Below, in pieces: positions 1 to 64,000 of a stretch of DNA of 64,000 bases. The position numbers were made by a program, and so were the translations under genes. The notes beneath the pieces were generated by a model. It worked only from the letters and a program-made list of their open reading frames with translations. It was not told where the DNA came from and searched no databases. Every line of letters starts with the position of its first letter. Within the stretch, counting starts at the first letter, position 1. The DNA lies in assembly GCA_003104905.1 (NCBI GenBank), contig PQAS01000050.1, positions 1-64,000 on the forward strand, read 5' to 3'. The stretch comes from Candidatus Methanoperedentaceae archaeon (GTDB taxonomy: Archaea > Halobacteriota > Methanosarcinia > Methanosarcinales > Methanoperedenaceae).

Positions 1-255
1 TTTAAGATCAAGACCTTTAAGAGCTTCACAGGCAACATCTCTAATACCTTGAAGGATCGAACTTGGGATTTCAGGGTACTTGCTTCTTATACTGTAATAA
101 GTAGCTTTGTGAACAGATACTTTGCTGCAAATATGATGCTCAAATCCGTAAGCAGCGATTTCATTAAAAACCTCGTTGCTCATGGTCATGGTCTGTCTGA
201 GCGTTTCCTTGTCTTTTTCGAGCAAATCCAGTTTCAACTTAATTGTTTTTTCCAT
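1..255 (-). CDS. tnpB: TnpB-family (IS200/IS605 OrfB) protein, N-terminal part only
   Basis: Reading the minus strand from an ATG at 255 gives 85 open codons that run off the window edge. The start (MEKTIKLKLDLLEKDKETL) and the following stretch (FNEIAAYGFEHH, YYSIRSKYPEIPS) look like the N-terminal helical region of TnpB/OrfB, the RNA-guided nuclease of IS200/IS605 and IS1341-type elements. The RuvC and zinc-finger parts would lie outside the window, so whether the gene is intact cannot be judged. It diverges from the lrp gene, with an IS-end relic between them. The family call rests on sequence resemblance only. Confidence 0.7.
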   Translation of the reverse strand, partial: MEKTIKLKLDLLEKDKETLRQTMTMSNEVFNEIAAYGFEHHICSKVSVHKATYYSIRSKYPEIPSSILQGIRDVACEALKGLDLK

Positions 256-284
256 TCAAAATCCATTACGAGAGGACGGTATAT

Positions 285-395
285 ATGATTAATGATAGAG
301 CAGAGAGAAAGTATTATTATGGCGGCGGGGCACGATTCCTCCCTGGATTGAAATCCGGGGTATTCTCTACCCCTGCGCCCCGGAGGACACAATGA
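285..395 (+). mobile_element. IS-tail relic (IscB/TnpB C-terminal tail plus end hairpin) abutting lrp
   Basis: A 36-codon frame (ATG 285, TGA 393-395) ends in a tail with KSGV and STPAP motifs. The same tail (SPDYKSGV..ATPAP) ends the IscB-like frame at 41313-42251. Several differences between the two copies are synonymous: KSGV is AAATCCGGGGTA here and AAGTCGGGGGTT there. The DNA also folds (GGATtgaaATCC, and GGGG/CCCC blocks), as IS605-type ends do. The stop overlaps the lrp ATG as ATGA, and the lrp Shine-Dalgarno sequence CGGAGG at 381-386 lies inside the element. It may be a right end of a lost element or the left end of the neighbouring tnpB element. Confidence 0.55.
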
Positions 396-871
396 AAGAA
401 ATACTTGAGATCCTTGAAAATGACCCTAAGATAAAGCCAAAAGAGATTGCAGCCATGACAGGGCTTACGGAAGCACAGGTAGCCTCAAAGATCAAGCAAA
501 TGGAAAAAAACGGAATAATAAGGAAATACAAGACAGTAATAGATTGGGAAAAAGCCGGGGAAGAATATGTTTATGCCATAATTGAGCTAAAAGTCCTTTT
601 GCGTTCAAGGACAGGGTACGATGCTATCGCAGAGAGGATAGCCAAATTCCCTGAAGTCGTATCAGTCCGCCTTATCTCAGGAGGACATGACCTCTCACTC
701 ACTGTGCGAGGAAAGTCCATGAAAGAAGTAGCATTTTTCGTTGCCGAAAAAATCGCCACCCTTGAACAGGTGCAGGGAACTGTTACTCATTTTGTGTTGA
801 GAACATACAAGCAGGATGGAGATATCCTGTTCGAGAAAGAGCGGACAGAGCGCCTGCCAGTGTCGCCGTAG
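392..871 (+). CDS. Lrp/AsnC family transcriptional regulator
   Basis: The 159-residue protein has an N-terminal winged helix-turn-helix (about residues 1-50, KPKEIAAMTGLTEAQVASKI) followed by an RAM/ACT-like ligand and dimerisation domain (about 60-140, GYDAIAERIAKFPEVVSVRL). This is the usual Lrp/AsnC length and order. A GGAGG sits 5 bases before the ATG. The gene is followed after 7 bases by a class I aminotransferase, so it probably senses an amino acid and controls its partner. The effector cannot be told from the sequence. Confidence 0.9.
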   Translation: MKEILEILENDPKIKPKEIAAMTGLTEAQVASKIKQMEKNGIIRKYKTVIDWEKAGEEYVYAIIELKVLLRSRTGYDAIAERIAKFPEVVSVRLISGGHDLSLTVRGKSMKEVAFFVAEKIATLEQVQGTVTHFVLRTYKQDGDILFEKERTERLPVSP

Positions 872-878
872 TGATCTT

Positions 879-2042
879 ATGCCGGATAAATTCGTAGCAG
901 AAATCGTAAGGAATATCCCTCCCTCAGGTATCAGGAAATTCTTTGACCTGGTGCTTGAGATGGATGGCGTAATATCACTCGGGGTCGGAGAGCCTGACTT
1001 TGTCACACCATGGCACATAAGGGAGTCATGCATATATTCTCTTGAGAAAGGATTCACATCATACACGTCTAATTTCGGTCTTCTTGAATTGAGAGAATTG
1101 ATCTCAAAACATTATATTAAAGATTATAAAGTTGATTATGACCCGCAAAACCAGATACTTGTCACTACAGGAGTGAGTGAAGCCGCAGACCTTGCTTTCA
1201 GGGCTTTAATTGATCCCGGTGATGAGGTCATAGTGCCGGAACCATGTTATGTTTCTTATAAACCAAGTATTTCCCTTGCAGGGGGAGTTCCGGTTCCTGT
1301 CAGGACTGATATGGAGAATGAATTCAGGGTCACTGCCCAACAGATTGAAAAGAGCCTGACAAAGAAAACAAAAGCGCTTGTGCTGAGTTATCCCAATAAT
1401 CCTACTGGAGCTGTTTTGAGGAAGAAAGAGCTTGTTGAGATCGCAGATGTGGTAAATGAGTATGATCTTGCGGTAATCTCCGATGAAGTATATTGCAAAT
1501 TAACATATGGTGGTTCACATACATGTTTCTCGTCAATTCAGGGAATGAAAGAAAAAACCATAATATTGAACGGATTCTCAAAATCCCATGCCATGACTGG
1601 TTTGCGCATAGGGTTTGCAGCCGGAAGTGAAGAATTGATCGGCGCCATGACCAAGATTCACCAGTATGCAATGCTGTGCGCACCCATAACCGCACAAATG
1701 GGCGCTATAGAGGCTCTTAAGAACGGCAACGGTGAAATGGATAAAATGATACGCGAATATGACCGCAGACGCCGTCTGATCGTGGATGGATTAAATAAGC
1801 TGGGTCTTGATTGTTTTGAGCCAAAAGGGGCGTTCTATGCATTTCCCAGTATCAAAAGTACTGGCATGACCTCAGAAAAATTTGCAGGCGGGCTCCTGAA
1901 AGAAGAAAAAGTTGCAGTAGTACCCGGAAACGTATTCGGGGAATGCGGAGAGGGGCATCTTCGGTGTTCATACGCAACATCGCGTGAGCAGCTTGTGGAA
2001 GCATTGGGCCGGATAGAATCCTATCTGGACCACAGCCAATAA
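879..2042 (+). CDS. Class I/II PLP-dependent aminotransferase (AspC-like)
   Basis: A 387-residue fold-type I aminotransferase. Visible motifs are the N-terminal SLGVGEPDF, the cofactor-contact SYPNNPTGAVL, ISDEVY, and the Schiff-base lysine in NGFSKSHAMTGLRIG (about K235). The frame is open upstream to 816, inside lrp, but MPDKFVAEI at 879 begins the conserved region and leaves a normal 7-base gap after the lrp stop. Aspartate or aromatic/branched amino-acid transamination is likely; the substrate is not resolved. It probably forms a two-gene operon with the Lrp regulator. Confidence 0.88.
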   Translation: MPDKFVAEIVRNIPPSGIRKFFDLVLEMDGVISLGVGEPDFVTPWHIRESCIYSLEKGFTSYTSNFGLLELRELISKHYIKDYKVDYDPQNQILVTTGVSEAADLAFRALIDPGDEVIVPEPCYVSYKPSISLAGGVPVPVRTDMENEFRVTAQQIEKSLTKKTKALVLSYPNNPTGAVLRKKELVEIADVVNEYDLAVISDEVYCKLTYGGSHTCFSSIQGMKEKTIILNGFSKSHAMTGLRIGFAAGSEELIGAMTKIHQYAMLCAPITAQMGAIEALKNGNGEMDKMIREYDRRRRLIVDGLNKLGLDCFEPKGAFYAFPSIKSTGMTSEKFAGGLLKEEKVAVVPGNVFGECGEGHLRCSYATSREQLVEALGRIESYLDHSQ

Positions 2043-2077
2043 TTATTGAATATCTCGAATGAGCAATTTCAATGTGT

Positions 2078-3310
2078 CTAATGGTTGTTTGCAGAGTTGT
2101 GTTTCGGCAATAACGCCAGCATCATAACCACAGCAACAAGCGCCGCTGCACTCCCGAATAAGAAGGGTGCACTTACTCCTATCTTATCCCATAGAAATCC
2201 TGCGATAATGCTGGAAGCAAGAGCCAGAAGTCCGGTAGCCGTATAATACAAACCTATTGCCGTCCCTTTTTTTTCCGGCGGCACCATATCCACAACGAAT
2301 GCCTTGCTCACACCTTCTGTCATAGCCATGTAAAAACCATATACTGCAAATAATATCCAGACCTGGTATCCCTGGTTTGCCAGTGCAAAACCCAGATAAA
2401 CAAGGGAAAAAATCAGGAATCCTCCCACCATGACGTTTCTTCGCCCGATCTTATCCGAAAGAGTTCCGGCAGGCATTGACGCGAGGGAATATGTGATATT
2501 GTATGCAACGTAGGTCAATATCACTATTGCAGTGACAGCCATCGGACCAAAGACAGAGGTGATCATTGAGGGGATGCCGCCTGAAATTTCAAAGATGTTC
2601 TTAGCACGCAGTAACAGGAAAACATTGCTTGAATTACCAAGCGCGAAAATTAAAGTGATCAACAGGAATATCTTGAATTCGCGGCTGAAATCCGAGAGTT
2701 TGAATTTCATACCCTCCTTTTTTTCAGCTTTTTTATCGGAAACAAAAAGGAACAAAAGAATGAAACTTATCAAAGCAGGTATGAAGGCAATGAGAAATAT
2801 GAGCTGGTAATTCCCGTCAAGTAAATACCAGAAAAGTAGTGCGAAAAGCGGTCCGATGACAGCTCCCAGGGTGTCAAGCCCCTGGTGGAAACCAAATGCT
2901 TTTCCTCTATATTTCACTTCGGTTGAATCCGCAATGAGTGCATCCCTAGCCGATGAACGCAGACCTTTCCCGAACCTGTCAAAGAACCGGGCGGTGAGAA
3001 CAAAATGCCATGTGGCAGCAAATGCAAGGAGAGGTTTTGCTATAGTTGAAAGACCGTACCCGTAAAGAACATATTTTTTTCGTTCTCCTGATCTATCGGA
3101 CAAATACCCTGAAACAACCTTCAAGATGCTTGCTGTACTTTCAGCAATGCCCTCAATTATCCCAACTATAGACATGGGAGCCGCAAGGACTGTAGTGAGG
3201 AATATGGGTATTAATGGATAAAGCATCTCGCTGCTGATATCTGTAAAAAAACTCACCAGTCCGAGTACGAATACGTTTTTCTTTATACCTTTGATGATAT
3301 CTTTTTCCAT
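2078..3310 (-). CDS. Major facilitator superfamily transporter
   Basis: A 410-residue membrane protein with about 12 hydrophobic segments and two MFS motif-A loops, one per half: GYLSDRSGERKKYVLYGY after helix 2 and GTLSDKIGRRN in the second half. A cytoplasmic KKAEKKEG stretch links the halves. The substrate is unknown. It stands alone, convergent with the aminotransferase gene (35-base gap) and downstream of a toxin-antitoxin remnant on the same strand. Confidence 0.85.
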   Translation of the reverse strand: MEKDIIKGIKKNVFVLGLVSFFTDISSEMLYPLIPIFLTTVLAAPMSIVGIIEGIAESTASILKVVSGYLSDRSGERKKYVLYGYGLSTIAKPLLAFAATWHFVLTARFFDRFGKGLRSSARDALIADSTEVKYRGKAFGFHQGLDTLGAVIGPLFALLFWYLLDGNYQLIFLIAFIPALISFILLFLFVSDKKAEKKEGMKFKLSDFSREFKIFLLITLIFALGNSSNVFLLLRAKNIFEISGGIPSMITSVFGPMAVTAIVILTYVAYNITYSLASMPAGTLSDKIGRRNVMVGGFLIFSLVYLGFALANQGYQVWILFAVYGFYMAMTEGVSKAFVVDMVPPEKKGTAIGLYYTATGLLALASSIIAGFLWDKIGVSAPFLFGSAAALVAVVMMLALLPKHNSANNH

Positions 3311-3431
3311 AGGATTACCTTTTCATATGGTTTTGTCTTGACATTTTTTATCTTTGCGGGGTAGACACATTCCCAAAGGTGGCATCCACCCAGCCTTATA
3401 TTGCATAATTCGTGCTAAAATAAACGTTAAG

Positions 3432-3605
3432 TTAATGCTTCTTTGTTATTAAAACATCTGCCTCAGAAGGTTCAGATGAGATTTTTGAGGAAATAAATGC
3501 CAGAATTACATCTTTATCGCCTTCATATAGCACTAAAGCCGGTCTGAGCTTTGCAGCGGTTAAATCAGTAAACGGGAATGGCACAAGCACTATTTTTCCT
3601 TTCAT
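3432..3605 (-). pseudogene. PemK/MazF-like toxin, C-terminally truncated
   Basis: This 57-codon frame begins MKGKIVLVPFPFTDL and continues RPALVL and VILAFISSKI, the first beta-barrel strands of the PemK/MazF mRNA-interferase fold. Family members are about 105-115 residues, so roughly the C-terminal half is missing. The sequence after the TAA does not continue the fold in any frame I could recognise. The ATG overlaps the stop of the upstream antitoxin-like gene (ATGA). It is probably inactive as a nuclease because the C-terminal part of the fold is lost. Confidence 0.6.
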
Positions 3606-3793
3606 TTATATCTGACCTTTAGATCCGCTATTTTATAGATATCTGGCTCGTTCTTAAAAAAACTAGATAAAGACCTTTCAGAAAGCTTCATTACCGAAAC
3701 GATTTCTTTTTCGGATAAAAGCTCATCAAACTTTTTTGAAATCTCGATTACATACCGCTTTATATCCCTTACTTCAGTTTCTATATTCATCAT
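3602..3793 (-). CDS. Small antitoxin-like protein paired with PemK-like toxin
   Basis: A 63-residue protein with a charged helical N-terminus (EVRDIKRYVIEISKKFDELL) and a short C-terminal segment (MKLSERSLSSFFKNEPDIY) ending in DLKVRYK. It precedes the toxin frame with a 4-base ATGA overlap, the usual antitoxin-first order. No DNA-binding fold is obvious. The antitoxin role is inferred from position and size. Confidence 0.55.
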   Translation of the reverse strand: MMNIETEVRDIKRYVIEISKKFDELLSEKEIVSVMKLSERSLSSFFKNEPDIYKIADLKVRYK

Positions 3794-3937
3794 ATTACTA
3801 TCTCTACGATACGATTATATAAAAATATGATTGAGAAGTCATTCAAAGAGAATATGCCTATGCTATTTTTCGTGCGTTCTTGTCATATTTGCCAAAATAA
3901 TAATTAGCGATAGAAAAACTCATGCATCTCCTATGGA

Positions 3938-4113
3938 TGCCCCCCACATCTGTAGGGAGTCTGTGACTTCGTGCCCTGAATCAATAGAAAGAAAGTATAA
4001 CAAACAGGACACCTGAAGCAGACGCTGACCAGGGGAGGTCTTGCAGTGTCCTCCATGAAGCTGGATTAACACCCTACGCGTTTCCGGGTCATTGAATCCA
4101 ACTGAAGGGATAC
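3938..4113 (+). ncRNA. Structured RNA candidate, possibly orphan HEARO/omega-RNA-like
   Basis: The gene-free stretch 3794-4309 holds a block with several strong nested pairings: AGGACAC (4006-4012) with GTGTCCT (4046-4052); inside it GCAGAC (4018-4023) with GTCTTGC (4038-4044, one bulge); then TGGATT (4062-4067) with AATCCA (4095-4100), enclosing ACCC (4071-4074) and GGGT (4086-4089). Upstream runs of GGG and CCC (3940-3975) can also pair. Size and architecture recall the HEARO/omega RNAs encoded upstream of IscB, but no IscB gene follows. The strand is assumed from that analogy. The rest of 3794-4309 shows only a TATA-like AT-rich part before hicB. Confidence 0.4.
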
Positions 4114-4309
4114 AGAGGCATAACCTTATTGGAAAACCAAAGTGATGCGAATAATCGGCAAGAATAAAATTCGCAATCTCCAAGTAAACAAACTAAATAA
4201 TAAGGTTAGCATATATATTACTGCTAGTAATCAAAGTTAAAATTCTGTTATTCAAAAATTGGTAATGTTATGCAAAATATCTTAATATTTGGAACCCATC
4301 TATCTATAC

Positions 4310-4531
4310 ATGGAAAAATTACATCTCCCCATAATCATCGAAGTCGATGAAGATGGGTATTACATAGTAAGTTGCCCTGTATTCAAAGGTTGCCATTCAT
4401 ACGGCGAAACCATAGACGAGGCTCTGGAAAATATAAAAGAAGTCATAGAGATGTGCCTCGAAGAAACGAAGGTAGAGGAGCTAAATAAGTTCGTAGGTTT
4501 TAGAGAACTGGAAGTTGCTCAGAATGCCTAA
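4310..4531 (+). CDS. hicB: HicB-family antitoxin
   Basis: A 73-residue protein with the HicB partial RNase-H-like fold: PIIIEVDEDGYYIVSCPVFKGCHSYG followed by TIDEALENIKEVIEMCLEE. The frame is open to a TTG at 4289, but ATG 4310 lies about 26 bases after a TTAATATTT TATA-like box, which suits a leaderless transcript. It overlaps hicA by 8 bases (ATGCCTAA). It should bind and block HicA. The short form has no extra DNA-binding domain. Confidence 0.85.
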   Translation: MEKLHLPIIIEVDEDGYYIVSCPVFKGCHSYGETIDEALENIKEVIEMCLEETKVEELNKFVGFRELEVAQNA

Positions 4532-4772
4532 AATTCCTGTATTCAAAGGCAAAGAGCTTATAAAGTTCTTAGAATACATGGGTTTTCAAGTTACCAGGAC
4601 TAAAGGTTCTCATGCAAGGTTGAAATCAGACGATGGAAAGGCGACCAGTGTTCCCGTGCATGGAAATAAGGATATTCCTAAAGGGCTTCTGCGCAAAATA
4701 ATACGGGAAGATTTGGAAATGAGTTTAGAGGAGTTTACCGAACTATATTCCAAATACAGAGGAAATAAATAA
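4524..4772 (+). CDS. hicA: HicA-family mRNA interferase toxin
   Basis: An 82-residue protein with the double-stranded-RNA-binding-like HicA fold: ELIKFLEYMGFQVTRTKGSH with the catalytic-type histidine H30, then VPVHGNKDIPKGLLRKIIRE. The ATG at 4524 lies within the end of hicB, so the two are translationally coupled. Intact family length. A T-rich run (tactttttt) follows the stop and could end the transcript. The 230 bases to 5002 show no gene. Confidence 0.87.
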   Translation: MPKIPVFKGKELIKFLEYMGFQVTRTKGSHARLKSDDGKATSVPVHGNKDIPKGLLRKIIREDLEMSLEEFTELYSKYRGNK

Positions 4773-5002
4773 CTACTTTTTTGATAGGAACCCTGCGCCT
4801 GAATCAGATTACAGGAAACAAGTAAACGGAAAATTCGATAGAATTGGTACACTTACTTTTATCCGCAGCGAACGATAGAACCCTTCATGCACCAACGCGG
4901 AGATGCCACCCGAATATATTGGTATACATTCCCGGCATTCAGTTTAAAATGCAAATTTCAATAGATGGAGCAGGAAAACTAGAATATATAAAAAATATCC
5001 TG

Positions 5003-5677
5003 TTATCCCTGGATATCTTTCCCTTCGATAAACGGCATATTCTTATCTTTGGAATATTTGATGGCATCTTCTTTGGTGAGTGCCTTTCCTGTTCTTTCAT
5101 CAAGCATCTCGCAAACGACCATTGAGGGGGAAATACCTGCTTTTAATGCAAGTTCTATGGACAGTTCTGTCTGCCCGCGCCTCTCCTTCAAAAGACCTGT
5201 CGCAGCTCGAAGCAGGGCGACATGACCGGGAGACCTGAATTCATCCCCGAAATCAATTTTTTCCCCTTTCATGACCTTATCTACTGTTTCGCCCACTTTC
5301 CTGATGGTAAGAGCCCGATCATTATCGGTTATGCCTGTAAATGTTTCCCTGTGGTTAACCCACAATGAGAAAGATGAACGCGAGTCGTATGGTATATCAC
5401 CTTTTTTTTCAACAAGACTGATAAGGGATTTATGACCATTTTTTGAGACGCTTTTTAAGATATCCGACATGAAAGGCAATCCCAGCCTTTGTGCGGCCTG
5501 TGCATATATTGCGACGCATATCAGCCCCCCACCATCCCGTCTCATGAGGGCGATATCGGCTGGTGTTGTGCATATTGCCGGGATCACAAGGTCTGTTTCT
5601 CCTTCCCTGTCTTCTGCATCGAAAAGAAGTATCATTTTACCATTTCTAATTGCATCTATTGCGTTCTTAAGACTCAT
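5003..5677 (-). CDS. ribB: 3,4-dihydroxy-2-butanone 4-phosphate synthase
   Basis: A 224-residue RibB that converts ribulose 5-phosphate to the four-carbon riboflavin precursor and formate. The acidic metal/substrate loop LLFDAEDREGETDLV, the MRRDGGGLICVA segment, TGITDNDRA and the late RSPGHVALLRA motif are all present. The riboflavin kinase gene is directly upstream, overlapping by 4 bases (ATGA), so the pair forms a flavin operon. No fused GTP cyclohydrolase II domain is present, as is usual in archaea. Confidence 0.93.
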   Translation of the reverse strand: MSLKNAIDAIRNGKMILLFDAEDREGETDLVIPAICTTPADIALMRRDGGGLICVAIYAQAAQRLGLPFMSDILKSVSKNGHKSLISLVEKKGDIPYDSRSSFSLWVNHRETFTGITDNDRALTIRKVGETVDKVMKGEKIDFGDEFRSPGHVALLRAATGLLKERRGQTELSIELALKAGISPSMVVCEMLDERTGKALTKEDAIKYSKDKNMPFIEGKDIQG

Positions 5678-6330
5678 TTTATCACTTCCACATTAACATT
5701 ATGACCGTCTTTTAGATCCAGGTAATTCCGGAGATTGACGGGCGCGATTATTTCAATAATATCTTCAGGATAATGGGTTCGCTCAGGAGTTATGACCGCA
5801 CCTTCGATATCAGCAATCCTGACCCTGAAACACGATCCTTTTCCGAAAGTCCTGTTCTGGTCAGTAAAACCTGTGATTTTTATGTTCTGGGTAATTTTTT
5901 TTCGGATTTCAATGCTTTTTGCATCAAGTTTGACATTCAAAGTACCAGGATACGGGTCAAAACCAAGCTTTTCCCTGAACTGACTCCTGTAACCTTCAAG
6001 GGAGATATAATATTGTCCTTCCCCAAGTCCTGTAATTAACTTACCACTAAGGATCTTGATGCTTCCATTTCCCGAAAATATCTCCAGGTAATCGCTTAAT
6101 TCTTTATGCAGCGTATCGATTCCATTCTTTGTTATGGAAATCAACTGCCCATCAGGCAGGAACTGCCTCGAGATGAGTTTATCCTCTTCCAGGGCCTTAA
6201 GCTTTCTAGCTGCTGTTTGCTGGCTTGAATCGATGTGTTCTGCAAATTCTACCGATGATAATTCAAGGGGTTTCTGGTGCGCGCCAAGAAGCGCAAGCTT
6301 TTTCAAAGATTGTATATCCATATAGTCCAC
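5674..6330 (-). CDS. ribK: CTP-dependent riboflavin kinase with N-terminal winged helix (RbkR type)
   Basis: A 218-residue two-domain protein. Residues 1-75 form a winged helix (VEFAEHIDSSQQTAARKLKALEEDKLISR). Residues 85-218 are the archaeal CTP-dependent riboflavin kinase domain (GEGQYYISLEGYRSQF, FDPYPGTLNVKL, RTHYPEDIIEIIAP). Such fusions act as transcription regulators of flavin genes in archaea. The start is GTG 6330 or ATG 6321. An inverted repeat, TTTGAG-N6-CTCAAA, lies at 6336-6353 just upstream, where an autoregulatory site would be expected. Confidence 0.92.
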   Translation of the reverse strand: MDYMDIQSLKKLALLGAHQKPLELSSVEFAEHIDSSQQTAARKLKALEEDKLISRQFLPDGQLISITKNGIDTLHKELSDYLEIFSGNGSIKILSGKLITGLGEGQYYISLEGYRSQFREKLGFDPYPGTLNVKLDAKSIEIRKKITQNIKITGFTDQNRTFGKGSCFRVRIADIEGAVITPERTHYPEDIIEIIAPVNLRNYLDLKDGHNVNVEVIK

Positions 6331-6335
6331 TCATT

Positions 6336-6353
6336 TTTGAGGTGCTACTCAAA
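6336..6353 (-). promoter_or_regulatory. Inverted repeat at ribK start, candidate RbkR operator
   Basis: TTTGAG and CTCAAA are perfect 6-bp arms around a 6-base spacer, a few bases upstream of ribK and about 20-40 bases downstream of a TATA-like TTTTATACC (minus strand, near 6370-6379). Binding here would cover the transcription start. The link to the RibK winged helix is inference. Confidence 0.45.
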
Positions 6354-6430
6354 CATGGATTTGTGGCGGTATAAAACTTGCGTTTATCGAGACGAGAGTT
6401 CTGGCCAGGATTGAAGAAAACGTATTTATT

Positions 6431-6495
6431 GTGCAAATGTTGCGAAATATTTATATACCTTATATGCTAATTATAGTAATGTGCAAATTTTGCAC
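6431..6495 (+). promoter_or_regulatory. Promoter with two related operator half-sites before a 30-codon ORF
   Basis: A TATA box (TTTATATA, 6450-6457) is flanked by two similar sites: GTGCAAATGTTGCGA (6431-6445) and the perfect 15-bp palindrome GTGCAAATTTTGCAC (6481-6495). The palindrome falls at the expected transcription start, about 26 bases after the TATA box, so it would suit a repressor. No TF is assignable. Confidence 0.5.
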
Positions 6496-6525
6496 TAATA
6501 AATCAATGTAAAAAAGGTGAACAAA

Positions 6526-6618
6526 ATGTTATCCAAAATTTTTACCCTATTGAGTTTGTTAATGCCGTTAGCCTTGATAATAAGAACAAGCATCGCAATT
6601 GAATTCTATAAACATTAG
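6526..6618 (+). CDS. Small hydrophobic peptide, 30 residues
   Basis: ATG 6526 to TAG 6616-6618 encodes a peptide starting MLSKIFTLLSLLMPLALII and ending AIEFYKH. It has one likely membrane segment with basic residues at each side. A GGTGA Shine-Dalgarno sequence (6516-6520) is 5-6 bases upstream, and a clear TATA box and palindromic operator precede it. The frame is convergent with pheA, ending 2 bases before its stop. Its function is unknown. Small size makes the coding call tentative, but promoter, RBS and hydrophobic pattern agree. Confidence 0.5.
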   Translation: MLSKIFTLLSLLMPLALIIRTSIAIEFYKH

Positions 6619-6620
6619 AT

Positions 6621-7427
6621 TTATTTTGCAGCAGGATATGAGCCAAGAATTTTAAGCATTCCAACCTTGCCTTTGATTTTTGTAAGTGTCTCTTTAATAA
6701 TCTTATCTTCAATATGTCCTTTGATGTCAATATAGAATACGTAATCTCCCAGGATTTTTTTGGTTGGGCGCGATTCGATCCTGGTTAAATCAATATTTCT
6801 GCCGGCGAATTCGCCAAGTATCTCATATAGGGCTCCTGGCCTGTTTTTCTCAAGATACACTATTATGGAAGTCTTATCATTTCCTGTCGGAGATGGTGTT
6901 GTTTTTCCAATAACAATGAATCGGGTGAAGTTCTCGTTTACATCCTGGATGTTTTCATTCAGGATATCCAGTCCGTACATCTTCGCGGATTCCGCAGATG
7001 CTATCGCAGCTATTTCTTTTGATTCGGATGCGAGTTTTGCTGAAAGTGAAGTGCTTGGAGAAGATCTTATTTCTATCTCCTTGAAATGGTTCTTTATATA
7101 TTTCCGGCACTGGGATAATCCCTGGGGATGTGACATTATGACCTTTATGTCCTCAGGTTTTCCCCTGGATAGAAGACAGTGTCTTATCTGGACAATTACT
7201 TCACCTGTGATCTTTAACTGGTGTTCCAGGAGGAGGTCAAGTGTAAGCGTAATTGAACCTTCAAGTGAATTTTCAATAGGTACGATACTGCATTCGACTT
7301 CTTTTCGCAATAGAGCATCAACAGTATCAAATATATCATCGTAAAATCTCAGATCAGCTTTATGGTTCCATTGAAGGGCGGCTTTTTCCGAGTAAGAGCC
7401 TTTGGGCCCCAGTGTTCCTATCATCAT
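6621..7427 (-). CDS. pheA: Prephenate dehydratase
   Basis: A 268-residue monofunctional prephenate dehydratase: prephenate to phenylpyruvate in phenylalanine synthesis. The catalytic domain (1-180) shows GTLGPKGSYSE, the VPIENSLEGSI segment, the HPQGLSQC motif and the NFTRFIVIG threonine-arginine-phenylalanine motif. The ACT domain (about 190-265) has GALYEILGEFAGRNIDLTRIESRP, the phenylalanine-feedback signature. No chorismate mutase domain is fused. Either of the two first methionines could start it. Confidence 0.94.
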   Translation of the reverse strand: MMIGTLGPKGSYSEKAALQWNHKADLRFYDDIFDTVDALLRKEVECSIVPIENSLEGSITLTLDLLLEHQLKITGEVIVQIRHCLLSRGKPEDIKVIMSHPQGLSQCRKYIKNHFKEIEIRSSPSTSLSAKLASESKEIAAIASAESAKMYGLDILNENIQDVNENFTRFIVIGKTTPSPTGNDKTSIIVYLEKNRPGALYEILGEFAGRNIDLTRIESRPTKKILGDYVFYIDIKGHIEDKIIKETLTKIKGKVGMLKILGSYPAAK

Positions 7428-7547
7428 CTGATCCTTATATCAGCGGTTAAAAGAAATAGTTTGTTGCTCTTGTACACATTTTCCATATTTTTAGTATTTT
7501 TAGCAAACTTTTAAAAACAATCCATCTTATTATAAGTGGAGATTAAT

Positions 7548-8468
7548 TTGAAGATAGAAAAATATATACCGATAATCGGAATGGCTTTCATCCTGCTCCT
7601 TGTGCAGCTTATTGCTATTGCTCTGAGCAAACCTCTTGAAGCAAATGACTTCAAGGCATTTGAAAATCCTCAGGATACAGGAAATGTTTTTGTCTGGGTC
7701 GCAATAATCCTCATTTTTACAGCATTCATATTCCTGGTAATAAAATTGAATAAGAAATGGATGATCCAGGCATTTATCCTGATAACCGTAGGCTGGACTA
7801 TGGGGTATGTATTCTATGCGCTTTTTTCAATGTTCCCACAGTTCATAACATCCGATACGAACCTGGTATTGACGATAATGATCTCCGCTGCCCTTACTGT
7901 TATTTTGTATAAGTTCCCCGAATGGTATGTCATTGACATAATAGGAATGATAATCGGCGCAGGCTCAGCTTCGATTTTTGGGATATCACTTGATGTCGTT
8001 CCGGTAATTCTTTTGCTTGTCCTGCTTCTTGTTTACGATTATATAGCAGTATACCAGACAAAACACATGGTGGCTCTGGCTGAAGGAGTGATGGACCTGA
8101 GACTTCCCATATTGCTTGTGATCCCCAAGCACTGGAATTACTCATTCAGGGCCGAGAAATTCGAGAAAGAGGAACGTGAAGCCTTCTTCATGGGCCTGGG
8201 GGATGCTGTGATGCCTACCTTGCTTGTTGTTTCAGCTAATTTTTTCATAACCGAAACTACCTATTATTCACTCCCGCTCATTGGCGCCATAAATATGCCG
8301 GCAATAGGCGCCATTCTTGGAACATTCCTGGGATTTTCGGTTCTTATGGTACTTGTAATGAAGGGAAAACCCCAGGCGGGTCTTCCATTCCTTAACTGCG
8401 GGGTCATCCTGGGATATGTTGTCGGTAGCCTGATCGCCGGTTCAAGCATTTTTGGGGGATATTTTTAG
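7548..8468 (+). CDS. Presenilin/signal-peptide-peptidase family intramembrane aspartyl protease
   Basis: A 306-residue protein with about nine membrane segments. The two catalytic aspartates are visible: the YD motif in LLVYDYIAVY (D164) and the GxGD motif in FFMGLGDAVMP (D219). The C-terminal PAL-type motif appears as QAGLPFLN. This matches archaeal presenilin homologues, which cut transmembrane helices. Start TTG 7548 is preferred over GTG 7536 because GGAG at 7538-7541 is well spaced for it. The substrate is unknown. It is followed after 3 bases by the MntA gene. Confidence 0.88.
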   Translation: MKIEKYIPIIGMAFILLLVQLIAIALSKPLEANDFKAFENPQDTGNVFVWVAIILIFTAFIFLVIKLNKKWMIQAFILITVGWTMGYVFYALFSMFPQFITSDTNLVLTIMISAALTVILYKFPEWYVIDIIGMIIGAGSASIFGISLDVVPVILLLVLLLVYDYIAVYQTKHMVALAEGVMDLRLPILLVIPKHWNYSFRAEKFEKEEREAFFMGLGDAVMPTLLVVSANFFITETTYYSLPLIGAINMPAIGAILGTFLGFSVLMVLVMKGKPQAGLPFLNCGVILGYVVGSLIAGSSIFGGYF

Positions 8469-8471
8469 GAT

Positions 8472-8912
8472 TTGAGCTTCAAAGAGTTTATAATCCCCTT
8501 TATACATTTATCGTGTGTGGAAAATATCTCAAAAATTCTTGAAAAAGAACCGGATATCTTATTTGCTTATCTTTTTGGATCATATGCAAAAGGTATCCAG
8601 AATAAAAAAAGCGATATCGACATCGCTATTTATTTGAAGGATGAGAAAATCCTTGAAAAAAATCCATTATATCCATCAAGAGTTGCCATCAAAATCGAAA
8701 GGGAGCTTGGCGAGAAAAGGACACTTGATATAAGGGTGCTGAATGGTTCAACTCTCAGGTTCAAGAACCAGGTGTTATACGGGAAGCTTTTATTTTCAAA
8801 AGATGAGAAAAAAAGAATACAATTTGAGACATCATCTCTTGATGAATATTTTGATTTCAAGCCTCACCTTGATATGTATGATAACGCAAGAAAAGCGAGG
8901 CTTGGAATATGA
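8472..8912 (+). CDS. mntA: MntA-type nucleotidyltransferase antitoxin
   Basis: A 146-residue minimal nucleotidyltransferase with the GSYAKG (G36-S37) and SDIDIAIYL (D48, D50) motifs of the polymerase-beta-like fold. Known MntA proteins AMPylate the partner HEPN toxin on a tyrosine and so silence it. The start is a TTG at 8472 with AGGA just upstream; no ATG is available in frame. It overlaps hepT by 4 bases (ATGA). Confidence 0.85.
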   Translation: MSFKEFIIPFIHLSCVENISKILEKEPDILFAYLFGSYAKGIQNKKSDIDIAIYLKDEKILEKNPLYPSRVAIKIERELGEKRTLDIRVLNGSTLRFKNQVLYGKLLFSKDEKKRIQFETSSLDEYFDFKPHLDMYDNARKARLGI

Positions 8913-9325
8913 TCAGCAGCGACATCATAAACGCAATGATAGATATTATCGAAGAGAATATGCGGCTTATAGGAGAAATAAGATTGCAGGACTTTGAATC
9001 GTTCTCAAAGAACTTCAGGGATATTCAAGCTGCAAAACATTCATTACAGGAATCAATCGAAGCATGTCTTGATATTGGGAACCATATAATATCGGAAAAA
9101 GGTTTTCAAAGACCCGAGAATTACAGGGATATTTATAAAATTCTGGAAGAAAATGGCATCATAGATTCTGTTTTGTCTGAAAAGCTACAGGAAATGGCGC
9201 AATTCAGGAATTTGCTTGTCCACAGGTATAGTAAGATAGATACAAAACGAGTCTATGATATTATGTCAGAGGACATAAAGGACATCCAGAAATTTGAAAA
9301 AAAAATATTGAAGTATATTTCCTGA
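8909..9325 (+). CDS. hepT: HepT-type HEPN toxin
   Basis: A 138-residue all-helical HEPN RNase with the RX4HXY active-site motif intact as RNLLVHRY (R100, H105, Y107). Y107 is the position modified by MntA in characterised pairs. Translationally coupled to mntA. Converges on glnK with only 9 bases between stops. Confidence 0.87.
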   Translation: MISSDIINAMIDIIEENMRLIGEIRLQDFESFSKNFRDIQAAKHSLQESIEACLDIGNHIISEKGFQRPENYRDIYKILEENGIIDSVLSEKLQEMAQFRNLLVHRYSKIDTKRVYDIMSEDIKDIQKFEKKILKYIS

Positions 9326-9334
9326 TGGTCAGCT

Positions 9335-10074
<740 letters not shown>

Positions 10075-10087
10075 TTTCTTCATCTCC

Positions 10088-11323
10088 TTACAAGTATGCC
10101 TTTTCGCCATGCTGTGACACATCAAGCCCTTCGACTTCGTGTTCATCTCTTACCCTTAAGCCCAGTGTTGCATCCAGTATTTTGAGTATAATCGCGGTCA
10201 TCAGGAGTGAATAAATAAGTACAGCTGCGATGGCTGTCAACTGCTTGACCACAAGTCCCGGATTTCCATAAATTAGTCCGTTTGTTCCTGCAGAGTTGAC
10301 CGCAATGGAAGCAAATATTCCGGTTGCGATCGCACCCCAGATACCTCCGACTCCATGGCATGCAAAGACATCAAGAGAATCATCTATATTGGTCTTTTTG
10401 GACCTCAAATGCATTGCAAAGTAGCAGAAAAACCCGGCTCCAATTCCGATTATTATCGCAGCTACCGGTCCTACAAAACCTGACGCCGGAGTTATCGCCA
10501 CAAGCCCGGCGACACCTCCGGTAATAATCCCGACTGCATTGGGTTTTCCTCCATGCGTCCAGCTTATTATCGTCCATGTAAGAGCTGCAGCAGACGCAGC
10601 AGTATTTGTCACAATGAAAGCATTTGCAGCAAGCCCGTTTGCTGCCAGGGCGCTTCCTGCGTTGAACCCGAACCATCCAAACCACAAAAGAACGCCCCCG
10701 ATGATTGTCATGGGGACATTGTGGGGTGCCATGTTCTCATTTCCATATCCGAGGCGCTTGCCAATAATTATCGCCGCGACAAAAGCTGAAATACCCGCTG
10801 TTATATGAACGACAGTTCCTCCTGCAAAGTCAAGAGCGCCAAGCATTCGTATCCATCCGCCAATACCCCAGACCCAGTGCGCCACCGGGTCATAGACAAG
10901 AGTTGTCCACATGACAGTGAAAACCATCATTGTGCTAAACTTCATCCTGTCCGCAAAGGCTCCTGTTATGAGTGCCGGAGTAATGATTGCGAACATGGCC
11001 TGGAAGACCATAAATACCGATGCGGGTATAGTGGCGGCGTAATCAGGGTTTGGCGCTGCTCCAATCCCATTCAGCCCGATCCATTCAAGCCCCCCTATCA
11101 GTCCATGCCATTTGTCCGGGCCAAATGCCAGGCTATATCCGAAAAGCACCCACTGGATGCTTATTATTGCCAGTATTATAAAGCTCTGCATTATTATCGC
11201 AAGGACATTCTTTTTCCTGACCATCCCGCCATAGAAAAGCCCAACTGCGGGGGTCATTAACATAACAAGGGCGGCTGAAACCAGCACCCATGCCGTATCT
11301 CCGCTATCCAGGTGCATTGTCAT
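10088..11323 (-). CDS. amt: Ammonium transporter
   Basis: A 411-residue Amt protein with about 11 membrane helices. It has the first pore histidine with its aspartate partner in LVYDPVAHWVWG (D145, H149) and the second histidine in CHGVGGIWGAIATG. The N-terminal GLFYGGMVRKKN signature is present. The C-terminal tail RDEHEVEGLD, which talks to GlnK, is conserved. It heads the amt-GNAT-glnK operon, with an AT-rich TATA-like region (aatatataaatc) near 11380. Confidence 0.95.
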   Translation of the reverse strand: MTMHLDSGDTAWVLVSAALVMLMTPAVGLFYGGMVRKKNVLAIIMQSFIILAIISIQWVLFGYSLAFGPDKWHGLIGGLEWIGLNGIGAAPNPDYAATIPASVFMVFQAMFAIITPALITGAFADRMKFSTMMVFTVMWTTLVYDPVAHWVWGIGGWIRMLGALDFAGGTVVHITAGISAFVAAIIIGKRLGYGNENMAPHNVPMTIIGGVLLWFGWFGFNAGSALAANGLAANAFIVTNTAASAAALTWTIISWTHGGKPNAVGIITGGVAGLVAITPASGFVGPVAAIIIGIGAGFFCYFAMHLRSKKTNIDDSLDVFACHGVGGIWGAIATGIFASIAVNSAGTNGLIYGNPGLVVKQLTAIAAVLIYSLLMTAIILKILDATLGLRVRDEHEVEGLDVSQHGEKAYL

Positions 11324-11474
11324 CTGATTCCTCCTTCTTTTTTAATAGGTATAAGGTAGCTTACTGTAGATTTAATAATATATAAATCTTACTAATGCAT
11401 TGGAAAAGTGCGGATATCCCCGGTTTCAGGGCTTGTGGTAGTTCATTTTCAACACAAAATATTTTAGCTGGTTT

Positions 11475-12194
11475 TCACAAATTTCTTGTGCGTTTGATGA
11501 TAGCGATCTCCTCGGTCACTTTCTCATTTTCCATGCGTAAAATAATCAGCGATGTCATAAGAAGGATAAATGCAATAACATTCACGAGAACCGTACCGAT
11601 AACAATATCTCCACTGATCCCTCCCCCTCCGGGACCTACAACTACAGGATGTACAGTGGCCCTGTTCCAGAGCCTGATAGAAAGGAAGCTTAAAGGCACA
11701 CTTATAAACCCAAAAATACCAAATACTGCTGAAAGCCTCGCACGTTTTTCAGGTTCATCTATGGCTTTTCTCACCATAAGATAAGATACATAAGTTAAAA
11801 AAAGAACAAGCGATGTATTCAGCCTTATATCCCAGGATACCCAGAACTCACCCCAGGCTGATCTTGCCCATATCGAGCCTGTGATAAGGGTGAGGGCAGC
11901 AAATACCACTCCGATTTCTGAAGCTGCAGCTGCTCTCGTATCCCATATTTCCCGTTTTGTTCTAAGATACATTATGCCGGAAACAAATACAATGGCGAAA
12001 GCCAAATACGCAGTGGCAGCGATGGGAACATGAAAATAGAATATTTTAAAGTTTATCGGATCTCCAGCGGCATCCATAGGATTGATGGGAATAGGGGCGA
12101 TGAAGAATATCAGGTAGATTGAAACAAGTATTGCTGCTGCTGTTACTGAAAAAAGGATTTTTTTAAGCATGTTTACTATAGGTTGTCTTAACAT
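11475..12194 (-). CDS. ccmC: Cytochrome c maturation protein CcmC
   Basis: A 239-residue heme-handling membrane protein with six hydrophobic segments. It has the tryptophan-rich WWD-like loop SIWARSAWGEFWVSWDIRLN and a histidine in FYFHVPIA before it, the periplasmic heme ligands of the family. CcmC passes heme to CcmE. It is separated by 20 kb from ccmE and the main ccm operon. No ribosome binding site is clear; the transcript may be leaderless. Confidence 0.88.
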   Translation of the reverse strand: MLRQPIVNMLKKILFSVTAAAILVSIYLIFFIAPIPINPMDAAGDPINFKIFYFHVPIAATAYLAFAIVFVSGIMYLRTKREIWDTRAAAASEIGVVFAALTLITGSIWARSAWGEFWVSWDIRLNTSLVLFLTYVSYLMVRKAIDEPEKRARLSAVFGIFGFISVPLSFLSIRLWNRATVHPVVVGPGGGGISGDIVIGTVLVNVIAFILLMTSLIILRMENEKVTEEIAIIKRTRNL

Positions 12195-12335
12195 ACATCA
12201 ATATATTAATTTCCATTTACAAAAACGATTAAATATTACTTATTTTTTTATATTTTTAAGCAAAAACCACTTAAAGGAAACATTACACTTTCATTTGTGA
12301 ATAATAAATTATTTTTGTGCATGGTGATAAAATAA

Positions 12336-12593
12336 ATGGGCATTTTAGATAGATTGTTTGGTAAAAAGAAAAAAATGGATTCCAAGGATAATAGGTATAG
12401 AATCATAAAGGTTAGACTATCAACTATGGTAGGGGATACAAATAGATTAATGACTATTCAGGAACTGAAAGAAGATTATAAAGACTATTTATTAACAGAT
12501 ACTAAATCTGGAGAAAGTATGGATATAGATAAATTAGAGATTTTAGATATTGAAGAAGTAGTGGTCAAAAAACGTGACGAAGAATGTTGTTAG
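12336..12593 (+). CDS. Hypothetical small charged protein
   Basis: An 85-residue protein starting MGILDRLFGKKKKMD, a basic amphipathic start, followed by an all-charged helical/beta region and ending CC. I do not recognise a family. GGTGA is 8 bases before the ATG, and a promoter-like AACCACTTAAAGG lies at 12265-12277. It faces the universal stress protein gene convergently. Confidence 0.55.
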   Translation: MGILDRLFGKKKKMDSKDNRYRIIKVRLSTMVGDTNRLMTIQELKEDYKDYLLTDTKSGESMDIDKLEILDIEEVVVKKRDEECC

Positions 12594-12655
12594 AATCCGA
12601 ATACATATTGATGAAAAAGAATCACAGGACTTTGGACGAGAACGATTTTCTTTCT

Positions 12656-13168
12656 TTATTTCCTCACTACAAGCACAGGGATCTTTGAACCCCGGATCAC
12701 TTTATCAGCCACGCTTCCAAGCAGGAATTTTTCAATCCCGCTCCTTCCAAGCGTACCCATAACTATCAGATCAACGGACTCCTCCTCAGCAAGTTTCAAT
12801 ATCTCCTTTGCCGGCTGTCCTTCTATGATCCATTTCCTGACATCCATACCATTTGCCTGTTCCTCAATGTATCTTATTGCCACATCACCTTCATGTCTCA
12901 AAATTTTCTTCAATCCTTCCATAGATGCATCCAATGTTCTGTATGACTCAGGATCATTATCGAGTTTTATATCTATTGTATCAGGCGGGGAAACAACGCT
13001 TATCACATAAATAGCATGAAGCTGCGCTCCTGTGAGTTTTGCCAGTTCGATAGCATGGGTTATTGCCTTTTCAGTATGCTCTGACCCATCCGTTGCGATC
13101 AGTATTTTCTTATAAAGCTTATTCGTAATTTTACCCCTTATGTATGAATTGAATATCTTCCTTTTCAT
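12656..13168 (-). CDS. Universal stress protein (UspA family)
   Basis: A 170-residue single-domain USP. The alpha/beta fold begins at about residue 19 (KKILIATDGSEHTEKA). The nucleotide-binding G-x2-G-x9-G-S motif is intact as GTLGRSGIEKFLLGS, so it is probably an ATP-binding member. The 18-residue N-terminal extension (MKRKIFNSYIRGKITNKL) is basic and unusual, but no better start exists. Confidence 0.88.
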   Translation of the reverse strand: MKRKIFNSYIRGKITNKLYKKILIATDGSEHTEKAITHAIELAKLTGAQLHAIYVISVVSPPDTIDIKLDNDPESYRTLDASMEGLKKILRHEGDVAIRYIEEQANGMDVRKWIIEGQPAKEILKLAEEESVDLIVMGTLGRSGIEKFLLGSVADKVIRGSKIPVLVVRK

Positions 13169-13256
13169 TTAAGTGTTTTTCCCTTTAACCCCGCGAGTTA
13201 ATGATTGGTCTTTCCATTTCCAGAAAAAATGCGACATTGCCGTGAAAAATAATAAG

Positions 13257-13314
13257 AGTGACCGGATAGTGGGGAGTGTTTGGGAAAAAATGTGGTGTTT
13301 TTTTTCCGGTCACT
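13257..13314. repeat. 10-bp perfect inverted repeat with 38-base loop
   Basis: AGTGACCGGA (13257-13266) is matched exactly by TCCGGTCACT (13305-13314). The loop is G-rich then T-rich (a run of nine Ts before CCGG). It could be a stem-loop RNA, a terminator or the footprint of a small mobile element. No direct repeats were noticed at its flanks. Confidence 0.5.
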
Positions 13315-13338
13315 AATCAATAGATTAGAAACTGCTTT

Positions 13339-13358
13339 TTTAAGTGGGTTGTGGTTTA
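13339..13358 (-). repeat. Shared upstream motif, copy 1
   Basis: On the minus strand this reads TAAACCACAACCCACTTAAA. It agrees at 19 of 20 positions with the copy at 32141-32160, and the similarity continues for about seven more bases (AAAGCAG against AAGGCAG). It lies about 170 bases before the stress protein start. Confidence 0.5.
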
Positions 13359-13564
13359 AATAAGACAAATGATAGACTTCAAATATTAAATACTATTTAC
13401 TTTTATTAATATTCATAATTCGTACTGGATTGGTTCTTTATGCTAAAACCATACAGGCGTCCAGTTTGATATTACAAATTTCCCCGGGCTTATTATAGAA
13501 AAACATTTTTATATAGTTTACGCTTTAAAAAGGTAATGTTCAATGTATTTTTATATTAGCTTTA

Positions 13565-13584
13565 TAAAGCACAAACTGGATAAA
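13565..13584 (+). promoter_or_regulatory. Shared upstream motif, copy 2
   Basis: TAAAGCACAAACTGGATAAA, 18 of 20 identical to the copy at 16927. It lies 47 bases before the tri-heme cytochrome start and may include the TATA element or an activator site. Confidence 0.45.
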
Positions 13585-13631
13585 AAACCTTAGTCCATAT
13601 ACAGGATCGATAGGATTGTGATTTCTAAATC

Positions 13632-14901
13632 ATGCTTATCTCAGGCAATATGAAGCAAAATAGAAATGACCGGGGTAATCATCAGGCTAATTATTTAATT
13701 GCTGTAATACTATTTACCCTCGTTTCTTTTTCATCCCAGGCATATGGCACAGATAACATTTCTTCCCACGAACATAATGCTTCCATAAACACGACAAATT
13801 CATCTTTGCACATTCATCCGGATACGAATCTGTCCGCAGTTTTCCTCTTGAAAGATGATGCTGAACAAATACAAGTCAATATAGGGGATTTCGGAACAAA
13901 AAATCCTGTATCATCCCAGCCGCATGGTTTTCCGATAAGGTTTTTTAATGCAAATGCGCAAAATATCTCTTACGAAACAATCACTATTAATGCATCCTAT
14001 TCAGAAATGGAGTTAAATGGTACCGATGAAGACAAACTCTTGATTTATCGGCATGAACACAATAATTCAACATGGATAATGCTGCCCACAAAAGTGAATA
14101 AAGAGGGAAATACTCTGGAGGCAACAACCGATAAAAAATGAGTTCCATAACCTGACAGGACCTGATAAAGAAGTCCTAAAGCCGCGGATAAAAACAAATG
14201 ACACAGGAGTTTTATCGTGTGAATCCTGTCATAATGCTACAGGGAAGGAGAAATTTCACTACAGCGAGTTTCCGTCAGGAACAATCCAGTCGCCCGGCTG
14301 GACTAACTGGAGTAATGGCACAAGGGTGAATAAGTGCCAGGACTGCCATGTAAAAAACGGTGTAGAGCCGCCATTTAATGCCACTAATCTGACAAACCCC
14401 ATGCACAGGGCTGCAGCCAACTGCACCCTCTGCCACGGCGGGGATACTCCGATCGCCCTGCACGTTCTCCGGAAATCAAGCGGTGTTCCGTATGTTAAAG
14501 ATATAATCCTGGTTCCGCGCAAAAGTTATGAAGGTGATAATATTTCTATCAGCGTCCTGGCTGTGGCGGGGTGGGATGCCAGTATCACGAACATTGAGTA
14601 TTTTATTGACACTGCAGGAGAGGGGGGAAGCGGCAGGAACCTGACATTTGGAAAAGAGTTTTCCGACGGTCAGGTAAGGGAAGCTTTTGCAGATATGGAT
14701 ACCTCACGTCTGAAGGGAGGCACCCATATAGTTTACGTGCATGCCCGGGATTCAAAAGACAGGTGGGGAGATGTTTTGCCTGCCCCATTCGTGATAAATA
14801 AAAAGATTGACGCACTGTATTTGTTCAGGCACTGGGAACTGGTATTCCTGGTTGCGGGAGTATTGATATTGATTTATTTATTCAGGAAATCTGGCAAATA
14901 A
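13632..14901 (+). pseudogene. Membrane-anchored tri-heme c-type cytochrome, split by a frameshift
   Basis: Two frames form one protein of about 420 residues. The first (13632-14141) has a signal peptide (LIAVILFTLVSFSSQAYG) and a His-rich segment. It stops at TGA 14139 right after an A6 run. The +1 frame continues without a gap (EFHNLTGPDKEV) through three heme motifs, CESCH, CQDCH and CTLCH, an Ig-like region and a C-terminal membrane anchor (LVFLVAGVLILIYLF). Removing one A from the A6 run restores one frame, so this may be an assembly error, a true mutation or slippage. The preferred start may be ATG 13650. It is followed after 6 bases by a CcmF homologue. Confidence 0.7.
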
Positions 14902-14907
14902 GGTACT

Positions 14908-16821
14908 ATGAACACAGGGAACATACTTTTGCTAATAGGGCTAATTGCTTCGATTGCATCGATATTACTTTATAGACTCAATCGAAAACATTTCATATAT
15001 GGTCTGTACATGGCGTTTCTTTCTATTTCATCCGCAGTCCTGCTTCTTGTTTACTATTTTATTTCAAATGAGTTTCGCATAAATTATGTTTACATTTACA
15101 GTGGAAACCTGCCTGTAGCATATCGAATTGCAGCTATGTGGGCGGGGAAAGAGGGTATGCACCTGCTTCTGGCATGGGCTACCATAATGTGTGTTTTGTT
15201 ATTCTGTATGAAAAACCAGGAGAATAATGGATTCGCACGTAAAATATCTTACATAGCTCTGGGTATAGGAATTTTATTTTTATATATCACTCTTCTTGAT
15301 TCACCTTTTAGACCCACCCCTGGTGCATCAGAGGCAGGGGTTCTATCAGGTCAGGGTTTGAGTCCGAAGTTGATAAGCTTCTGGTTCCTGGTCCATCCCC
15401 CCCTGGTAGTAATGGCGTATGCAGCAGGCATTATTCTATTTGCCTCTGCAATAACCTACCTGTATTCAGGGGAAAAAGAGTGGGTCGGAAATGCAAGGCC
15501 ATGGGGGAGGGCATCATGGCTGCTATTGTCTCTTGCAATGGCGACAGGCGGCGCATGGGCGTATGAGATTGTAGGCTGGGAGGGCTTCTGGAAATGGGAC
15601 CCGGCCCAATCAGGCGCGCTCATGATATGGCTTGTCCTGACTGCTGCGCTGCATGCGATCACAAGGCACCATCGCAACTTCCGGGAGTATGATACAACCG
15701 CTCCGTTGTTATCGGCGTCAGTATTTATCCTCAGTCTCTATGTAATGTTCTTCTCACGAAAAGGAGTAAGGGGTTCAGATCACAATTTCCTGGGAAGCAA
15801 TATTTGGACTATATTGTTTGCCGCAATGTTAGTAACCTCAATTCTTACGTTATATTTACTCATGAGAAGAAAACCGGAAGAGTCCGGCTGGAAAATGACA
15901 CTGAAAAACCTGCACTCAGTTCGCACTTCATTCCATGCTGCTATTTTATTATTGTGTATGCTGGCTTTTGTTCCCTTCTGGGGCATCACTCATGAACTCA
16001 TCTCTGAGAAGGTTTTTGGAGATCAAATCTTAATTCCGAAAGAAGTCTATAATTTCTGGAGTTTTTTCATAATACTGGTGCTGATCGCGCTTACAGGGTA
16101 TTGCCTGCTTCAGGGTGCAGTAAAACCAAAAGTTCTAAAGTTTATTACGCTCCTGGCAGTCTTTATTGGCGCAGTGGCTTCATTTTATCCCGGGGCGCCT
16201 CTCCTTGACACTGCTTCGGAATTCTATCAACAATCCATGTTTCCTGGACAATCCATTGTATCTGTAATGTCATATATACCAATATCTCTTTTTGCAGCAG
16301 GTGGGATATTCTTCAAGTTTATTCATGGCAAACACAGGTTTTCACGAAGTAATACGGGTATAGGATTGATCCATACGGGATTTATTTTTATTGTGGTTGG
16401 AGCAATCTCATCTGCGTCTTTCAGTACGGAAAGTACTGTTGATTATACGCCTCAGGAACTAAATAATCCAGAGGGCATAGACGCTGTTTGGAGTGCAGCG
16501 ATAACTGATATCAGCACTGCTGTAAAAGATGATAATGGATCTGAACAGGTATTAGATTTAAATTTCTATAAAAATGGGAATCCGCACGGCTCAGGCACAG
16601 TCAGCATATCAAAAAGTGACCGTATCGGTTATTACCATAAAATCCTTGTTCACAGGACATTGTTTGCAGATATCCTTGTGCATTATGCAGAGGATGCATT
16701 GAATCCTATCCGTCTCTACACAAAAGTGATGCCGCTGGTAAATGTTCTCTGGGCCGGATCTATCTTAATGATTTTTGGTTTAGCTATCCTGATATGGCCG
16801 AAATTTTTCTTTAAGAAATAG
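14908..16821 (+). CDS. CcmF-family heme lyase subunit (divergent paralogue)
   Basis: A 637-residue protein with about 13-15 membrane segments. It has the CcmF/CcmC heme-binding WWD domain (VGWEGFWKWDPAQSGALMIW) and the flanking histidine in FLVHPPLVVMAYA. It lacks the exact WGGxEGSLLLW loop, having WAGKEGMHLLLAW. The C-terminal third holds a soluble beta-rich loop before the last helix, as in CcmF. It lies directly behind the tri-heme cytochrome, so it may serve that cytochrome. The main CcmF is at 32651. Confidence 0.82.
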   Translation: MNTGNILLLIGLIASIASILLYRLNRKHFIYGLYMAFLSISSAVLLLVYYFISNEFRINYVYIYSGNLPVAYRIAAMWAGKEGMHLLLAWATIMCVLLFCMKNQENNGFARKISYIALGIGILFLYITLLDSPFRPTPGASEAGVLSGQGLSPKLISFWFLVHPPLVVMAYAAGIILFASAITYLYSGEKEWVGNARPWGRASWLLLSLAMATGGAWAYEIVGWEGFWKWDPAQSGALMIWLVLTAALHAITRHHRNFREYDTTAPLLSASVFILSLYVMFFSRKGVRGSDHNFLGSNIWTILFAAMLVTSILTLYLLMRRKPEESGWKMTLKNLHSVRTSFHAAILLLCMLAFVPFWGITHELISEKVFGDQILIPKEVYNFWSFFIILVLIALTGYCLLQGAVKPKVLKFITLLAVFIGAVASFYPGAPLLDTASEFYQQSMFPGQSIVSVMSYIPISLFAAGGIFFKFIHGKHRFSRSNTGIGLIHTGFIFIVVGAISSASFSTESTVDYTPQELNNPEGIDAVWSAAITDISTAVKDDNGSEQVLDLNFYKNGNPHGSGTVSISKSDRIGYYHKILVHRTLFADILVHYAEDALNPIRLYTKVMPLVNVLWAGSILMIFGLAILIWPKFFFKK

Positions 16822-16926
16822 TAGGTACCCCTGGACATAAACAATAACATCTCAGGGGATGCCAAAATTCGCGAGACGTTTGCTCTTTATTTTTTGAAAG
16901 AACTGTGTCAATTTTTTTTCATTTTG

Positions 16927-16946
16927 TAAACCACAAACAGGATAAA
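16927..16946 (+). promoter_or_regulatory. Shared upstream motif, copy 3
   Basis: TAAACCACAAACAGGATAAA, 89 bases ahead of queD, the first gene of the 17-27 kb operon. An imperfect CCCCTG/CAGGGG stem (16828-16858) and T-rich runs before it may end transcription from the ccmF-like gene. Confidence 0.45.
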
Positions 16947-17015
16947 CCATTGTTATAATAATGCCATTGTTTCATTCCATTATAGGGATGGGATGTGGCA
17001 TAATGTGGTGGAAAA

Positions 17016-17429
17016 ATGATAATAAAAACAGAACGAAAGTTTTCGGCTGCCCATAGGCTTCCGAATTATGATGGTAAATGTTCAAGACTCCATGGTCACA
17101 CCTGGAAGGTAGAAGTTGCAATCGAAGGTGAGCCGGACGTAGAAACAGGAATGCTGATGGATTTTGTAGAAATCAAAAATATAATCGATGATCTGGATCA
17201 CCAGTATCTAAATGACTTTATTAATAATCCGACAGTTGAAAACATTGCTAAATACATTTTAGATAATCTTGCAAGATGCCAGCCTCGATCAGATTTTAAA
17301 ATCAGGGTGTGGGAGACAGAGGATTCTTTTGCAGAGGTTGATAATCAGGACAAAACAGCCACACAGGGAGAGATCAAAGAAAATATTGGAGAAATCATGG
17401 GGGAAAATTATGGAAAAATTACAGGTTAA
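17016..17429 (+). CDS. queD: 6-carboxy-5,6,7,8-tetrahydropterin synthase (QueD/PTPS family)
   Basis: A 137-residue T-fold enzyme using dihydroneopterin triphosphate. Zinc ligands H13 (SAAHRL), H26 and H28 (RLHGHTW) and the catalytic-type C22 (GKCSRLHGH) are present, as are DLDHQYLND and PTVENIAKYI and the C-terminal WETEDSFAEV. The last 25 residues are an extra charged tail that overlaps queE by 20 bases. With queE and folE next to it the pathway is 7-deazaguanine synthesis. Confidence 0.92.
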   Translation: MIIKTERKFSAAHRLPNYDGKCSRLHGHTWKVEVAIEGEPDVETGMLMDFVEIKNIIDDLDHQYLNDFINNPTVENIAKYILDNLARCQPRSDFKIRVWETEDSFAEVDNQDKTATQGEIKENIGEIMGENYGKITG

Positions 17430-18033
17430 CGACATATTCTACTCTATCCAGGGGGAAGGAAAGTATCTTGGCGAACCACAGATTTTTTTAAGATTGCAGG
17501 GCTGTAATTTCAGATGCAAGTGGTGTGATACAAGGGAAGCATGGAGTAGAAATGGTGGAGTAAGTATGGGGATGGATAAGATTATTGACACGCTCAAAAG
17601 GTTCAATTGCAGTAGAATATGTGTTACTGGCGGGGAGCCGTTACTCCAATCTGATAAATTGCTGCATTTGTTGGAGCAACTAAAAGAATTGAATTACAGT
17701 ATTGTCCTTGAAACAAATGGAAGCATGGTAGATAAAGAGATATTCGGTTTGGTGGATTGTGTTTCTGCAGATATGAAGCCCCCCTCCTCAGGTATGAAAA
17801 GCACAGATAAAATACTCAGTTCACTCAAGCACAAGGACCAATTAAAGATCATAGTGAAAGATAAAACGGATTTCGATTTTGCAAAGGAAGTTCTCAAGAG
17901 ATGCCAATGTATCTGCTACTTGCAGCCGGTCGGGGGCATTAATGCAAAACAACTGGCAAACTGGGTATTGAACGATCAGCTTGAGAATGTCAGGGTGACG
18001 ATTCAGCTTCACAAATTGATGGAGATGAAATAA
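17410..18033 (+). CDS. queE: 7-carboxy-7-deazaguanine synthase
   Basis: A 207-residue radical SAM enzyme that converts 6-carboxytetrahydropterin to 7-carboxy-7-deazaguanine. The [4Fe-4S] cysteines are C32, C36 and C39 (CNFRCKWC), preceded by the QueE hallmark YSIQGEGKYLGEPQIFLRL and followed by VTGGEPLLQ. ATG 17410 is chosen over the longer open frame because MEKLQVNDIFYSIQGEG begins the family. QueC is not in the window. Confidence 0.92.
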   Translation: MEKLQVNDIFYSIQGEGKYLGEPQIFLRLQGCNFRCKWCDTREAWSRNGGVSMGMDKIIDTLKRFNCSRICVTGGEPLLQSDKLLHLLEQLKELNYSIVLETNGSMVDKEIFGLVDCVSADMKPPSSGMKSTDKILSSLKHKDQLKIIVKDKTDFDFAKEVLKRCQCICYLQPVGGINAKQLANWVLNDQLENVRVTIQLHKLMEMK

Positions 18034-18581
18034 TGGATTCTGAATTGATCATGGGGGGAGTGAAAAATATTTTGAGAGCGATAGGTGAAGATCCTGAGCG
18101 AGAGGGGCTCATGGAGACCCCTAAGAGAATTGCACAGATGTATGAGGAAATATTCAATGGCTATAAAAATATGGATTTTAACCTTACTGTTTTTGATAAT
18201 CCCGGATACGATGAGATGATTACCGAATCAAATATCTATTTTTATAGCATGTGCGAACACCATATGCTGCCCTTCTTTGGCACGGCACATATCGGCTATA
18301 TCCCTAATGGAAAAATATTCGGTCTGAGCAAGCTGGGCAGAATTGTTGATTTTTACGCTAAAAAGTTGCAGCTTCAGGAAAGGATGACAACCGAGATTGC
18401 GGATTTCCTTATGGAAAAAATCGAACCGAAAGGATGCATTGTTGTGGTTGAAGCCGAGCATATGTGCATGAGTATGAGGGGCGTAAAAAAGCCAAATCAC
18501 AAAACCATTACCAGTGCTATAAGAGGCATTTTCAAAGAGACTAAAGGTTCCAGAGAAGAATTTTTGAGACTGATACGCTAA
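18033..18581 (+). CDS. folE: GTP cyclohydrolase I (FolE type)
   Basis: A 182-residue enzyme making dihydroneopterin triphosphate from GTP, the substrate of QueD. Zinc ligands C74, H77 (MCEHHMLP) and C145 (HMCMSMRG) and the GLSKLGRIVDFYAKKLQ signature are intact. The start overlaps the queE stop (TAATG). Most archaea use MptA/FolE2 instead, so a bacterial-type FolE suggests transfer or a dedicated pathway. Confidence 0.93.
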   Translation: MDSELIMGGVKNILRAIGEDPEREGLMETPKRIAQMYEEIFNGYKNMDFNLTVFDNPGYDEMITESNIYFYSMCEHHMLPFFGTAHIGYIPNGKIFGLSKLGRIVDFYAKKLQLQERMTTEIADFLMEKIEPKGCIVVVEAEHMCMSMRGVKKPNHKTITSAIRGIFKETKGSREEFLRLIR

Positions 18582-18614
18582 GGATACTGATTCATGGTAT
18601 GGGAGGAAACAAAA

Positions 18615-19748
18615 ATGACGTTCCTAGAATCGAGAGGAAAAATAAAAATGAAAGGTATGTCTGGAATGATGGCGGTTTTTATTCTGGGTATTGTCATGGC
18701 AATGCCTATTGCCGCAGCAACCCCGGACATGAAGGATTGTTACAAAGAGCATGGGCGATATGAGAAGATAGATAAAGCGATAGAGAAGGGGATAATATTT
18801 TTGGAGAGTAAACAGTCGGAATCGGGAGAATTTCCAGTGGAGTTTTCTTTAGACCCCAAAATGTCAAACATAGTGAATGATAGTATATTCAATCATACAA
18901 TTTTTGGATCAGCTTTTATTCTTCACGCTCTAACATATATAGAACCATCTTCACATGTAAATAACATAAGGAACAGGTCAATATCATTTCTTATGGAAAA
19001 TATGGAGCCTCCAGGTGTCTGGAGTTATGGTGGAAAATATTATTCTTCTCCGCCTGATAGTGACGATACAGCCCTTGTACTTTCAGCTTTAGAAGAGAAT
19101 GGGGTCGGAATTAATGATAGTTCCTTGCGGTTCATGCTGAATTTCAGGACAGATGAAGGGTTATTTCACACATGGATGATCGAAAACAGGTCGGATACAT
19201 CTGATCCACATTCTCACTTATATGCCTTAGATGATGTCGATGCCAGCGTAAATGCATATATTTTGTACGCTTATGCCTTGAATGATATGAGAATAAAAGA
19301 AGTAAGCCGATTTCTCAATAACTATACAAAGAATAAGTTATTTTTAAACGGTACTCCATATTATCCATCTCAATATGCTTTCATCTATCGGTTAACATTA
19401 GCCTATGCGGGTGGCTCAAAGGGATTAGATTCTGCCATTCCGACCGTAAGAAAATATCTGCTGGACAAACAGAAAACAGACGGAAGCTGGGGGAATAGCG
19501 TAGAGAATGGTTTTGCAGCAGTTTCACTTATTAATATCGGATATGAAGATGAAGCATTGGATAAAGCCATAAATCATATCGTGAGCACGCAAAAAGACGA
19601 TGGCAGCTGGCCAAGAGCTGTCTTTTATGTAGGGTGGCCATCAAGTTATGAATCCCATCTGGGGCCAGTGCCTTATTTCGGTTCTGAGGAACTTGCAACA
19701 GGTATATCCCTGGAAGCCCTGGGAAAATATAACAGTCAAAAAAAATAA
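18615..19748 (+). CDS. Secreted squalene-cyclase/prenyltransferase-fold protein with DSDDTA motif
   Basis: A 377-residue protein with a signal-like segment (MMAVFILGIVMAMPIAAA) and an alpha/alpha-barrel repeat region. It carries PDSDDTALVLSALEENG (about residues 147-163), which matches the DXDDTA acid motif of class II terpene cyclases such as squalene-hopene cyclase. QW-like repeats KTDGSWGN and KDDGSWPR are present. It is about half the length of squalene-hopene cyclase. ATG 18615 has a strong GGGAGG; ATG 18648 is an alternative. Catalysis on an isoprenoid outside the membrane is inferred. It could instead be a non-catalytic repeat protein. Confidence 0.65.
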   Translation: MTFLESRGKIKMKGMSGMMAVFILGIVMAMPIAAATPDMKDCYKEHGRYEKIDKAIEKGIIFLESKQSESGEFPVEFSLDPKMSNIVNDSIFNHTIFGSAFILHALTYIEPSSHVNNIRNRSISFLMENMEPPGVWSYGGKYYSSPPDSDDTALVLSALEENGVGINDSSLRFMLNFRTDEGLFHTWMIENRSDTSDPHSHLYALDDVDASVNAYILYAYALNDMRIKEVSRFLNNYTKNKLFLNGTPYYPSQYAFIYRLTLAYAGGSKGLDSAIPTVRKYLLDKQKTDGSWGNSVENGFAAVSLINIGYEDEALDKAINHIVSTQKDDGSWPRAVFYVGWPSSYESHLGPVPYFGSEELATGISLEALGKYNSQKK

Positions 19749-19770
19749 TTAAATAATTATCTAAAATATT

Positions 19771-21174
19771 ATGATCAGCACATACATCCAATCAGAAAGG
19801 CAAACCCCTACGACGGGTTTAACATCCGATGATCTCGGTCACCTCAGGTATTTCTATGAAATAGCTACCCAGCCTCTTGATAAATGGAACGGTTTTCTAT
19901 TCCCTGTAAATGGCGTGTTCTCATATGCGGTCAGAGTACAACTGTCATCTGCATCGTTTGCAGTAGCCGCTTTAGCCTCTAAAACACCTGCATATAGAGA
20001 AGTCTATGAGAAGATTATGGACTGCCTGATTCAGCGGATGCTTCAAAGGAGGACATGGAGTTACTGGAGATACTGTTCAAGAAATCTCGACCCCATATAT
20101 AAGAACAACATATGCTACAGCGCGTACTTATCAAACATGATCGGATTATTTGAGAAACTGACAAACAACGACAAATATGATGATAATTTCGACCTCATCT
20201 GGAACAAAAATACGAAATTCACATATAATCATCATACTTTATCTCAGAGGATATACGAGCAAATGGTTGAAAATCACCATCATGGAGTACAGTGCCAGCT
20301 GGAATTTGTATTCCAGGCTTGCAGCAATTTTGCAGCCCTGAGCAATATTCTAAATGATCAATTGCACGGTACAGATTATTCTTCCGTGAACCCTCAATGG
20401 AAAAAGTGGGCGCGGGAGAATTATGTAAATAGAAAACCGTTTTCTAAAGGGATTCTCTACTTTTCTTACGTGGAATTTCTCAGAAAGATGCTAAAATCGA
20501 GTGAAAATATAACCGATGTTGGGGTTCTGGCATTAGCCACACCAGTTGATTGGGATATCGTAATAGAACTATATCCGAGATTGGCAGAAATAGTAACCCA
20601 TGTGAGTGAAGAAAGTGCATTTATTAAAAGCAGACCTCTGGACGATTTCTTTGAAATTTCGAACGACTCCATGACGACGAGCTTCGGTTACCTTCTGGCA
20701 AGACAGATGGACGATGAAACTCTTGCTGAAAAATTCTTAAACTATGCGGACAGGGAATTCAATCCTGTATTGGAAAATGGGAAACTTTACTATAAGAATG
20801 TAAGAACTCAACTATTTACCACAAGTTTATTTGCGTGGGGAAAAGTGACCTCAGGCAGGCAGTTCGCAGACCTGGTTCAAACAAAACACGATAAAGCCTT
20901 CTTTGATCTTCCTTTTGTCTCTCATGTCGATTACCCGGATGTTTACCTGAAAAAAGCTGATTACAACAACGAATCGAAAGTTCTTACCGTTGTCATAACT
21001 CCGGGAGATTCCAGAGAGAATACTGAGCTCACCTGCTCTAATATAACCAGTATTGGAAGCGTGCAAAAGGACGGTGTGATTTACGATTCATATAAATTTG
21101 AAAATGAATATGGCAGATTGAAAATCTACACAGGTTTAGAATCCGGGCATACTTTCGAGATAGCATGTCAATAG
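19771..21174 (+). CDS. Linalool dehydratase/isomerase-like (LinD) protein
   Basis: A 467-residue protein resembling the LinD (alpha/alpha)6-barrel enzymes. Visible blocks are RTWSYWRYCSRNLDPIYKNN, then YSAYLSNMIGLFEKL, then TYNHHTLSQRIYEQM, and GVQCQLEFVFQACSNF. The two cysteines (C175 and C184) are nine apart, the same spacing as the catalytic C171/C180 of the Castellaniella enzyme as I recall it. No signal peptide or membrane span is obvious, so it is probably cytosolic, unlike its secreted neighbour. A small beta domain ends the protein. Substrate unknown; a terpenoid alcohol is plausible. Confidence 0.7.
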   Translation: MISTYIQSERQTPTTGLTSDDLGHLRYFYEIATQPLDKWNGFLFPVNGVFSYAVRVQLSSASFAVAALASKTPAYREVYEKIMDCLIQRMLQRRTWSYWRYCSRNLDPIYKNNICYSAYLSNMIGLFEKLTNNDKYDDNFDLIWNKNTKFTYNHHTLSQRIYEQMVENHHHGVQCQLEFVFQACSNFAALSNILNDQLHGTDYSSVNPQWKKWARENYVNRKPFSKGILYFSYVEFLRKMLKSSENITDVGVLALATPVDWDIVIELYPRLAEIVTHVSEESAFIKSRPLDDFFEISNDSMTTSFGYLLARQMDDETLAEKFLNYADREFNPVLENGKLYYKNVRTQLFTTSLFAWGKVTSGRQFADLVQTKHDKAFFDLPFVSHVDYPDVYLKKADYNNESKVLTVVITPGDSRENTELTCSNITSIGSVQKDGVIYDSYKFENEYGRLKIYTGLESGHTFEIACQ

Positions 21175-21185
21175 AGAAGGAAAAT

Positions 21186-21536
21186 ATGAAAATTTTTATT
21201 GAAATCAATACAAGGTTCGAAGGAATACACAGGTGGGATAATGCGCCTGAAGCTGTTTTTTTCTTAAGGAACGCCCACAGGCATGAATTTCATGTACAAG
21301 CGAGGATACAGGCATATCATGATGATAGAGAACTTGAATTCATCCTTGTGAAAAAGCAGATCGAGATGTGGGTTAGAGCTTTGTCTTTTGATCTTGGGCA
21401 GAAAAGCTGTGAAATGCTCGCAAAAGAGCTGGCAGCTTTCTTGCTGGAAAAATACGGGAACGACAAGCAGCGGCATGTGGAAGTCAGGATTTCCGAGGAT
21501 GGCGAGAACGGTGCCTTGGTGCTATATGATGCTTAG
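21186..21536 (+). CDS. QueD-like T-fold protein
   Basis: A 116-residue protein with the tunnelling-fold pattern FEGIHRWDNAPEAVFFLRN, HRHEFHV, HDDRELEFI, SCEMLAKELAAFLLEKYG and VRISEDGENGA. H15, H31 and H33 align with the PTPS zinc histidines. Similar short proteins occur in phages and are often labelled 6-pyruvoyl tetrahydropterin synthase; the true activity is unknown. The start at 21186 has GAAGGA upstream. It is a second T-fold enzyme in the same operon as queD. Confidence 0.6.
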   Translation: MKIFIEINTRFEGIHRWDNAPEAVFFLRNAHRHEFHVQARIQAYHDDRELEFILVKKQIEMWVRALSFDLGQKSCEMLAKELAAFLLEKYGNDKQRHVEVRISEDGENGALVLYDA

Positions 21537-21547
21537 AGGAGGACTTG

Positions 21548-22564
21548 ATGCAACTTTTCGATACGCTTAGAAGATATAAGATGTTGCTTGATATCAAAAA
21601 AGTCCTGGATATGAGCTCCGGCTTCCATAAGCTCTGGCATATTTCAACCGGCGTTGAACTTGGTATTTTTGATAACCTGGTAAAAAAACCCATGGGTGCA
21701 CAGGAATACGCTGCTATATATGATCTGGACACAGAACTTGTCAATGCATGGATGGAAATCGGAGCATCCTATGGGCTGCTTAAGAAACGGGGTGAGGTGT
21801 ACTCAAACACAGCATTTACCGAAACTTATCTGTGCATGCATTCAAGACTCTGTTTTGCTAATTTCCCATGGGGAATAACAAGTATGCACAGCAAATTGTT
21901 CGAAAAACTGCCCGAATTGATGAGGAACAAAAAGAGGTATCAGATCTCCCCGGACCTTGCACTGAAAGTGGTGCAAGGAACCCGCTTCCTGGATAACTGG
22001 GGGCTTGATGTGCTATTAACGCTTCCGGTCCATGAGGATAATTGCAGGATTCTGGACATAGGATGCGGCCAGGGATATTATCTAATCGAGCTGGCAAAAA
22101 GAAACCAGACCTTAACCGGGACCGGGGTAGAACTTCAGGAGAGTGTATGTACAGAGGTCAATGGACGCATTAAGAATGCGGGACTTCAGGATAGGTTATC
22201 TGTACTTCATGGAAATGCAAAAGAGATAGATCTTGGCGAGAATTATGATATCTGCCTTATTAATAATATGTTATATTATCTCGAAAAGGAGGAAGCAATG
22301 GAATTATTGAAAAGGGCTAAAAAGGCATTAAAGCCGGATGGGATGATAGCGGTACAACAGCCGATTTTGACAGGAAATGTCGATGTAGGTTTTGTACACT
22401 GGGTTATACTAATTTTCGGAGGAATGGGTCTTCTTCCAAAGGGAGATTTGATGAACTTATTGAAACATGAAGGCTTTGACCAGGTTACGGCAAAAAAGAT
22501 AGAACCAACAGGACAGTGGCTTTATTTCATAGGGATAAATGAAAAAATAAAGAGGAAACTATAA
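21548..22564 (+). CDS. Class I SAM-dependent methyltransferase (O-methyltransferase-like)
   Basis: A 338-residue protein with a helical/winged N-terminal dimerisation domain (HKLWHISTGVELGIFDNLVK) typical of small-molecule O-methyltransferases. The Rossmann SAM site RILDIGCGQGYYLIELA is at about residues 167-183, followed by NNMLYYLEKEEA and a C-terminal ALKPDGMIAVQQP. GAGGAGG precedes ATG 21548. The substrate is unknown; position suggests the product of the neighbouring enzymes. Confidence 0.85.
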   Translation: MQLFDTLRRYKMLLDIKKVLDMSSGFHKLWHISTGVELGIFDNLVKKPMGAQEYAAIYDLDTELVNAWMEIGASYGLLKKRGEVYSNTAFTETYLCMHSRLCFANFPWGITSMHSKLFEKLPELMRNKKRYQISPDLALKVVQGTRFLDNWGLDVLLTLPVHEDNCRILDIGCGQGYYLIELAKRNQTLTGTGVELQESVCTEVNGRIKNAGLQDRLSVLHGNAKEIDLGENYDICLINNMLYYLEKEEAMELLKRAKKALKPDGMIAVQQPILTGNVDVGFVHWVILIFGGMGLLPKGDLMNLLKHEGFDQVTAKKIEPTGQWLYFIGINEKIKRKL

Positions 22565-23427
22565 TGATTGAATATGGTTTGAAGATTCCTGGATTGATCC
22601 TTATTATTATATCTCTTGTCGGGATTTCAGCGGCATCGGCTGAAAGTGAGAGAATATCAAACGGGAGTCAACAGGATTTTGTATTCTCAAAGATATATGA
22701 TGAAGGGTTCGGCGCCAGTTCGGAAGGCTTCAAGTTGATTTTAAGAACCTACGAGCAGCGTCAGGATACACGCTTTAAACCTTTTCTTACTGATATAGAG
22801 TACATCTTAATGAATAGAGATATTGTTATTTATTCAAAAAGGATGAAGCAGATCCCACTATCAGTGGGTAATGAAGGGATTGTTGTACTCAACCACCAGC
22901 CGGATGTTGCGCTGGAAGAAGGGAATAATTATACAGGTATTGTAAAGATTTACATTTACAACAAAGGTGCTCCTGAATATTATCTTACTACAAGCTCAAA
23001 TTTCATAGCCAAAAGCGATGCTGATATAACTGATGTTTTTAGCGACGATATAGGTGCAAGTGTGACCATTAAAAGCATATCCATGGTTCCCCTTAATGCT
23101 AAGATCATCTTCACGCTGAAACAGGATAACAGGATTATAGAAACCAGGGAGACGGCAGCCCCATCGATTATGTCCAATGATAAAGAAAAAACAGTGAACG
23201 TTCTCTGGAAAAATAGATTGAGTGAAGGGATTTATATGACATCGGTACTTTTGAAGGGAACGGATATCTCAGTTAATTATGATAAGATCTTTACTGTTGA
23301 GAAAAAGACACAGGTGACAGCTCCTGTAAGAGCAGCCCAGACAGGCAGCAGTCATAGCCTTCCGGGTTTTTCTTCAGTGCTTGCAGCCGTAGCGATATTT
23401 GCGTTTGCTTACAGATGGAGGAAATAA
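22564..23427 (+). CDS. Secreted PGF-CTERM surface protein
   Basis: A 287-residue protein with an N-terminal signal (GLILIIISLVGISAASA), a beta-rich extracellular body and a C-terminal LPGFSSVLAAVAIFAFAY plus RWRK. The tail is the PGF motif, membrane segment and basic end of archaeosortase-processed proteins. The start overlaps the methyltransferase stop (TAATG). It may be the surface partner of the transporter encoded by the next genes. Confidence 0.75.
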   Translation: MIEYGLKIPGLILIIISLVGISAASAESERISNGSQQDFVFSKIYDEGFGASSEGFKLILRTYEQRQDTRFKPFLTDIEYILMNRDIVIYSKRMKQIPLSVGNEGIVVLNHQPDVALEEGNNYTGIVKIYIYNKGAPEYYLTTSSNFIAKSDADITDVFSDDIGASVTIKSISMVPLNAKIIFTLKQDNRIIETRETAAPSIMSNDKEKTVNVLWKNRLSEGIYMTSVLLKGTDISVNYDKIFTVEKKTQVTAPVRAAQTGSSHSLPGFSSVLAAVAIFAFAYRWRK

Positions 23428-23431
23428 AGAA

Positions 23432-24610
23432 GTGCATTTAGATGATATTCGCTCTGCTCTGTTCTATTCAAAAAAGGACATCTTTAAAAATAAAAAAATC
23501 TTTTTGTTTATAACTGCAGCTATAATATTTGCAACTGCAAACATCATTATCATTAATGGATTCATGGATGGGATGATAAGGGATTTAGCTGATAACACGG
23601 TTGAATCGTCCCTGGGGCATTTAAATATCTACCCTGATCAGGAAGAAAGGTTTATAGAGGGTCTGGGGATAAAAGAAGAGGAGCTAAATGCATTAAAGGA
23701 CGTAGAGGCATATTCCCCCAGGGTCTCTGCAAGTGGTGTATTGTCGTTCAAGGAATTATCTGCTTCTGCAAACATACTGGCTCTTGATCCTGATAAAGAG
23801 CGCGGGGTAACAAAACTTCTGGATAAACTTGATAGTGGTACTGCTATAAACTCGAATGATGGAAATGCCATCCTGGTTTCCTATCGCCTCGCTGAGGATC
23901 TAAAACTTGATACAGGGGATGAAGTGACTCTTGCTTTTGAAAACGGGAATATGAAGGAATATATGATCAAAGGAATAATTCGCACAGGTTCCCAGGAATT
24001 CGACAGTTCGACTGTAGTTATGGCCCTCAATGAGGCCAGGAGACATCTTGATATCGAAAACAGAGCATCTTCCATACTTGTAAAGCTCTCTGATAAAGAG
24101 ATTGCCGGGGATTACAAACCGATACTGATGCAAAACCTTGGCATCAAGAACGTAAAGACGTGGAAAGAGGAACTCGAATATTTAATGAGTTTCACAGAGG
24201 CATACAAGAGTTTTTCCAGTATCATTTCTGCAGTGGGATTAATCGCTGCATCAATCTCAGTTGGGATTATCGTCTATGTAAATGTGATTCATAAAAAAAG
24301 ACAGATAGGGATTATGAAGGCACTGGGGGCGAAAGATTCCTTTATCTTCACGGTTTTCATCATGGAGGCGCTGCTCTTTGGCTTGATAGGTGTTCCTGCG
24401 GGCGACATTGTCGGGTATCTTGCCATTAAACATATGGAAGCAAATCCTTTCTATGATGCCATTATGATGACATGGATAAGTGCAAGGTTCGGAAACTACC
24501 TTCTCTATAATGCAACAGCAGTTTCTTTTGCGGCAACGTTATTAGCGGGAATATATCCCGCCATCAAAGCAAGCAGGATAGATATCATAAAGGCGATATG
24601 GGGAGGGTAA
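23432..24610 (+). CDS. FtsX/MacB-like ABC transporter permease, first copy
   Basis: A 392-residue permease with one N-terminal helix (IFLFITAAIIFATANIIII), a large extracytoplasmic domain (about 45-250) and three C-terminal helices. HKKRQIGIMKALGAKDSFI is the conserved coupling region of LolC/MacB permeases. GTG 23432 has GGAGG nine bases upstream. It overlaps the next gene (TAATG), a tandem paralogue with the shared INGFMDG motif. Confidence 0.85.
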   Translation: MHLDDIRSALFYSKKDIFKNKKIFLFITAAIIFATANIIIINGFMDGMIRDLADNTVESSLGHLNIYPDQEERFIEGLGIKEEELNALKDVEAYSPRVSASGVLSFKELSASANILALDPDKERGVTKLLDKLDSGTAINSNDGNAILVSYRLAEDLKLDTGDEVTLAFENGNMKEYMIKGIIRTGSQEFDSSTVVMALNEARRHLDIENRASSILVKLSDKEIAGDYKPILMQNLGIKNVKTWKEELEYLMSFTEAYKSFSSIISAVGLIAASISVGIIVYVNVIHKKRQIGIMKALGAKDSFIFTVFIMEALLFGLIGVPAGDIVGYLAIKHMEANPFYDAIMMTWISARFGNYLLYNATAVSFAATLLAGIYPAIKASRIDIIKAIWGG

Positions 24611-25764
24611 TGTCAGCAGTCTTATTCTATGCAAGAAAAGATTCAGAAAAAAATAAAAGGATGTTCGTATTTATTATCATTGCGATTGCCCTTTCCACGG
24701 CAAATATCATTATCATAAATGGATTCATGGATGGAATTACCGACGATTTTGTGGAAAAGACTATGGAGACATCTTCAGGTCATCTCAATATATATCCCGA
24801 TGAGCAGAACAGGTATATAGAGGGGCTGGGCGTAAAGGAACAGAAGCTCGATACTTTTGATAATGTGATTGCTTATTCTCCAAGAATCAATGCAGGCGGA
24901 GCTTTATCATATAAAGATAAATCCAAATCAATACGAATTCTGGCGGTGGACCCTATTAAAGAGAACAGGGTAACAAACATTCTGGGCAAAATCGATTCGG
25001 GTGAAACCCTTGATGTCAATGACAGGAACGGAGTTTTAATCTCGTATCGGCTGGCTGATGAGCTGAAAGCCAGGGTTGGGGATGAAACGGTTTTAGTGTT
25101 TGAAAAAGGCAATACAAAGGTCTTCAGGATAAAAGGGATATTCCGTTCCGGCATGGCACTGGATACAAATACGGTCATACTGGATTTTGAGAGTGCAGCA
25201 GAGCAACTCAATCTGAGCAATAAAGCATCGGTAATCCTTGTCAGGCTCTCTGATATAGCCCTTACGGGGCAATATAAAGATACTATATCCCGGGAACTTG
25301 GAGCTATAAAAGTAAAAGAATGGAAACAAGAGGTTGAATCTATATTAAGTTCTACTGCGACCTTTAAAGAGATTAGCTCCGCAATAAACGCGATTGGATT
25401 ATTTGCATCCGCAGTTTCGGTTGGGGTGATACTGTACATAAATATCCTTCACAGGCGAAGACAGATAGGGATAATGAAAGCAGTTGGCATGAAGGATTTC
25501 CAGATATTATCCGTTTACATCATCGAGGCGATGATTATGGGAACAATAGGTATTATAGCCGGAGATATGCTCGGGTATTTAGGCACAAAATACCTGGAAG
25601 CACATCCATTCTCTGATCCTATCCTCGGGTCACTGAGTCCAAGGTTCTACACATATATCCTTTATGATGCTTCGCTGGTGACCATGGCAACTGTAATTCT
25701 TGCTTCAACGTACCCGGCGCTGATGGCAGGCAGAATGAACATCATAAAAGCAATCTGGGAGTAA
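24610..25764 (+). CDS. FtsX/MacB-like ABC transporter permease, second copy
   Basis: A 384-residue tandem paralogue of the preceding permease with the same order: helix 1, extracytoplasmic domain, three helices. Shared stretches include IIIINGFMDG, LNIYPDE and RRRQIGIMKAVGMKD. The two probably form a LolCE-like heterodimer. Confidence 0.85.
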   Translation: MSAVLFYARKDSEKNKRMFVFIIIAIALSTANIIIINGFMDGITDDFVEKTMETSSGHLNIYPDEQNRYIEGLGVKEQKLDTFDNVIAYSPRINAGGALSYKDKSKSIRILAVDPIKENRVTNILGKIDSGETLDVNDRNGVLISYRLADELKARVGDETVLVFEKGNTKVFRIKGIFRSGMALDTNTVILDFESAAEQLNLSNKASVILVRLSDIALTGQYKDTISRELGAIKVKEWKQEVESILSSTATFKEISSAINAIGLFASAVSVGVILYINILHRRRQIGIMKAVGMKDFQILSVYIIEAMIMGTIGIIAGDMLGYLGTKYLEAHPFSDPILGSLSPRFYTYILYDASLVTMATVILASTYPALMAGRMNIIKAIWE

Positions 25765-25770
25765 TTGGAA

Positions 25771-26436
25771 ATGGACATAATTAAGACAGGTAATCTTAAA
25801 AAGAGTTACATGCTTGGCAAGGTCGAGGTTAAAGCGCTCAATGGCGTCGATGTCTCAATTCAGAAGGGAGAATTCGTTGCCATTATGGGCCCCTCAGGCT
25901 GTGGGAAATCAACCTTCCTCAACATGGTCGGCATGCTTGATATCCCGACATCAGGAGAAATATATGTTGAAGGCAACGATGTGACTGGAATGAGCAGCAA
26001 TAAAAGAGCAGAGTACAGACTCAGGCACATAGGCTTCATATTCCAGTTTTTTAACCTTTTTAATGAGCTTACAGCTATTGAAAATATAATGTTTCCGATG
26101 ATGCTGAACAGAATGCCGAATTACAGGAAAAATGCGCAAGAGCTGCTAAACCTTGTTGGTCTTGGCGACAGGATCCACCATTTGCCTTCAGAACTTTCGG
26201 GTGGACAGCAGCAGCGTGTTACAATTGCAAGAAGTCTTGCCAATAGTCCGAAGATACTCCTGGCTGATGAGCCGACTGGCAACCTGGATACAAAATCATC
26301 GAAAGAGATCATCGAGCTTTTCAGGAAATTGAACCTTGAGAGAGGACAGACGATCGTGATGGTAACGCATAGCCAGGAAATAGGCGAAAAAGCGGACCGG
26401 ATAATACACTTCAGGGATGGTATAATTGAAAAGTAG
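25771..26436 (+). CDS. ABC transporter ATPase (LolD/MacB type)
   Basis: A 221-residue ATPase with Walker A GPSGCGKST, signature LSGGQQQR, Walker B ILLADEPTGNLD and switch VMVTHSQE. This belongs to the lipoprotein/macrolide exporter class that pairs with FtsX-type permeases. It completes the two-permease transporter. These systems move hydrophobic or lipidated cargo or transmit force rather than import. Confidence 0.9.
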   Translation: MDIIKTGNLKKSYMLGKVEVKALNGVDVSIQKGEFVAIMGPSGCGKSTFLNMVGMLDIPTSGEIYVEGNDVTGMSSNKRAEYRLRHIGFIFQFFNLFNELTAIENIMFPMMLNRMPNYRKNAQELLNLVGLGDRIHHLPSELSGGQQQRVTIARSLANSPKILLADEPTGNLDTKSSKEIIELFRKLNLERGQTIVMVTHSQEIGEKADRIIHFRDGIIEK

Positions 26437-26599
26437 AGTTATTGTCTCATTCGTTTTAATATTTTCTGCTGTCATGCTGTATTTGTCCTTAAAGACGCCT
26501 GCAACAGAGGTAATAGCTGCAGGATTCTCAGTACTTTTACTGCTGTCAGGTATTATCATTCATCCTGTACTGCTTGGCATTCAGAATAAGCAGGGGTGA
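26426..26599 (+). CDS. Small two-helix membrane protein
   Basis: A 57-residue frame from TTG 26426 (MKSRVIVSFVLIFSA) to TGA 26597-26599 with two hydrophobic segments. It overlaps the ATPase end by 11 bases and stops 4 bases before the UbiA start, which argues that it is real and co-translated. No family recognised. It may be a transporter or prenyltransferase accessory. Confidence 0.6.
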   Translation: MKSRVIVSFVLIFSAVMLYLSLKTPATEVIAAGFSVLLLLSGIIIHPVLLGIQNKQG

Positions 26600-26603
26600 G
26601 AGA

Positions 26604-27491
26604 TTGAAAAAAGATATTAAAAATATTATTATACTGGGTTCTCCGCATTATATACTTTTAGATATGTCCACAATATTTGGAACTGCTCTGTTCTCTCTGG
26701 GGAGATTGCCTGATTTGAACGAATGGATAATGCTCTTTGTTCTTTTCATTACAGGCTCAATAATCATGAACGGCGTTGATGTTGCAGGACATTATACTGA
26801 CAGCGATGTGGATAAATACCAGAAACCAGAAAATCCCCTCCAGAAAGGAGAGATAAATCAATTTACAATGAAACGAGCCGTCAAATATATATATATTTTG
26901 GCGATTATTTCCTTAATTACTATGTCAGTCCTGTCAGAAAACCTAACCCTTATACTGGTGGCAGTAGCAGGATGGTTCTTTGGTCACACGTATGTTACGT
27001 ACCCTATAAGGGCAAGGGCTAACTGGCTTCTTGCTTCTCCCTGGTTTTCTTCAGGACTGGCGATTATTCCTCTTTCCGGATGGGTCCTTTTTAGACAAGA
27101 AGCATCGATATATACAGCAGCCATTTTCCTGCTTTTTTTCTTTCCATTAATGGGCGAGTTCTTGACGAAAGAACTTAATCATTTAGAATATGATTCAAAA
27201 GGTGGACTTATAACACTGCCTATGGTAATTGGCAATAAATTAACAGGAATTTTAGGGGTTTTTTTTAACTTATTTTCATTTATCATACTAATCCCTATTT
27301 TTTACTTTAAAGGATTTTTTAATGAGGTTACGATTATTCTCATGTTAGCTCCCTCCCTGTTAGCAACTATTGCCTCGGCCCAGTTAATCAGGCATCCTAT
27401 AAAAAATGCCGGCAGTGCGCAGGCCTGGATCAAAATAGCTATCGTGTGGATCGGGTATGCCCTTTTAATCTCTTCACTGATTAATATATAA
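26604..27491 (+). CDS. UbiA-family prenyltransferase
   Basis: A 295-residue integral membrane protein with about eight helices. It has a first acidic motif NGVDVAGHYTDSDVDKYQKP (diverged from NDxxDxxxD) and a second in KELNHLEYDSKGGLITLP. These bind the isoprenyl diphosphate through magnesium. TTG 26604 is preferred because GGTGA lies just upstream. It differs from typical GGGP or quinone prenyltransferases in motif 1, so the acceptor is unknown. It ends the 17-27 kb operon. Confidence 0.8.
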   Translation: MKKDIKNIIILGSPHYILLDMSTIFGTALFSLGRLPDLNEWIMLFVLFITGSIIMNGVDVAGHYTDSDVDKYQKPENPLQKGEINQFTMKRAVKYIYILAIISLITMSVLSENLTLILVAVAGWFFGHTYVTYPIRARANWLLASPWFSSGLAIIPLSGWVLFRQEASIYTAAIFLLFFFPLMGEFLTKELNHLEYDSKGGLITLPMVIGNKLTGILGVFFNLFSFIILIPIFYFKGFFNEVTIILMLAPSLLATIASAQLIRHPIKNAGSAQAWIKIAIVWIGYALLISSLINI

Positions 27492-27524
27492 CATATCTTT
27501 CCCAATCAGGAATTTATACTGCAA

Positions 27525-28697
27525 TCATTTTATACACCTGGCAACCTTTTCCATGATGGTATGATCATTACCGAACTTGCATATAGAATCGCAGTGTGTA
27601 CAGAGCTCAGAGAACAAAATATATGATATTTTATTACATTCTTTCGATATAAGGGATGGTCTTTTCAATTGAGCTACAATTTCTTTCTCTCTTTGTTCGG
27701 GGGCAACTAAATAGAGAGAGATATTTTCTGAATCTGGAATGGTGAGCGCCAGATCGGTCAGGCGCAGGATACCGGAATATATGGATGTGCTTTTTTCTAC
27801 CTCATAGGCACTAACAAGTTTATTAGTGATTTTTTCAAACCAGATAACATCAATAAGACCAATAGTCTTCTTCACATCGTCCCTGGCTTCTATCTCAGGA
27901 AATTCCGGTAAACAAATAAATGAGAATTTTTCGTTGTTATATGATTTTGTTCGATCATTGGACGCCACAATAACATTATAGCCAAGAGATTTTCCAATTT
28001 TCAATAATAAATATTGGACTTTCGTATGCATGTTTTCTTCTTCGATCTCAGCCTCTATTCCCTTTTTCCTGTCTTGAATAAGTTTTTTTCTCTTTTGTTC
28101 CTCTTTCTCAATTATATTGTCAGCATTTCCACCCACAACTTTCCCTACACCGATATCGAAAAGCAATCCCGAAATTGCCCCCAGATCCTTTGATAATAGA
28201 TTCTTATATTGGTCATTTACCTGCAAAATCGTATCCCGCATCTCCAAATAGTCATTCCATGAACCAAGCTTTTTCTTTTCTCCAAATAATTCATTAATAT
28301 TTTGATTCGATAGTTTTATGATTTCCTTATAAATTTGTTCCTCTTTATTGGCTTTGAGGCACGATTCGAGGAATTGGCCAAAAATAGATTTATTTATATT
28401 GTTCTCATAGATATCCGGTATCCTGAGTTTTGGTTTCCAGTAAAATGGATGAGCTGCTCCTTCGAAAACTTGTTTTTGTTCAGTTATGGCGGTTAAAACC
28501 ACTTCGAGGGAAGAGCCTTTAAAATCATTTGGAAAAACATTCTCCTTGATGTCATTTATGACCTGCTCAACACCTCTTCGAATAGCTCCGAAGGCTTTTA
28601 ATCTCTGATCATTATCAATGAACCATGTGTTATACACACTTTCCGGATAATTTTTATATTCCTGTATAATATTCTGGATTTTTTCCCGGTCACCCAT
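27525..28697 (-). CDS. PD-(D/E)XK nuclease-like protein, orphan
   Basis: A 390-residue protein. The N-terminal two thirds are helical with a coiled-coil-like charged segment (EKEEQKRKKLIQDRKKG). The C-terminal part has the pattern IDVIWFEKITNKLVSAYEVE followed by KSTSIYSGILRLTDL, the D-x(n)-E-x-E/K arrangement of restriction-endonuclease folds that recognise self from foreign DNA. No methyltransferase or helicase lies beside it. A stand-alone defence or repair nuclease is the best guess. Confidence 0.5.
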   Translation of the reverse strand: MGDREKIQNIIQEYKNYPESVYNTWFIDNDQRLKAFGAIRRGVEQVINDIKENVFPNDFKGSSLEVVLTAITEQKQVFEGAAHPFYWKPKLRIPDIYENNINKSIFGQFLESCLKANKEEQIYKEIIKLSNQNINELFGEKKKLGSWNDYLEMRDTILQVNDQYKNLLSKDLGAISGLLFDIGVGKVVGGNADNIIEKEEQKRKKLIQDRKKGIEAEIEEENMHTKVQYLLLKIGKSLGYNVIVASNDRTKSYNNEKFSFICLPEFPEIEARDDVKKTIGLIDVIWFEKITNKLVSAYEVEKSTSIYSGILRLTDLALTIPDSENISLYLVAPEQREKEIVAQLKRPSLISKECNKISYILFSELCTHCDSICKFGNDHTIMEKVARCIK

Positions 28698-28804
28698 GTG
28701 AACACCTGATTCATCGTAATGAAGTATATTTTATCTGCATACAAATGTATTGAAAGATGATTAATTTTTCGTTCTCCGATATCATCATGGTTTTTCGATT
28801 CATA

Positions 28805-30061
28805 CTATTGATCATACCTTATCGCATCCACAGGCCGCAACTTAGCCGCATGCCTGGCCGGAATTATTCCGGATAGTATGCCTATAACAAGCGAGAAGAA
28901 AAGTGCAAACAAAATCGTTCCCGTGGTAATCGTGGCTCTCATATCTCCCCCGATACCAAGTGCCTGTATCCCCAGATAAGGGATAAGCAGGGAAATAGCC
29001 GCGCCAAATATTACACCTATGATCCCTCCCACAAATCCGAATATTCCCGATTCAATAAGGAAGAGTTTCATGATTTCCTGTTCACCTGCACCTATTGCTT
29101 TCAAGAGCCCTATCTGTTTTGTGCGTTCCATGACCGACATGAACATTGTATTGGCTATGCCAATCGCTCCTACAATAAGCGATACGGCAGCGATCGCACT
29201 TAAGAAAAGTGATAAAGTTTCGGTCACGCTGCTCATCTGTTCCCTAATAAGGGCAGACGCAATGACCGTAAAATCCTTTGTTCGCGGATTTACCTGTCTG
29301 CTACTCATAAGCTTCTGTTCGATATCTGCTTTGATATATTCAACAAGGGATGCATCTGAGGCTTTAATGACTACGGATGTAAACTGGTTATTTGACACTT
29401 TTTCCGTTATAACGTCTCTTGCCAGATCAGCAGGCATATAAATACCTGTGTCACTGCCCCCCCCAAATCCTCCGGATTGCTTGAGAATACCTACAACCCT
29501 GAAATTTTTATTTCCTATGGTGATCGGACGGTTAAGAGTCATGGATTGAAGAAATGTCCCGTGGGCAAGATTATAGCCCACAACAATAGAATTTGAATCT
29601 CCTGCCTGCAGATATCTTCCATCATCTATTCCCGTAGTATCCATCAGTCTCCAGATAGAAGTATCGACTCCGGTAACAGAAACCACGGTTTTCTCATTAT
29701 CGTACTTGAGGTCAGCTTTGCCTGAAACGAGCCCGTTAACATACATGACGCCCGGTACCTGTTTGATCACCTTGATATCTTTATCCGTGAGGTTGATAGA
29801 AGAACTTGTACTAACAGACCTGTCAGTATGCATTTCGCTGTGCACACCCGTAGCTCTGAAATATCCAGGGATAACGGTTATTATATCAGCTCCGAAGCTG
29901 CCAAGCCTCTGCTGCACATTTTCCTGCATTCCCTGGCCTATGGATATAATGGCAACAACCGAGGCCACTCCTATTATTACACCAACTATGGTTAGCCAGC
30001 TTCTCATCCTGCTTTTCCTCACATGGGAAAGAGAGAGCAGGAAGATATCCAGGAGTCTCAT
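28805..30061 (-). CDS. MacB-family ABC transporter permease
   Basis: A 418-residue permease with helix 1 (TIVGVIIGVASVVAIISIG), a MacB periplasmic core domain (about 45-270) and three C-terminal helices. MERTKQIGLLKAIGAGEQEI is the coupling motif. It overlaps the end of the upstream CARDB-type gene (ATGA) and forms an ATPase / secreted-domain / permease operon. Confidence 0.9.
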   Translation of the reverse strand: MRLLDIFLLSLSHVRKSRMRSWLTIVGVIIGVASVVAIISIGQGMQENVQQRLGSFGADIITVIPGYFRATGVHSEMHTDRSVSTSSSINLTDKDIKVIKQVPGVMYVNGLVSGKADLKYDNEKTVVSVTGVDTSIWRLMDTTGIDDGRYLQAGDSNSIVVGYNLAHGTFLQSMTLNRPITIGNKNFRVVGILKQSGGFGGGSDTGIYMPADLARDVITEKVSNNQFTSVVIKASDASLVEYIKADIEQKLMSSRQVNPRTKDFTVIASALIREQMSSVTETLSLFLSAIAAVSLIVGAIGIANTMFMSVMERTKQIGLLKAIGAGEQEIMKLFLIESGIFGFVGGIIGVIFGAAISLLIPYLGIQALGIGGDMRATITTGTILFALFFSLVIGILSGIIPARHAAKLRPVDAIRYDQ

Positions 30062-31317
30062 TCTCTTCTCTTCCTCTGGAATTTCAATCTCTGGTACATA
30101 GTTGTGATGCTTTTTCGCTGCCAGAAACCAACGATGCCAAGAAGCACGATACCGAGATAAGGAGCAAGGTTAAGTGCCTGTTTGGTGTAATTTGTCCCTC
30201 CACTATGCATCGCTGCATGCTGGTCCGCAGTTTCCTTAGAGGTCGTACCCGCTGTCCCGCCTGAAAGTTTTACAGGAAGCTTCTTTTCAAGTGTTCTTCT
30301 CACACCTCCAGCGTCGGTGTACTGTATTCTTATTACCATATCAGATCCCCCGATTTGAGAGACCTGGAAATTTGCAGATGTATAGTCTCCTGAGTTCAGA
30401 TTGCCTATCACCTGTGTGGTGCTCCCGGATACTTTGAAACTGTACTGGGCAGGAAGTTCTATACTCACAGCCCTTGCCGGATTTACACCTATGTTGGATA
30501 CACTGAGCAGGAAACTGTTTCCTGATTCCTGGTAGCTTAACTCAAAATCCGTAATCCCTGCAACACCCATTCCGATATAATCGCTGGAAGAGTAGTTCAT
30601 TCCTGAGATCTTTAAAGGTATATTATAAACACCTGTCTGGGCCTGTGAGTCAACAAGGAGAGTGAATCTTATTTCAGTTTCATCTCCCGGACTCAGGCTC
30701 CCTATGGAAAACCTTGTGCCTGAACCTACTATTGAAAATGCATTCGTCAGGTGATCCATTGCAGTATTAATATCAACATACAGGTTCCTGGCAACACCTG
30801 TCCCTTCATTCCTGAATTTCAATACGATTTCATTGGAGGAACCTGGGGCTACGCTGCCAGGAGAAGAGTTTGAAAGTGTAATTACCGGGGTACCCGAAAC
30901 AACCAGTATCATGTCCTTCTGAATCGTTGTTGCTGCTAAGTCGTTGTTTGAATCCACTGTGGCTTTTGAAGTAATATCAACCTGAAAATCGTATTCTCCT
31001 TCAACTGCGCTTTTATCAATGTGTACTTTGAACTTTGCCGTCCGCAGATCATTCCATTTTTCCAGATTTCCGATAACAACGGCATCGTCAAGAACATGTA
31101 CAGCTTTATCAGTGGCATTGTTCGCCGGAATGAGTTTCACTAAAGTTTCGGTCAAGCCTGCGCCGTAACCGGTATTTTTAATAGGAACCCAGACAAAGAC
31201 CGTATCACCGGGATACACAGGTTCATGCTCGGTCACAAGGTAAGTATTTGCCGCTGATGCGCTCTGAAGAAATAGCAGCGAAATCAGCAAAAAAATGATA
31301 TATTTTTTAAAATTCAT
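30058..31317 (-). CDS. Membrane-anchored S-layer/CARDB-like protein (COG1361 type)
   Basis: A 419-residue protein with a signal peptide (IIFLLISLLFLQSASA), several beta-sandwich repeats with the NTGxGxA pattern (IKNTGYGAGLTETLVKL, FRNEGTGVARNLYVDI, VSNIGVNPARAVSIEL), and a C-terminal helix (APYLGIVLLGIVGFW) with a basic tail. Such proteins often sit between ATPase and permease in archaea and may take the role of MacA. Confidence 0.75.
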   Translation of the reverse strand: MNFKKYIIFLLISLLFLQSASAANTYLVTEHEPVYPGDTVFVWVPIKNTGYGAGLTETLVKLIPANNATDKAVHVLDDAVVIGNLEKWNDLRTAKFKVHIDKSAVEGEYDFQVDITSKATVDSNNDLAATTIQKDMILVVSGTPVITLSNSSPGSVAPGSSNEIVLKFRNEGTGVARNLYVDINTAMDHLTNAFSIVGSGTRFSIGSLSPGDETEIRFTLLVDSQAQTGVYNIPLKISGMNYSSSDYIGMGVAGITDFELSYQESGNSFLLSVSNIGVNPARAVSIELPAQYSFKVSGSTTQVIGNLNSGDYTSANFQVSQIGGSDMVIRIQYTDAGGVRRTLEKKLPVKLSGGTAGTTSKETADQHAAMHSGGTNYTKQALNLAPYLGIVLLGIVGFWQRKSITTMYQRLKFQRKRRE

Positions 31318-31325
31318 ATTTTCAC

Positions 31326-31994
31326 CTATGCCGCAAGTTTTCCATCAACCATTCTCACAATCTGGTTCGCCCTTGCGGCGATTTTTTCATCATGCGTGAT
31401 CATAACAACCGTAACGCCACGGGCGTTTAGTTTTGAGAAGATGTCCAGTACCTCTTTTCCAGCCTCTGTATCCAGGTTGCCTGTAGGTTCATCTGCTAAA
31501 ATCAATGATGGATCTGTGGACAGAGCCCTTGCAATTGCTACCCTCTGGCTCTGGCCGCCTGAGAGCTGTGAAGGGTAATGGCGGCCGCGTTTCGAGAGCC
31601 CCACAAGTTCCAGAAGTTCTTCGGATCTGTCCCAAATATCCTCCTCGCGCAACTCATGAATCCTCATTGGAAGCTGGACGTTCTCAAGGGCGTTCAGTGT
31701 TGGATACAGGTTATGAGATTGGAAGACAAAACCAATTTTTTTGCCCCTTATTCTGGAGAGTTCTCTTTCGCTAAGAGACGATATATTCTGTCCTTCAAGG
31801 AGCACTCTGCCTTTTGTGGGGATATCAAGGCATCCTATCATGTTCATCGCAGTCGATTTACCGCTTCCGCTGGGTCCCATGACAGCCAGGAATTCGCCGG
31901 GCTTTACTTTCATGCTTAAGCCGCGAAGAGCCGGAACTTCGACTTCCCCCATCTTATATACCTTCCATACATCGTCAAGTTCAATAATGTTCAA
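31326..31994 (-). CDS. ABC transporter ATPase (MacB/LolD type)
   Basis: A 222-residue ATPase with Walker A GPSGSGKST, signature LSGGQSQR, Walker B LILADEPTGNLD and VVMITHDEK. First gene of a three-gene operon divergent from ccmE. The shared intergenic region carries three TTTACA-N5-TGTAAA sites. Confidence 0.9.
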   Translation of the reverse strand: MNIIELDDVWKVYKMGEVEVPALRGLSMKVKPGEFLAVMGPSGSGKSTAMNMIGCLDIPTKGRVLLEGQNISSLSERELSRIRGKKIGFVFQSHNLYPTLNALENVQLPMRIHELREEDIWDRSEELLELVGLSKRGRHYPSQLSGGQSQRVAIARALSTDPSLILADEPTGNLDTEAGKEVLDIFSKLNARGVTVVMITHDEKIAARANQIVRMVDGKLAA

Positions 31995-32027
31995 GGATAC
32001 CTCCTGATATTGCCAGCTTTTGAATAC

Positions 32028-32201
32028 TTTACAGGCAATGTAAACTAAATACTTTACAAGCTGTGTAAACTATATAGTTTGCGCTTTAAAAAATTAAAGT
32101 TTAGATTTCTTAAATTAAAAAATGTTTTATTTTATTTTTATAAACCACAACCTACTTAAAAAGGCAGATTCCTATTTGATTTAGTTTACATTAGTTGTAA
32201 A
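32028..32201. promoter_or_regulatory. Three TTTACA-N5-TGTAAA operator-like sites
   Basis: The sites are at 32028-32044 (spacer GGCAA), 32053-32069 (spacer AGCTG) and 32185-32201 (spacer TTAGT). Arms are identical and spacers differ, the mark of a dimeric regulator rather than a random repeat. They lie in the divergent intergenic region between the ABC operon and the ccm operon and could control both. Confidence 0.65.
32141..32160 (+). promoter_or_regulatory. Shared upstream motif, copy 4
   Basis: TAAACCACAACCTACTTAAA, 87 bases before ccmE. The motif is the best match to the copy at 13339-13358 (minus strand). The ACTTAAA end could be the TATA element; the CCACAACC part would then lie at the BRE/activator position. 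Confidence 0.5.
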
Positions 32202-32227
32202 GTTGAGAATAAATAAGAGGAACCTGA

Positions 32228-32638
32228 ATGAATAGAAAACAAAGAAACATGTTCGGCATCGGGATCGTAGTCGTACTTATATTATTTCTTGCAGTGCAGA
32301 GTTTCAGCAACGCACTCTCATTTTACTATGAAGTGGATGAATTTGTCCAGAAAGCTGATACATTAGACGGTAAAATCGTGAATGTTAATGGCACCATATT
32401 AAAAGGCTCGACAGTCTGGGTGCCGGAAAAAGCCCTTCTGACGTTTACACTTGCGGATGAAAACGCTTCGATCACCGTGGTTTCAAATCAGGGAATGCCA
32501 GGAAATTATAAAGAAGGAATTCCGGCTGTTGTTACCGGAATTTTCATAAATGGCACTTTCCAGGCAAATCAGGTCGTAACGAAATGTCCCTCTAAATACG
32601 GTGGAGACCTGGATCATGGAGAACATAACGAAACATAA
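32228..32638 (+). CDS. ccmE: Cytochrome c maturation heme chaperone CcmE, CXXXY type
   Basis: A 136-residue protein with an N-terminal membrane anchor (IGIVVVLILFLAVQ) and the OB-fold domain (DGKIVNVNGTILKGST ... YKEGIPAVVTGIF). The heme attachment motif is CPSKY (C120, Y124) rather than HXXXY, the variant known in archaea and some delta-proteobacteria. Heme would be bound covalently through cysteine. GAGGA precedes the ATG. First gene of the main ccm operon. Confidence 0.93.
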   Translation: MNRKQRNMFGIGIVVVLILFLAVQSFSNALSFYYEVDEFVQKADTLDGKIVNVNGTILKGSTVWVPEKALLTFTLADENASITVVSNQGMPGNYKEGIPAVVTGIFINGTFQANQVVTKCPSKYGGDLDHGEHNET

Positions 32639-32650
32639 AGGAGAATTTTA

Positions 32651-34660
32651 ATGGAATTAGGTGAAACAACATTAACGATAGCGCTTCTATTAAGCATATA
32701 CGCACTTGCTGCGCACATAATAGGTATATGGAAAAAGAAGATTGAACTTTTCGACAGTGCAAGGATCGCCATCATCGGGATCGCAGTGCTGACCACTATC
32801 GCATCCATCTGGCTTTTCAATCTCTTCATTACCCGTAATTTCCAGTATGAATATGTAGCTCTCTACAGCAGCCTTGACCTGTCGATGGTGTATACAATTT
32901 CTGCATTCTGGGCAGGCGCTGACGGTTCATTACTGCTATGGGCATGGCTGATCTCGATATATATTGCAGTGATCGCAGCGCGGGGAAAATCCTATGATAA
33001 CCTGATTAAGCACGCAATGCCCATAATTCTCGTCACTCTGGCTTATTTCTTCTATATGCTGCTTACGGTATCCCGCCCTTTCAGGATGCTAGATTTCATG
33101 CCTGTGGATGGAAATGGTCTCAATCCGCTGCTCCAGGATCCGGGAATGTTGTTTCACCCCACCACACTTTTCTGGGGTTACGCCGGGGTAATAATCCCGT
33201 TCGCCCTGATGATCGCAGGTATCTATCTCTCAGATGATACCTGGATATACCGCGCAAGACGCTGGGCCCTATGGGCATGGCTTGGACTGGCTCTTGGCAA
33301 CATGTTCGGCAGCTACTGGGCATATACTGTATTAAACTGGGGCGGCTTCTGGGGCTGGGACCCTGTCGAGAACGCTTCGTTCCTTCCGTGGCTCACCCTG
33401 ACTGCATTCTATCACAGCACCATGATACAGGAACGCAAAGGGGGAATGAAGTTCTGGAATATCCTGCTCATGCTTTTCACATGGGAACTCACAGTATATG
33501 GGACGCTGCTCACCCGAAGCGGGATAATCGCTTCAGTTCATACCTTCGGGGAGTCTGTGACAGCTCCGTATTATATCAATTATATGATCGTTGTCTTTGC
33601 AGCCACGCTTGCTCTTGTGGCGTGGAAATACAATTCGATACAGAGTAAGAAAGTCTTTGAATCATTCGTTTCACGTGAAGGAAGTTTCCTCTACAATAAC
33701 TGGATATTCATGGCAGCTACCGCATCGGTGCTGTGGGGCACCACATATCCACTTCTTTCTGAAGCATTCAGAGGTTACAAGGTGATGGTAGGTCCTAGTT
33801 TTTATAACCAGGTGAATGTGCCCCTTGGGATAGCGCTTCTTTTCCTGATGGCTATATGCCCGCTTATTGCATGGAGGAAGGCCTCAATATCTCATCTTAA
33901 GAGAAACTTCTCAAAACCATTAGCAACGGCATTAATTGCCGTGTTTATCGCCTTTGCTCTGGGTATCCGTGATTTCTATGCTCTCGTTGTTGCAGTTGCC
34001 GGCACTGTACTTGTCCTGTCCACTCACTTTATGGATATATCCAGGATAGTGAACAAGCAGAAAAAGCTCGAGGATGCGGGAACTTTAAAAAATATTGCCA
34101 GGGCGTTCATGAATAACCGCCGCACCTTTGGCGGCTATATGTGCCATATCGCGATTCTTATGATAATTGTAGCTGCCGCTGGTGCCGTAGTATATGAGCA
34201 GGCGCAGACCTTCAACATGAGAGTTGGCGGGACGTACAGTGTTGGAAATTATGATTTCAAGCTTACGAATATCGACCAGTATGCCCGGGGCAACAAAGAT
34301 GTACAGGCGGCATATTTTGATGTATATAAGAACGGCGAGAAAGTACTGGCAAATGCGGAAGCTCGTATGTATCATTATGTTAAACAAGAAAGCACCAATG
34401 TCAAACCCATGGCTTACACGGTGGGATTTGATGACTTATATTTCTCAGCCCAGGCTATAACAGCAGACAGCGCCACAGTTAAATTAAAAGTCATGCCTCT
34501 GATGTTCCTGATGTGGATAGGAGGATTCTACGTGCTCATCCTGGGAATCCTGGTATGCATTTCAACTGTTGTTCCGATAAGGCAAAGAGCAATATCCGAT
34601 GATATAAACGTAAATCAAAACACTAAAAATATAATAACGGAGAATGTTTATGAAACATAA
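32651..34660 (+). CDS. ccmF: Cytochrome c heme lyase subunit CcmF
   Basis: A 669-residue protein with about 14-15 membrane helices. The WWD motif is canonical (LNWGGFWGWDPVENASFLPW), histidines flank it (MLFHPTTLFWGYAG and SVHTFGES), and the WAGADGSLLLWAW loop is present. A beta-rich periplasmic domain precedes the last helix. It ligates heme from CcmE to apocytochromes. Overlaps ccmH by 11 bases. Confidence 0.94.
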   Translation: MELGETTLTIALLLSIYALAAHIIGIWKKKIELFDSARIAIIGIAVLTTIASIWLFNLFITRNFQYEYVALYSSLDLSMVYTISAFWAGADGSLLLWAWLISIYIAVIAARGKSYDNLIKHAMPIILVTLAYFFYMLLTVSRPFRMLDFMPVDGNGLNPLLQDPGMLFHPTTLFWGYAGVIIPFALMIAGIYLSDDTWIYRARRWALWAWLGLALGNMFGSYWAYTVLNWGGFWGWDPVENASFLPWLTLTAFYHSTMIQERKGGMKFWNILLMLFTWELTVYGTLLTRSGIIASVHTFGESVTAPYYINYMIVVFAATLALVAWKYNSIQSKKVFESFVSREGSFLYNNWIFMAATASVLWGTTYPLLSEAFRGYKVMVGPSFYNQVNVPLGIALLFLMAICPLIAWRKASISHLKRNFSKPLATALIAVFIAFALGIRDFYALVVAVAGTVLVLSTHFMDISRIVNKQKKLEDAGTLKNIARAFMNNRRTFGGYMCHIAILMIIVAAAGAVVYEQAQTFNMRVGGTYSVGNYDFKLTNIDQYARGNKDVQAAYFDVYKNGEKVLANAEARMYHYVKQESTNVKPMAYTVGFDDLYFSAQAITADSATVKLKVMPLMFLMWIGGFYVLILGILVCISTVVPIRQRAISDDINVNQNTKNIITENVYET

Positions 34661-35069
34661 AATAATCGCTATCTGGTTCTTCCTCCTTGTGTTCACAGTG
34701 CCTGTACTGGCTGTCACCGAGGATGAGATATTCACAAATTTAAATTGCCCCGATAAAGAAGGGTGTATTATGATCGTTGTGGATTGCACCTGTCCGAGCT
34801 CACTTGAAATAAAAGATAAGGTAAGGGCTATGCTTGACAGGGGTCTTTCTGAAAAGAAAATTTATGATAATTTGATGGCAGAATATGGAAAAGGGGTTCT
34901 TGCCACTCCTCCAAAAGAAGGTTTTGACTGGATAGTCTGGCTTGCTCTGCCTGCCGGGGTCATTGTCGGCGGGGTTGTCGTCTATAAGATCAGCAGGAAG
35001 AGAATGGATGAGAACGAGGAATTTGACATTGAATATGAAAAATTTTTACAGGAGAGAGAAAAACCATGA
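34650..35069 (+). CDS. ccmH: CcmH-family thioredox protein, first copy
   Basis: A 139-residue protein with signal peptide, the CcmH domain and one C-terminal helix. The usual LRCxxC is replaced by a longer cysteine set, LNCPDKEGC and VDCTCPSS. The later RAMLDRGLSEKKIYDNLMAEYGKGVLATPPKEG is typical. It keeps apocytochrome cysteines reduced. ATG 34650 has GGAG upstream. Confidence 0.85.
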   Translation: MKHKIIAIWFFLLVFTVPVLAVTEDEIFTNLNCPDKEGCIMIVVDCTCPSSLEIKDKVRAMLDRGLSEKKIYDNLMAEYGKGVLATPPKEGFDWIVWLALPAGVIVGGVVVYKISRKRMDENEEFDIEYEKFLQEREKP

Positions 35070-36712
35070 GAAAAATAATATCAGTCCTAATAATATTTGC
35101 TATGTTCACAAACGCCGTTTCTGCGGCCCAGATTAGCGGTACCGTTTCGTCAATCGGAAAGAAGCTCGCTGACCAGAAAGTTACACTGAACTCAGTGAAC
35201 ACTACACAGAGCGAGGAAACAGGGATTGTTTATAACTTCAAACAGCTCTCAGATACAACAACAGATAAAGACGGATATTATGCCTTTAACGGCTTAGCTT
35301 CCGGTATGTACCGGATAAATGTGACCTACAATGGTATAACGTATGGGGTGAATACAGGCCTTCAGGAGATGGCAGCACTGGATTTCAATCTTTCTGAAAA
35401 GATCGAAGGATATGTGCGTAAGACAAACACGACACTTGAAGGGATACCTGTACGCCTCATGGATGAAACCGGGATCGAGTTAATGAGCACTGTTACCAAT
35501 AAATCAGGTAAATATTCATTTAACATGGTCAATGCCGCAAGGAGCTATCTGGTTGGGGCAAATTACTCAGATGTACCATACACTGAACATGTTAACGCAT
35601 CAGAAAACGCCAATTTCACTGTTTATGAATCCACGAAAAACGGAGATATACTTACAGTTAAAATTTCCCACATCGTCCTTTCTTCAGCTACCAACGGCAT
35701 TAAAGTCGAAGAATATGTTGAATTCATAAATACAGGAGATAAGGTTTTTTTCAGTAAAGACCGGGCTTATGTAGGCATTTCAACGCCTGTGGATATTACA
35801 AGATTCCAGACAGATGCAATGGAATGCTGTCTGCAAAGAGAGAAGGATTCCGCATGGATAGACCCGATGAATCCGATATTGCCAGGAGGCACATATAAAG
35901 CACAGATATCATATATTTTTAATCCGGAATCCTCAAATAACCTGCTTAAAAAAGATATGATATACAATACGTCCTACATGACGCTGCTGTCTGATAAGAA
36001 GAACGGTTTCGGGATCGAAAGCAGCTCTGCCCAAAAAGAAACAGTCCCGAATGAAGGCAAAGAGTTCGAAGTCTTAAGCTTCATGAACATTCCCAGAGGC
36101 CAGAAACTGGATATCAGAATAACGAATTATGTTCCATCAAAAACAAGTACCCTGGAAGATTCCAACTATCTTATTCCTGTGGCGGCCGTACTGCTGATCG
36201 GAGCTATTTCTTACCCATTGCTCAAGAACAAACTCGGTAAAAAGCCCAGACGACGCCTGGTTAACAAAGTGACTCAATCGAAAGTTTCTATCGATGAAAT
36301 CCCGGAAGTCGTTGATGATATCCCGCAAATAGAAGTTGTCCATGAGAACGCCCCCGGGAAAGACATAAGTGAAATGTCTTTCGATGAATTGAGGATTGAA
36401 AAGAATGCTGCATTTGAATCGATCCTTGCACTTGAAAATAAATTCAATGCAGGAGAGGTTACGGAAAAGGAATACAAGGAGCTTAAGAAAGTATATAAAG
36501 AAAATGCAATGCTTGCTATTAAACAGCTAAAAGAAGCAGCATTAAACCTTGACCTCAACCAATCCACGCCCGTTCTTGAAACAATGATATCGCATATAGG
36601 CGACATCGATATTCTTGAAGAGCTGCTTGAGCGGGAAAAAGAAGGAGAAAACAGAGTAGAATTAAAGGAGATAATTGAACTGAGAATAGATGATATCGAA
36701 CGCAATGAATAA
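35066..36712 (+). CDS. Membrane protein with carboxypeptidase-regulatory-like repeats and SHOCT-like tail
   Basis: A 548-residue protein: signal peptide; two prealbumin-like/carboxypeptidase regulatory repeats (TTTDKDGYYAFNGLASGMYR, VTNKSGKYSFNMVNAARSY); a further beta domain; a membrane helix at about 368-385 (LIPVAAVLLIGAISYPLL); then a cytoplasmic tail with KFNAGEVTEKEYKELKKVYK, a short-helix oligomerisation-like motif, and a charged end. In the ccm operon, so a CcmI-like scaffold role is possible but not shown. The protein at 60644 has a similar plan. Confidence 0.7.
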   Translation: MRKIISVLIIFAMFTNAVSAAQISGTVSSIGKKLADQKVTLNSVNTTQSEETGIVYNFKQLSDTTTDKDGYYAFNGLASGMYRINVTYNGITYGVNTGLQEMAALDFNLSEKIEGYVRKTNTTLEGIPVRLMDETGIELMSTVTNKSGKYSFNMVNAARSYLVGANYSDVPYTEHVNASENANFTVYESTKNGDILTVKISHIVLSSATNGIKVEEYVEFINTGDKVFFSKDRAYVGISTPVDITRFQTDAMECCLQREKDSAWIDPMNPILPGGTYKAQISYIFNPESSNNLLKKDMIYNTSYMTLLSDKKNGFGIESSSAQKETVPNEGKEFEVLSFMNIPRGQKLDIRITNYVPSKTSTLEDSNYLIPVAAVLLIGAISYPLLKNKLGKKPRRRLVNKVTQSKVSIDEIPEVVDDIPQIEVVHENAPGKDISEMSFDELRIEKNAAFESILALENKFNAGEVTEKEYKELKKVYKENAMLAIKQLKEAALNLDLNQSTPVLETMISHIGDIDILEELLEREKEGENRVELKEIIELRIDDIERNE

Positions 36713-36718
36713 ACCCGG

Positions 36719-36738
36719 AGTGCGGGGAAACCCGCGCT
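36719..36738 (+). other. Intra-operon hairpin with GAAA tetraloop
   Basis: AGTGCGGG and CCCGCGCT form an 8-bp stem (one G-U pair) closed by GAAA. It lies between the stop of the preceding gene and the second ccmH. No T run follows, so it is more likely an RNA processing or stability element than a terminator. Confidence 0.5.
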
Positions 36739-36766
36739 TGTGTTCGATATATCTCCGAGGAAAATT

Positions 36767-37210
36767 ATGTTCAGGGTAATTATGCTTTTTACTCTTCTAA
36801 TATCAGGAATTAAACCTGCTATGGCAGAGCATGAAATGACTTCTGGCCTGATATGCCCGTGTGAATGTGAAATGGTTATTTCAACATGCAATTGCACCAC
36901 AGCGATACAGGTAAAAAAAGAAATTGCCCGGATGAAGGAAAGCGGCTTTTCGGAAATACAAATATTTTCAGCACTCCAGGCAGAGTACGGGAAGGAGATA
37001 CTGGCCAGCCCTGAAAAAACGAGTTCATTATCTTTGTGGGCAGGCGGTATAATATTAAGCATTTTATTTGTGTTTCTTGGATACATTTTTACAAGAAGAA
37101 CCAAAATGGCAGTTATACATGATGTAAAAAATTATGAACAGAGGTTTGAAGAAGAATATCGTGAGTTTGTTTCTGAATCTGAGGGAAATAATGTCAAAAA
37201 AACAAAATGA
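36767..37210 (+). CDS. ccmH: CcmH-family thioredox protein, second copy
   Basis: A 147-residue protein with signal peptide (IMLFTLLISGIKPAMA), the cysteine cluster CPCECEMVISTCNC, the helical MKESGFSEIQIFSALQAEYG part and one membrane helix. It matches the first CcmH in plan but has more cysteines. GAGGA precedes ATG 36767. Two CcmH copies may split the reductase and chaperone roles. Confidence 0.82.
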   Translation: MFRVIMLFTLLISGIKPAMAEHEMTSGLICPCECEMVISTCNCTTAIQVKKEIARMKESGFSEIQIFSALQAEYGKEILASPEKTSSLSLWAGGIILSILFVFLGYIFTRRTKMAVIHDVKNYEQRFEEEYREFVSESEGNNVKKTK

Positions 37211-37652
37211 AAAGTTAAAGAAAAACAAGGAAAAACCATACATGAGCATCCTGTTCATTTTTATCGTTATTGCGATTTTGGGCGCAGCACTGTATTTGAT
37301 CATGAGCAAATCAGCATCCTTGGAGCCTGTGAACAAAGACGCCATTAAAATGACCATCACCATGGCAGGATTTGAACCCAATATAATCAGGGCAAAGGTC
37401 GGGCAGCCTGTCACTATAAACCTGATAAATCCGGACAATTCAATGCACTCGGATGGGGGCGGTATCCACAACTTCATGCTCACCGAAGGTCTGGCAAGCC
37501 TGGTGCCAGGTCTGAATATCACAGTTTTACCGGAAAGTCAGAACGTGTTCACATTCACGCCGGCAAAACCCGGAGAATATCACTGGTATTGCGATTCATG
37601 CTGCGGCGGCAAAGAGAATCCCAGCATGCATGGAACGCTTATTGTTGCTTGA
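37191..37652 (+). CDS. Membrane-anchored cupredoxin-domain protein
   Basis: A 153-residue protein with a basic start, one helix (ILFIFIVIAILGAALYLI), and a cupredoxin domain. Candidate copper ligands are H93 (GIHNFML), C134, C137/C138, M146 and H147 in HWYCDSCCGGKENPSMHG. The pattern recalls nitrosocyanin and CuA-type sites but is not identical to either. GAGGG lies before ATG 37191, inside the end of ccmH. Confidence 0.75.
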   Translation: MSKKQNEKLKKNKEKPYMSILFIFIVIAILGAALYLIMSKSASLEPVNKDAIKMTITMAGFEPNIIRAKVGQPVTINLINPDNSMHSDGGGIHNFMLTEGLASLVPGLNITVLPESQNVFTFTPAKPGEYHWYCDSCCGGKENPSMHGTLIVA

Positions 37653-37659
37653 AGGAACC

Positions 37660-38355
37660 ATGGCGATCGATCCACAAACCTTAACGCTTCCCCTTGTAAT
37701 TACGGCAGGCCTAATTGACGGTTTCAATCCATGCGCTTTTGCAGTACTGCTGCTTTTCATCACTTTTACTATGGGAATGCTCCAGTTCCGGACTAATTAC
37801 AGGTATGGACTGATGAAAGTGGGTTTGATATACATCAGCGGAATTTTTGTAACCTATGTCTTAATAGGCATCGGTTTTTTGAGTGCTATATCTTTCTTTT
37901 CCACAACTCATGCAGTGGGTAAGGCTGCCGGATTTATCTCCATTGTCCTCGGGTTGATATTAATGAAGGATTATTTCATACCTGGAAGACCTCTTCTGGC
38001 AATTCCGGGCAGCATGCACGCGTCAATTAACAACTGGATAAAGCGCACCACAGTTCCCGGTGTCTTCGGCGCCGGCGTCCTTGTCGGCCTTTGCACAGTG
38101 CCATGCAGCGGCGGCATCTATCTTGCGGTTATAGGACTATTATCACTGCAATCCACGCTGGTTCAGGGCATATTATACCTTCTGCTCTACAACCTGATGC
38201 TTATCATACCTCTTGTTGCAGTTCTTCTTGCTTCATCGAACAGAAAAGTCGTAGATAAGATGGTTGCATGGCAGTCAGGGAATAAAGCAACTATAAGATT
38301 GTTAATGGGCTCATTCATGGTTGCAATGGGATTTGTGATATTGGAGATAATATGA
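37660..38355 (+). CDS. ccdA: CcdA/DsbD-family thiol-disulfide transporter
   Basis: A 231-residue protein with six membrane helices and the two conserved cysteine motifs, FNPCAFAVLLLF and CTVPCSGGIYL. It moves electrons from cytoplasmic thioredoxin to external thiols such as CcmH. Start ATG 37660 has GAAGGA upstream; the longer frame would overlap the cupredoxin gene. Confidence 0.9.
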   Translation: MAIDPQTLTLPLVITAGLIDGFNPCAFAVLLLFITFTMGMLQFRTNYRYGLMKVGLIYISGIFVTYVLIGIGFLSAISFFSTTHAVGKAAGFISIVLGLILMKDYFIPGRPLLAIPGSMHASINNWIKRTTVPGVFGAGVLVGLCTVPCSGGIYLAVIGLLSLQSTLVQGILYLLLYNLMLIIPLVAVLLASSNRKVVDKMVAWQSGNKATIRLLMGSFMVAMGFVILEII

Positions 38356-38368
38356 TACGGAGGATGAT

Positions 38369-38836
38369 ATGAAATCTAAATTTATTCCTGGTTTTATTGC
38401 AATCGCATTAATTCTGATAATAGCATATACAATATCCGGAGGCCCTCAGATGTTAAACAAAACTGCCGTCTCAGGTAATTATATACAAACAAAACCTGAA
38501 CTTCCGGAGTTTGCCGAGAAAACCGGGCGGGTGGCTGAAGCCTATATCTTTGCAGCGCAGAACCAGGATAAAGTCATGTATCTTGCCTGTTATTGCGGCT
38601 GTGCTGACATGCAGCATTCTAACAACCTCATCTCACATAAGAGCCTGAAGGAGTGTTATATCAAAACTGATGGCAGCTATGAGCCGCATGCATCCGAATG
38701 CAAGCTGTGCAATGACATTACACTTGAAGCAAGGGATTTGTTGATGACGGGTTATTCGCTCAAAGATGTAAGAACGAAAATTGATAATGAGTATTCAGGC
38801 AGGGGTATCGGAACGAATACACCGCTGCCTCCATGA
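38369..38836 (+). CDS. PCYCGC-motif exported protein
   Basis: A 155-residue exported protein with an N-terminal helix and the motif ACYCGCADMQHSNNLISHKS, the core of the PCYCGC family. Further cysteines (KECYI, ECKLC) bring the total to six. A metal- or redox-binding role at the cell surface is likely. GGAGG precedes the ATG. Confidence 0.75.
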   Translation: MKSKFIPGFIAIALILIIAYTISGGPQMLNKTAVSGNYIQTKPELPEFAEKTGRVAEAYIFAAQNQDKVMYLACYCGCADMQHSNNLISHKSLKECYIKTDGSYEPHASECKLCNDITLEARDLLMTGYSLKDVRTKIDNEYSGRGIGTNTPLPP

Positions 38837-38892
38837 AATACGTAATTTATATTAAACATAAAGTAAATATAATATAAAAATAAAAAGGAGAA

Positions 38893-38943
38893 ATGAAAAA
38901 TATGCAAATAGTTCTTGTAACATTTTTTCCAAGAGGTGCATAA
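38893..38943 (+). CDS. Possible 16-residue leader peptide
   Basis: ATG 38893 follows AAAAAGGAG with ideal spacing and encodes MKNMQIVLVTFFPRGA. Its TAA directly abuts the ATG of the next gene. This looks like a translational-coupling leader, but 16 codons can occur by chance. Confidence 0.35.
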   Translation: MKNMQIVLVTFFPRGA

Positions 38944-39195
38944 ATGGAAAACGATACAAAGACTCAAGATAATAAAGGATTTTTCAGCAAGCACAGGCAT
39001 ACATTAATGATGATGCTTGGCTGCATGATTCCGCTTGTGCTTATCGGGATTCTGTGGATAGCAGGAGTCTCGCAGAATATACTTTCTTTTGGAATACTGC
39101 TGCTGTGTCCGATAATGCATCTTTTGATGATGAAAAATATGAAACATGGCAACCATGAAAATCAAATTGGTGAAGATAAAAAAGAGATTCTATGA
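38944..39195 (+). CDS. DUF2933-like small membrane protein
   Basis: An 83-residue protein with a charged N-terminus, a hydrophobic hairpin (MLGCMIPLVLIGILWIAG, then LSFGILLLCPIMHLLMM) and a His-rich end. CPIMHLLMMKNMKHG fits the DUF2933 CPxMH pattern seen near copper genes. Overlaps the next gene by ATGA. Confidence 0.7.
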   Translation: MENDTKTQDNKGFFSKHRHTLMMMLGCMIPLVLIGILWIAGVSQNILSFGILLLCPIMHLLMMKNMKHGNHENQIGEDKKEIL

Positions 39196-39782
39196 AAAGA
39201 ATTTACATTGTAATTATTGTAGCGGCTGTGCTGGCAGTATCTTTTCTATACCTGTCAGATTCCAGGAAAAGTATCTTCACTGAGAAGCTTGGCGACATGA
39301 CTTTGACAAAATACGAAATAGGCGAGGTTGCTGCGCAGCAGATATCGAAAATGTACGGACTAAAGGACATACCACTGGCGAAAGGGTACTTCGCAGTTTA
39401 CAGCGGCAGAAACGGCACAATGAGGGTCTGGGTCGCCGAAGCCGCGGACCATAATGTTGCAAATGACGCCTTTGGCGCGATGAATTCCATGCTTGGAGGT
39501 TCAACAGGGCACGAAGGGCATGAATACTCGGGCGATGTGGGGCAGACAGATTCACATAAAGGACACGGCGATGCAAGTATGTTGAATGGCACCATACCCG
39601 TTAAAGTGGATATTATGGAGTTTGTGAAACCCGATGTTTATATGATGAAAGCAAATAACGAATACAATTACTATTATTTTAAAATGGATTATAAAATGGG
39701 AAGAGTTTTCTGGATGATTTTTGATTCTCCGGATACGGTTTATCAATTGTCTATTGTGAAGCAGGCTGTAATGGACATATAG
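39192..39782 (+). CDS. Exported His-rich protein, paralogue A
   Basis: A 196-residue protein with an N-terminal membrane anchor and a body shared with the next gene: EKLGDMTL, then a beta-rich region, ending RVFWMIFDSPDTVYQLSIVKQAVMDI. It has an inserted histidine-rich loop (GHEGHEYSGD, SHKGHGD) that probably binds metal. No known family recognised. Confidence 0.65.
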   Translation: MKRIYIVIIVAAVLAVSFLYLSDSRKSIFTEKLGDMTLTKYEIGEVAAQQISKMYGLKDIPLAKGYFAVYSGRNGTMRVWVAEAADHNVANDAFGAMNSMLGGSTGHEGHEYSGDVGQTDSHKGHGDASMLNGTIPVKVDIMEFVKPDVYMMKANNEYNYYYFKMDYKMGRVFWMIFDSPDTVYQLSIVKQAVMDI

Positions 39783-39790
39783 GAGGAGCT

Positions 39791-40315
39791 ATGAGAAAAA
39801 ACATATCTGAAATATATCTTGCAATATTCATAATTGCTGTAATTGCAATTACTGTGTCAGCTTACCTGTTGACGGAAAGCAGCACAAACATATTCCCTTC
39901 TAAACTGGGCGATATGAGCCTTGCTTTTTATAGAGATGGAGATATTGCAATGAAGGAGGTAAATGGACTGCATGGCAATAATCCGGATATAAAGATTGAG
40001 AATGCCTATATAGCGAATTACAGGAACAATCCTGACAGCAAAGCCAAATTCTGGGTATCGGATTCCAAAACAAGCGAGGAAGCATCATCCCTTCTTGAGA
40101 CCATGAATGTCAGGGTGGGAAAAACAGGAATGTTCAGTGATTCCACGCCTATGAATATAGAAGGTATTCCTGTTTATTTTGTGACTGGAAAACCGGAACT
40201 TGGCCTGTATCATTACTTCTATGCCAAAGATAAAAGGGTGTTCTGGATACAGATAGATAATCCGGATGAAGCTTACAGGCTCAATTTCATGAGAGAAGCC
40301 ATTAAACGGATTTAA
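39791..40315 (+). CDS. Exported protein, paralogue B
   Basis: A 174-residue paralogue of the preceding protein: N-terminal anchor, SKLGDMSLAFYRDGDIA, and the end KRVFWIQIDNPDEAYRLNFMREAIKRI. It lacks the His-rich loop. GGAGG precedes the ATG. It closes the operon and converges on pstB with 6 bases between. Confidence 0.65.
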   Translation: MRKNISEIYLAIFIIAVIAITVSAYLLTESSTNIFPSKLGDMSLAFYRDGDIAMKEVNGLHGNNPDIKIENAYIANYRNNPDSKAKFWVSDSKTSEEASSLLETMNVRVGKTGMFSDSTPMNIEGIPVYFVTGKPELGLYHYFYAKDKRVFWIQIDNPDEAYRLNFMREAIKRI

Positions 40316-40321
40316 CGCAAT

Positions 40322-41311
40322 TTACTTTTGTATAACTATCTGCCAATCAGTCTTATTGATCTGTTTTACATTCAAGATCTTATGTCCGTCAGCTTCCATT
40401 CCTCTTGGCACCTCGGTAACTGCCAGGGGATCGTCAACAATTACCTTCAGGATCTTCCCCTCCTCCATAGTATGCAGAGCCTGTTTGGCATATACAAAAT
40501 TGAACGGGCACGCATTTCCTTTCAGGTTCAACTCTGAATCAACCTTGAAATCGGCAAAGAAAGTACCGTTGATATATGCCCGCGTCCTTTCCTCCTTAGG
40601 ATTCTCAAACACTTCATTTGCAGGGCCGTGTTCCACAAGCTCACCGAGATAGAGATGAACAACATAATCGGCAAGTCTCATAGCCTGATGAATATTGTGG
40701 GTAACTATTACGATCGTATAATCTTTCTTGAGCTTGAGGAGCTGCTGCTCGATATGCTGCGAAGAGACAGGGTCAAGGGCAGATGTAGGCTCATCGCATA
40801 ATATGATCTCAGGCTCGACAGCCAAACCTCTTGCAAGGCAGAGCCTCTGCTGCTGGCCTATGGATAATTGAGAGGCGGGAGAGTTCAACCTGTCTTTGAC
40901 TTCCTCCCATAAACCCACGAGTTTCAGGTATTTCTCGACAATTGCATCAAGGTCAGGCTTTTTACTTAATCCATGGATTTTTGGCCCGTATGCAATATTA
41001 TCATAAATCGACATGGGAAGCGGAATGGGTTTCTGGGCAAGCAAACCCATTTTCTTCCTGATGTTCACGATATCTGTCTTCCTGTCAAAAACATCTTCAT
41101 TATCTATCAGAATCTTCCCGGAATATGTAATTCCATCTGTAAGATCAATAAGCCGGTTCATGCATTTGAGCAGGGTGGATTTTCCGCATCCTGAGGGGCC
41201 GATAATAGCAGTGATCTGTTTCTTTGGTATTCGAACGGATATATTCTTTAATGCATGGTTCCCAATGTAATATGCATTCACATTATCAATTTCGATCTGG
41301 GTTTCTGACAT
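40322..41311 (-). CDS. pstB: Phosphate ABC transporter ATPase PstB fused to a TusA-like domain
   Basis: A 329-residue protein. Residues 1-250 are PstB: Walker A GPSGCGKST, a variant signature LSIGQQQR, Walker B ILCDEPTSALD and switch VTHNIHQA. Residues 255-329 are a TusA/SirA-like domain with LNLKGNACPFNFVYAKQAL (C268, a CPFN version of the CPxP motif) and LKVIVDDPLAV. Normal PstB is about 250 residues, so the extra domain is a true fusion. The Shine-Dalgarno GGAGG lies inside the end of the upstream IscB relic. Confidence 0.9.
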   Translation of the reverse strand: MSETQIEIDNVNAYYIGNHALKNISVRIPKKQITAIIGPSGCGKSTLLKCMNRLIDLTDGITYSGKILIDNEDVFDRKTDIVNIRKKMGLLAQKPIPLPMSIYDNIAYGPKIHGLSKKPDLDAIVEKYLKLVGLWEEVKDRLNSPASQLSIGQQQRLCLARGLAVEPEIILCDEPTSALDPVSSQHIEQQLLKLKKDYTIVIVTHNIHQAMRLADYVVHLYLGELVEHGPANEVFENPKEERTRAYINGTFFADFKVDSELNLKGNACPFNFVYAKQALHTMEEGKILKVIVDDPLAVTEVPRGMEADGHKILNVKQINKTDWQIVIQK

Positions 41312-41312
41312 T

Positions 41313-42251
41313 TCATAACCCTCCGTAGGGTGCAGGGGTAGCGGAAACCCCCGACTTATAATCAGGGGAGGAGCATACCCCGCCTATATACGCTATTAAC
41401 AACGTATTAGCAGATTCTAATTTCTTCAAGTCTTTTGCTTTTGCCGATGCATGTATCTTTGTTCCATCAAGTGTTCTTAATTCGAAATACCCTGTTTTTC
41501 TTCTACCAAAAACAAAGCATTCGATACTATTCCAGAGAACCTTATCGAATCTCTGGAAGCCATGAATGATCCGGGCAGCCGTATTCTTGATATGGCTTCT
41601 ATCGCCTTTGAATAATTTACGGTTGCATTTCCTGACCTGTTTTATTATGAATTTTATCGAACTTCTTTCCTGCATAATTCCTCCTGCAATTACAAAAGCA
41701 TCGGTACTATGAGATTTCTCAAGTCCTAATGCTATTCTATCAAATTTCGTGATATATCCATAAGTATGATTTACAATATTTCCAGCAGCTTTTAACTTAT
41801 TGACCAGCTTCCATCTTACGATTGACATGAATGTTTCCGGCTTGAATCCTTTGGGGATTTTTATATCCAGTATTAACTTACCTGTTGAAACTTTATCATG
41901 ACAGGTTTCGCATAGCGTTAAGAGATTATCAGGTGCATCCCCACCGATTTGTCTTGAAACAATATGATGGACTTCAAGTATCGGGTTTTTTGATTTTCCT
42001 TTACAATGCTGGCATGTGTGGTCATCACGGTACAGTACGTATTCTCTTGCATTCCAGCTATCTTTCTGGACTTCGTTCTGGTATTCTATTCCTGATATTC
42101 CAGGATTTTTGAGTTTCTGGATGTCGAAAGCTGCTACTTCTATGTCTATTTTCGTTATAGGTAGAAGTTGTTTTACTTTTTCGATTAGCTTAATATGGCT
42201 ATCCCTGAGAGTTTCTTCTAACTTCTGCATATTTCTAAGCCTCCTTGTCAA
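41313..42251 (-). pseudogene. iscB: IscB-like RNA-guided nuclease, N-terminally truncated
   Basis: A 312-codon frame beginning at TTG 42251, directly after an in-frame TAG. It keeps RuvC-II (IDIEVAAFD, E38), the HNH domain (CQHC C80/C83, EVHHI H95/H96, DNLLTLCETCH), RuvC-III (HSTDA, H181/D184) and the C-terminal target-interaction region. It lacks the PLMP domain, RuvC-I and bridge helix that occupy the first 150 or so residues of IscB. Without RuvC-I the RuvC site is incomplete; the HNH site could still work. It is inserted between pstA and pstB. Confidence 0.8.
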
Positions 42252-42311
42252 CTAATTTCTCACATCCCTCACAGGACATGCCCCCGACTTTTAGTCGGGG
42301 GTAATTGACGC
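41316..42311 (-). mobile_element. iscB: Decayed IscB-type IS200/IS605-like insertion in the pst operon
   Basis: The unit runs from a perfect 9-bp hairpin (CCCCCGACT/AGTCGGGGG, 42281-42301) near the pstA stop to the end region 41316-41384, which resembles 324-391. A TTAC abuts the left hairpin on the minus strand, as at insertion sites of some IS200/IS605 elements. No upstream omega RNA of HEARO size fits in the 60 bases before the frame. No TnpA is present, so it cannot move itself. Confidence 0.6.
42281..42301. repeat. Left-end hairpin of the IscB element
   Basis: CCCCCGACT (42281-42289), a TTT loop, then AGTCGGGGG (42293-42301): a perfect 9-bp stem. A weaker relative (cccccgact..atcagggg, 41349-41367) lies at the other end. 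Confidence 0.7.
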
Positions 42312-42313
42312 AC

Positions 42314-43165
42314 CTATTTTATGATATATTTAGTATATTTTTTTGAAAGAATTCTTGTGGTTATACTTATGGCTAAAATTACCAGCAGGAGGATTACCGC
42401 GGATGCATATGCTTTCTGCTGAACCTGCGGCAAAGGTGTTCCAAGCTGGAAAAAGATCGCAAGAGGAAGAGATGCTGTGGCATCAAAAAGAGAAGTTGGT
42501 ATCCTGTCTGTATATCCTGCTGTGAACAGTATGGAAGCCGCATCACCAATTCCTCTTCCAAAAGCTATCAGCACACCCGTCATGAGGCCGGGCAGAGCCT
42601 GTTTTGAAACAACTCTCAATGTGGTCTCAAGCCTGGTCGCTCCAAGTGAGTATGATACTTCTTTAAGTTCGATGGGAACGGTTTTTATGACCTCTTCCAT
42701 TGCTCTGGTCATTATAGGGAGTTCAAGCAATGCAAGTACGATTATTCCTGCGAGAAGAGATGCTCTCATATGGAAATACATCAATACCGTGAATCCGAAT
42801 GCTCCATATACAATAGAGGGAGTGCCCCAGAGAATATCGAGCGATAAGCGTGTTATATTTGAAAGCCGGGTACCTCCGGAATATTCTTTCTGGAGATAGA
42901 ACGCAATACCTATACTCAGGAAAAATGCCAGCACAGTCCCGCCAAATGTTAGATATAATGAACCTATGATGGCATTCAGTATGCCCCCTCCTTTTCCTAG
43001 ATAGTAACCGCCCTGGGCTGTCTTTGTGAGCATATCGATATCCAGGACAGGCAAACCTTTCCAGAGTATTATTCCAATTACTGCAAGGAGGCTGCCAACT
43101 ACGATCACAAGTGATAATATCATCAATGCTTTAAAGATCGACTCTTCAATCCTTCGAAGCTCCAT
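42314..43165 (-). CDS. pstA: Phosphate ABC transporter permease PstA
   Basis: A 283-residue permease with six helices and the binding-protein-dependent transport EAA loop region (RAMEEVIKTVPIELKEVSYSLGATRLET). GAFGFTVLMYF and GIGDAASILF are typical of PstA. Directly after pstC. Its former link to pstB is interrupted by the IscB insertion. Confidence 0.93.
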   Translation of the reverse strand: MELRRIEESIFKALMILSLVIVVGSLLAVIGIILWKGLPVLDIDMLTKTAQGGYYLGKGGGILNAIIGSLYLTFGGTVLAFFLSIGIAFYLQKEYSGGTRLSNITRLSLDILWGTPSIVYGAFGFTVLMYFHMRASLLAGIIVLALLELPIMTRAMEEVIKTVPIELKEVSYSLGATRLETTLRVVSKQALPGLMTGVLIAFGRGIGDAASILFTAGYTDRIPTSLFDATASLPLAIFFQLGTPLPQVQQKAYASAVILLLVILAISITTRILSKKYTKYIIK

Positions 43166-44059
43166 CTAAATGACACTCCGTTCTATTTTAATAAGTACCA
43201 TTCTTGCAATAATATTGAATATCAGAACCACGAAAAGAAGCATCAGGGCTGCAAGCAGTATCGCCGAATCATAAAGAGGGATAGACATCATCTCGCCAAA
43301 AGTGTTTGCAATGAGGGCTGGCAGTGGATATGCAGGGTCAAAAACTGATGATGGCACTTTGGGAACATTCCCCACGACCATGAGCACAGCCATAGTCTCA
43401 CCGAAGGCTCTAGAAAAACCAAGAACGATCGCCGCAAATATCCCCGGTCTTGCTTTTCTTAATACTACATGTTTTATCGTTTGCCATTTTGTAGAACCAA
43501 GAGACAGGGAAACCTCCCTGAGGTCCTGGGAGACACTTCTTAAAACTTCGCCCGTAACTGAGATTATGATCGGGAAAACCATAATGGAAAGAACTATCCC
43601 CCCTGCGAGGATGCCATATCCTCCTATGGTTTCCACACCAAGAACGGGAGCAAGGTAATTCTTGATAAACGGAACAACTGCAAGCACACCCCACAGACCG
43701 TAAACCACTGAGGGGATGCCTGCAAGCAGATCAATCAGCGGCTTCACTGCGTTTCGCAGTCGTTCACCTGCGTATTCGGAAAGATATATCGAGCTTAGCA
43801 GGCTGATGGGCACTGCAATTATTGTTGCAAGCCCGGTCACCCACAGTGTTCCCATAATAAAAGGAAGGAACCCGAATTTTCCGTCTGACGGCTCCCAAAC
43901 ACTTGAGAAGAGAAGGTCAGTGATAGGCACTGCCGATAATATGGGACTTGCCCTGCTGTAAAGACCAATGAGCATTAAAAAAAACAGCAGGCAGGCAAAC
44001 ACTGTTGCTGCAAGCATCAGCCTGCTTGAAATATTGTCCTTGAGCCGTCTTATGTTCAT
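43166..44059 (-). CDS. pstC: Phosphate ABC transporter permease PstC
   Basis: A 297-residue permease with six helices and the EAA loop (SVSQDLREVSLSLGSTKWQTIK). The LLAGIPSVVYGLWG motif and GFSRAFGETMAVLMVVGN are PstC hallmarks. Follows pstS by about 48 bases. Confidence 0.94.
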   Translation of the reverse strand: MNIRRLKDNISSRLMLAATVFACLLFFLMLIGLYSRASPILSAVPITDLLFSSVWEPSDGKFGFLPFIMGTLWVTGLATIIAVPISLLSSIYLSEYAGERLRNAVKPLIDLLAGIPSVVYGLWGVLAVVPFIKNYLAPVLGVETIGGYGILAGGIVLSIMVFPIIISVTGEVLRSVSQDLREVSLSLGSTKWQTIKHVVLRKARPGIFAAIVLGFSRAFGETMAVLMVVGNVPKVPSSVFDPAYPLPALIANTFGEMMSIPLYDSAILLAALMLLFVVLIFNIIARMVLIKIERSVI

Positions 44060-44107
44060 ATTAGATACAGCCTTCTTTATAAGCTCAGGGTAAATAAATG
44101 CTGTCTA

Positions 44108-45109
44108 TCACTGGACTTTCTTCAATCCATCAGCGATTATGCTATCGGGAAGAACTATGAAACCCTGTTCAGGAATGTACTTCTGCCCATCTGTGAGCGC
44201 CCATTTTATGAAATCATTCACGATACCTGCGGGCTTTCCTCTGGTTACAAGGTTAAGGTCTCTTGCCGGCGGTGATGGATACTTACCAGTCCCTATTGCC
44301 TCAACGATCTCATCCAGCGTACCATAGAAGTTCTCTTCCGGATCTATCTTGCCGTTCCCGTTCAAGTCAAGGGGTATTATTTCCAGGCCTTCAACCGGTT
44401 TTTTGGTGTTAGCATCATATGCAAAGCCAATGTTGTTGTAACCTATACCTAGCTTATCCTCTCTGACAGCCTGTGCAACTCCGGGGTCACCGTTCACCCC
44501 AACGCCTTTAAGATTTTCCTGCTTGTACTTGCCCAGATATAAAGCCCATGTCTCAGGTGCACCGGCTGCATCAGATCTCGTATATACGTTTATCTTATCA
44601 GCAGCACCCGTTCCTGTTGCCTGCCCCCATGTTTTTATAGTTTCATTGATGTATATCTTCTCAAAGACTTCCCGTTTTATTCCATTGGCTTTGAGTTGTG
44701 CGATGACTGGATTGTTCTTGTTGACTGTTGGTACTACAGCGTCTTTTGTTATAGATATCCAGTATGCGCCCTTTTCTTCTTCAGCTGGCGTAATTGCCCT
44801 TGAGACCATGCCTATATCCACAAGTCCGCCGAGTGCGTCTGTCATGCCTTTTCCTGCGCCGCCTGCCTGGATGTCAAATTCCACTTTTGGATGCAGTTTT
44901 TTATATTCTTCACCCCATTTGAGCATCATGGGATAAAGAGCAAAAGCGCCGGATACCCGTATCGTTCCTTTTAATTCCTGTGAACCTGCAGGTGTCGAAG
45001 TGACTGCTCCGGAAGGTATGGACTGGTCGGCCGTATTGTCTACACAGCCTGATAATAATGCACCTATTAAAACTGTAATAAGAATAATAACTATAGATCT
45101 TCTTTTCAT
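44108..45109 (-). CDS. pstS: Phosphate-binding lipoprotein PstS
   Basis: A 333-residue binding protein with lipobox LLSGCVDN and the PBP fold: RVSGAFALYPMMLKWGEEY, QAGGAGKGMTDALGG (phosphate loop), SRAITPAEEE. ATG 45109 with GAGGTGG upstream is preferred over GTG 45118. It heads the pst operon. Confidence 0.93.
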   Translation of the reverse strand: MKRRSIVIILITVLIGALLSGCVDNTADQSIPSGAVTSTPAGSQELKGTIRVSGAFALYPMMLKWGEEYKKLHPKVEFDIQAGGAGKGMTDALGGLVDIGMVSRAITPAEEEKGAYWISITKDAVVPTVNKNNPVIAQLKANGIKREVFEKIYINETIKTWGQATGTGAADKINVYTRSDAAGAPETWALYLGKYKQENLKGVGVNGDPGVAQAVREDKLGIGYNNIGFAYDANTKKPVEGLEIIPLDLNGNGKIDPEENFYGTLDEIVEAIGTGKYPSPPARDLNLVTRGKPAGIVNDFIKWALTDGQKYIPEQGFIVLPDSIIADGLKKVQ

Positions 45110-45118
45110 TAATTCCAC

Positions 45119-45413
45119 CTCGAATTTTTTAATATAATTCCCTGCGTTATCAGGAAATCCTGGATTTGGATAAATTCCGTGCTATGTTCGATAAATCTTT
45201 TCATTTTGTTGCCGCTATCAGTAACAGCAAAGACGATTCCTTCTTAAATTCATGTTTGATTCACCTGCTTATGAAATAAGCAACTGCAAATAAGCTGGAA
45301 CATATAAGAATGCACAGAAACAGGCGATAATTGATGCGATGATTACAGAAACGTAATGATTGCGGCAAGATATGCCCTGAATGGAATATTTCTCCCCTAT
45401 TAGCTTAAATGCC
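45119..45413. other. Intergenic region upstream of pstS
   Basis: About 295 bases with no convincing frame. It should hold the pst promoter. I saw no clear PhoB-like or archaeal phosphate box. Confidence 0.5.
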
Positions 45414-45436
45414 GGAAATCCCATAAAGGGATTTCC
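45414..45436 (-). terminator. Perfect 9-bp stem-loop after the beta-propeller gene
   Basis: GGAAATCCC, loop ATAAA, GGGATTTCC. It begins 4 bases past the stop of the minus-strand gene at 45440. No long T run follows, but position favours a terminator or 3'-end stabiliser. Confidence 0.6.
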
Positions 45437-45439
45437 ATA

Positions 45440-47569
45440 TCACTTCCATCCATACTCATAATAAAGGTTCTTCGAGAATGGCAGGTCGATGCTCTTTATT
45501 TCACTGATGTCCGAAAGATTATTCATCATGACTTTTCTTGCGGATATCGTATACAGAACATCATCCATGAACAGTGACCTTCTTACAGCTCCCGGTGAGC
45601 CCCAGTAATAATTTGGCTCCTCGAAATCATCAAAGTGGGATATCTTACCCTTGAGTTTGAATCCGCCAGGTGTTATGTTGAAGACATAAGCGCCCTGCCA
45701 TACTTTCTGCATACCATACCTGCTTTCGTATTGCACTTCTCCGGTGACTTCTCTTACAGGAATAACAAGCAGTTCTTTATTTTTATCAAAGAGAAATGCC
45801 TTATGGTCCTGCAATGCCTCCGAATCTGTTCCTGCTTTTCCTATTTCGTATGTATCGATCTGTTGTGGATTATTGACATCCGATACATCAAAGAGCGATA
45901 CTTTCACACCTTTTATCGATACGCCTCCCCATTCATTTTCTGCTGTTTCCTTGCCCACGCCTATTATGTGTTTTTCATCATACGGATGCAGGTAATCCGA
46001 GAATCCGGGGATCTTGAGCTGGCCTAGAACCTCCGGCTTATTTGGGTCCGAAAGATCTATCACGAACAGAGGGTCCATTCTCTTGAATGTTACCATATAG
46101 AGCCTGTTGCCGATGAATCGGGTCGAGTATATCCTTTCATCCTGCGCTATCTTTTCCAGCTTTCCTGTGATCTTAAGGTCGTTATCCATGACATATACAT
46201 TATTGAACTGGACATTTCTGTTACTTGTCCAGAACTGTGATGTTGTAGCTACCCTGAAATAATCCCCGGATTCATCCATTGAGAATTGATTCAGAAGGCT
46301 TCCCTGGACTTCGCCTTTTGCCTTATATTCAATACTGCCCTTATCGATAGCAATTTTCTGGATGACAGTTTTTTCCCTTTCCTGCGCAAGTTTCATTTCA
46401 TATTCTTCAAGCGCTTTCTGGACATCAGCCTGATATGTTTGTTTTTCTTTTTCAGTCATCCGGTTAAATGTTTCTTCAAGAATAGATGATATCTTGTCCC
46501 ACTTTTCATGCAGGTCAAGGTTACTGTTCTTGATCTCATTAATCTTATCCCTGGCATCCTGTGGAAGCTGCGGCAAAATCACCGCATAGAATTGCTCCTG
46601 CTTCTGTACTTCATAATATCTTCCAGGCGGGTTCTTCCTGTAGGTTATATAGATATTATTGCCGGACACATAGAGGTTGTCAGAATATCCCATCATGAAT
46701 GTTTTTGCGTTGATGCTATCTGTTTTTTTAATATTGATAGACGCTATCGTATGGAATACGTAATTTTGTTCGGGATTATCAAAATAATACACATCAGGAG
46801 CCATGATCTTTACAGACCCTTTCATGATCGAAGGCATATCCACGAGATCACCTGTATAATATACATAATCTTTTACGATCAAATAGACATAATCTCCTAT
46901 CATCCTTGACTGGAAATAATTGCCATTCAAACTGTAATTCGCTATCTCTTCCGGTTTTTTCCGGTTTGAGATATCGTATACCATGGCTACTGTCTTCATA
47001 GTCTCCCTTGGCCTTGGCATATAATCATATTCCTGGATACTATATACCGTGCCAGTATCTTCCAAAAAGATTATGAGCCTGTCACCGTTCACGAATATGT
47101 CCTTTGGCCGTCCTTCTATCATTGTGGAAGAAAGGATATTAGCTCCGGTAGCAGGAAATGCATCAACGATTACCAGTTTGTCCTGTGCAAGTACATAAAT
47201 GTATTTTCCATCGTTCTTTACAAAGTCAGCTTCATCCACACCTTCAACCTGAATATTGGTTTTAGAATAATCCGCCGCTGGCGCCTGGACAGCCTGCACC
47301 GGTTGAGGCATTGCTGCCCCCGGAGCTACTACTTTTGATTCCGCCCTGGCAAGATCTCCCCTTCCAACAGCATAATCAAATACTCCTGTACTTCCTGTGC
47401 TTGCTTTAAGGTATTCCCGCAATTCATAAGATGATGCGAATTTCTTTAATTCCTGTGTTGATTCAGGGATTGTAGCATTCCCTCCGTCAATTGGTTTTGT
47501 GTCCACGCACCCGCTAAAAATAGCAATGTTTATCATTGCCAGTATTAGAATTATTACTCTCGTGTTCAT
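45440..47569 (-). CDS. Secreted beta-propeller lipoprotein
   Basis: A 709-residue protein with lipobox (FSGCVDT) and the beta-propeller domain family seen in archaea and bacteria: NIQVEGVDEADFVKNDGKYI, YVYLIVKDYVYY, IYSTRFIGNRLYMVTF, DPLFVIDLSDPNKPEVLGQL, SDYLHPYDEKHIIGVG. A helical charged insert (about 330-410) interrupts the propeller. No catalytic residues recognised; it likely binds a partner or ligand at the cell surface. Confidence 0.8.
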   Translation of the reverse strand: MNTRVIILILAMINIAIFSGCVDTKPIDGGNATIPESTQELKKFASSYELREYLKASTGSTGVFDYAVGRGDLARAESKVVAPGAAMPQPVQAVQAPAADYSKTNIQVEGVDEADFVKNDGKYIYVLAQDKLVIVDAFPATGANILSSTMIEGRPKDIFVNGDRLIIFLEDTGTVYSIQEYDYMPRPRETMKTVAMVYDISNRKKPEEIANYSLNGNYFQSRMIGDYVYLIVKDYVYYTGDLVDMPSIMKGSVKIMAPDVYYFDNPEQNYVFHTIASINIKKTDSINAKTFMMGYSDNLYVSGNNIYITYRKNPPGRYYEVQKQEQFYAVILPQLPQDARDKINEIKNSNLDLHEKWDKISSILEETFNRMTEKEKQTYQADVQKALEEYEMKLAQEREKTVIQKIAIDKGSIEYKAKGEVQGSLLNQFSMDESGDYFRVATTSQFWTSNRNVQFNNVYVMDNDLKITGKLEKIAQDERIYSTRFIGNRLYMVTFKRMDPLFVIDLSDPNKPEVLGQLKIPGFSDYLHPYDEKHIIGVGKETAENEWGGVSIKGVKVSLFDVSDVNNPQQIDTYEIGKAGTDSEALQDHKAFLFDKNKELLVIPVREVTGEVQYESRYGMQKVWQGAYVFNITPGGFKLKGKISHFDDFEEPNYYWGSPGAVRRSLFMDDVLYTISARKVMMNNLSDISEIKSIDLPFSKNLYYEYGWK

Positions 47570-47722
47570 TTTATCACCTATATTATACTATCAGGCAGCA
47601 TAATGATAAATATATCTTTAACTTCGAATTGAATTGGAGTTATGGGTTAGAACTATCTAATTTTTTATCCCTTTGAATAAGAATCACAATATTAAAGAGT
47701 ATTGAAAGACGTTAGTATTTGA

Positions 47723-48376
47723 ATGATTCGCAGTAATACCCAATTGATCCTGGCTCTTGATGTTACTGACAGGAAAAACGCTGTCAGGATATCAAAGGAG
47801 ACCGCTGATCATGTAGATGCAATTAAGATCGGGTATCCTCTTGTGCTGGGCTCAGGATTGGGGATTATCAATGATATCTGCAAATCCGCTCCTGTTATTG
47901 CCGATTTCAAAGTTGCGGACATCCCGAACACGGACCGTCTTATATGCAGCCAGACATTTGAGGCGGGTGCAAGCGCAGTAATAGTTCATGGGTTTACAGG
48001 GCGGGACAGCGTTTTGGAATGTGTTAAAACAGCGAAAGATTTTCATGGTGATATATTTGTGGTTACGGAAATGAGCCATCCCGGCGCTGTCGAGTTCATG
48101 CAGCCCAAAGCCCTTGAACTTGCATCCATTGCGGTAGAATGCAAAGCTTCGGGTGTAGTTGCACCTGCAACCCGCCCTGAAAGAATAAGACAGATAAGGA
48201 GTGTTGTTGGAAATCTCACCATTATTTCACCAGGCGTTGGCGCGCAGGGCGGCAGCGCCTCAGATGCGATACGTGCAGGCGCAGATCATGTTATAGTGGG
48301 AAGGAGCATATACGGATCAAAGGCTCCCGGAATTGAAGCTGAAAAGATAGTGAAAGAGATAGAAAAGTGCCGATGA
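47723..48376 (+). CDS. pyrF: Orotidine 5'-phosphate decarboxylase
   Basis: A 217-residue TIM-barrel enzyme converting OMP to [13 protein letters not shown] at the start, the catalytic [10 protein letters not shown] (lysine and aspartates), and the C-terminal SPGVGAQGG and GRSIYGS phosphate loops are present. This is the short archaeal form. No Shine-Dalgarno sequence, so a leaderless transcript is likely. Confidence 0.94.
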
Positions 48377-48695
48377 TGAGAAAAACCAGAGCTGAAATGT
48401 GATGAGCCCTATGAGTACTGAGCGCATTAATCTATATTTAGATAATTCAATTGATATTGACTTTTTCAAAGATGATTTTTTCGGCTTCAATTCCTGCAAT
48501 TCTGATAATTGACGCTGTCAATTGCGGTCTAATTTTCCCAATTTTCAGCGGGATAAAATTCCCCAGGTTGGCGACTGCAGCGGCTATGAGGGCCGACCAT
48601 ACTATTCCAGGTACATTTGTTCTAATTTTAGTAATAAATCAATTAATTTACTATAAATAGTAATATTTATAAAGTATGAAGTCCCTTAAACCATC
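48377..48695. other. Intergenic region with a possible minus-strand gene remnant
   Basis: On the minus strand, between stops near 48630 and 48450, a start-less frame reads like protein (PGIVWSALIAAAVANLGNF, then IAGIEAEKIIFEKVNIN). It has no usable start. The plus-strand ATG frame over the same bases looks less natural. The last 60 bases hold AT-rich promoter sequence for the AbiEi gene. No family is assigned. Confidence 0.3.
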
Positions 48696-49568
48696 ATGCT
48701 CGAATTGCTTCTTGGAACAAGGACTAAGGTGAAGCTGCTAAAGGTACTTGCGGCATCAGGGGATCCTATGACACGGAATGAACTTGCCCACATCACTCAT
48801 TCTGGCAACAGGAGCACCTACGAGCAGATCGAGGAACTCATAGCCATTGGCGTTCTTAAAGAAATTGAGAATGGTCGCAGCAGATTAGCACTTGATCCTG
48901 AATTCCCTTTTTATGACAGCATCCGCGACCTGTTCCTATCAGTCAGGGATTATCCAGGTATCCCGCAGGACATTCTCAAAATGGTGGACAGGATATGCAA
49001 AGACAACTATTACCTCGGAGCTTTCACCGCAGCCAGGCAGAAGATCACACCAATCGATTACGACCCTCCGATATACATGGTCAATATACTGAAAAAGTTT
49101 TATCCAGGGTTGTCACCCCGGGTCATGGCGCTTGGCAAGCTCCCCGGAGTCAGGGCATATGAGAACATGGGAGAAGCCGGAGAGATGACTATCATTCCAA
49201 ATACATGTGAAAACATCCCGCCGGATGTTAAGAGGATTGATCATCTAAATGTGGAAGTCTGGATCGCTTCGGTTGAACGGGGCATCATCGAATGTCTTAC
49301 CAGGAAGACACCCTTCACTAAGTATGGCACATATCTTGCGCTGCTGCAGAACAGGCTTGATAATGCCATAAACCTGGAATATTTCAGAAAGCTTGCTGCT
49401 GAAGAGAATTGTTTACCCCGTGTTTTAGCTGTCATGCTGGAGTTCAATGAAATTTCAGGAAAGGAGATCTTTCCGCTGACACAGGAAGATAAGAGCATGG
49501 CAAGTAAAGCGACTTCAGCAGTAGATAAAAAAGAGATCAAACATGCGATCAATACGGTGATGGGATGA
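48696..49568 (+). CDS. AbiEi-like antitoxin/regulator with winged helix
   Basis: A 290-residue protein with an N-terminal winged helix (TKVKLLKVLAASGDPMTRNELAHITHS ... YEQIEELIAIGVLKE) and a C-terminal domain of the antitoxin type that pairs with AbiEii nucleotidyltransferases. It overlaps the toxin by ATGA. Type IV antitoxins of this group repress their own promoter. Confidence 0.7.
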   Translation: MLELLLGTRTKVKLLKVLAASGDPMTRNELAHITHSGNRSTYEQIEELIAIGVLKEIENGRSRLALDPEFPFYDSIRDLFLSVRDYPGIPQDILKMVDRICKDNYYLGAFTAARQKITPIDYDPPIYMVNILKKFYPGLSPRVMALGKLPGVRAYENMGEAGEMTIIPNTCENIPPDVKRIDHLNVEVWIASVERGIIECLTRKTPFTKYGTYLALLQNRLDNAINLEYFRKLAAEENCLPRVLAVMLEFNEISGKEIFPLTQEDKSMASKATSAVDKKEIKHAINTVMG

Positions 49569-50509
49569 GGATAACTTTCAGTGTGGAAGAAAAAATAAGG
49601 CTTCTATCCACGATTCAAGTATGGAAGCGTGAACAACTCACCCAGGAAGTGTTCAGAAAACTTCAGATAAAATACGGTATTCCCCCATATCTTATTGAGA
49701 CCCTTTTCTGGCACCTTGAGATATTGCACAGATTGCAGCCGGTCAGTGAGTTCCTTGTATTCAAAGGCGGGACATGCGTGCAAAGCTTTGTAAATCCGAT
49801 GTTCCAGCGGGCATCCAATGACCTGGACTTTAATACGACCATAGAGAATCCCAATGCGTTGATGCAGAAGATGGAAGACTTGAACGAACAGCTAAAAGAC
49901 AGGGAGATCGCTGTGGAAATGCAGGGGGTTCAGTATGGCATTTTCGAATATGAGTCTAAGGATGTGGTATCAGGGACACTTAATTACAGACATAGGATGC
50001 CCTCCAGGTTCGGGGAATATGAGCATGTATCAGGAAAGGATGTTCAGGCAAAATCGATAAAAGTGCAGGTGAACTACAAGCATTCATGGCTTCCGGCGAT
50101 AAATAAGGTCATGAAACCTGTGGGATTTTTTATTACTGAGGTCGCGCCGTTGAATGCGGTAGTCTTCCCTCATGAAAGCATCGAGGACCTGATTGTTGAT
50201 AAACTTCTTGCCACGAACGAGCATACGGGGAGGGAGAGGTTCAAGGATGTCTATGACCTCATGGTGCTTTTAAATCTGGACTATGACAGGGCCCTGATCA
50301 ATAATAAACTGGCACTGATATCCGGAAGGACAAAAAGAGATGTTGGTGAGCTGGTAAGGTCAAGCGCAGGTACCGTGATGGCATTCGGGGAGCGGTACGA
50401 TGAGGCGCGCGGATTTGCCAGTATGGTTGCAAGGGCTGGTAAAGAACTTATCAAGGACTGGGAGATAGGCTGTGAGCGGACAGCTGAGAAGATTATGGGT
50501 CTTGTGTGA
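49565..50509 (+). CDS. AbiEii/AbiGii-family nucleotidyltransferase toxin
   Basis: A 314-residue nucleotidyltransferase with the family motifs FKGGT (K67-T70) and RASNDLDF (D86, D88), then SIEDLIVDKLLATNEH and RERFKDVYDLMVL. Members transfer nucleotides to tRNA or other targets and stop growth. Intact length, coupled to the AbiEi gene. Confidence 0.82.
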   Translation: MRITFSVEEKIRLLSTIQVWKREQLTQEVFRKLQIKYGIPPYLIETLFWHLEILHRLQPVSEFLVFKGGTCVQSFVNPMFQRASNDLDFNTTIENPNALMQKMEDLNEQLKDREIAVEMQGVQYGIFEYESKDVVSGTLNYRHRMPSRFGEYEHVSGKDVQAKSIKVQVNYKHSWLPAINKVMKPVGFFITEVAPLNAVVFPHESIEDLIVDKLLATNEHTGRERFKDVYDLMVLLNLDYDRALINNKLALISGRTKRDVGELVRSSAGTVMAFGERYDEARGFASMVARAGKELIKDWEIGCERTAEKIMGLV

Positions 50510-50737
50510 ATGTTCAAATCGATATTTTGAATAGTCTTCCATTTTTTCTCGAATTTTTTCCTGCAAATAAAATATCCGACTCCTGCAGGCCGCTAAATAC
50601 AACATATTATATTATTTCGAAATCCATTTATACCAGGAAATCATTTAAATAAATTCATTATCAGTGAGGATTTAGTGCATTGATGGGTGGATATAATATG
50701 AATAGATGGTCTGGAAAAAATAAATGGGGTAATGATA

Positions 50738-51667
50738 ATGCCAATAACAGCTATTATTTCGGCATTTAATGAAGAAATATCAATCGGTAGCGTTGTACTC
50801 CGTGCAAAAAAATATACAGACAGAGTGTTAGTTGTAGATGATGGAAGTATTGACCGCACCTGTGAAGTGGCCCGGCTGGCAGGGGCTGAAGTGATACAGC
50901 ATCACAGGAATATCGGAAAAGGAGCTGCGCTAAAAACCGGATTCGGGCGTGTCAATGATGCAACAGTTATTGTTGTTCTGGATTGCAGGTATGATCCGGA
51001 AGAGATACCCGTGCTTGTGGCTCCTATCCTGGCTGGCAAAGCTGATATGGTAAATGGGAGCAGATATATTAATGGTGGTAAAAAAGATATTCATTTTTAC
51101 CACCGAATCGGATGGTATTTGCTTGACACTGTCACTAATTTAAACAGCGGACTTCATATAACGGACACACAAAGTGGTTTCCGGGCTTTTTCCAGGAATA
51201 CCTTTCCTGTGTTTGGATTCAACACCAGAGGTTTTGGGATCGAAAGTGAGATGCTTATGGATGCTGCAAAAGCAGGATTAAGAATAAAAGAAGTAGAGAT
51301 CGGAGTCAACCGTGATATGGACTCTTCAACCGGTCATACGGCCAGTCATGGGCTAAGGATTTTTATGAACGTGCTTGAGGATATAGAACTAAACAGGCCG
51401 CTTTATTATTTTACAATACCTGGAATGGTTATTTCCATTATTGGATTAGCGATGGGATTGAATTTTCTTCATAATTTCTATTTGGGAGGAAGAATGATGT
51501 ATGGCCCCACTCTGTTGATGATGATCCTGACTCTTATGGGAATTTTCATGTCTTTTACAGGGATAATATTACATTCTATGTCGAGATTGCTTAATGAAAA
51601 CAGCTGTGAAAACAAAGTAAATAATAGAACTCTTCTGACATACAACAAAAGAGCAGGTGAAATATGA
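50738..51667 (+). CDS. Family 2 glycosyltransferase with C-terminal membrane helices
   Basis: A 309-residue protein with a GT-A domain: ITAIISAFNEE, VLVVDDGSIDRT, NIGKGAALKTGF. The usual DxD is changed to LDCRYDPEEIP. DTQSGFRAFSR follows. Two membrane helices end the protein. It resembles dolichyl-phosphate-mannose/glucose synthases for surface glycan building. ATG 50738 has GGGGT seven bases upstream. Confidence 0.85.
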   Translation: MPITAIISAFNEEISIGSVVLRAKKYTDRVLVVDDGSIDRTCEVARLAGAEVIQHHRNIGKGAALKTGFGRVNDATVIVVLDCRYDPEEIPVLVAPILAGKADMVNGSRYINGGKKDIHFYHRIGWYLLDTVTNLNSGLHITDTQSGFRAFSRNTFPVFGFNTRGFGIESEMLMDAAKAGLRIKEVEIGVNRDMDSSTGHTASHGLRIFMNVLEDIELNRPLYYFTIPGMVISIIGLAMGLNFLHNFYLGGRMMYGPTLLMMILTLMGIFMSFTGIILHSMSRLLNENSCENKVNNRTLLTYNKRAGEI

Positions 51668-52113
51668 AGAAGTATATTATCGTAGCTTTTATGTTATTGA
51701 TTTTTCTGACAAGTGTAGCAAGCGCAACAACTTACCCATGTAATAGGAACAATAATCCTGATGATCAAATAAATTATTCAAAAGCATTTGCCACAAAAGA
51801 GAATGCAGTAAAATATTTGATGAAAAACGGGTATAATCGAACAGCTTTTTATGCACGATATGTTCCGGACCAGGAATATATAGACGATTTTACAAAGCCG
51901 GTTTGCGCTTATGAAAAATGCAACTCGAATTGGTTCAGATATGAAGGTTGGCTAATACTTAAAAAAGGCAAATATTACATCCGTTCCGAAGGTCCCGAAC
52001 CAAATCCTGAATATTTAACCTGGGACCCATTTTCAAGTCAGCACCTGATCGATACTTATGATTACCATCTTTGGGATTGTGTCAAAGGTGTCAAAGTGAA
52101 CCGAAACAAATAA
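51664..52113 (+). CDS. Secreted hypothetical protein with four cysteines
   Basis: A 149-residue protein with a signal peptide (VAFMLLIFLTSVASA) and a tyrosine/tryptophan-rich body. Cysteines in TYPCNRNN, KPVCAYEKCNSNW and LWDCVKG suggest two disulfides. It is coupled to the glycosyltransferase (ATGA overlap). No family recognised. Confidence 0.65.
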   Translation: MKKYIIVAFMLLIFLTSVASATTYPCNRNNNPDDQINYSKAFATKENAVKYLMKNGYNRTAFYARYVPDQEYIDDFTKPVCAYEKCNSNWFRYEGWLILKKGKYYIRSEGPEPNPEYLTWDPFSSQHLIDTYDYHLWDCVKGVKVNRNK

Positions 52114-52140
52114 TACCAATATCATATATCTCTGATTCAT

Positions 52141-52287
52141 ATGCCATTTGAAAAATGTAGCCACTGCTCAGGTGACAAATGCACTGTTTCAGACCTTGAG
52201 CCATGCGATTTCACGGGGGATGATTTCGAGAAATGCCTTCGCTATAGGCTTCATTCAATAAGACCACAGCTAATGCAGTTGCGTTAG
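52141..52287 (+). CDS. Cys-rich mini-protein, 48 residues
   Basis: ATG 52141 to TAG 52287. MPFEKCSHCSGDKCTVSDL has C-x2-C-x4-C, with two more cysteines (EPCDF, EKCLR). A metal-binding fold is likely. It converges on the flavodiiron gene with a 4-base overlap of the ends. No Shine-Dalgarno sequence is clear. Confidence 0.5.
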   Translation: MPFEKCSHCSGDKCTVSDLEPCDFTGDDFEKCLRYRLHSIRPQLMQLR

Positions 52288-53483
52288 CCTGCTTTTACTA
52301 TCGAACCTATTTTCTGCCCCAGGGCATAGCATTTCCCCAGATCGTTCTCATCCGGCCTGAAATTCACTTCTATCGACTCTACAGGCTCATATCCGCCCGA
52401 TTTTAATTTCTCATTGACAGCTTTGACCGCCCCGCCGGCCCAGCCATAGGAACCAAATGTCGCCCAGAGCTTGTTCCTTGGGCGCAGCCCCATCAGATAC
52501 GTTAAAAATCCTCCTACAGTTGGAAACATGCCGTTATTCAAAGTGGGTGAGCCGATAAGAACCGCCTTTGATTCGAGAACTTCTTTGATTATTTCACTCC
52601 AATCAGTCTTTCTCAGGTGAAATAGGGATACCTCAACTCCTGAATCCGAAGCTCCTTTTAATATCTCTTTTGCCATCGTTTGGGTACTGTTCCACATGGT
52701 ATCATAAATGACAAGCACTTTCGGCTTTGACTCGCCCTTTGCCCATTTCAGATATGCTTCGATGATCTTAATGGGATTTGTCCAGATCATTCCATGGGAC
52801 GGAGCGATCATCTTAATCTCGATGCCAAGTTTTCGGATCTCCTCGATCTTTTTGAGGATTATTCCGCCAAAAGGCATGAGGATATTGGCATAATATTTTG
52901 CAGCCTCTTCCATTACGGTATCACAATCATACCCGGCAAGACTGCAAACATCTTCATCAAAACGGAATGAAGATGCAAGGTGCTGGCCGAAACCATCATT
53001 TGAAAGAAGTATCTTATCCTCTTTAAGGTATGTGAACATATTGTCCGGCCAGTGAAGCATCGATGCATTAATGAAGAAAAGTGTCTTCTTGCCGATTTTC
53101 AATTCATCCCCGGTTTTGACAGTCCTGAAATCCCACGTACCCCTGAAATGCCTGATCAGCCCTTCCTTCCCTTTTTCGGTACAAATTACCTGTGCTTTCG
53201 TGGCGATTTTCATAATTGCGGGAAGAGAACCTGAATGGTCCATTTCTACGTGGTTTGAAACCACATAATCTATTTTTTCCGGATCTATTATCTCCCTTAT
53301 CCTGTTTAGCATCTCGCCCGAAAAATCATGTTTTACGGTATCCACAAGCGCAATCTTTTCATCAACGATAAGATATGCGTTGTATGTCGCTCCCCTCAAA
53401 GTCGTATATCCATGAAAATCCCGAAGGTTCCAATCTATAGCCCCTACCCAGTAAACTCCTGCTGTCAATTCAATTTTTGTCAT
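52284..53483 (-). CDS. fprA: Flavodiiron protein (F420H2 oxidase / FprA type)
   Basis: A 399-residue protein: an N-terminal metallo-beta-lactamase-like domain with the diiron motif NHVEMDHSG (H78, E80, D82, H83) and later iron-ligand positions, then a flavodoxin domain (VLVIYDTMWNSTQTMAKEI ... GSPTLNNGMFPTVGGF). In methanogens this enzyme reduces O2 to water with F420H2. A rubredoxin gene lies nearby on the other strand. Probably oxygen defence. Confidence 0.93.
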   Translation of the reverse strand: MTKIELTAGVYWVGAIDWNLRDFHGYTTLRGATYNAYLIVDEKIALVDTVKHDFSGEMLNRIREIIDPEKIDYVVSNHVEMDHSGSLPAIMKIATKAQVICTEKGKEGLIRHFRGTWDFRTVKTGDELKIGKKTLFFINASMLHWPDNMFTYLKEDKILLSNDGFGQHLASSFRFDEDVCSLAGYDCDTVMEEAAKYYANILMPFGGIILKKIEEIRKLGIEIKMIAPSHGMIWTNPIKIIEAYLKWAKGESKPKVLVIYDTMWNSTQTMAKEILKGASDSGVEVSLFHLRKTDWSEIIKEVLESKAVLIGSPTLNNGMFPTVGGFLTYLMGLRPRNKLWATFGSYGWAGGAVKAVNEKLKSGGYEPVESIEVNFRPDENDLGKCYALGQKIGSIVKAG

Positions 53484-53582
53484 TTAGATTCTCCCTGCAA
53501 TCACAGTATTTCTATAATATCCCACATTCCATAATATCTCACCACTATCTATATAGCTTAATGAAATAATAATTTTCGGTAG

Positions 53583-53849
53583 AACTATTCTTTTGATATT
53601 CCCAATGAACTGAAAGGACCGCTGAGTGTGGATGTCAGACTAAATTATGCCAGTGCTTCGCAGGAACTTTCGGATTTGCTATTCAGAAAAGGTGAAATCA
53701 AGCCGCCAGTAGTAGAAATGGCATCGGTAAAAGCGAAAATAGATGTTACACCGTTTGTTCCTGTAAAGAAAACACCTGGTTTCACATTTATTTCTTTCAT
53801 GATGGCAATCCTTATCTTATATGCCCGAATTAAAAGAATTATTAAATAA
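53583..53849 (+). pseudogene. C-terminal fragment of a c-type cytochrome-like PGF-CTERM protein
   Basis: After a TAG at 53580 the frame reads FDIPNELKGPLSVDVRLNYA, then SASQELSDLLF and PPVVEMASV, then KKTPGFTFISFMMAILILYA with a basic end. The first part resembles the last beta strands after the heme region of large multiheme cytochromes; the end is a PGF-CTERM sorting tail. No heme motif or signal remains, so this is a 3' remnant. An 73-codon frame starts at GTG 53628. Confidence 0.5.
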
Positions 53850-53864
53850 GTCAGTGAGGAAACC

Positions 53865-54020
53865 ATGGATAAATACAGATGTACAGTGTGCGGATATATT
53901 TACGATCCGGAAGTAGGAGATGCTCCAAAGATCAAACCAGGGACTGCATTTGAGGATTTGCCTGATGACTGGGTATGCCCCCAGTGCGGTGTTGGAAAGG
54001 AAATGTTTGAAAAAATCTAA
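53865..54020 (+). CDS. Rubredoxin
   Basis: A 51-residue one-iron electron carrier with both CxxC loops intact: [10 protein letters not shown] (C6, C9) and CPQCGVGK (C38, C41). It probably feeds electrons to the flavodiiron protein or other oxidative-stress enzymes. GTGAGGA precedes the ATG. Confidence 0.95.
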
Positions 54021-54086
54021 ATACTTAAAAGAAAAAGTTTATAAAACTACAATTGGGAAAATACCTATATACTATCAACCCTGATA

Positions 54087-54112
54087 TTTAGTTCGTATAA
54101 TTACGAACTAAA
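54087..54112. promoter_or_regulatory. 26-bp palindrome at the nifB promoter
   Basis: TTTAGTTCGTA and TACGAACTAAA are perfect 11-bp arms around TAAT. A TATA-like CCTATATACTATC lies about 25 bases before the centre, so the palindrome covers the likely start of transcription. It does not match the GGAA-N6-TTCC NrpR box of methanogens. Confidence 0.7.
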
Positions 54113-54123
54113 ACGAGGAAAAA

Positions 54124-55014
54124 ATGAAAAATGAACGCTGGGGCAACTTAGGCTCAAAATTCGCGCATCTTACAAGCGCACATCCGTGTTATAATGAAAA
54201 AGCGCATTTTACGACTGCAAGGATTCACCTGCCAGTAGCGCCTCGCTGTAATATTCAGTGCAATTATTGTATTCGCAAACTCGATAAATGTGAACACAGG
54301 CCAGGAGTGGCAAGTAGTATCCTGAATCCCCGCGAAGCTCTTCTGAGGGTTGACAAATACTCAAGGGAAATGCAAAATCTGAAGGTTGTGGGTATTGCAG
54401 GGCCCGGTGAGGCACTTGCGAATGAAGATACCTTTGAAACCATGAGGCTTGTGCATGAAAAATATCCTGAACTTATAAAATGCGTGGCAAGCAACGGGCT
54501 TTTACTATCAGAAAAATTGGATGAACTTATCAAAGCAGGTGTAACAAGCATTACCGTAACTATAAATGCTGTTGACCCTGAAGTTGGCGCAAAGATCTAT
54601 TCGTTCGTCCGTTATCATGACAAGACCTATAAAGGTGTAGAAGGCGCAAAGCTCCTGATCGAGAAGCAGTTCGAAGGGATAAAGAAAGCAAGCGAAGCCG
54701 GGCTGAATGTCAAAGTCAACACGGTGCTTATTCCTGAGATCAATTTTGACCAGATAAAGAAAGTCGCACAAAAGGCTGCCCAGAACGGCGCAATAATAAT
54801 GAATATAATACCCATGATACCACTTCACAATTTTGACAAGGTGAGACCACCGGAATGTGACGAGCTTACGATGGCAAGAACCATTGCAGAAGAATTCCTG
54901 CCCCAGTTCAGGCTGTGCAGGCAATGCCGTGCAGATGCTGTTGGTGTACCCGGTGCGGAACCCTGCGGTTCACCCGTGCAGCAGCGGACAAGCAGTGAAT
55001 ATTATCACGCTTAA
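54124..55014 (+). CDS. nifB: Nitrogenase cofactor biosynthesis radical SAM protein NifB
   Basis: A 296-residue short NifB without the NifX domain, as in methanogens. SAM-cluster cysteines are C42, C46 and C49 (RCNIQCNYC), with HPCYNEKAH near the N-terminus and CRQCRADAVG near the end for the auxiliary clusters. It makes the NifB-co core. No nifHDK is in the window. GAGGA precedes the ATG. Confidence 0.94.
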   Translation: MKNERWGNLGSKFAHLTSAHPCYNEKAHFTTARIHLPVAPRCNIQCNYCIRKLDKCEHRPGVASSILNPREALLRVDKYSREMQNLKVVGIAGPGEALANEDTFETMRLVHEKYPELIKCVASNGLLLSEKLDELIKAGVTSITVTINAVDPEVGAKIYSFVRYHDKTYKGVEGAKLLIEKQFEGIKKASEAGLNVKVNTVLIPEINFDQIKKVAQKAAQNGAIIMNIIPMIPLHNFDKVRPPECDELTMARTIAEEFLPQFRLCRQCRADAVGVPGAEPCGSPVQQRTSSEYYHA

Positions 55015-55038
55015 CATCATCAAAAGGGAGGTGAAAAA

Positions 55039-55197
55039 ATGTGCTTTGCAGAATCATCGGTCAGCGTGGAAATTGAAGAAGGAGGTCTGGTCACAGAACA
55101 ATATCAATGCAGTGATTGCAGCTCAAAATTCCGCGGGATCGGAAAAAAAGTAAGATGTCCAACATGTGATTCGTCAAATGTGAAGAAGGTCGGCTAA
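55039..55197 (+). CDS. Small zinc-ribbon protein downstream of nifB
   Basis: A 52-residue protein with two CxxC pairs (YQCSDCSSKF and VRCPTCDS), a zinc ribbon. GGGAGGTGA gives a strong ribosome site, and the gap to nifB is 24 bases, so it is co-transcribed. Function unknown. Confidence 0.7.
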   Translation: MCFAESSVSVEIEEGGLVTEQYQCSDCSSKFRGIGKKVRCPTCDSSNVKKVG

Positions 55198-55391
55198 ACT
55201 AGTTAATTTTCTTTAATAAGATATCTTTATTTTTGGAGGCTATGCTGAAACACTCTTTAGCTTCGATGGCATATAAAATTCATCAGGGTAAGGCGTTACT
55301 CTCTCTGCTTCCCGGCTTATCTTTCAGAATCTTAACTTCATTATCTGATTTTATTATTATATCCACATCAAAACCAGAGCGGGCAAGATGG

Positions 55392-55628
55392 CTATTTAGA
55401 CAAAAACATTTTCACCAGATAAACCCCGATGCCAATAACCACAAGGCTGAAGATGGACTGTATAAGCGCTACATATGGACGTTCGAAGAGATCTGCGATA
55501 GCATCCCTCATGCTGAAAAAGAAGGTGAACAGCGCAATGAAGATGAGTCCAACCAGCATAATGACCACAGCCATATTGAAGATCTTTTTGAAGGAATTCC
55601 CTTCTTCTGCTTTTTGCTCCTCGTTCAT
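55392..55628 (-). CDS. Small two-helix membrane protein
   Basis: A 78-residue protein with two hydrophobic segments (MAVVIMLVGLIFIALFTFFF, and IFSLVVIGIGVYLVKMFL). It abuts the upstream lipoprotein gene. Family not recognised. The 194 bases between it and the zinc-ribbon gene hold nothing clear. Confidence 0.6.
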   Translation of the reverse strand: MNEEQKAEEGNSFKKIFNMAVVIMLVGLIFIALFTFFFSMRDAIADLFERPYVALIQSIFSLVVIGIGVYLVKMFLSK

Positions 55629-56510
55629 TCATCTCACCTTTTTCCTGATTCTGCTATAAACCCATACTAGCAGTATACCTGCTATTCCAGCAGTTGCCGC
55701 AAATCCGGGTGTCTGTGTCGTACGTGGTTTTCCTTCTTCCACAAGGCTGTAAGTCATTGGCGTGTTATATTTTATCTCATTGATTTTAATTTTCTCAGGC
55801 ACTGTCCCACCCGCTATTTTATTCCCATTCTCGAATACTTCTACTTTAAATAAATATTCTTTGTTCCTCGGGATATCAAGGGTCACCTTGCCTCTGATTC
55901 TGCTCTCACCTTTGACTATGCCTACCTTATCGGTCATTGTATAACCCGTAAATGAATCAACACTTGCTGTAACTTCAATGACCAGGGGCATGGAATCTCC
56001 GCCCTGATTATATATGCCGGGAGAAACATCCACGAGTATGTTTTGAGCGTTGTTATAAATATTTGTAATTAAAAGATTCATGTCTACCAGTTTAATATCT
56101 GCGGCCGCGCCAGGCCCTGGTTCTGGTTTTACCACTACAGGGACAGATTTTTGAGTTAATATATTGCCGCTTTCAAGGAGTGAAACTTCAACACTGTATT
56201 CGCCCGGATTGGATACAGCCAGGATTATGCTGCTTGACGTTCCTGATTTACTTTTAATATAACCAATATCGGAATCCTTTTCTGCAACGACCAGGTTGCT
56301 TGCAGGTTCCCTTATTTTTACCTTAATGGAAAGCAAAGCCGTATCGGTATTTTTATCATTCTGGATATTCGGCGTTATTGTTAACGTTGCTCCGTCATCC
56401 TGTGCAGAGGACATAACATCTATCGAAGTTATCTCTACATTGCCGTATTCCTTTATACAACCGCTAAGAATAAGACTGACCAAAATTAAAATTAAAAGTT
56501 TTGATTTCAT
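55629..56510 (-). CDS. Lipoprotein with both lipobox and PGF-CTERM tail
   Basis: A 293-residue exported protein with a lipobox (LILSGCIKE), two beta-sandwich domains, and a C-terminal TTQTPGFAATAGIAGILLVW followed by a basic end. The tail is an archaeosortase-type PGF-CTERM signal. N- and C-terminal lipid anchoring in one protein is unusual. It is in an operon with the next lipoprotein. Confidence 0.7.
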   Translation of the reverse strand: MKSKLLILILVSLILSGCIKEYGNVEITSIDVMSSAQDDGATLTITPNIQNDKNTDTALLSIKVKIREPASNLVVAEKDSDIGYIKSKSGTSSSIILAVSNPGEYSVEVSLLESGNILTQKSVPVVVKPEPGPGAAADIKLVDMNLLITNIYNNAQNILVDVSPGIYNQGGDSMPLVIEVTASVDSFTGYTMTDKVGIVKGESRIRGKVTLDIPRNKEYLFKVEVFENGNKIAGGTVPEKIKINEIKYNTPMTYSLVEEGKPRTTQTPGFAATAGIAGILLVWVYSRIRKKVR

Positions 56511-56511
56511 C

Positions 56512-57303
56512 TTAAAGTTTTACCTTAAGGTGTATCGTCCTTGAATCTATGACATTGTTTTCCATAAAAAGCGTCACAATGACATCAGTCTCCCCATTTG
56601 GAGCATCCTTATTAATGGGCAATACAACTCCCTCTGTATATGATGTACCTCCTTTTGCCATTCCCTCGCCTATGGTAATGCTTTTGTTTGAACCTATTTC
56701 CTTATTTTCAATGTCAACAAGCACGCTAAGTGAATTCTTATCTATTGTTGTTCTTCCATCATTCTTTACAGAGAATGTTATTGTAGCATTCTGTCCCTTA
56801 CCTATTTCCCACGATGTAACCTCAGCTTCAGACAGATTCGCGAGTCCTTTTACAAAGCCAACATACTGAAGTTTTGCATCAGGAAGTACTATGGTTTGAA
56901 GCTGCACTGGCTTTGTTCTTATCACAGCCTCACCATTCTCGTTCTTTCCAGAGGTATATGATATGATCATGGCTGAGTTATTCATGTCTGTCTTGAAGCC
57001 TGGAGCCTGGATCGTCATATTGATTGATGCTGAGGACGGACCCTGTGTTGTTCTGGCTGGAATATTCAGCATACGGCTTGAAACTAAAGTAAAAGGATCA
57101 AATGAAGTAGCTTTAACAGAATCGATCGGTTCAGTACCGTTATTGAGAATTTTCACTGTAATTTCCTTTTCCTGGAATTCCTTCATTGTTATGGTTCCTG
57201 CATTGACAATTACATCTTCAGGATTTACAGGATTCACGGTTGATACACATCCTGATATAAGGATGGCCAAAATCATTAATAAGCCAAGTAAAATTTTATT
57301 CAT
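56512..57303 (-). CDS. CARDB-like surface lipoprotein
   Basis: A 263-residue lipoprotein (LISGCVST) with two beta-sandwich repeats (KILNNGTEPIDSVKA, FSVKNDGRTTIDKNSLSVLV), typical of archaeal extracellular CARDB/S-layer domains. First gene of the three-gene operon 55392-57303. Binding partner unknown. Confidence 0.7.
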   Translation of the reverse strand: MNKILLGLLMILAILISGCVSTVNPVNPEDVIVNAGTITMKEFQEKEITVKILNNGTEPIDSVKATSFDPFTLVSSRMLNIPARTTQGPSSASINMTIQAPGFKTDMNNSAMIISYTSGKNENGEAVIRTKPVQLQTIVLPDAKLQYVGFVKGLANLSEAEVTSWEIGKGQNATITFSVKNDGRTTIDKNSLSVLVDIENKEIGSNKSITIGEGMAKGGTSYTEGVVLPINKDAPNGETDVIVTLFMENNVIDSRTIHLKVKL

Positions 57304-57488
57304 GATACCACGTGCCTTTATTATATAGGCTTAACTATATATAGATTTGGATTTCTACAATTTCTGCAATCCTTTATAGCGATAACTATATTTATGTTCG
57401 TGATATTAAAACAGCTAACAGGTCGCCCCTGGAATAGGGGTAGGCAGCAAAATAATTATTCTATCATTAAAGATCAAAGAGGATCATT

Positions 57489-57875
57489 ATGAAGTTCCAG
57501 GGAAAATCAACACGAAAATATACAGGCGGAAGGCTTATACGGCAAAGAGGTAAGAAAAAATTCGAACTTGGAGGAGAGCCGGCAAATACTCATTTAGGCG
57601 AAACTATTCGCAGAACGGTTAAAAAATTAGGCGGGCAGCCAAAAGTTAGACTGTTAAGAGGGCGGAATGCAATAGTAACAGATCCGGCTACAAAAACTTC
57701 AAAGACAGTAAAGATCGAAACTGTCACGGGAAATCCCGCAAATATCCACTATGTGAGGCGAAACATTGTGACAAAAGGCTCTATAATCAAAACTGAAATC
57801 GGAAATGCCCGGGTCACAAACAGGCCAGGCCAGGAAGGCAGCATTAATGCTGTTCTCATTTCCAGTACTGCTTAA
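57489..57875 (+). CDS. rps8e: 30S ribosomal protein S8e
   Basis: A 128-residue archaeal/eukaryotic-type S8e: KSTRKYTGGRLIRQRGKKKF, LGETIRRTVKKLGGQPKVRL and NIVTKGSIIKTEIGNARVTN are conserved. GAGGAT precedes the ATG. A short CCCCT/AGGGG hairpin lies in its leader (about 57425-57440). Its 3' end overlaps the reductase gene on the other strand by 20 bases. Confidence 0.95.
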   Translation: MKFQGKSTRKYTGGRLIRQRGKKKFELGGEPANTHLGETIRRTVKKLGGQPKVRLLRGRNAIVTDPATKTSKTVKIETVTGNPANIHYVRRNIVTKGSIIKTEIGNARVTNRPGQEGSINAVLISSTA

Positions 57876-58893
57876 AAGTCACCCATAATTCAGGTAGATG
57901 CTCCTGCAATAATTGATTATTACAGGCATCGATTTTTTTTCTTTTTTCAAGAGAACGCCCCAGGGGCCTGCCAAGAAGTTTCTTAATTCCTGTTTCATAT
58001 TCCTGGAGTCTGGCAATATCATCATTTTCCAGTGTTTTGATTATTGTTTTTCCTGCCAATTCACCAGCTAGAATCGCATTATTTATACCGGCGCCCGTTA
58101 TCGGGTCTGCCATTCCTGCGCTGTCGCCTGCAAGAAGGACGTTGTCAAATACGAGTTTTTCACGAAGCCCCCCGATTGGCAGGGCGCCTGTAATATATTC
58201 TGTTCTTTTTCCTGAAATACGGTGTGCAATCTGTGATCCTGTGATAAATGTATCAAGGTTCTCCCGTGGGGATTTTTTGCAATTTATCAATCCCAATCCG
58301 ACTTTTGCTGAATTATTCCCTGTCGGATATATCCAGATATATCCGCCCGGTGCATAATCAGCATTAAAAAAAATCTCACATGTTTGTGGAATGGGTTCGA
58401 TATCTTTGATATGGTACTGGCTGCAGGCTGCAAATCTTTGTTGCTCCAATCCAATTATTGAAGCTGTTTTAGAAAAAACACCATCTGCACCAACGATAAT
58501 TTTCCCAATCATATTACCGTTACGGAATTTCACATTACCGGGATTGCCTGCACATATATCGACCAGGGGTGAATCCCACTTGATATTTGCTCCTGCCACT
58601 ATTGCTTTAGACACCAGGTCCGTGTCAAACAAAGGCCTGTCCACTACAAAACCATTTATTGCGAAATCATGATAAGTTAGATCAGGAAAATAGGTTCGCA
58701 TTTTTTTGATATTTGACTGGATAACAGATTCGCCTGGTATATCCATATTTATGGTCTTATTGATATACCCGGCGCATGGCGACACGCATCTTTCTTTTTT
58801 TTCCATGATAAGGACATCATAACCTGCCAGCGCTACTGTTCTGGCAGTAACAGACCCGGCAGGTCCTGCACCAATAACAATAACATCATACAT
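57856..58893 (-). CDS. Geranylgeranyl reductase family FAD-dependent oxidoreductase
   Basis: A 345-residue flavoprotein: FAD site VIVIGAGPAGSVTARTVA at the N-terminus, CAGYINKT with the family cysteine, GADGVFSKTA, and the second FAD motif LLAGDSAGMADPITGAGI. Such enzymes saturate the isoprenoid chains of archaeal lipids or menaquinone. ATG 58893 overlaps the ligase stop (TAATG). The best known member reduces digeranylgeranylglycerophospholipid. Confidence 0.88.
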   Translation of the reverse strand: MYDVIVIGAGPAGSVTARTVALAGYDVLIMEKKERCVSPCAGYINKTINMDIPGESVIQSNIKKMRTYFPDLTYHDFAINGFVVDRPLFDTDLVSKAIVAGANIKWDSPLVDICAGNPGNVKFRNGNMIGKIIVGADGVFSKTASIIGLEQQRFAACSQYHIKDIEPIPQTCEIFFNADYAPGGYIWIYPTGNNSAKVGLGLINCKKSPRENLDTFITGSQIAHRISGKRTEYITGALPIGGLREKLVFDNVLLAGDSAGMADPITGAGINNAILAGELAGKTIIKTLENDDIARLQEYETGIKKLLGRPLGRSLEKRKKIDACNNQLLQEHLPELWVTFKQYWK

Positions 58894-59636
58894 TACCGAT
58901 AGACCCATTCATTTGAGTAATACCTGGGCAGGATAGAATGTGTAAACTCCATTTCCTTCCCGGTCATGGGACTTGATATTAAACGGACATGAAAGCGTTC
59001 TTCAAATTTTTTCTTCATCACATTTTGTATCTCTATCATATCACGCACTTCCCCGAGCTCCCTGTCAAGCCATGTAAGCCCTTCCCTTACTGATGCTATT
59101 TTTTTATCCATGAATTTTTCCTTCGGGATATTTGAGATTCTAAGCATCTCCTCTATATCAAAATCAAGAAGTAATGTTCCATTTTGCAGCAGTTTCCCTT
59201 CCCAGCGTGTCTGTGCGTTCCCTGAGATCTTCCTGTTGTCTACAACTACATCGTTTATGGGGCGAAAAGCTGCATTCAGGTTATAATGTTTTAATGTATC
59301 AATAAGGACGCCGCATATCTGTTTATATGATTCTACTATGTCCATTGGGAAGGCTTCGTTGTCGATAGTCCCAACCACGCCGTAATTTATCTGCCTGCAC
59401 CTCTCATCTGAAAATGCAATGCCTCCACCGCTTATGCGCCTTGTTATCGTATAATCTTTACACTGAGCCAGATCCAGTTCAATATTTGCTTTCTGGAAAA
59501 AACCCAGGATAATTGATTTCTTCGGCGTCCAGAAAAAGAAAGTATTTTCTTCGCCTGCCTTCAGGATAGCTTCATCCATTGCCATCATATCGCGAATGTC
59601 TACCATCCCGAAATCAATAAAGCGCCATTCTTCCAT
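58893..59636 (-). CDS. lplA: Lipoate-protein ligase A, catalytic subunit
   Basis: A 247-residue biotin/lipoate ligase domain: RRISGGGIAFSDE (lipoate-binding RRxSGGG), NDVVVDNRKISGNAQTRW with the catalytic lysine region, LLQNGTLLLDFD. It lacks the C-terminal accessory domain, which is supplied by the next gene upstream, as in Thermoplasma. Confidence 0.9.
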   Translation of the reverse strand: MEEWRFIDFGMVDIRDMMAMDEAILKAGEENTFFFWTPKKSIILGFFQKANIELDLAQCKDYTITRRISGGGIAFSDERCRQINYGVVGTIDNEAFPMDIVESYKQICGVLIDTLKHYNLNAAFRPINDVVVDNRKISGNAQTRWEGKLLQNGTLLLDFDIEEMLRISNIPKEKFMDKKIASVREGLTWLDRELGEVRDMIEIQNVMKKKFEERFHVRLISSPMTGKEMEFTHSILPRYYSNEWVYR

Positions 59637-59638
59637 TT

Positions 59639-59923
59639 TTATCCCTCCAGGGCTTTCATTATGGATTCCGTAAAATCAGCCGGTAATGTACCAGGGGATT
59701 GGATGATTTCTCTCTTATATATTTCTTCTATCTTCTGTTGCACTTTTTCACGTTTTGCTTCAATTCCTTTAAGTTCTTCGGCAATTTTGAAGAAAGCCTC
59801 TTCAGGGAAGAGGAAGAAATCTCCTGATATGCTTATTTCCTTGATTTTTCCATTCTCGGCACTAACGAATGATCTTATTAGCCCGCCTTTCGATTTATGG
59901 ATTCCCTGCTGCGTTTTTATCAT
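59639..59923 (-). CDS. lplB: Lipoate-protein ligase accessory subunit LplB
   Basis: A 94-residue protein equal to the C-terminal domain of bacterial LplA (KGGLIRSFVSAENGKIKEIS, GDFFLFPEEAFFKIAEELKG). Needed for lipoate adenylation in bipartite archaeal ligases. Two bases separate its stop from the lplA start. Confidence 0.85.
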   Translation of the reverse strand: MIKTQQGIHKSKGGLIRSFVSAENGKIKEISISGDFFLFPEEAFFKIAEELKGIEAKREKVQQKIEEIYKREIIQSPGTLPADFTESIMKALEG

Positions 59924-60048
59924 GTTTTGCTCCGGCTCTTAAAGAACATCATGCTTCTATAAGAAATATCATTTTCGTTTTATTTTCGATATAGCGAGTA
60001 TGATAAGGCTATCGGTAGTTTCATATCCTGAAATAATAAGTTAGATGC

Positions 60049-60642
60049 ATGCGTATCGGAGTTATCGCTATCCAGGGAAATGTCGAGGAACATGTTAATG
60101 CATTAGAAAATGCACTGCGTCAAGCTAATATTAAAGCGCAGGTAATACAAATAAGACATATTGGAATAATTGATTCGTGCGATGCTTTGGTACTGCCCGG
60201 CGGAGAAAGCACAACACTTGGCCGTCTTTTGAAAAGAGAAGGGATTGCTGATGAAATAAAGTCAGCCGCCCTTGCCGGTATTCCCATTATGGGAACATGT
60301 GCAGGGCTTGTTCTTCTCGCAAAACATGGCGATGAGCAGGTAGAAAGAACGGGTCAGCCATTGCTGGAACTGATGGATATCCAGGTTAACAGGAATGCTT
60401 TTGGGCGTCAGAGAGAATCATTTGAAACACTAATCGATTTTAAGGGATTTGACAGGCCTTTTAATGCGATATTTATCCGGGCGCCCGGCATAACAGGATG
60501 CACAAATCAAGTGGAGATCCTTTCAAAGTATAATGACTTGATTGTAGCAGCAAGACAGAATAATATTCTTGCTCTTGCATTCCACCCTGAATTGACGGAT
60601 GATTTCCGTATTCACTATTTTTTCTTGAAAATGATAGGATAG
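60049..60642 (+). CDS. pdxT: Pyridoxal 5'-phosphate synthase glutaminase subunit
   Basis: A 197-residue class I-like glutaminase: PGGESTTLGRLL, the catalytic cysteine in GTCAGLVLLA, and the His-Glu pair in FHPELTDD. It supplies ammonia to PdxS, which is not in the window. Converges on the next gene. Confidence 0.94.
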   Translation: MRIGVIAIQGNVEEHVNALENALRQANIKAQVIQIRHIGIIDSCDALVLPGGESTTLGRLLKREGIADEIKSAALAGIPIMGTCAGLVLLAKHGDEQVERTGQPLLELMDIQVNRNAFGRQRESFETLIDFKGFDRPFNAIFIRAPGITGCTNQVEILSKYNDLIVAARQNNILALAFHPELTDDFRIHYFFLKMIG

Positions 60643-60643
60643 A

Positions 60644-61759
60644 TCATCCCATCTTTTTCAACATCTTCTCAATTTCCTTAAGGTTGTCCTGATATGAGTT
60701 CCTGGTATCTTCATATTCTTCATCAAGAAGATCCCCTGATTCATATTTCTTATCAAGATCCTTTATTTTTGATAGAATTTGTTCCTTGAGGTCTCCAAGT
60801 TGTTGTGCGTTTTTTCCTTTAAATTTTCCCGATGGCACAAAAGTATCAATCTCTGAAGGTTCCTCATTAGCTTTTTTGGTAGTTTTTCCTATATTTTTTT
60901 TGGAAATGCTGCTTACTTTTTCTTCTGGTTTCAATTTATTCTTTATATACGGATACGAGAAAACAAGTATTATCAATATACCAATAACGATAACGATAAT
61001 TAGGGTATAGTTTTGAGTTCCCGGCACGCTGGCTTGTGATATTTCGATTTTTATTTCCTTGAATTGCGGTAATGAAAACTTAAAAATCTCACCTTTATCG
61101 TCCACCTCTGTCGCTGCTATCTTGTTGCCATTTTCATCAATGAATTTAACCTCACTTCCTTGAGGTTTGGTGATCTTTACAATAATAGCCGGAAGCCCCG
61201 GTTTTTCCTTATATTCATAATTTATTAATGCAGGAATTGCTAATTTCTTTGAAAAAATTTCGGTATTTGCATCAGCATTCTGTTTAACACTATATTCTAA
61301 GGCATAAAGGAACGGTAAACGACTATTTTGTTCAACATAATCCTTCCAGCTTATAATGTTCTGGTTTTGCGAAAAAGAGATTGGCATCCCGCCGCCTGTC
61401 ATCATTTCTGACATTTCCGACCGGACTAGACTGATATTTTCCGAACCATCTGGTAGCGATGTCCGCAGATTTCCAAAGAAATTTTGTGTACCGATATTCC
61501 TGAAAGTAAGAGTTTCACGGATGAACAATTTATTTTCTGCCTTCAACCTGTTTGCATCCACTTCAATAAGATGCTGTACCATAATGATATCCTGGTCTGA
61601 TTCTGTTGTGTTATTGAGGTCTATTTGTGAAACATTACCGTTTCCTTGCGGGATGGTCATATTATTGGCCTTGCCGCCCATTCCCGCAAATCCCAACGAA
61701 CTATTTGCCAATAAAATAATCAAAAACGCTGATATAATTATTTTGGTTATGTTTTTCAT
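60644..61759 (-). CDS. Membrane protein with extracellular beta domain and SHOCT-like tail
   Basis: A 371-residue protein: signal peptide, an extracellular beta-rich domain (about 50-250), one membrane helix (LIIVIVIGILIILVFSYPYI), and a cytoplasmic tail ending ILSKIKDLDKKYESGDLLDE and a helical end. The plan matches the ccm-operon protein at 35066. ATG 61759 is preferred to the longer frame. Function unknown. Confidence 0.65.
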   Translation of the reverse strand: MKNITKIIISAFLIILLANSSLGFAGMGGKANNMTIPQGNGNVSQIDLNNTTESDQDIIMVQHLIEVDANRLKAENKLFIRETLTFRNIGTQNFFGNLRTSLPDGSENISLVRSEMSEMMTGGGMPISFSQNQNIISWKDYVEQNSRLPFLYALEYSVKQNADANTEIFSKKLAIPALINYEYKEKPGLPAIIVKITKPQGSEVKFIDENGNKIAATEVDDKGEIFKFSLPQFKEIKIEISQASVPGTQNYTLIIVIVIGILIILVFSYPYIKNKLKPEEKVSSISKKNIGKTTKKANEEPSEIDTFVPSGKFKGKNAQQLGDLKEQILSKIKDLDKKYESGDLLDEEYEDTRNSYQDNLKEIEKMLKKMG

Positions 61760-61802
61760 TGATTCACTTCCAGTCACTATTGTATTTAAGATAATAATTA
61801 AG

Positions 61803-63293
61803 TTATCTATTAATTTTTTTTAAGAATACCGAATTTCCTTCTCTATTTTCTATTGAGAAATTGAAGTTCACATTTTTCATAAAATATTCCATATTTAGAT
61901 ATTCAACTTTTGTTAATAAATAGGAGGATTTTGTATTATTCACCCAATCTTCAATCCTTGCCATTTTATTTTTAGTTAGATATATTCTTAACGCATATTC
62001 TTTTTCCATATGCAGAAATCCATTTCCTATCCAATATGATGCCAGGTTTGGTGCAATGATTGTTATATTTTCATCTGAAATATTATTTTTAATACGATAA
62101 TTTGCAGCATATTGCGAGAGCTGTATATCATCTTTTGTCAGTATTGGTTGTGAAATAATTGGTTATGTGGCTAAAGTATATGTTGAAATGAAAATAATAA
62201 TCAATAGACTTCCAAACAAAGTAATTTCCGAAAATATTTTTTTGTATTTGAAATCGTGATTATCCATATGTTTAATTATGTGAGCTATAGGGATGGCAAT
62301 GAAAGATGATGATAGTAAAACCTGTAAAAAGAAAATTTTATAGGCAAAATATTTTGCAATTAATCCATATATATTTATAATTAAAAAAAGGGTATATGTA
62401 AAAATTATTCCAAAACATAATATAAAATAAAAGTTGATCCAGGCCTTTTCTTTGTTTTCAATTTTTAAAAGGGTAAAAAGTGTCCCAATAACCAGTAATT
62501 CGCCAAATATCATAGAATAATAAAAATTATCATTCAAGTATTGTCCAAAAAAGTATGTTGGAACTGAAAACAACATGAATGGACTTGCAAGAGACAAAAT
62601 TTCTTCATACCCTGTCGGAAGATTATATTCATTCAAGAGTTCTTTGGCGATAAGGTATACAAGAACAGCTAATAAACCTGCTGCAGCAAAAACCAATATC
62701 TGCATTGTTTCTACAAGTTCAATCCCAAAAATTTTTGAAATATATACTGTAAATAAACTCGGCCCATAAGGATAATGTACCATTTCCTGCATATAATACG
62801 AATTATTCAAATTTGGCAAAGATTCATGATTGTATAAATAATCCATCAGTACATAATGATGTACCGCATCTACACTATAACTGATGGGCAAAAAAGCTGG
62901 AGAAAAATACAGAGAATAGATGAATACTATTGCAAAAATTATCAGACAATAAATTATTGACTTTCTATAAGAAGTCAATTTTATTTTAAAAAACAATATA
63001 AACAGAATAATTTCAACGGCCATGACAAATGTAATATTAATTACATTCAAATGAAAGTGGAAATAATCTAAGAAATATCCATTTATTACAACCAACGAAT
63101 ATAATACTAAGATTATTATAATCAATAATTCAATGGGATTCTTAAAATTTAGAATCGTTTTCCCTGTTTTTATTCCTGCCAAGAATTGCGCCTTCCACAT
63201 TAGAAATAGAACGCAAAGGATATAAAATCGTCCGGGCATATTTCGGATATCTTGTGGAATTATAGCTGAGACATCATTGTTAGATCGCAGCAA
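61803..63293 (-). pseudogene. GT-C-like multi-span membrane protein split by an in-frame TAA
   Basis: Two frames in the same phase, 63293-62163 and the stretch to 61803, are separated only by a TAA at 62163-62165. The 376-residue part has about 11 membrane helices and a DAVHHYVLMDYLYNHESLP loop like dolichyl-phosphate-sugar transferases (GT-C). The remaining 120 residues (PIISQPILTKDDIQLSQYAA ...) form the soluble C-terminal domain. It looks like one 496-codon gene with a nonsense mutation, though a sequence error is possible. It is AT-richer than its neighbours. Confidence 0.6.
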
Positions 63294-63335
63294 AACGCAT
63301 ATATCCAGGCTTTTCCTTATGTGAAAGGGATTCTC

Positions 63336-64000
63336 ATGGATTTAGTAATTTATTTCAATGGAAAATTTGTGCCTAAACAGGAGGCAAGAACCTCCATATA
63401 TGATCACGGTTTCTTATATGGGGACGGAGTTTTTGAAGGAATAAGGGCATACAACGGCCGGGTATTCAGGCTTGATGAGCATCTTGACAGGATGTACGAT
63501 TCAGCAAAGGCAATAGACCTGACTATCCCAATTTCAAAGGATGAAATGAAAAAAGCCATCATTGAAACACTGAAGAGAAATAATCTGAAAGACGCTTATA
63601 TACGCCCCATAGTTTCACGTGGTGATGGCGACCTGGGTCTTGATCCAAGAAAATGCCCCAAACCCAATATATTCATAATAACACAGGAATGGGGCGCTAT
63701 GTACGGAGACCTCTATGAAAAAGGACTTACCGCTATTACCGTAGGTGTCAGGAGAAATGCTCCTGAGGCAATGCCGCCAAATATCAAATCCCTGAATTAT
63801 CTGAACAACATACTTGCCAAGATCGAAGCAAATGCTAAAGGCGGCGATGAAGCGATTATGTTTGATGTTAATGGTAATCTTTCGGAAGGTTCGGGTGACA
63901 ATATTTTTGTTGTGAAGAACGGCCAGATTATCACTCCACCTGCTCTAAATAACCTTCGTGGAATAACAAGGGCTGCTGCGATAGAAATTGCGACAAGGCA
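63336..64000 (+). CDS. ilvE: Branched-chain amino acid aminotransferase, 5' part
   Basis: The frame is open to the window end (about 221 residues). Fold-type IV motifs: [29 protein letters not shown], and the Schiff-base lysine in [39 protein letters not shown] is typical of IlvE. It makes branched-chain amino acids from keto acids. AAGGGA precedes ATG 63336. Confidence 0.93.

Follow-up and report, generated by a model that had tools for sequence, protein, structure and literature searches.

A block of 13 genes in the 64,000-nucleotide stretch of DNA analysed here (the window), which comes from a methane-eating archaeon of the Methanoperedens type, appears, with a probability that we place at about 55%, to be a dedicated cluster for the biosynthesis and export of a small molecule whose scaffold is a 7-deazaguanine ring. 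The metabolite is probably derived from 7-deazaguanine and decorated with an isoprenoid. The genes occupy positions 17016–27491 on the single strand and in the order given by the initial annotation, and the families assigned there were confirmed by profile matches. Together with an upstream region shared with the relative METP1, the features are as follows.

16886..17015, + strand: upstream region common to the window and METP1, where the 90.4% identical block on METP1 contig C77 starts; presumably the operon promoter or leader
17016..17429, + strand: queD, 6-carboxy-tetrahydropterin synthase (PF01242, 1e-32; TIGR03367 above cut-off; Cys and HGH motifs)
17410..18033, + strand: queE, 7-carboxy-7-deazaguanine synthase, radical SAM, CX3CX2C (TIGR04349, 5e-48, below cut-off; PF04055)
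18033..18581, + strand: folE, GTP cyclohydrolase I, type IA (PF01227, 5e-74; TIGR00063 above cut-off)
18615..19748, + strand: cyc, secreted single-domain squalene-cyclase-like protein with DXDD residues D148, D150 and D151 (PF13243, 2e-7)
19771..21174, + strand: ldi, linalool dehydratase/isomerase-family protein with no evident signal peptide (PF18566, 8e-45)
21165..21536, + strand: second T-fold protein, QueD fold (phrog_17812, 2e-20; AlphaFold pLDDT 93.3; Foldseek; phage neighbourhoods)
21548..22564, + strand: SAM methyltransferase with an O-methyltransferase dimerisation domain (PF13649, 2e-15; PF08100, 3e-8)
22564..23427, + strand: surface protein with a C-terminal PGF motif, exporter partner (no Pfam or NCBIfam family)
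23432..24610, + strand: FtsX/MacB-type permease 1 (PF12704, PF02687)
24610..25764, + strand: FtsX/MacB-type permease 2 (PF12704, PF02687)
25771..26436, + strand: ABC ATPase of the LolD/MacB/FtsE group (PF00005, 4e-36; TIGR02211 below cut-off)
26426..26599, + strand: small predicted membrane protein of 57 residues (no family)
26604..27491, + strand: UbiA-superfamily membrane protein (PF01040, 1e-19; DGGGP synthase, 4e-8; degenerate motifs)

The genes are tightly packed, the largest gap being 33 bp. Overlaps are found at queD/queE (20 bp, with the queE start set to the ATG at 17410), queE/folE (1 bp), ldi/T-fold (10 bp), methyltransferase/PGF (1 bp), FtsX1/FtsX2 (1 bp) and ABC/small membrane protein (11 bp). 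The remaining junctions have gaps of 33 bp (folE/cyc; 12 bp if cyc starts at the upstream ATG at 18594), 22 bp (cyc/ldi), 11 bp (T-fold/methyltransferase), 4 bp (PGF/FtsX1), 6 bp (FtsX2/ABC) and 4 bp (small membrane protein/UbiA). Upstream, ccmF is separated from queD by 194 bp, and a convergent gene lies 33 bp past the ubiA stop; an Rfam scan of the whole window gave no match.

METP1 has all 13 genes in identical order, set in a different part of its genome. The block common to the two spans 10.6 kb, from about 130 bp upstream of queD to the ubiA stop codon, and both flanks of the window map to a METP1 contig other than the one that carries the block. Found whole in two genomes and at a different locus in each, the arrangement is more than chance. 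The encoded proteins are 82–94% identical between the two genomes, and all 13 genes are under purifying selection (dN/dS of 0.10–0.37); even the small membrane protein is 84% conserved, with a dN/dS of 0.37. Given the synteny at a second place, block ends that coincide with the operon ends and this selection, the 13-gene block behaves as one unit. The synteny comparison and the single operon proposed in the initial annotation therefore agree: the genes are neighbours in METP1, with the whole block kept, and are joined by short gaps or overlaps. Recent transfer between the two archaea need not be invoked, since the identity of the block (90.4%) falls inside the range of the flanks (85.6–92.8%). 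The cluster is carried by two genomes only, both of which are fragmented assemblies.

FolE, QueD and QueE complete the set for 7-carboxy-7-deazaguanine (CDG) at the level of families, in keeping with the earlier expectation that they should make this compound, and they would convert GTP into CDG. QueE is hit by five QueE models, none of which reaches the NCBIfam cut-off, and its Pfam match is above cut-off. With regard to preQ0 or archaeosine, QueC and TGT are both absent from the 13 genes. The genome has separate housekeeping GCYH-IB, QueD and QueC genes (QueC at G000:C53), and among 45 relatives FolE-I was found in the two cluster genomes, on one phage-like contig and on one fragment. These last two copies, from two other genomes of the genus and, for the fragment, in an unrelated context, were rejected as relatives of the cluster and are likely contaminants. 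Given the separate housekeeping genes and the absence of FolE-I from the other sampled relatives, the FolE, QueD and QueE copies of the cluster look dedicated to it. That the deazaguanine set as a whole came from viruses is not supported, because FolE is 53% identical to copies on bacterial large replicons and at most 42% identical to those of named phages.

The cyclase, LinD-family enzyme, methyltransferase and exporter recognized in the initial annotation are supported in kind. The cyc product matches SQHop_cyclase_C with 30.5 bits (cut-off of 26.1 bits) and, in profile comparison with the PDB, SHC (3e-20), drimenol synthase (3e-16) and AstC (6e-10). As in these class II cyclases, the DXDD motif is present; it aligns with the catalytic DXDD of SHC and is invariant in 11 Methanoperedens sequences. 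Unlike them, Cyc is secreted, with a signal-like N-terminal segment as judged by eye, and is a single domain of about 340 residues with no HAD domain. Genes for Cyc lie near FtsX/ABC genes in nine of ten other Methanoperedens loci and near UbiA in three to four; five loci have no UbiA nearby. Estimates of how often such proximity to UbiA or ABC genes would arise by chance are approximate, as they start from assumed numbers of genes.

As in LolCDE and MacB exporters, the transport genes encode two FtsX/MacB_PCD permeases and a LolD-like ATPase. Unlike those systems, this one is archaeal and has a PGF-motif partner protein, and its ATPase scores below the LolD equivalog cut-off (245.4 against 307.75 bits), so lipoprotein release is not implied. 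The partner protein, previously labelled PGF-CTERM, has a C-terminal PGF motif visible by eye and no NCBIfam model match at E ≤ 0.1. Its homologues precede FtsX-FtsX-ABC throughout the genus, and the module accompanies many different gene sets. The description as a LolCDE-like transporter thus holds for an exporter in kind, but a module that is genus-wide and so variously paired is by itself silent on its cargo.

These neighbourhoods bear on a second reading, which we regard as rather doubtful: that the block modifies the envelope, with UbiA, the cyclase, the LinD-like protein and the exporter producing a cyclised membrane isoprenoid and putting it in place, and with a deazaguanine or pterin moiety that would be no scaffold but a cofactor or head group. 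The LolCDE/MacB type of the exporter would suit such a role, as would the recurrence of cyc elsewhere with UbiA, flavin/Fe-S oxidoreductases and FtsX/ABC modules and with no deazaguanine genes; however, three dedicated deazaguanine genes and a T-fold gene in strict synteny would be left unexplained. The UbiA protein itself has a Pfam score of 71 bits (cut-off of 34.2 bits) and partly degenerate diphosphate motifs (GHYTDSDVD for NDxxDxxxD and HLEYD for DxxxD). In comparison with canonical relatives, motif I has lost its Asn and motif II one Asp; the prenylated product that had been suggested is accordingly not established and, judged by these motifs, prenylation would be the weakest step of the proposed pathway.

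The second T-fold protein has the fold first ascribed to it, as confirmed by profile comparison and structure (best Foldseek match, E. coli QueD/PTPS, with a TM score of about 0.7–0.77). It is not a redundant QueD, however, but a member of a distinct phage-associated family: it lies under the PTPS cut-off (14.7 against 22.4 bits), and the family has three invariant zinc-type His residues and a Ser-Cys-Glu motif, with no conserved Cys at the position of the QueD catalytic Cys before the HGH motif. A weak bacterioferritin match of the family alignment in the PDB profile search (E of 0.01) was judged to be chance. In the collections searched, from which bacterial chromosomes are absent, this otherwise unannotated family was seen outside the cluster in phages only. 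Nine of the ten phage regions read have folE no more than 8 kb away from the gene of this family, and 63 of 80 viral loci have folE, queD or queE close by; some of the phages that carry it also have a DpdA/TGT-like gene.

In the archaeal block, this deazaguanine-associated gene overlaps ldi in the second half and thereby ties the two halves together. The link between them, first put forward as a conjecture, is further favoured by the METP1 block and by the redundancy with the housekeeping genes. Two unrelated operons that merely abut, the first, queD-queE-folE, devoted to archaeosine or folate and the second to terpene chemistry and export, are thus an unlikely description. Housekeeping enzymes of the FolE, QueD and QueE kinds are common, and cyc and the exporter are found elsewhere in the genus without them; yet the 13 genes stay together at two genomic places with block ends that are operon ends, GCYH-IB, QueD and QueC are already encoded elsewhere in the genome, and the T-fold gene sits inside the supposed second operon.

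The phage association raises a further possibility, that the deazaguanine genes serve a phage-like modification of DNA or RNA bases and that the remaining genes form an unrelated envelope system. As in phage 7-deazaguanine DNA-modification sets (PMC6884629), FolE, QueD and QueE stand beside the phrog_17812 family, but the phage sets include DpdA-like transglycosylases, kinases or DNA genes and no terpene genes. With no transglycosylase among the 13 genes of the cluster, no phage structural genes in the block and no obvious role for the methyltransferase, LinD-like and UbiA genes, we consider this improbable, although the T-fold family is otherwise confined to phages here, some with a DpdA/TGT-like gene.

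The ldi product belongs to PF18566 (154.1 bits; cut-off of 26.1 bits) and matches Ldi in the PDB with 2e-23. As in Castellaniella defragrans linalool dehydratase/isomerase, both catalytic Cys residues are kept, aligning to C175 and C184. Unlike that enzyme, it lacks an evident signal peptide, has a longer C-terminus and carries Tyr where Ldi has the active-site His129; the catalytic Asp and Tyr fall outside the alignment. The LinD-like label therefore stands for the family and the two Cys residues, and not for the His or the full catalytic set. A terpene catabolic operon, which membership in the LinD family would allow because LinD of Castellaniella is catabolic, is highly improbable in view of the non-conserved His, the absence of dehydrogenases and CoA ligases, and the presence of UbiA, the methyltransferase, FolE/QueD/QueE and the exporter. 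Apart from METP1, no LDI homologues were found in the viral-contig, phage and genome_contigs collections; those on plasmids are distant (21–24%), and neither of the two regions read has deazaguanine genes or UbiA beside them. Plasmids yielded no homologues of the methyltransferase.

In the biosynthesis-and-export cluster that we favour, the second T-fold protein would act on CDG or a CDG precursor, our preferred guess being decarboxylation to 7-deazaguanine. DpdL was reportedly proposed by Cui et al. in 2023 as a predicted CDG decarboxylase. The isoprenoid part and a methyl group would be added and remodelled by UbiA, the LinD-family protein and the methyltransferase; the product would cross the membrane through the FtsX/ABC module with the PGF protein, and the isoprenoid part would be cyclised outside by the secreted DXDD protein. 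A more specific proposal, which we advance tentatively, is a 7-deazaguanine meroterpenoid of a new exported natural product class, with CDG decarboxylated by the T-fold protein, C7 prenylated by UbiA and the chain cyclised, isomerised and methylated.

The closest precedent for the first half is the tubercidin cluster of Streptomyces tubercidicus, in which FolE, QueD and QueE homologues, without QueC, supply CDG for a secreted small molecule, a decarboxylated deazapurine from which the CDG carboxylate is lost later (PMC6112128). That cluster alone has a phosphoribosyltransferase, a UbiD-family decarboxylase and a GMP-reductase homologue (PMC6112128), whereas the archaeal block has genes for the T-fold protein, UbiA, the LinD-like protein, the cyclase and the methyltransferase. 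The same combination of CDG genes, terpene-type enzymes and an exporter was not found in any other described gene cluster.

In the literature consulted, 7-deazapurine products comprise bases of tRNA and DNA, antibiotics of the nucleoside type and one modification of a protein, and a CDG pathway joined to terpene-type enzymes would add a new kind of molecule to this chemistry, in a group of archaea that is uncultured and central to the methane cycle. If the meroterpenoid proposal is correct, anaerobic methanotrophic archaea would gain one of their first pathways dedicated to secondary metabolism, and a T-fold family found in hundreds of phage contigs would acquire a function. Through its tie to a small-molecule pathway, this unannotated phage family can be tested for activity in a setting other than phage DNA modification. 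In one relative of Cyc, the protein is joined to an alkaline phosphatase. The repeated occurrence of cyclase, UbiA and exporter genes as neighbours suggests a broader and as yet unexplored range of isoprenoids exported by Methanoperedens.

A run of 13 consecutive genes lies on the forward strand of the window, in the order queD, queE, folE, the cyclase-fold gene (cyc), the LinD-like gene, the second T-fold gene, a methyltransferase gene, a PGF surface-protein gene, two FtsX permease genes, an ABC ATPase gene, a small membrane-protein gene and ubiA. Domain searches agreed with the gene families named in the initial annotation, with queE scoring below the QueE model cut-offs, the second T-fold protein scoring below the PTPS cut-off and the PGF label assigned by eye. 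Intergenic gaps are at most 33 bp, and the genes overlap at several junctions.

17016–27491, plus strand: the 13-gene run, from the start of queD to the stop codon of the UbiA-family gene (domain searches)
21165–21536: second T-fold gene, 123 residues, matching phrog_17812, a family of unknown function

The window is one contig (C50) of a 2.9 Mb assembly in 59 contigs, the gene content of which, including multihaem cytochromes, ccmF and many FtsX/ABC modules, fits the genus Methanoperedens, the name being our inference. The assembly is closely related to the genome recorded as 'Methanosarcinales archaeon isolate METP1'. The proposal that these genes form a single operon would fail if they were nowhere else neighbours; it withstood this check, as all 13 stand in the same order in METP1, with protein identities of 82–94%. 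The nucleotide block shared with METP1 (window 16886–27490; 90.4% identity over 10,634 aligned bases) extends from approximately 130 bp upstream of queD to the ubiA stop codon. Outside the block on METP1 contig C77, the upstream neighbour is a P-type ATPase gene and the downstream one an amidohydrolase-like gene (by eye). The flanks of the window (the ccmF side, 14130–16773, and the region from 27525 onwards) both map to a different METP1 contig, C10, on which the two matches are separated by two genes, one multicopper-oxidase-like and one for a PGF-type surface protein (names by eye). A third genome matches C10 over 7.4 kb at 93.9% identity, spanning ccmF and both of these genes. Because the block ends where the operon ends and the window flanks lie on another METP1 contig, the 13 genes were relocated, acquired or lost together as a unit. 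The identity of the block falls inside the range of the flanks and so does not call for a recent transfer from one genome to the other. Every cluster gene is under purifying selection (dN/dS of 0.10–0.37), and the LinD-like gene was found only in these two genomes among 100 relatives searched; when 394 genomes were drawn from across the phylum, PF18566 matched only in that of the window. We place the probability that the 13 genes are one functional unit at roughly 85%.

Convergent with ubiA is a gene of unknown kind (27525–28697), which has a 205-aa version on METP1 C10 and a full-length homologue upstream of another PGF–FtsX–ABC module in a relative (G006:C124); this region may therefore be a site of cluster swapping. 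Another MacB-type exporter set, which is unrelated and comprises an FtsX permease, a surface protein and an ATPase, follows just downstream on the minus strand (28805–31994).

The deazaguanine genes of the cluster appear dedicated to it: elsewhere, the same genome encodes a GCYH-IB (GCHY-1; C21), a second, archaeal-type QueD (C54) and QueC (C53). FolE-I occurs in 4 of 45 relatives, namely the two cluster genomes, a phage-like contig of G006 (polymerase, folE, queE, queD) and a fragment in unrelated context in G025. The G006 contig, which was read at C66:9000–28000 and also carries a helicase gene, is binned with a Methanoperedens genome, either as a contaminant or because it is a virus of that archaeon. 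No QueC is present among the cluster genes, so 7-carboxy-7-deazaguanine (CDG) is the expected end point of the deazaguanine branch. The tubercidin cluster offers a precedent for FolE, QueD and QueE homologues making CDG on a natural-product route; there, CDG is then built into a nucleotide, and decarboxylation of the CDG-derived nucleotide by a UbiD-family enzyme has been proposed (PMC6112128).

The second T-fold gene, whose first 10 bp lie within the LinD-like gene, provides the strongest functional tie between the deazaguanine and terpene halves. Its family is carried by 27 phage records, and folE lies within 8 kb in 9 of the 10 phage regions read; in the remaining one, from a PA5oct-like phage, queE takes its place, and queE or queD occurs in most regions. 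At least 583 IMG/VR contigs encode the family, and 63 of the 80 best loci, many of them partial, have folE, queD or queE within 6 kb; these 80 loci hold no relatives of the cyclase, LinD-like, methyltransferase or UbiA proteins. The plasmids searched and 294 further genomes from the phylum lack the family. The AlphaFold model (pLDDT of 93.3) best matches Escherichia coli QueD in the PDB (TM of about 0.7–0.77), and comparing the family profile with that of QueD returned a probability of 91%. H22, H38 and H40, which align with the zinc histidines of QueD, are invariant in 50 sequences; S81-C82-E83 and E111 are likewise invariant, and the QueD catalytic Cys is missing. The model and these residues suggest that the protein is most likely a T-fold enzyme acting on a pterin or deazaguanine substrate, and not QueD. 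A phage CDG decarboxylase, DpdL, was reportedly predicted by Cui et al. in 2023; that the T-fold protein decarboxylates CDG is a guess. For the 7-deazaguanine chemistry of phages, the family makes a good candidate for a step as yet uncharacterised.

Compared with the active-site residues of LDI (PMC12455561), the LinD-like protein keeps the catalytic cysteines (C175 and C184) and has Tyr at the His position. In both genomes the UbiA protein keeps a DxxxD, but Gly replaces the Asn of motif I and His replaces one Asp of motif II; because of these substitutions, prenyl transfer is the least secure step of the proposed pathway. In that pathway, FolE, QueD and QueE would produce CDG, on which the T-fold protein may act; UbiA would catalyse prenylation or another isoprenoid linkage, a methylation step would contribute, the product would leave through the FtsX/ABC module, and cyclisation might take place outside the membrane. 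We lean slightly towards a deazaguanine-derived, isoprenoid-modified exported product; the specific prenyl-7-deazaguanine scheme is doubtful. No description of FolE–QueD–QueE with terpene-type enzymes in one cluster was found, and the tubercidin paper was the only result of a full-text search combining CDG, prenyltransferase and gene cluster. Each part is of a known kind, and the cluster is therefore classed with 7-deazapurine biosynthetic clusters, possibly with a new product class.

The N-terminus of the cyclase-fold protein is signal-like. D148, D150 and D151 of its DXDD motif are invariant in, and QW-type repeats are common to, 11 Methanoperedens sequences, the profile of which matched squalene–hopene cyclase (3e-20), drimenol synthase (3e-16) and AstC (6e-10) in the PDB, with DXDD aligned to the catalytic motif of squalene–hopene cyclase. 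A surface protein, FtsX and ABC module lies near cyc at 9 of 10 other loci. A UbiA gene is near cyc at three loci (L184, L186 and L188) and 2.2 kb away at L187; at five (L180–L183 and L185) there is none, and an ArsA-type ATPase stands in its place where readable. At L188 (5737–7908; G008), an alkaline phosphatase domain precedes the cyclase-fold domain in one fusion protein, resembling the phosphatase–cyclase fusions of drimenol synthases, and the neighbouring genes are two UbiA genes and amine-oxidase/CrtI-like, FAD and Fe–S oxidoreductase genes. The PGF-protein, FtsX, FtsX and ABC module recurs at many Methanoperedens loci (L180–L183, L185, L186 and L190–L196); it often follows genes for an ArsA-type ATPase and a small Cys-containing protein, and cyc is sometimes present.

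Follow-up and report, generated by a model that had tools for sequence, protein, structure and literature searches.

A distant archaeal relative of linalool dehydratase/isomerase that keeps the cysteine pair of the LinD active site within a changed loop

The open reading frame at positions 19771–21174 (plus strand; exact boundaries) of the window, the 64 000-nucleotide stretch of Methanoperedenaceae DNA analysed here, encodes a 467-residue protein which, judged by homology, is a distant archaeal relative of linalool dehydratase/isomerase (Ldi) in which the catalytic cysteines are kept and the loop around them is changed. We favour, with a probability of roughly 55%, the reading that this protein acts in the cytoplasm and would use the two cysteines in catalysis on an isoprenoid alcohol.

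Membership of the linalool dehydratase/isomerase family, as proposed in the initial annotation, is almost certain from the profile comparisons. The Pfam Ldi profile (PF18566; curated cut-off 26.1 bits) matched the protein with 154.1 bits (E = 8.4e-45) over profile positions 1–316 of 318, and Ldi was the sole Pfam family with E ≤ 1, so the profile search that had been suggested came out well above threshold and no other alpha/alpha-barrel family was a better match. Credible matches in the PDB were confined to entries for LinD, the Castellaniella defragrans enzyme (E ~2e-23), the remainder being at chance level, and hhalign comparison of a profile of seven other Ldi members with the archaeal pair (this protein and its orthologue in the METP1 genome) gave a probability of 99.9% (E = 5.6e-32) over residues 15–426. 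No NCBIfam model matched the protein, and its identity to characterized enzymes is ~25% or below. By homology, it would fold as an (alpha/alpha)6 barrel followed by a beta-type region, the latter common to the archaeal protein and long bacterial homologues and missing from LinD; an AlphaFold model made from two sequences was of low confidence, with a pLDDT of 37 and a pTM of 0.23.

The segment GVQCQLEFVFQACSNF holds Cys175 and Cys184, nine residues apart. The conserved cysteine pair claimed from the letters alone was borne out by phmmer, MAFFT and hhalign alignments, all of which placed these residues on Cys170 and Cys179 of LinD (the LinD sequence used is identical to the PDB copy across residues 1–368), and both are invariant in nine of nine aligned proteins, namely the archaeal pair and seven bacterial relatives. 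In LinD, Cys170 and Cys179 are essential, in that their mutation abolishes activity, and they must be in the reduced state; a separate capping disulfide is formed by Cys48 and Cys101 (PMC6600392). The spacing on its own is weak evidence, because C-x8-C is present in 3 of the 55 window open reading frames longer than 150 residues and in 8% of shuffled copies of the 467-residue protein; it is meaningful because homology places the two cysteines on the catalytic pair of LinD.

The residues around this pair differ from those of the bacterial relatives. Five columns with little or no variation among the seven bacterial proteins are changed in the archaeal pair (Met to Cys115, Glu to Gln176, Pro to Leu177, Asn/Asp/Arg to Glu178 and Asn to Ser185, the last directly after the second cysteine), so that CEP...CN becomes CQL...CS, and the replaced Glu-Pro together with the added Cys115 suggest an altered site. 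The barrel motifs Trp96, Trp99, Pro108, Asn113, Asp196 and Gly200, and the C-terminal region, are kept. The key active-site residues named for LinD are His128, Tyr44, Asp38, Cys179 and Cys170 (PMC12455561). The His128 column is occupied here by Tyr119 (20125–20127) and across the family by Tyr, Phe or His, the last being absent in most bacterial relatives; a tyrosine is therefore compatible with activity, and, for the same reason, it bears on identity with LinD and not on family membership. With Glu171 and Pro172 of LinD replaced and Tyr at the His128 position, the chemistry may nevertheless differ. The N-terminal region around Asp38 and Tyr44, where LinD has an insertion, aligns without confidence, and the capping disulfide has no counterpart (Leu91 stands at the Cys101 column, and residues 1–84 hold no cysteine). 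The TYNHH block had also been taken as part of a LinD-like site, a view that did not survive the alignment: positions 153–155 are variable, most of the stretch falls where LinD is shorter, and His128 aligns elsewhere, with Tyr119. The TYNHH histidines and the His169–His171 run before Cys175 were likewise rejected as catalytic residues, their columns being variable.

Such changes might mean that the Ldi fold and both cysteines have been turned to some other reaction (isomerization, a lyase reaction or a transfer, for example) on a substrate other than an isoprenoid, in whose synthesis the neighbouring methyltransferase and pterin-type genes would take part, and the long, isolated branch of the archaeal pair and the FolE, QueE-like and PTPS-like genes nearby are in keeping with this. 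We consider it rather unlikely, given that the cysteine pair, the barrel motifs and the C-terminal region have been kept and that neighbouring genes are of isoprenoid type.

At its N terminus the protein lacks a hydrophobic segment, the maximum 19-residue hydropathy within its first 60 residues being 0.94, which agrees with the earlier statement that a signal peptide is missing, and it is therefore predicted to be cytoplasmic. Its gene is under purifying selection, with a dN/dS of 0.157 against the METP1 orthologue (92% identity), similar to that of neighbouring genes. METP1 (our G003), a 'Ca. Methanoperedens' metagenome-assembled genome, is the only other carrier among the genomes sampled: the gene was found in 2 of the 31 genomes of the genus, and neither in the other 29 nor elsewhere among 392 genomes sampled across the phylum. 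A peptide-pattern scan of genome contigs, with patterns drawn from one sequence, likewise matched METP1 only; viral contigs scanned with three queries and phage records yielded no relatives, and 12 plasmid records held relatives of ~21–24% identity. In a small tree the archaeal pair stands alone on a long branch, apart from an Agrobacterium–Variovorax–Rhodococcus group, LinD and a group of membrane-anchored appearance. A search of open papers found none linking linalool dehydratase with archaea. Contamination was considered and rejected: homologues of the flanking proteins occur in Methanoperedens at 42–72% identity and the gene order in METP1 is identical. The archaeal host assumed in the initial annotation is upheld. 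The sparse distribution could also be that of a recently acquired passenger gene with no settled role in its host. We think this highly improbable, since the gene order is shared with METP1 at 92% identity and a dN/dS of 0.16, the gene overlaps the next one, and its GC content equals that of its neighbours.

Genes lie head to tail from 17016 to 26436, where neighbours either overlap slightly or stand no more than ~22 bases apart, and a UbiA-family gene comes next (Table 1); METP1 has the identical order from the PTPS-like gene onward; the run is presumably co-transcribed. The three genes at its head (17016–18581) we take, from family motifs, to encode PTPS/QueD-like, QueE-like and FolE proteins; a bacterial-type FolE of this kind is carried by 3 of 33 relatives searched. 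The 123-residue protein encoded directly after the Ldi-family gene gave no confident match (PTPS at 0.03 and PseH acetyltransferase at 0.05) and, among the genomes searched, occurs only in the two with Ldi; it is a possible partner of the Ldi-family protein. Because close orthologues of the Ldi gene, this small gene and the methyltransferase gene were found in this genome and METP1 only, the three appear to have been added, in this lineage, to a module that was already there.

Table 1. Features of the Ldi-family gene, its neighbours and the aligned cyclase-like homologues (positions in the window unless a locus is given)
Feature	Position	Strand	Evidence or remark
PTPS/QueD-like (presumed)	17016–17429	+	Sequence features
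QueE-like (presumed)	about 17410–18033	+	Sequence features
FolE (presumed)	18033–18581	+	Sequence features
Secreted class II terpene-cyclase-like protein (predicted)	18594–19748	+	Signal peptide, DSDDTA, Tyr257, YFGSEE; directly upstream of Ldi
Ldi-family protein, 467 residues	19771–21174	+	Predicted (alpha/alpha)6-barrel region, ~residues 15–360, then C-terminal beta-type region
Cys115, replacing invariant Met (LinD Met124)	20113–20115	+	Alignment, column table
Cys175, equivalent of LinD catalytic Cys170	20293–20295	+	phmmer, MAFFT and hhalign alignments
Gln176-Leu177-Glu178, replacing E-P-N/D/R after the first catalytic Cys of 7/7 bacterial relatives	20296–20304	+	Column table
Cys184, equivalent of LinD catalytic Cys179	20320–20322	+	phmmer, MAFFT and hhalign alignments
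123-residue protein, no confident fold match	21165–21536	+	Start overlaps Ldi stop by 10 bases
O-methyltransferase with dimerization domain	21545–22564	+	Pfam; close orthologue only in the two Ldi genomes among those searched
Secreted 287-residue protein	22564–23427	+	Module near cyclase-like gene also in other Methanoperedens
Two FtsX-type permeases	23399–24610, 24598–25764	+	Module near cyclase-like gene also in other Methanoperedens
ATPase	25765–26436	+	Module near cyclase-like gene also in other Methanoperedens
UbiA-family prenyltransferase	26574–27491	+	Pfam; one of six UbiA genes per 2.9 Mb genome
Aligned cyclase-like homologues	L026:5643–6725, L027:5634–6824, L028:5814–7079, L029:4737–6911, L031:3437–4627, L032:5685–6929		

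The gene directly upstream, with a probable start at 18615, encodes a protein that matched the Pfam profile SQHop_cyclase_C with 30.4 bits, just over the cut-off of 26.1, and, in the PDB, squalene-hopene cyclase (E = 2e-7) and drimenol synthase (E = 1.2e-6). Its DSDDTA motif (residues 155–160, 19056–19073) aligns exactly with DVDDTA in squalene-hopene cyclase and with DLDTT in the drimenol synthase AsDMS. The published catalytic residues of the latter are Asp331, Asp333 and Tyr427 (PMC12365925), and, after correction for the numbering of the PDB chain, which is that of the published protein minus 10, they align with Asp155, Asp157 and Tyr257. The DxDD-type motif and the tyrosine are kept in all six full-length Methanoperedens homologues compared; a further motif, YxGS(E/P/Q/R)(E/D), is also conserved in the cyclase-like proteins of the genus. 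No SQS_PSY protein was found in the genome, so squalene is an unlikely substrate. Cyclase-like genes occur in 13 of the 31 genomes of the genus. Often the genes for the secreted protein, the FtsX permeases and the ATPase stand next to them, and in two further genomes (G007 and G012) a UbiA gene is nearby; most of the 13 genomes lack Ldi, so the two genes need not occur together. Moreover, the cyclase-like protein has a signal peptide and the Ldi-family protein has none, so the two may not share a compartment. The secreted cyclase-like proteins possibly carry out isoprenoid chemistry outside the cell or at its surface.

In one genome (G008, contig C51) a 724-residue open reading frame, L029:4737–6911, combines a cyclase-like domain with an alkaline phosphatase (PF00245, E = 9e-80), an arrangement reminiscent of the fusions of HAD phosphatase and terpene cyclase, although it may be a fusion of that genome alone. 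It was considered as support for a phosphorylated substrate and then demoted to a lead, because the other species have the phosphatase as a separate gene at another place.

With isoprenoid-type neighbours (the cyclase-like and UbiA genes), a terpenoid alcohol is the best guess for the substrate of the Ldi-family protein, and the proposal in the initial annotation of a new isoprenoid alcohol, itself plausible, gains from the gene neighbourhood. We infer both the substrate and the direction of the reaction. In the reaction we envisage, Cys175 and Cys184 would both be kept reduced, as would fit the cytoplasm of an anaerobe, and would act by acid/base catalysis or as a nucleophile, so that an allylic carbocation is generated and then quenched; by analogy with LinD, they may transfer protons to and from an allylic alcohol or diene, or attack it for a moment, with loss, gain or relocation of water. 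An allylic isoprenoid alcohol would in this way have its hydroxyl group added, removed or moved, making the enzyme a hydratase/dehydratase or a hydroxyl mutase, and the likeliest substrate would be a prenyl or terpenoid alcohol that the gene run itself handles rather than linalool imported for growth.

In keeping with an enzyme that acts on environmental linalool or geraniol in catabolism or detoxification, like LinD or the Lis enzyme of Thauera, the protein has the family and the catalytic cysteine pair of LinD, which may itself serve detoxification (PMC6013536). The genome speaks against catabolism: no Carboxyl_trans protein was found in it at 98% completeness, with controls positive in 12 of 14 genomes, and there is therefore no geranyl-CoA carboxylase and no Atu pathway, so that growth on linalool is unlikely. 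The earlier expectation of something other than ordinary monoterpene degradation thus holds. No genes for geraniol or geranial dehydrogenases were recognized among the immediate neighbours, the His128 position and flanking residues are altered, and the protein is predicted to be cytoplasmic, whereas LinD is periplasmic. We accordingly hold a catabolic or detoxifying enzyme of this kind to be improbable, with a role in detoxification alone being possible.

A cytoplasmic enzyme for an isoprenoid alcohol, our preferred reading, might also form part of something larger. The placing of the Ldi gene beside the gene for a secreted cyclase-like protein is a hint that Methanoperedens-type archaea have a terpenoid pathway not yet described, and we suggest, tentatively, that some Methanoperedens possess a module dedicated to the synthesis or modification of a terpenoid, comprising a secreted class II cyclase, the Ldi-family enzyme, the O-methyltransferase, UbiA and the ABC-type system; in such a module the Ldi-family enzyme, with its remodelled cysteine site, would be the hydratase/dehydratase or hydroxyl mutase. 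Were this so, ANME archaea would have a terpenoid pathway as yet undescribed for the group. The cyclase-like proteins, which 13 of 31 Methanoperedens genomes encode and whose catalytic set looks complete, point to isoprenoid chemistry in methane-oxidizing archaea. An archaeal member of the family in which both cysteines persist amid altered residues could, in addition, help to separate the residues essential for the chemistry from those that tune the Ldi site, which is relevant to the debate between acid/base and covalent mechanisms and to enzymes that make dienes.

Among known systems, the cyclase-like protein can be likened by sequence to drimenol synthase (HAD-TCbeta) and squalene-hopene cyclase, from their DxDD-type motif and residues matching Asp331, Asp333, Tyr427, Phe281 and Phe518 of AsDMS; unlike these enzymes, it is predicted to be a secreted, single-domain protein, and it has no HAD phosphatase domain. 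The closest structural reference for the Ldi-family protein is LinD (PDB 5HLR and 5G1U; EC 4.2.1.127), with which it shares the family, the catalytic cysteines, the motifs of the barrel region and ~25% identity. LinD is periplasmic, with the Cys48–Cys101 disulfide and His128, whereas the archaeal protein has neither signal peptide nor such a disulfide, has Tyr at the His128 position, CQL for CEP and an extra Cys at Met124, and extends by a C-terminal region of ~100 residues.

Lis, from Thauera linaloolentis 47Lol, is the one enzyme named in a review as similar in sequence to Ldi (PMC6013536), and its catalytic domain is cytosolic and needs a reductant (PMC4791888). Compared by description, it resembles the archaeal protein in being a distant family member of the long form (644 residues) with a cytosolic catalytic domain, and differs in its four N-terminal transmembrane helices and in catalysing isomerization only. 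The uncharacterized long-form homologues on plasmids of Agrobacterium vitis, Variovorax, Rhodococcus, Aureimonas and Novosphingobium align over both the barrel and the C-terminal region, at 18–23% identity, but in all of them the first cysteine is followed by Glu-Pro and the second by Asn, and Met stands where the archaeal protein has Cys115; three have N-terminal hydrophobic regions, and some lie near alcohol or aldehyde dehydrogenases. On plasmid pAU20b of Aureimonas sp. AU20 (L010:7748–10371), a polyprenyl diphosphate synthase gene (uppS) overlaps an Ldi-like gene whose product has an N-terminal membrane region, and this overlap suggests a biosynthetic, rather than a catabolic, role for some relatives of Ldi.
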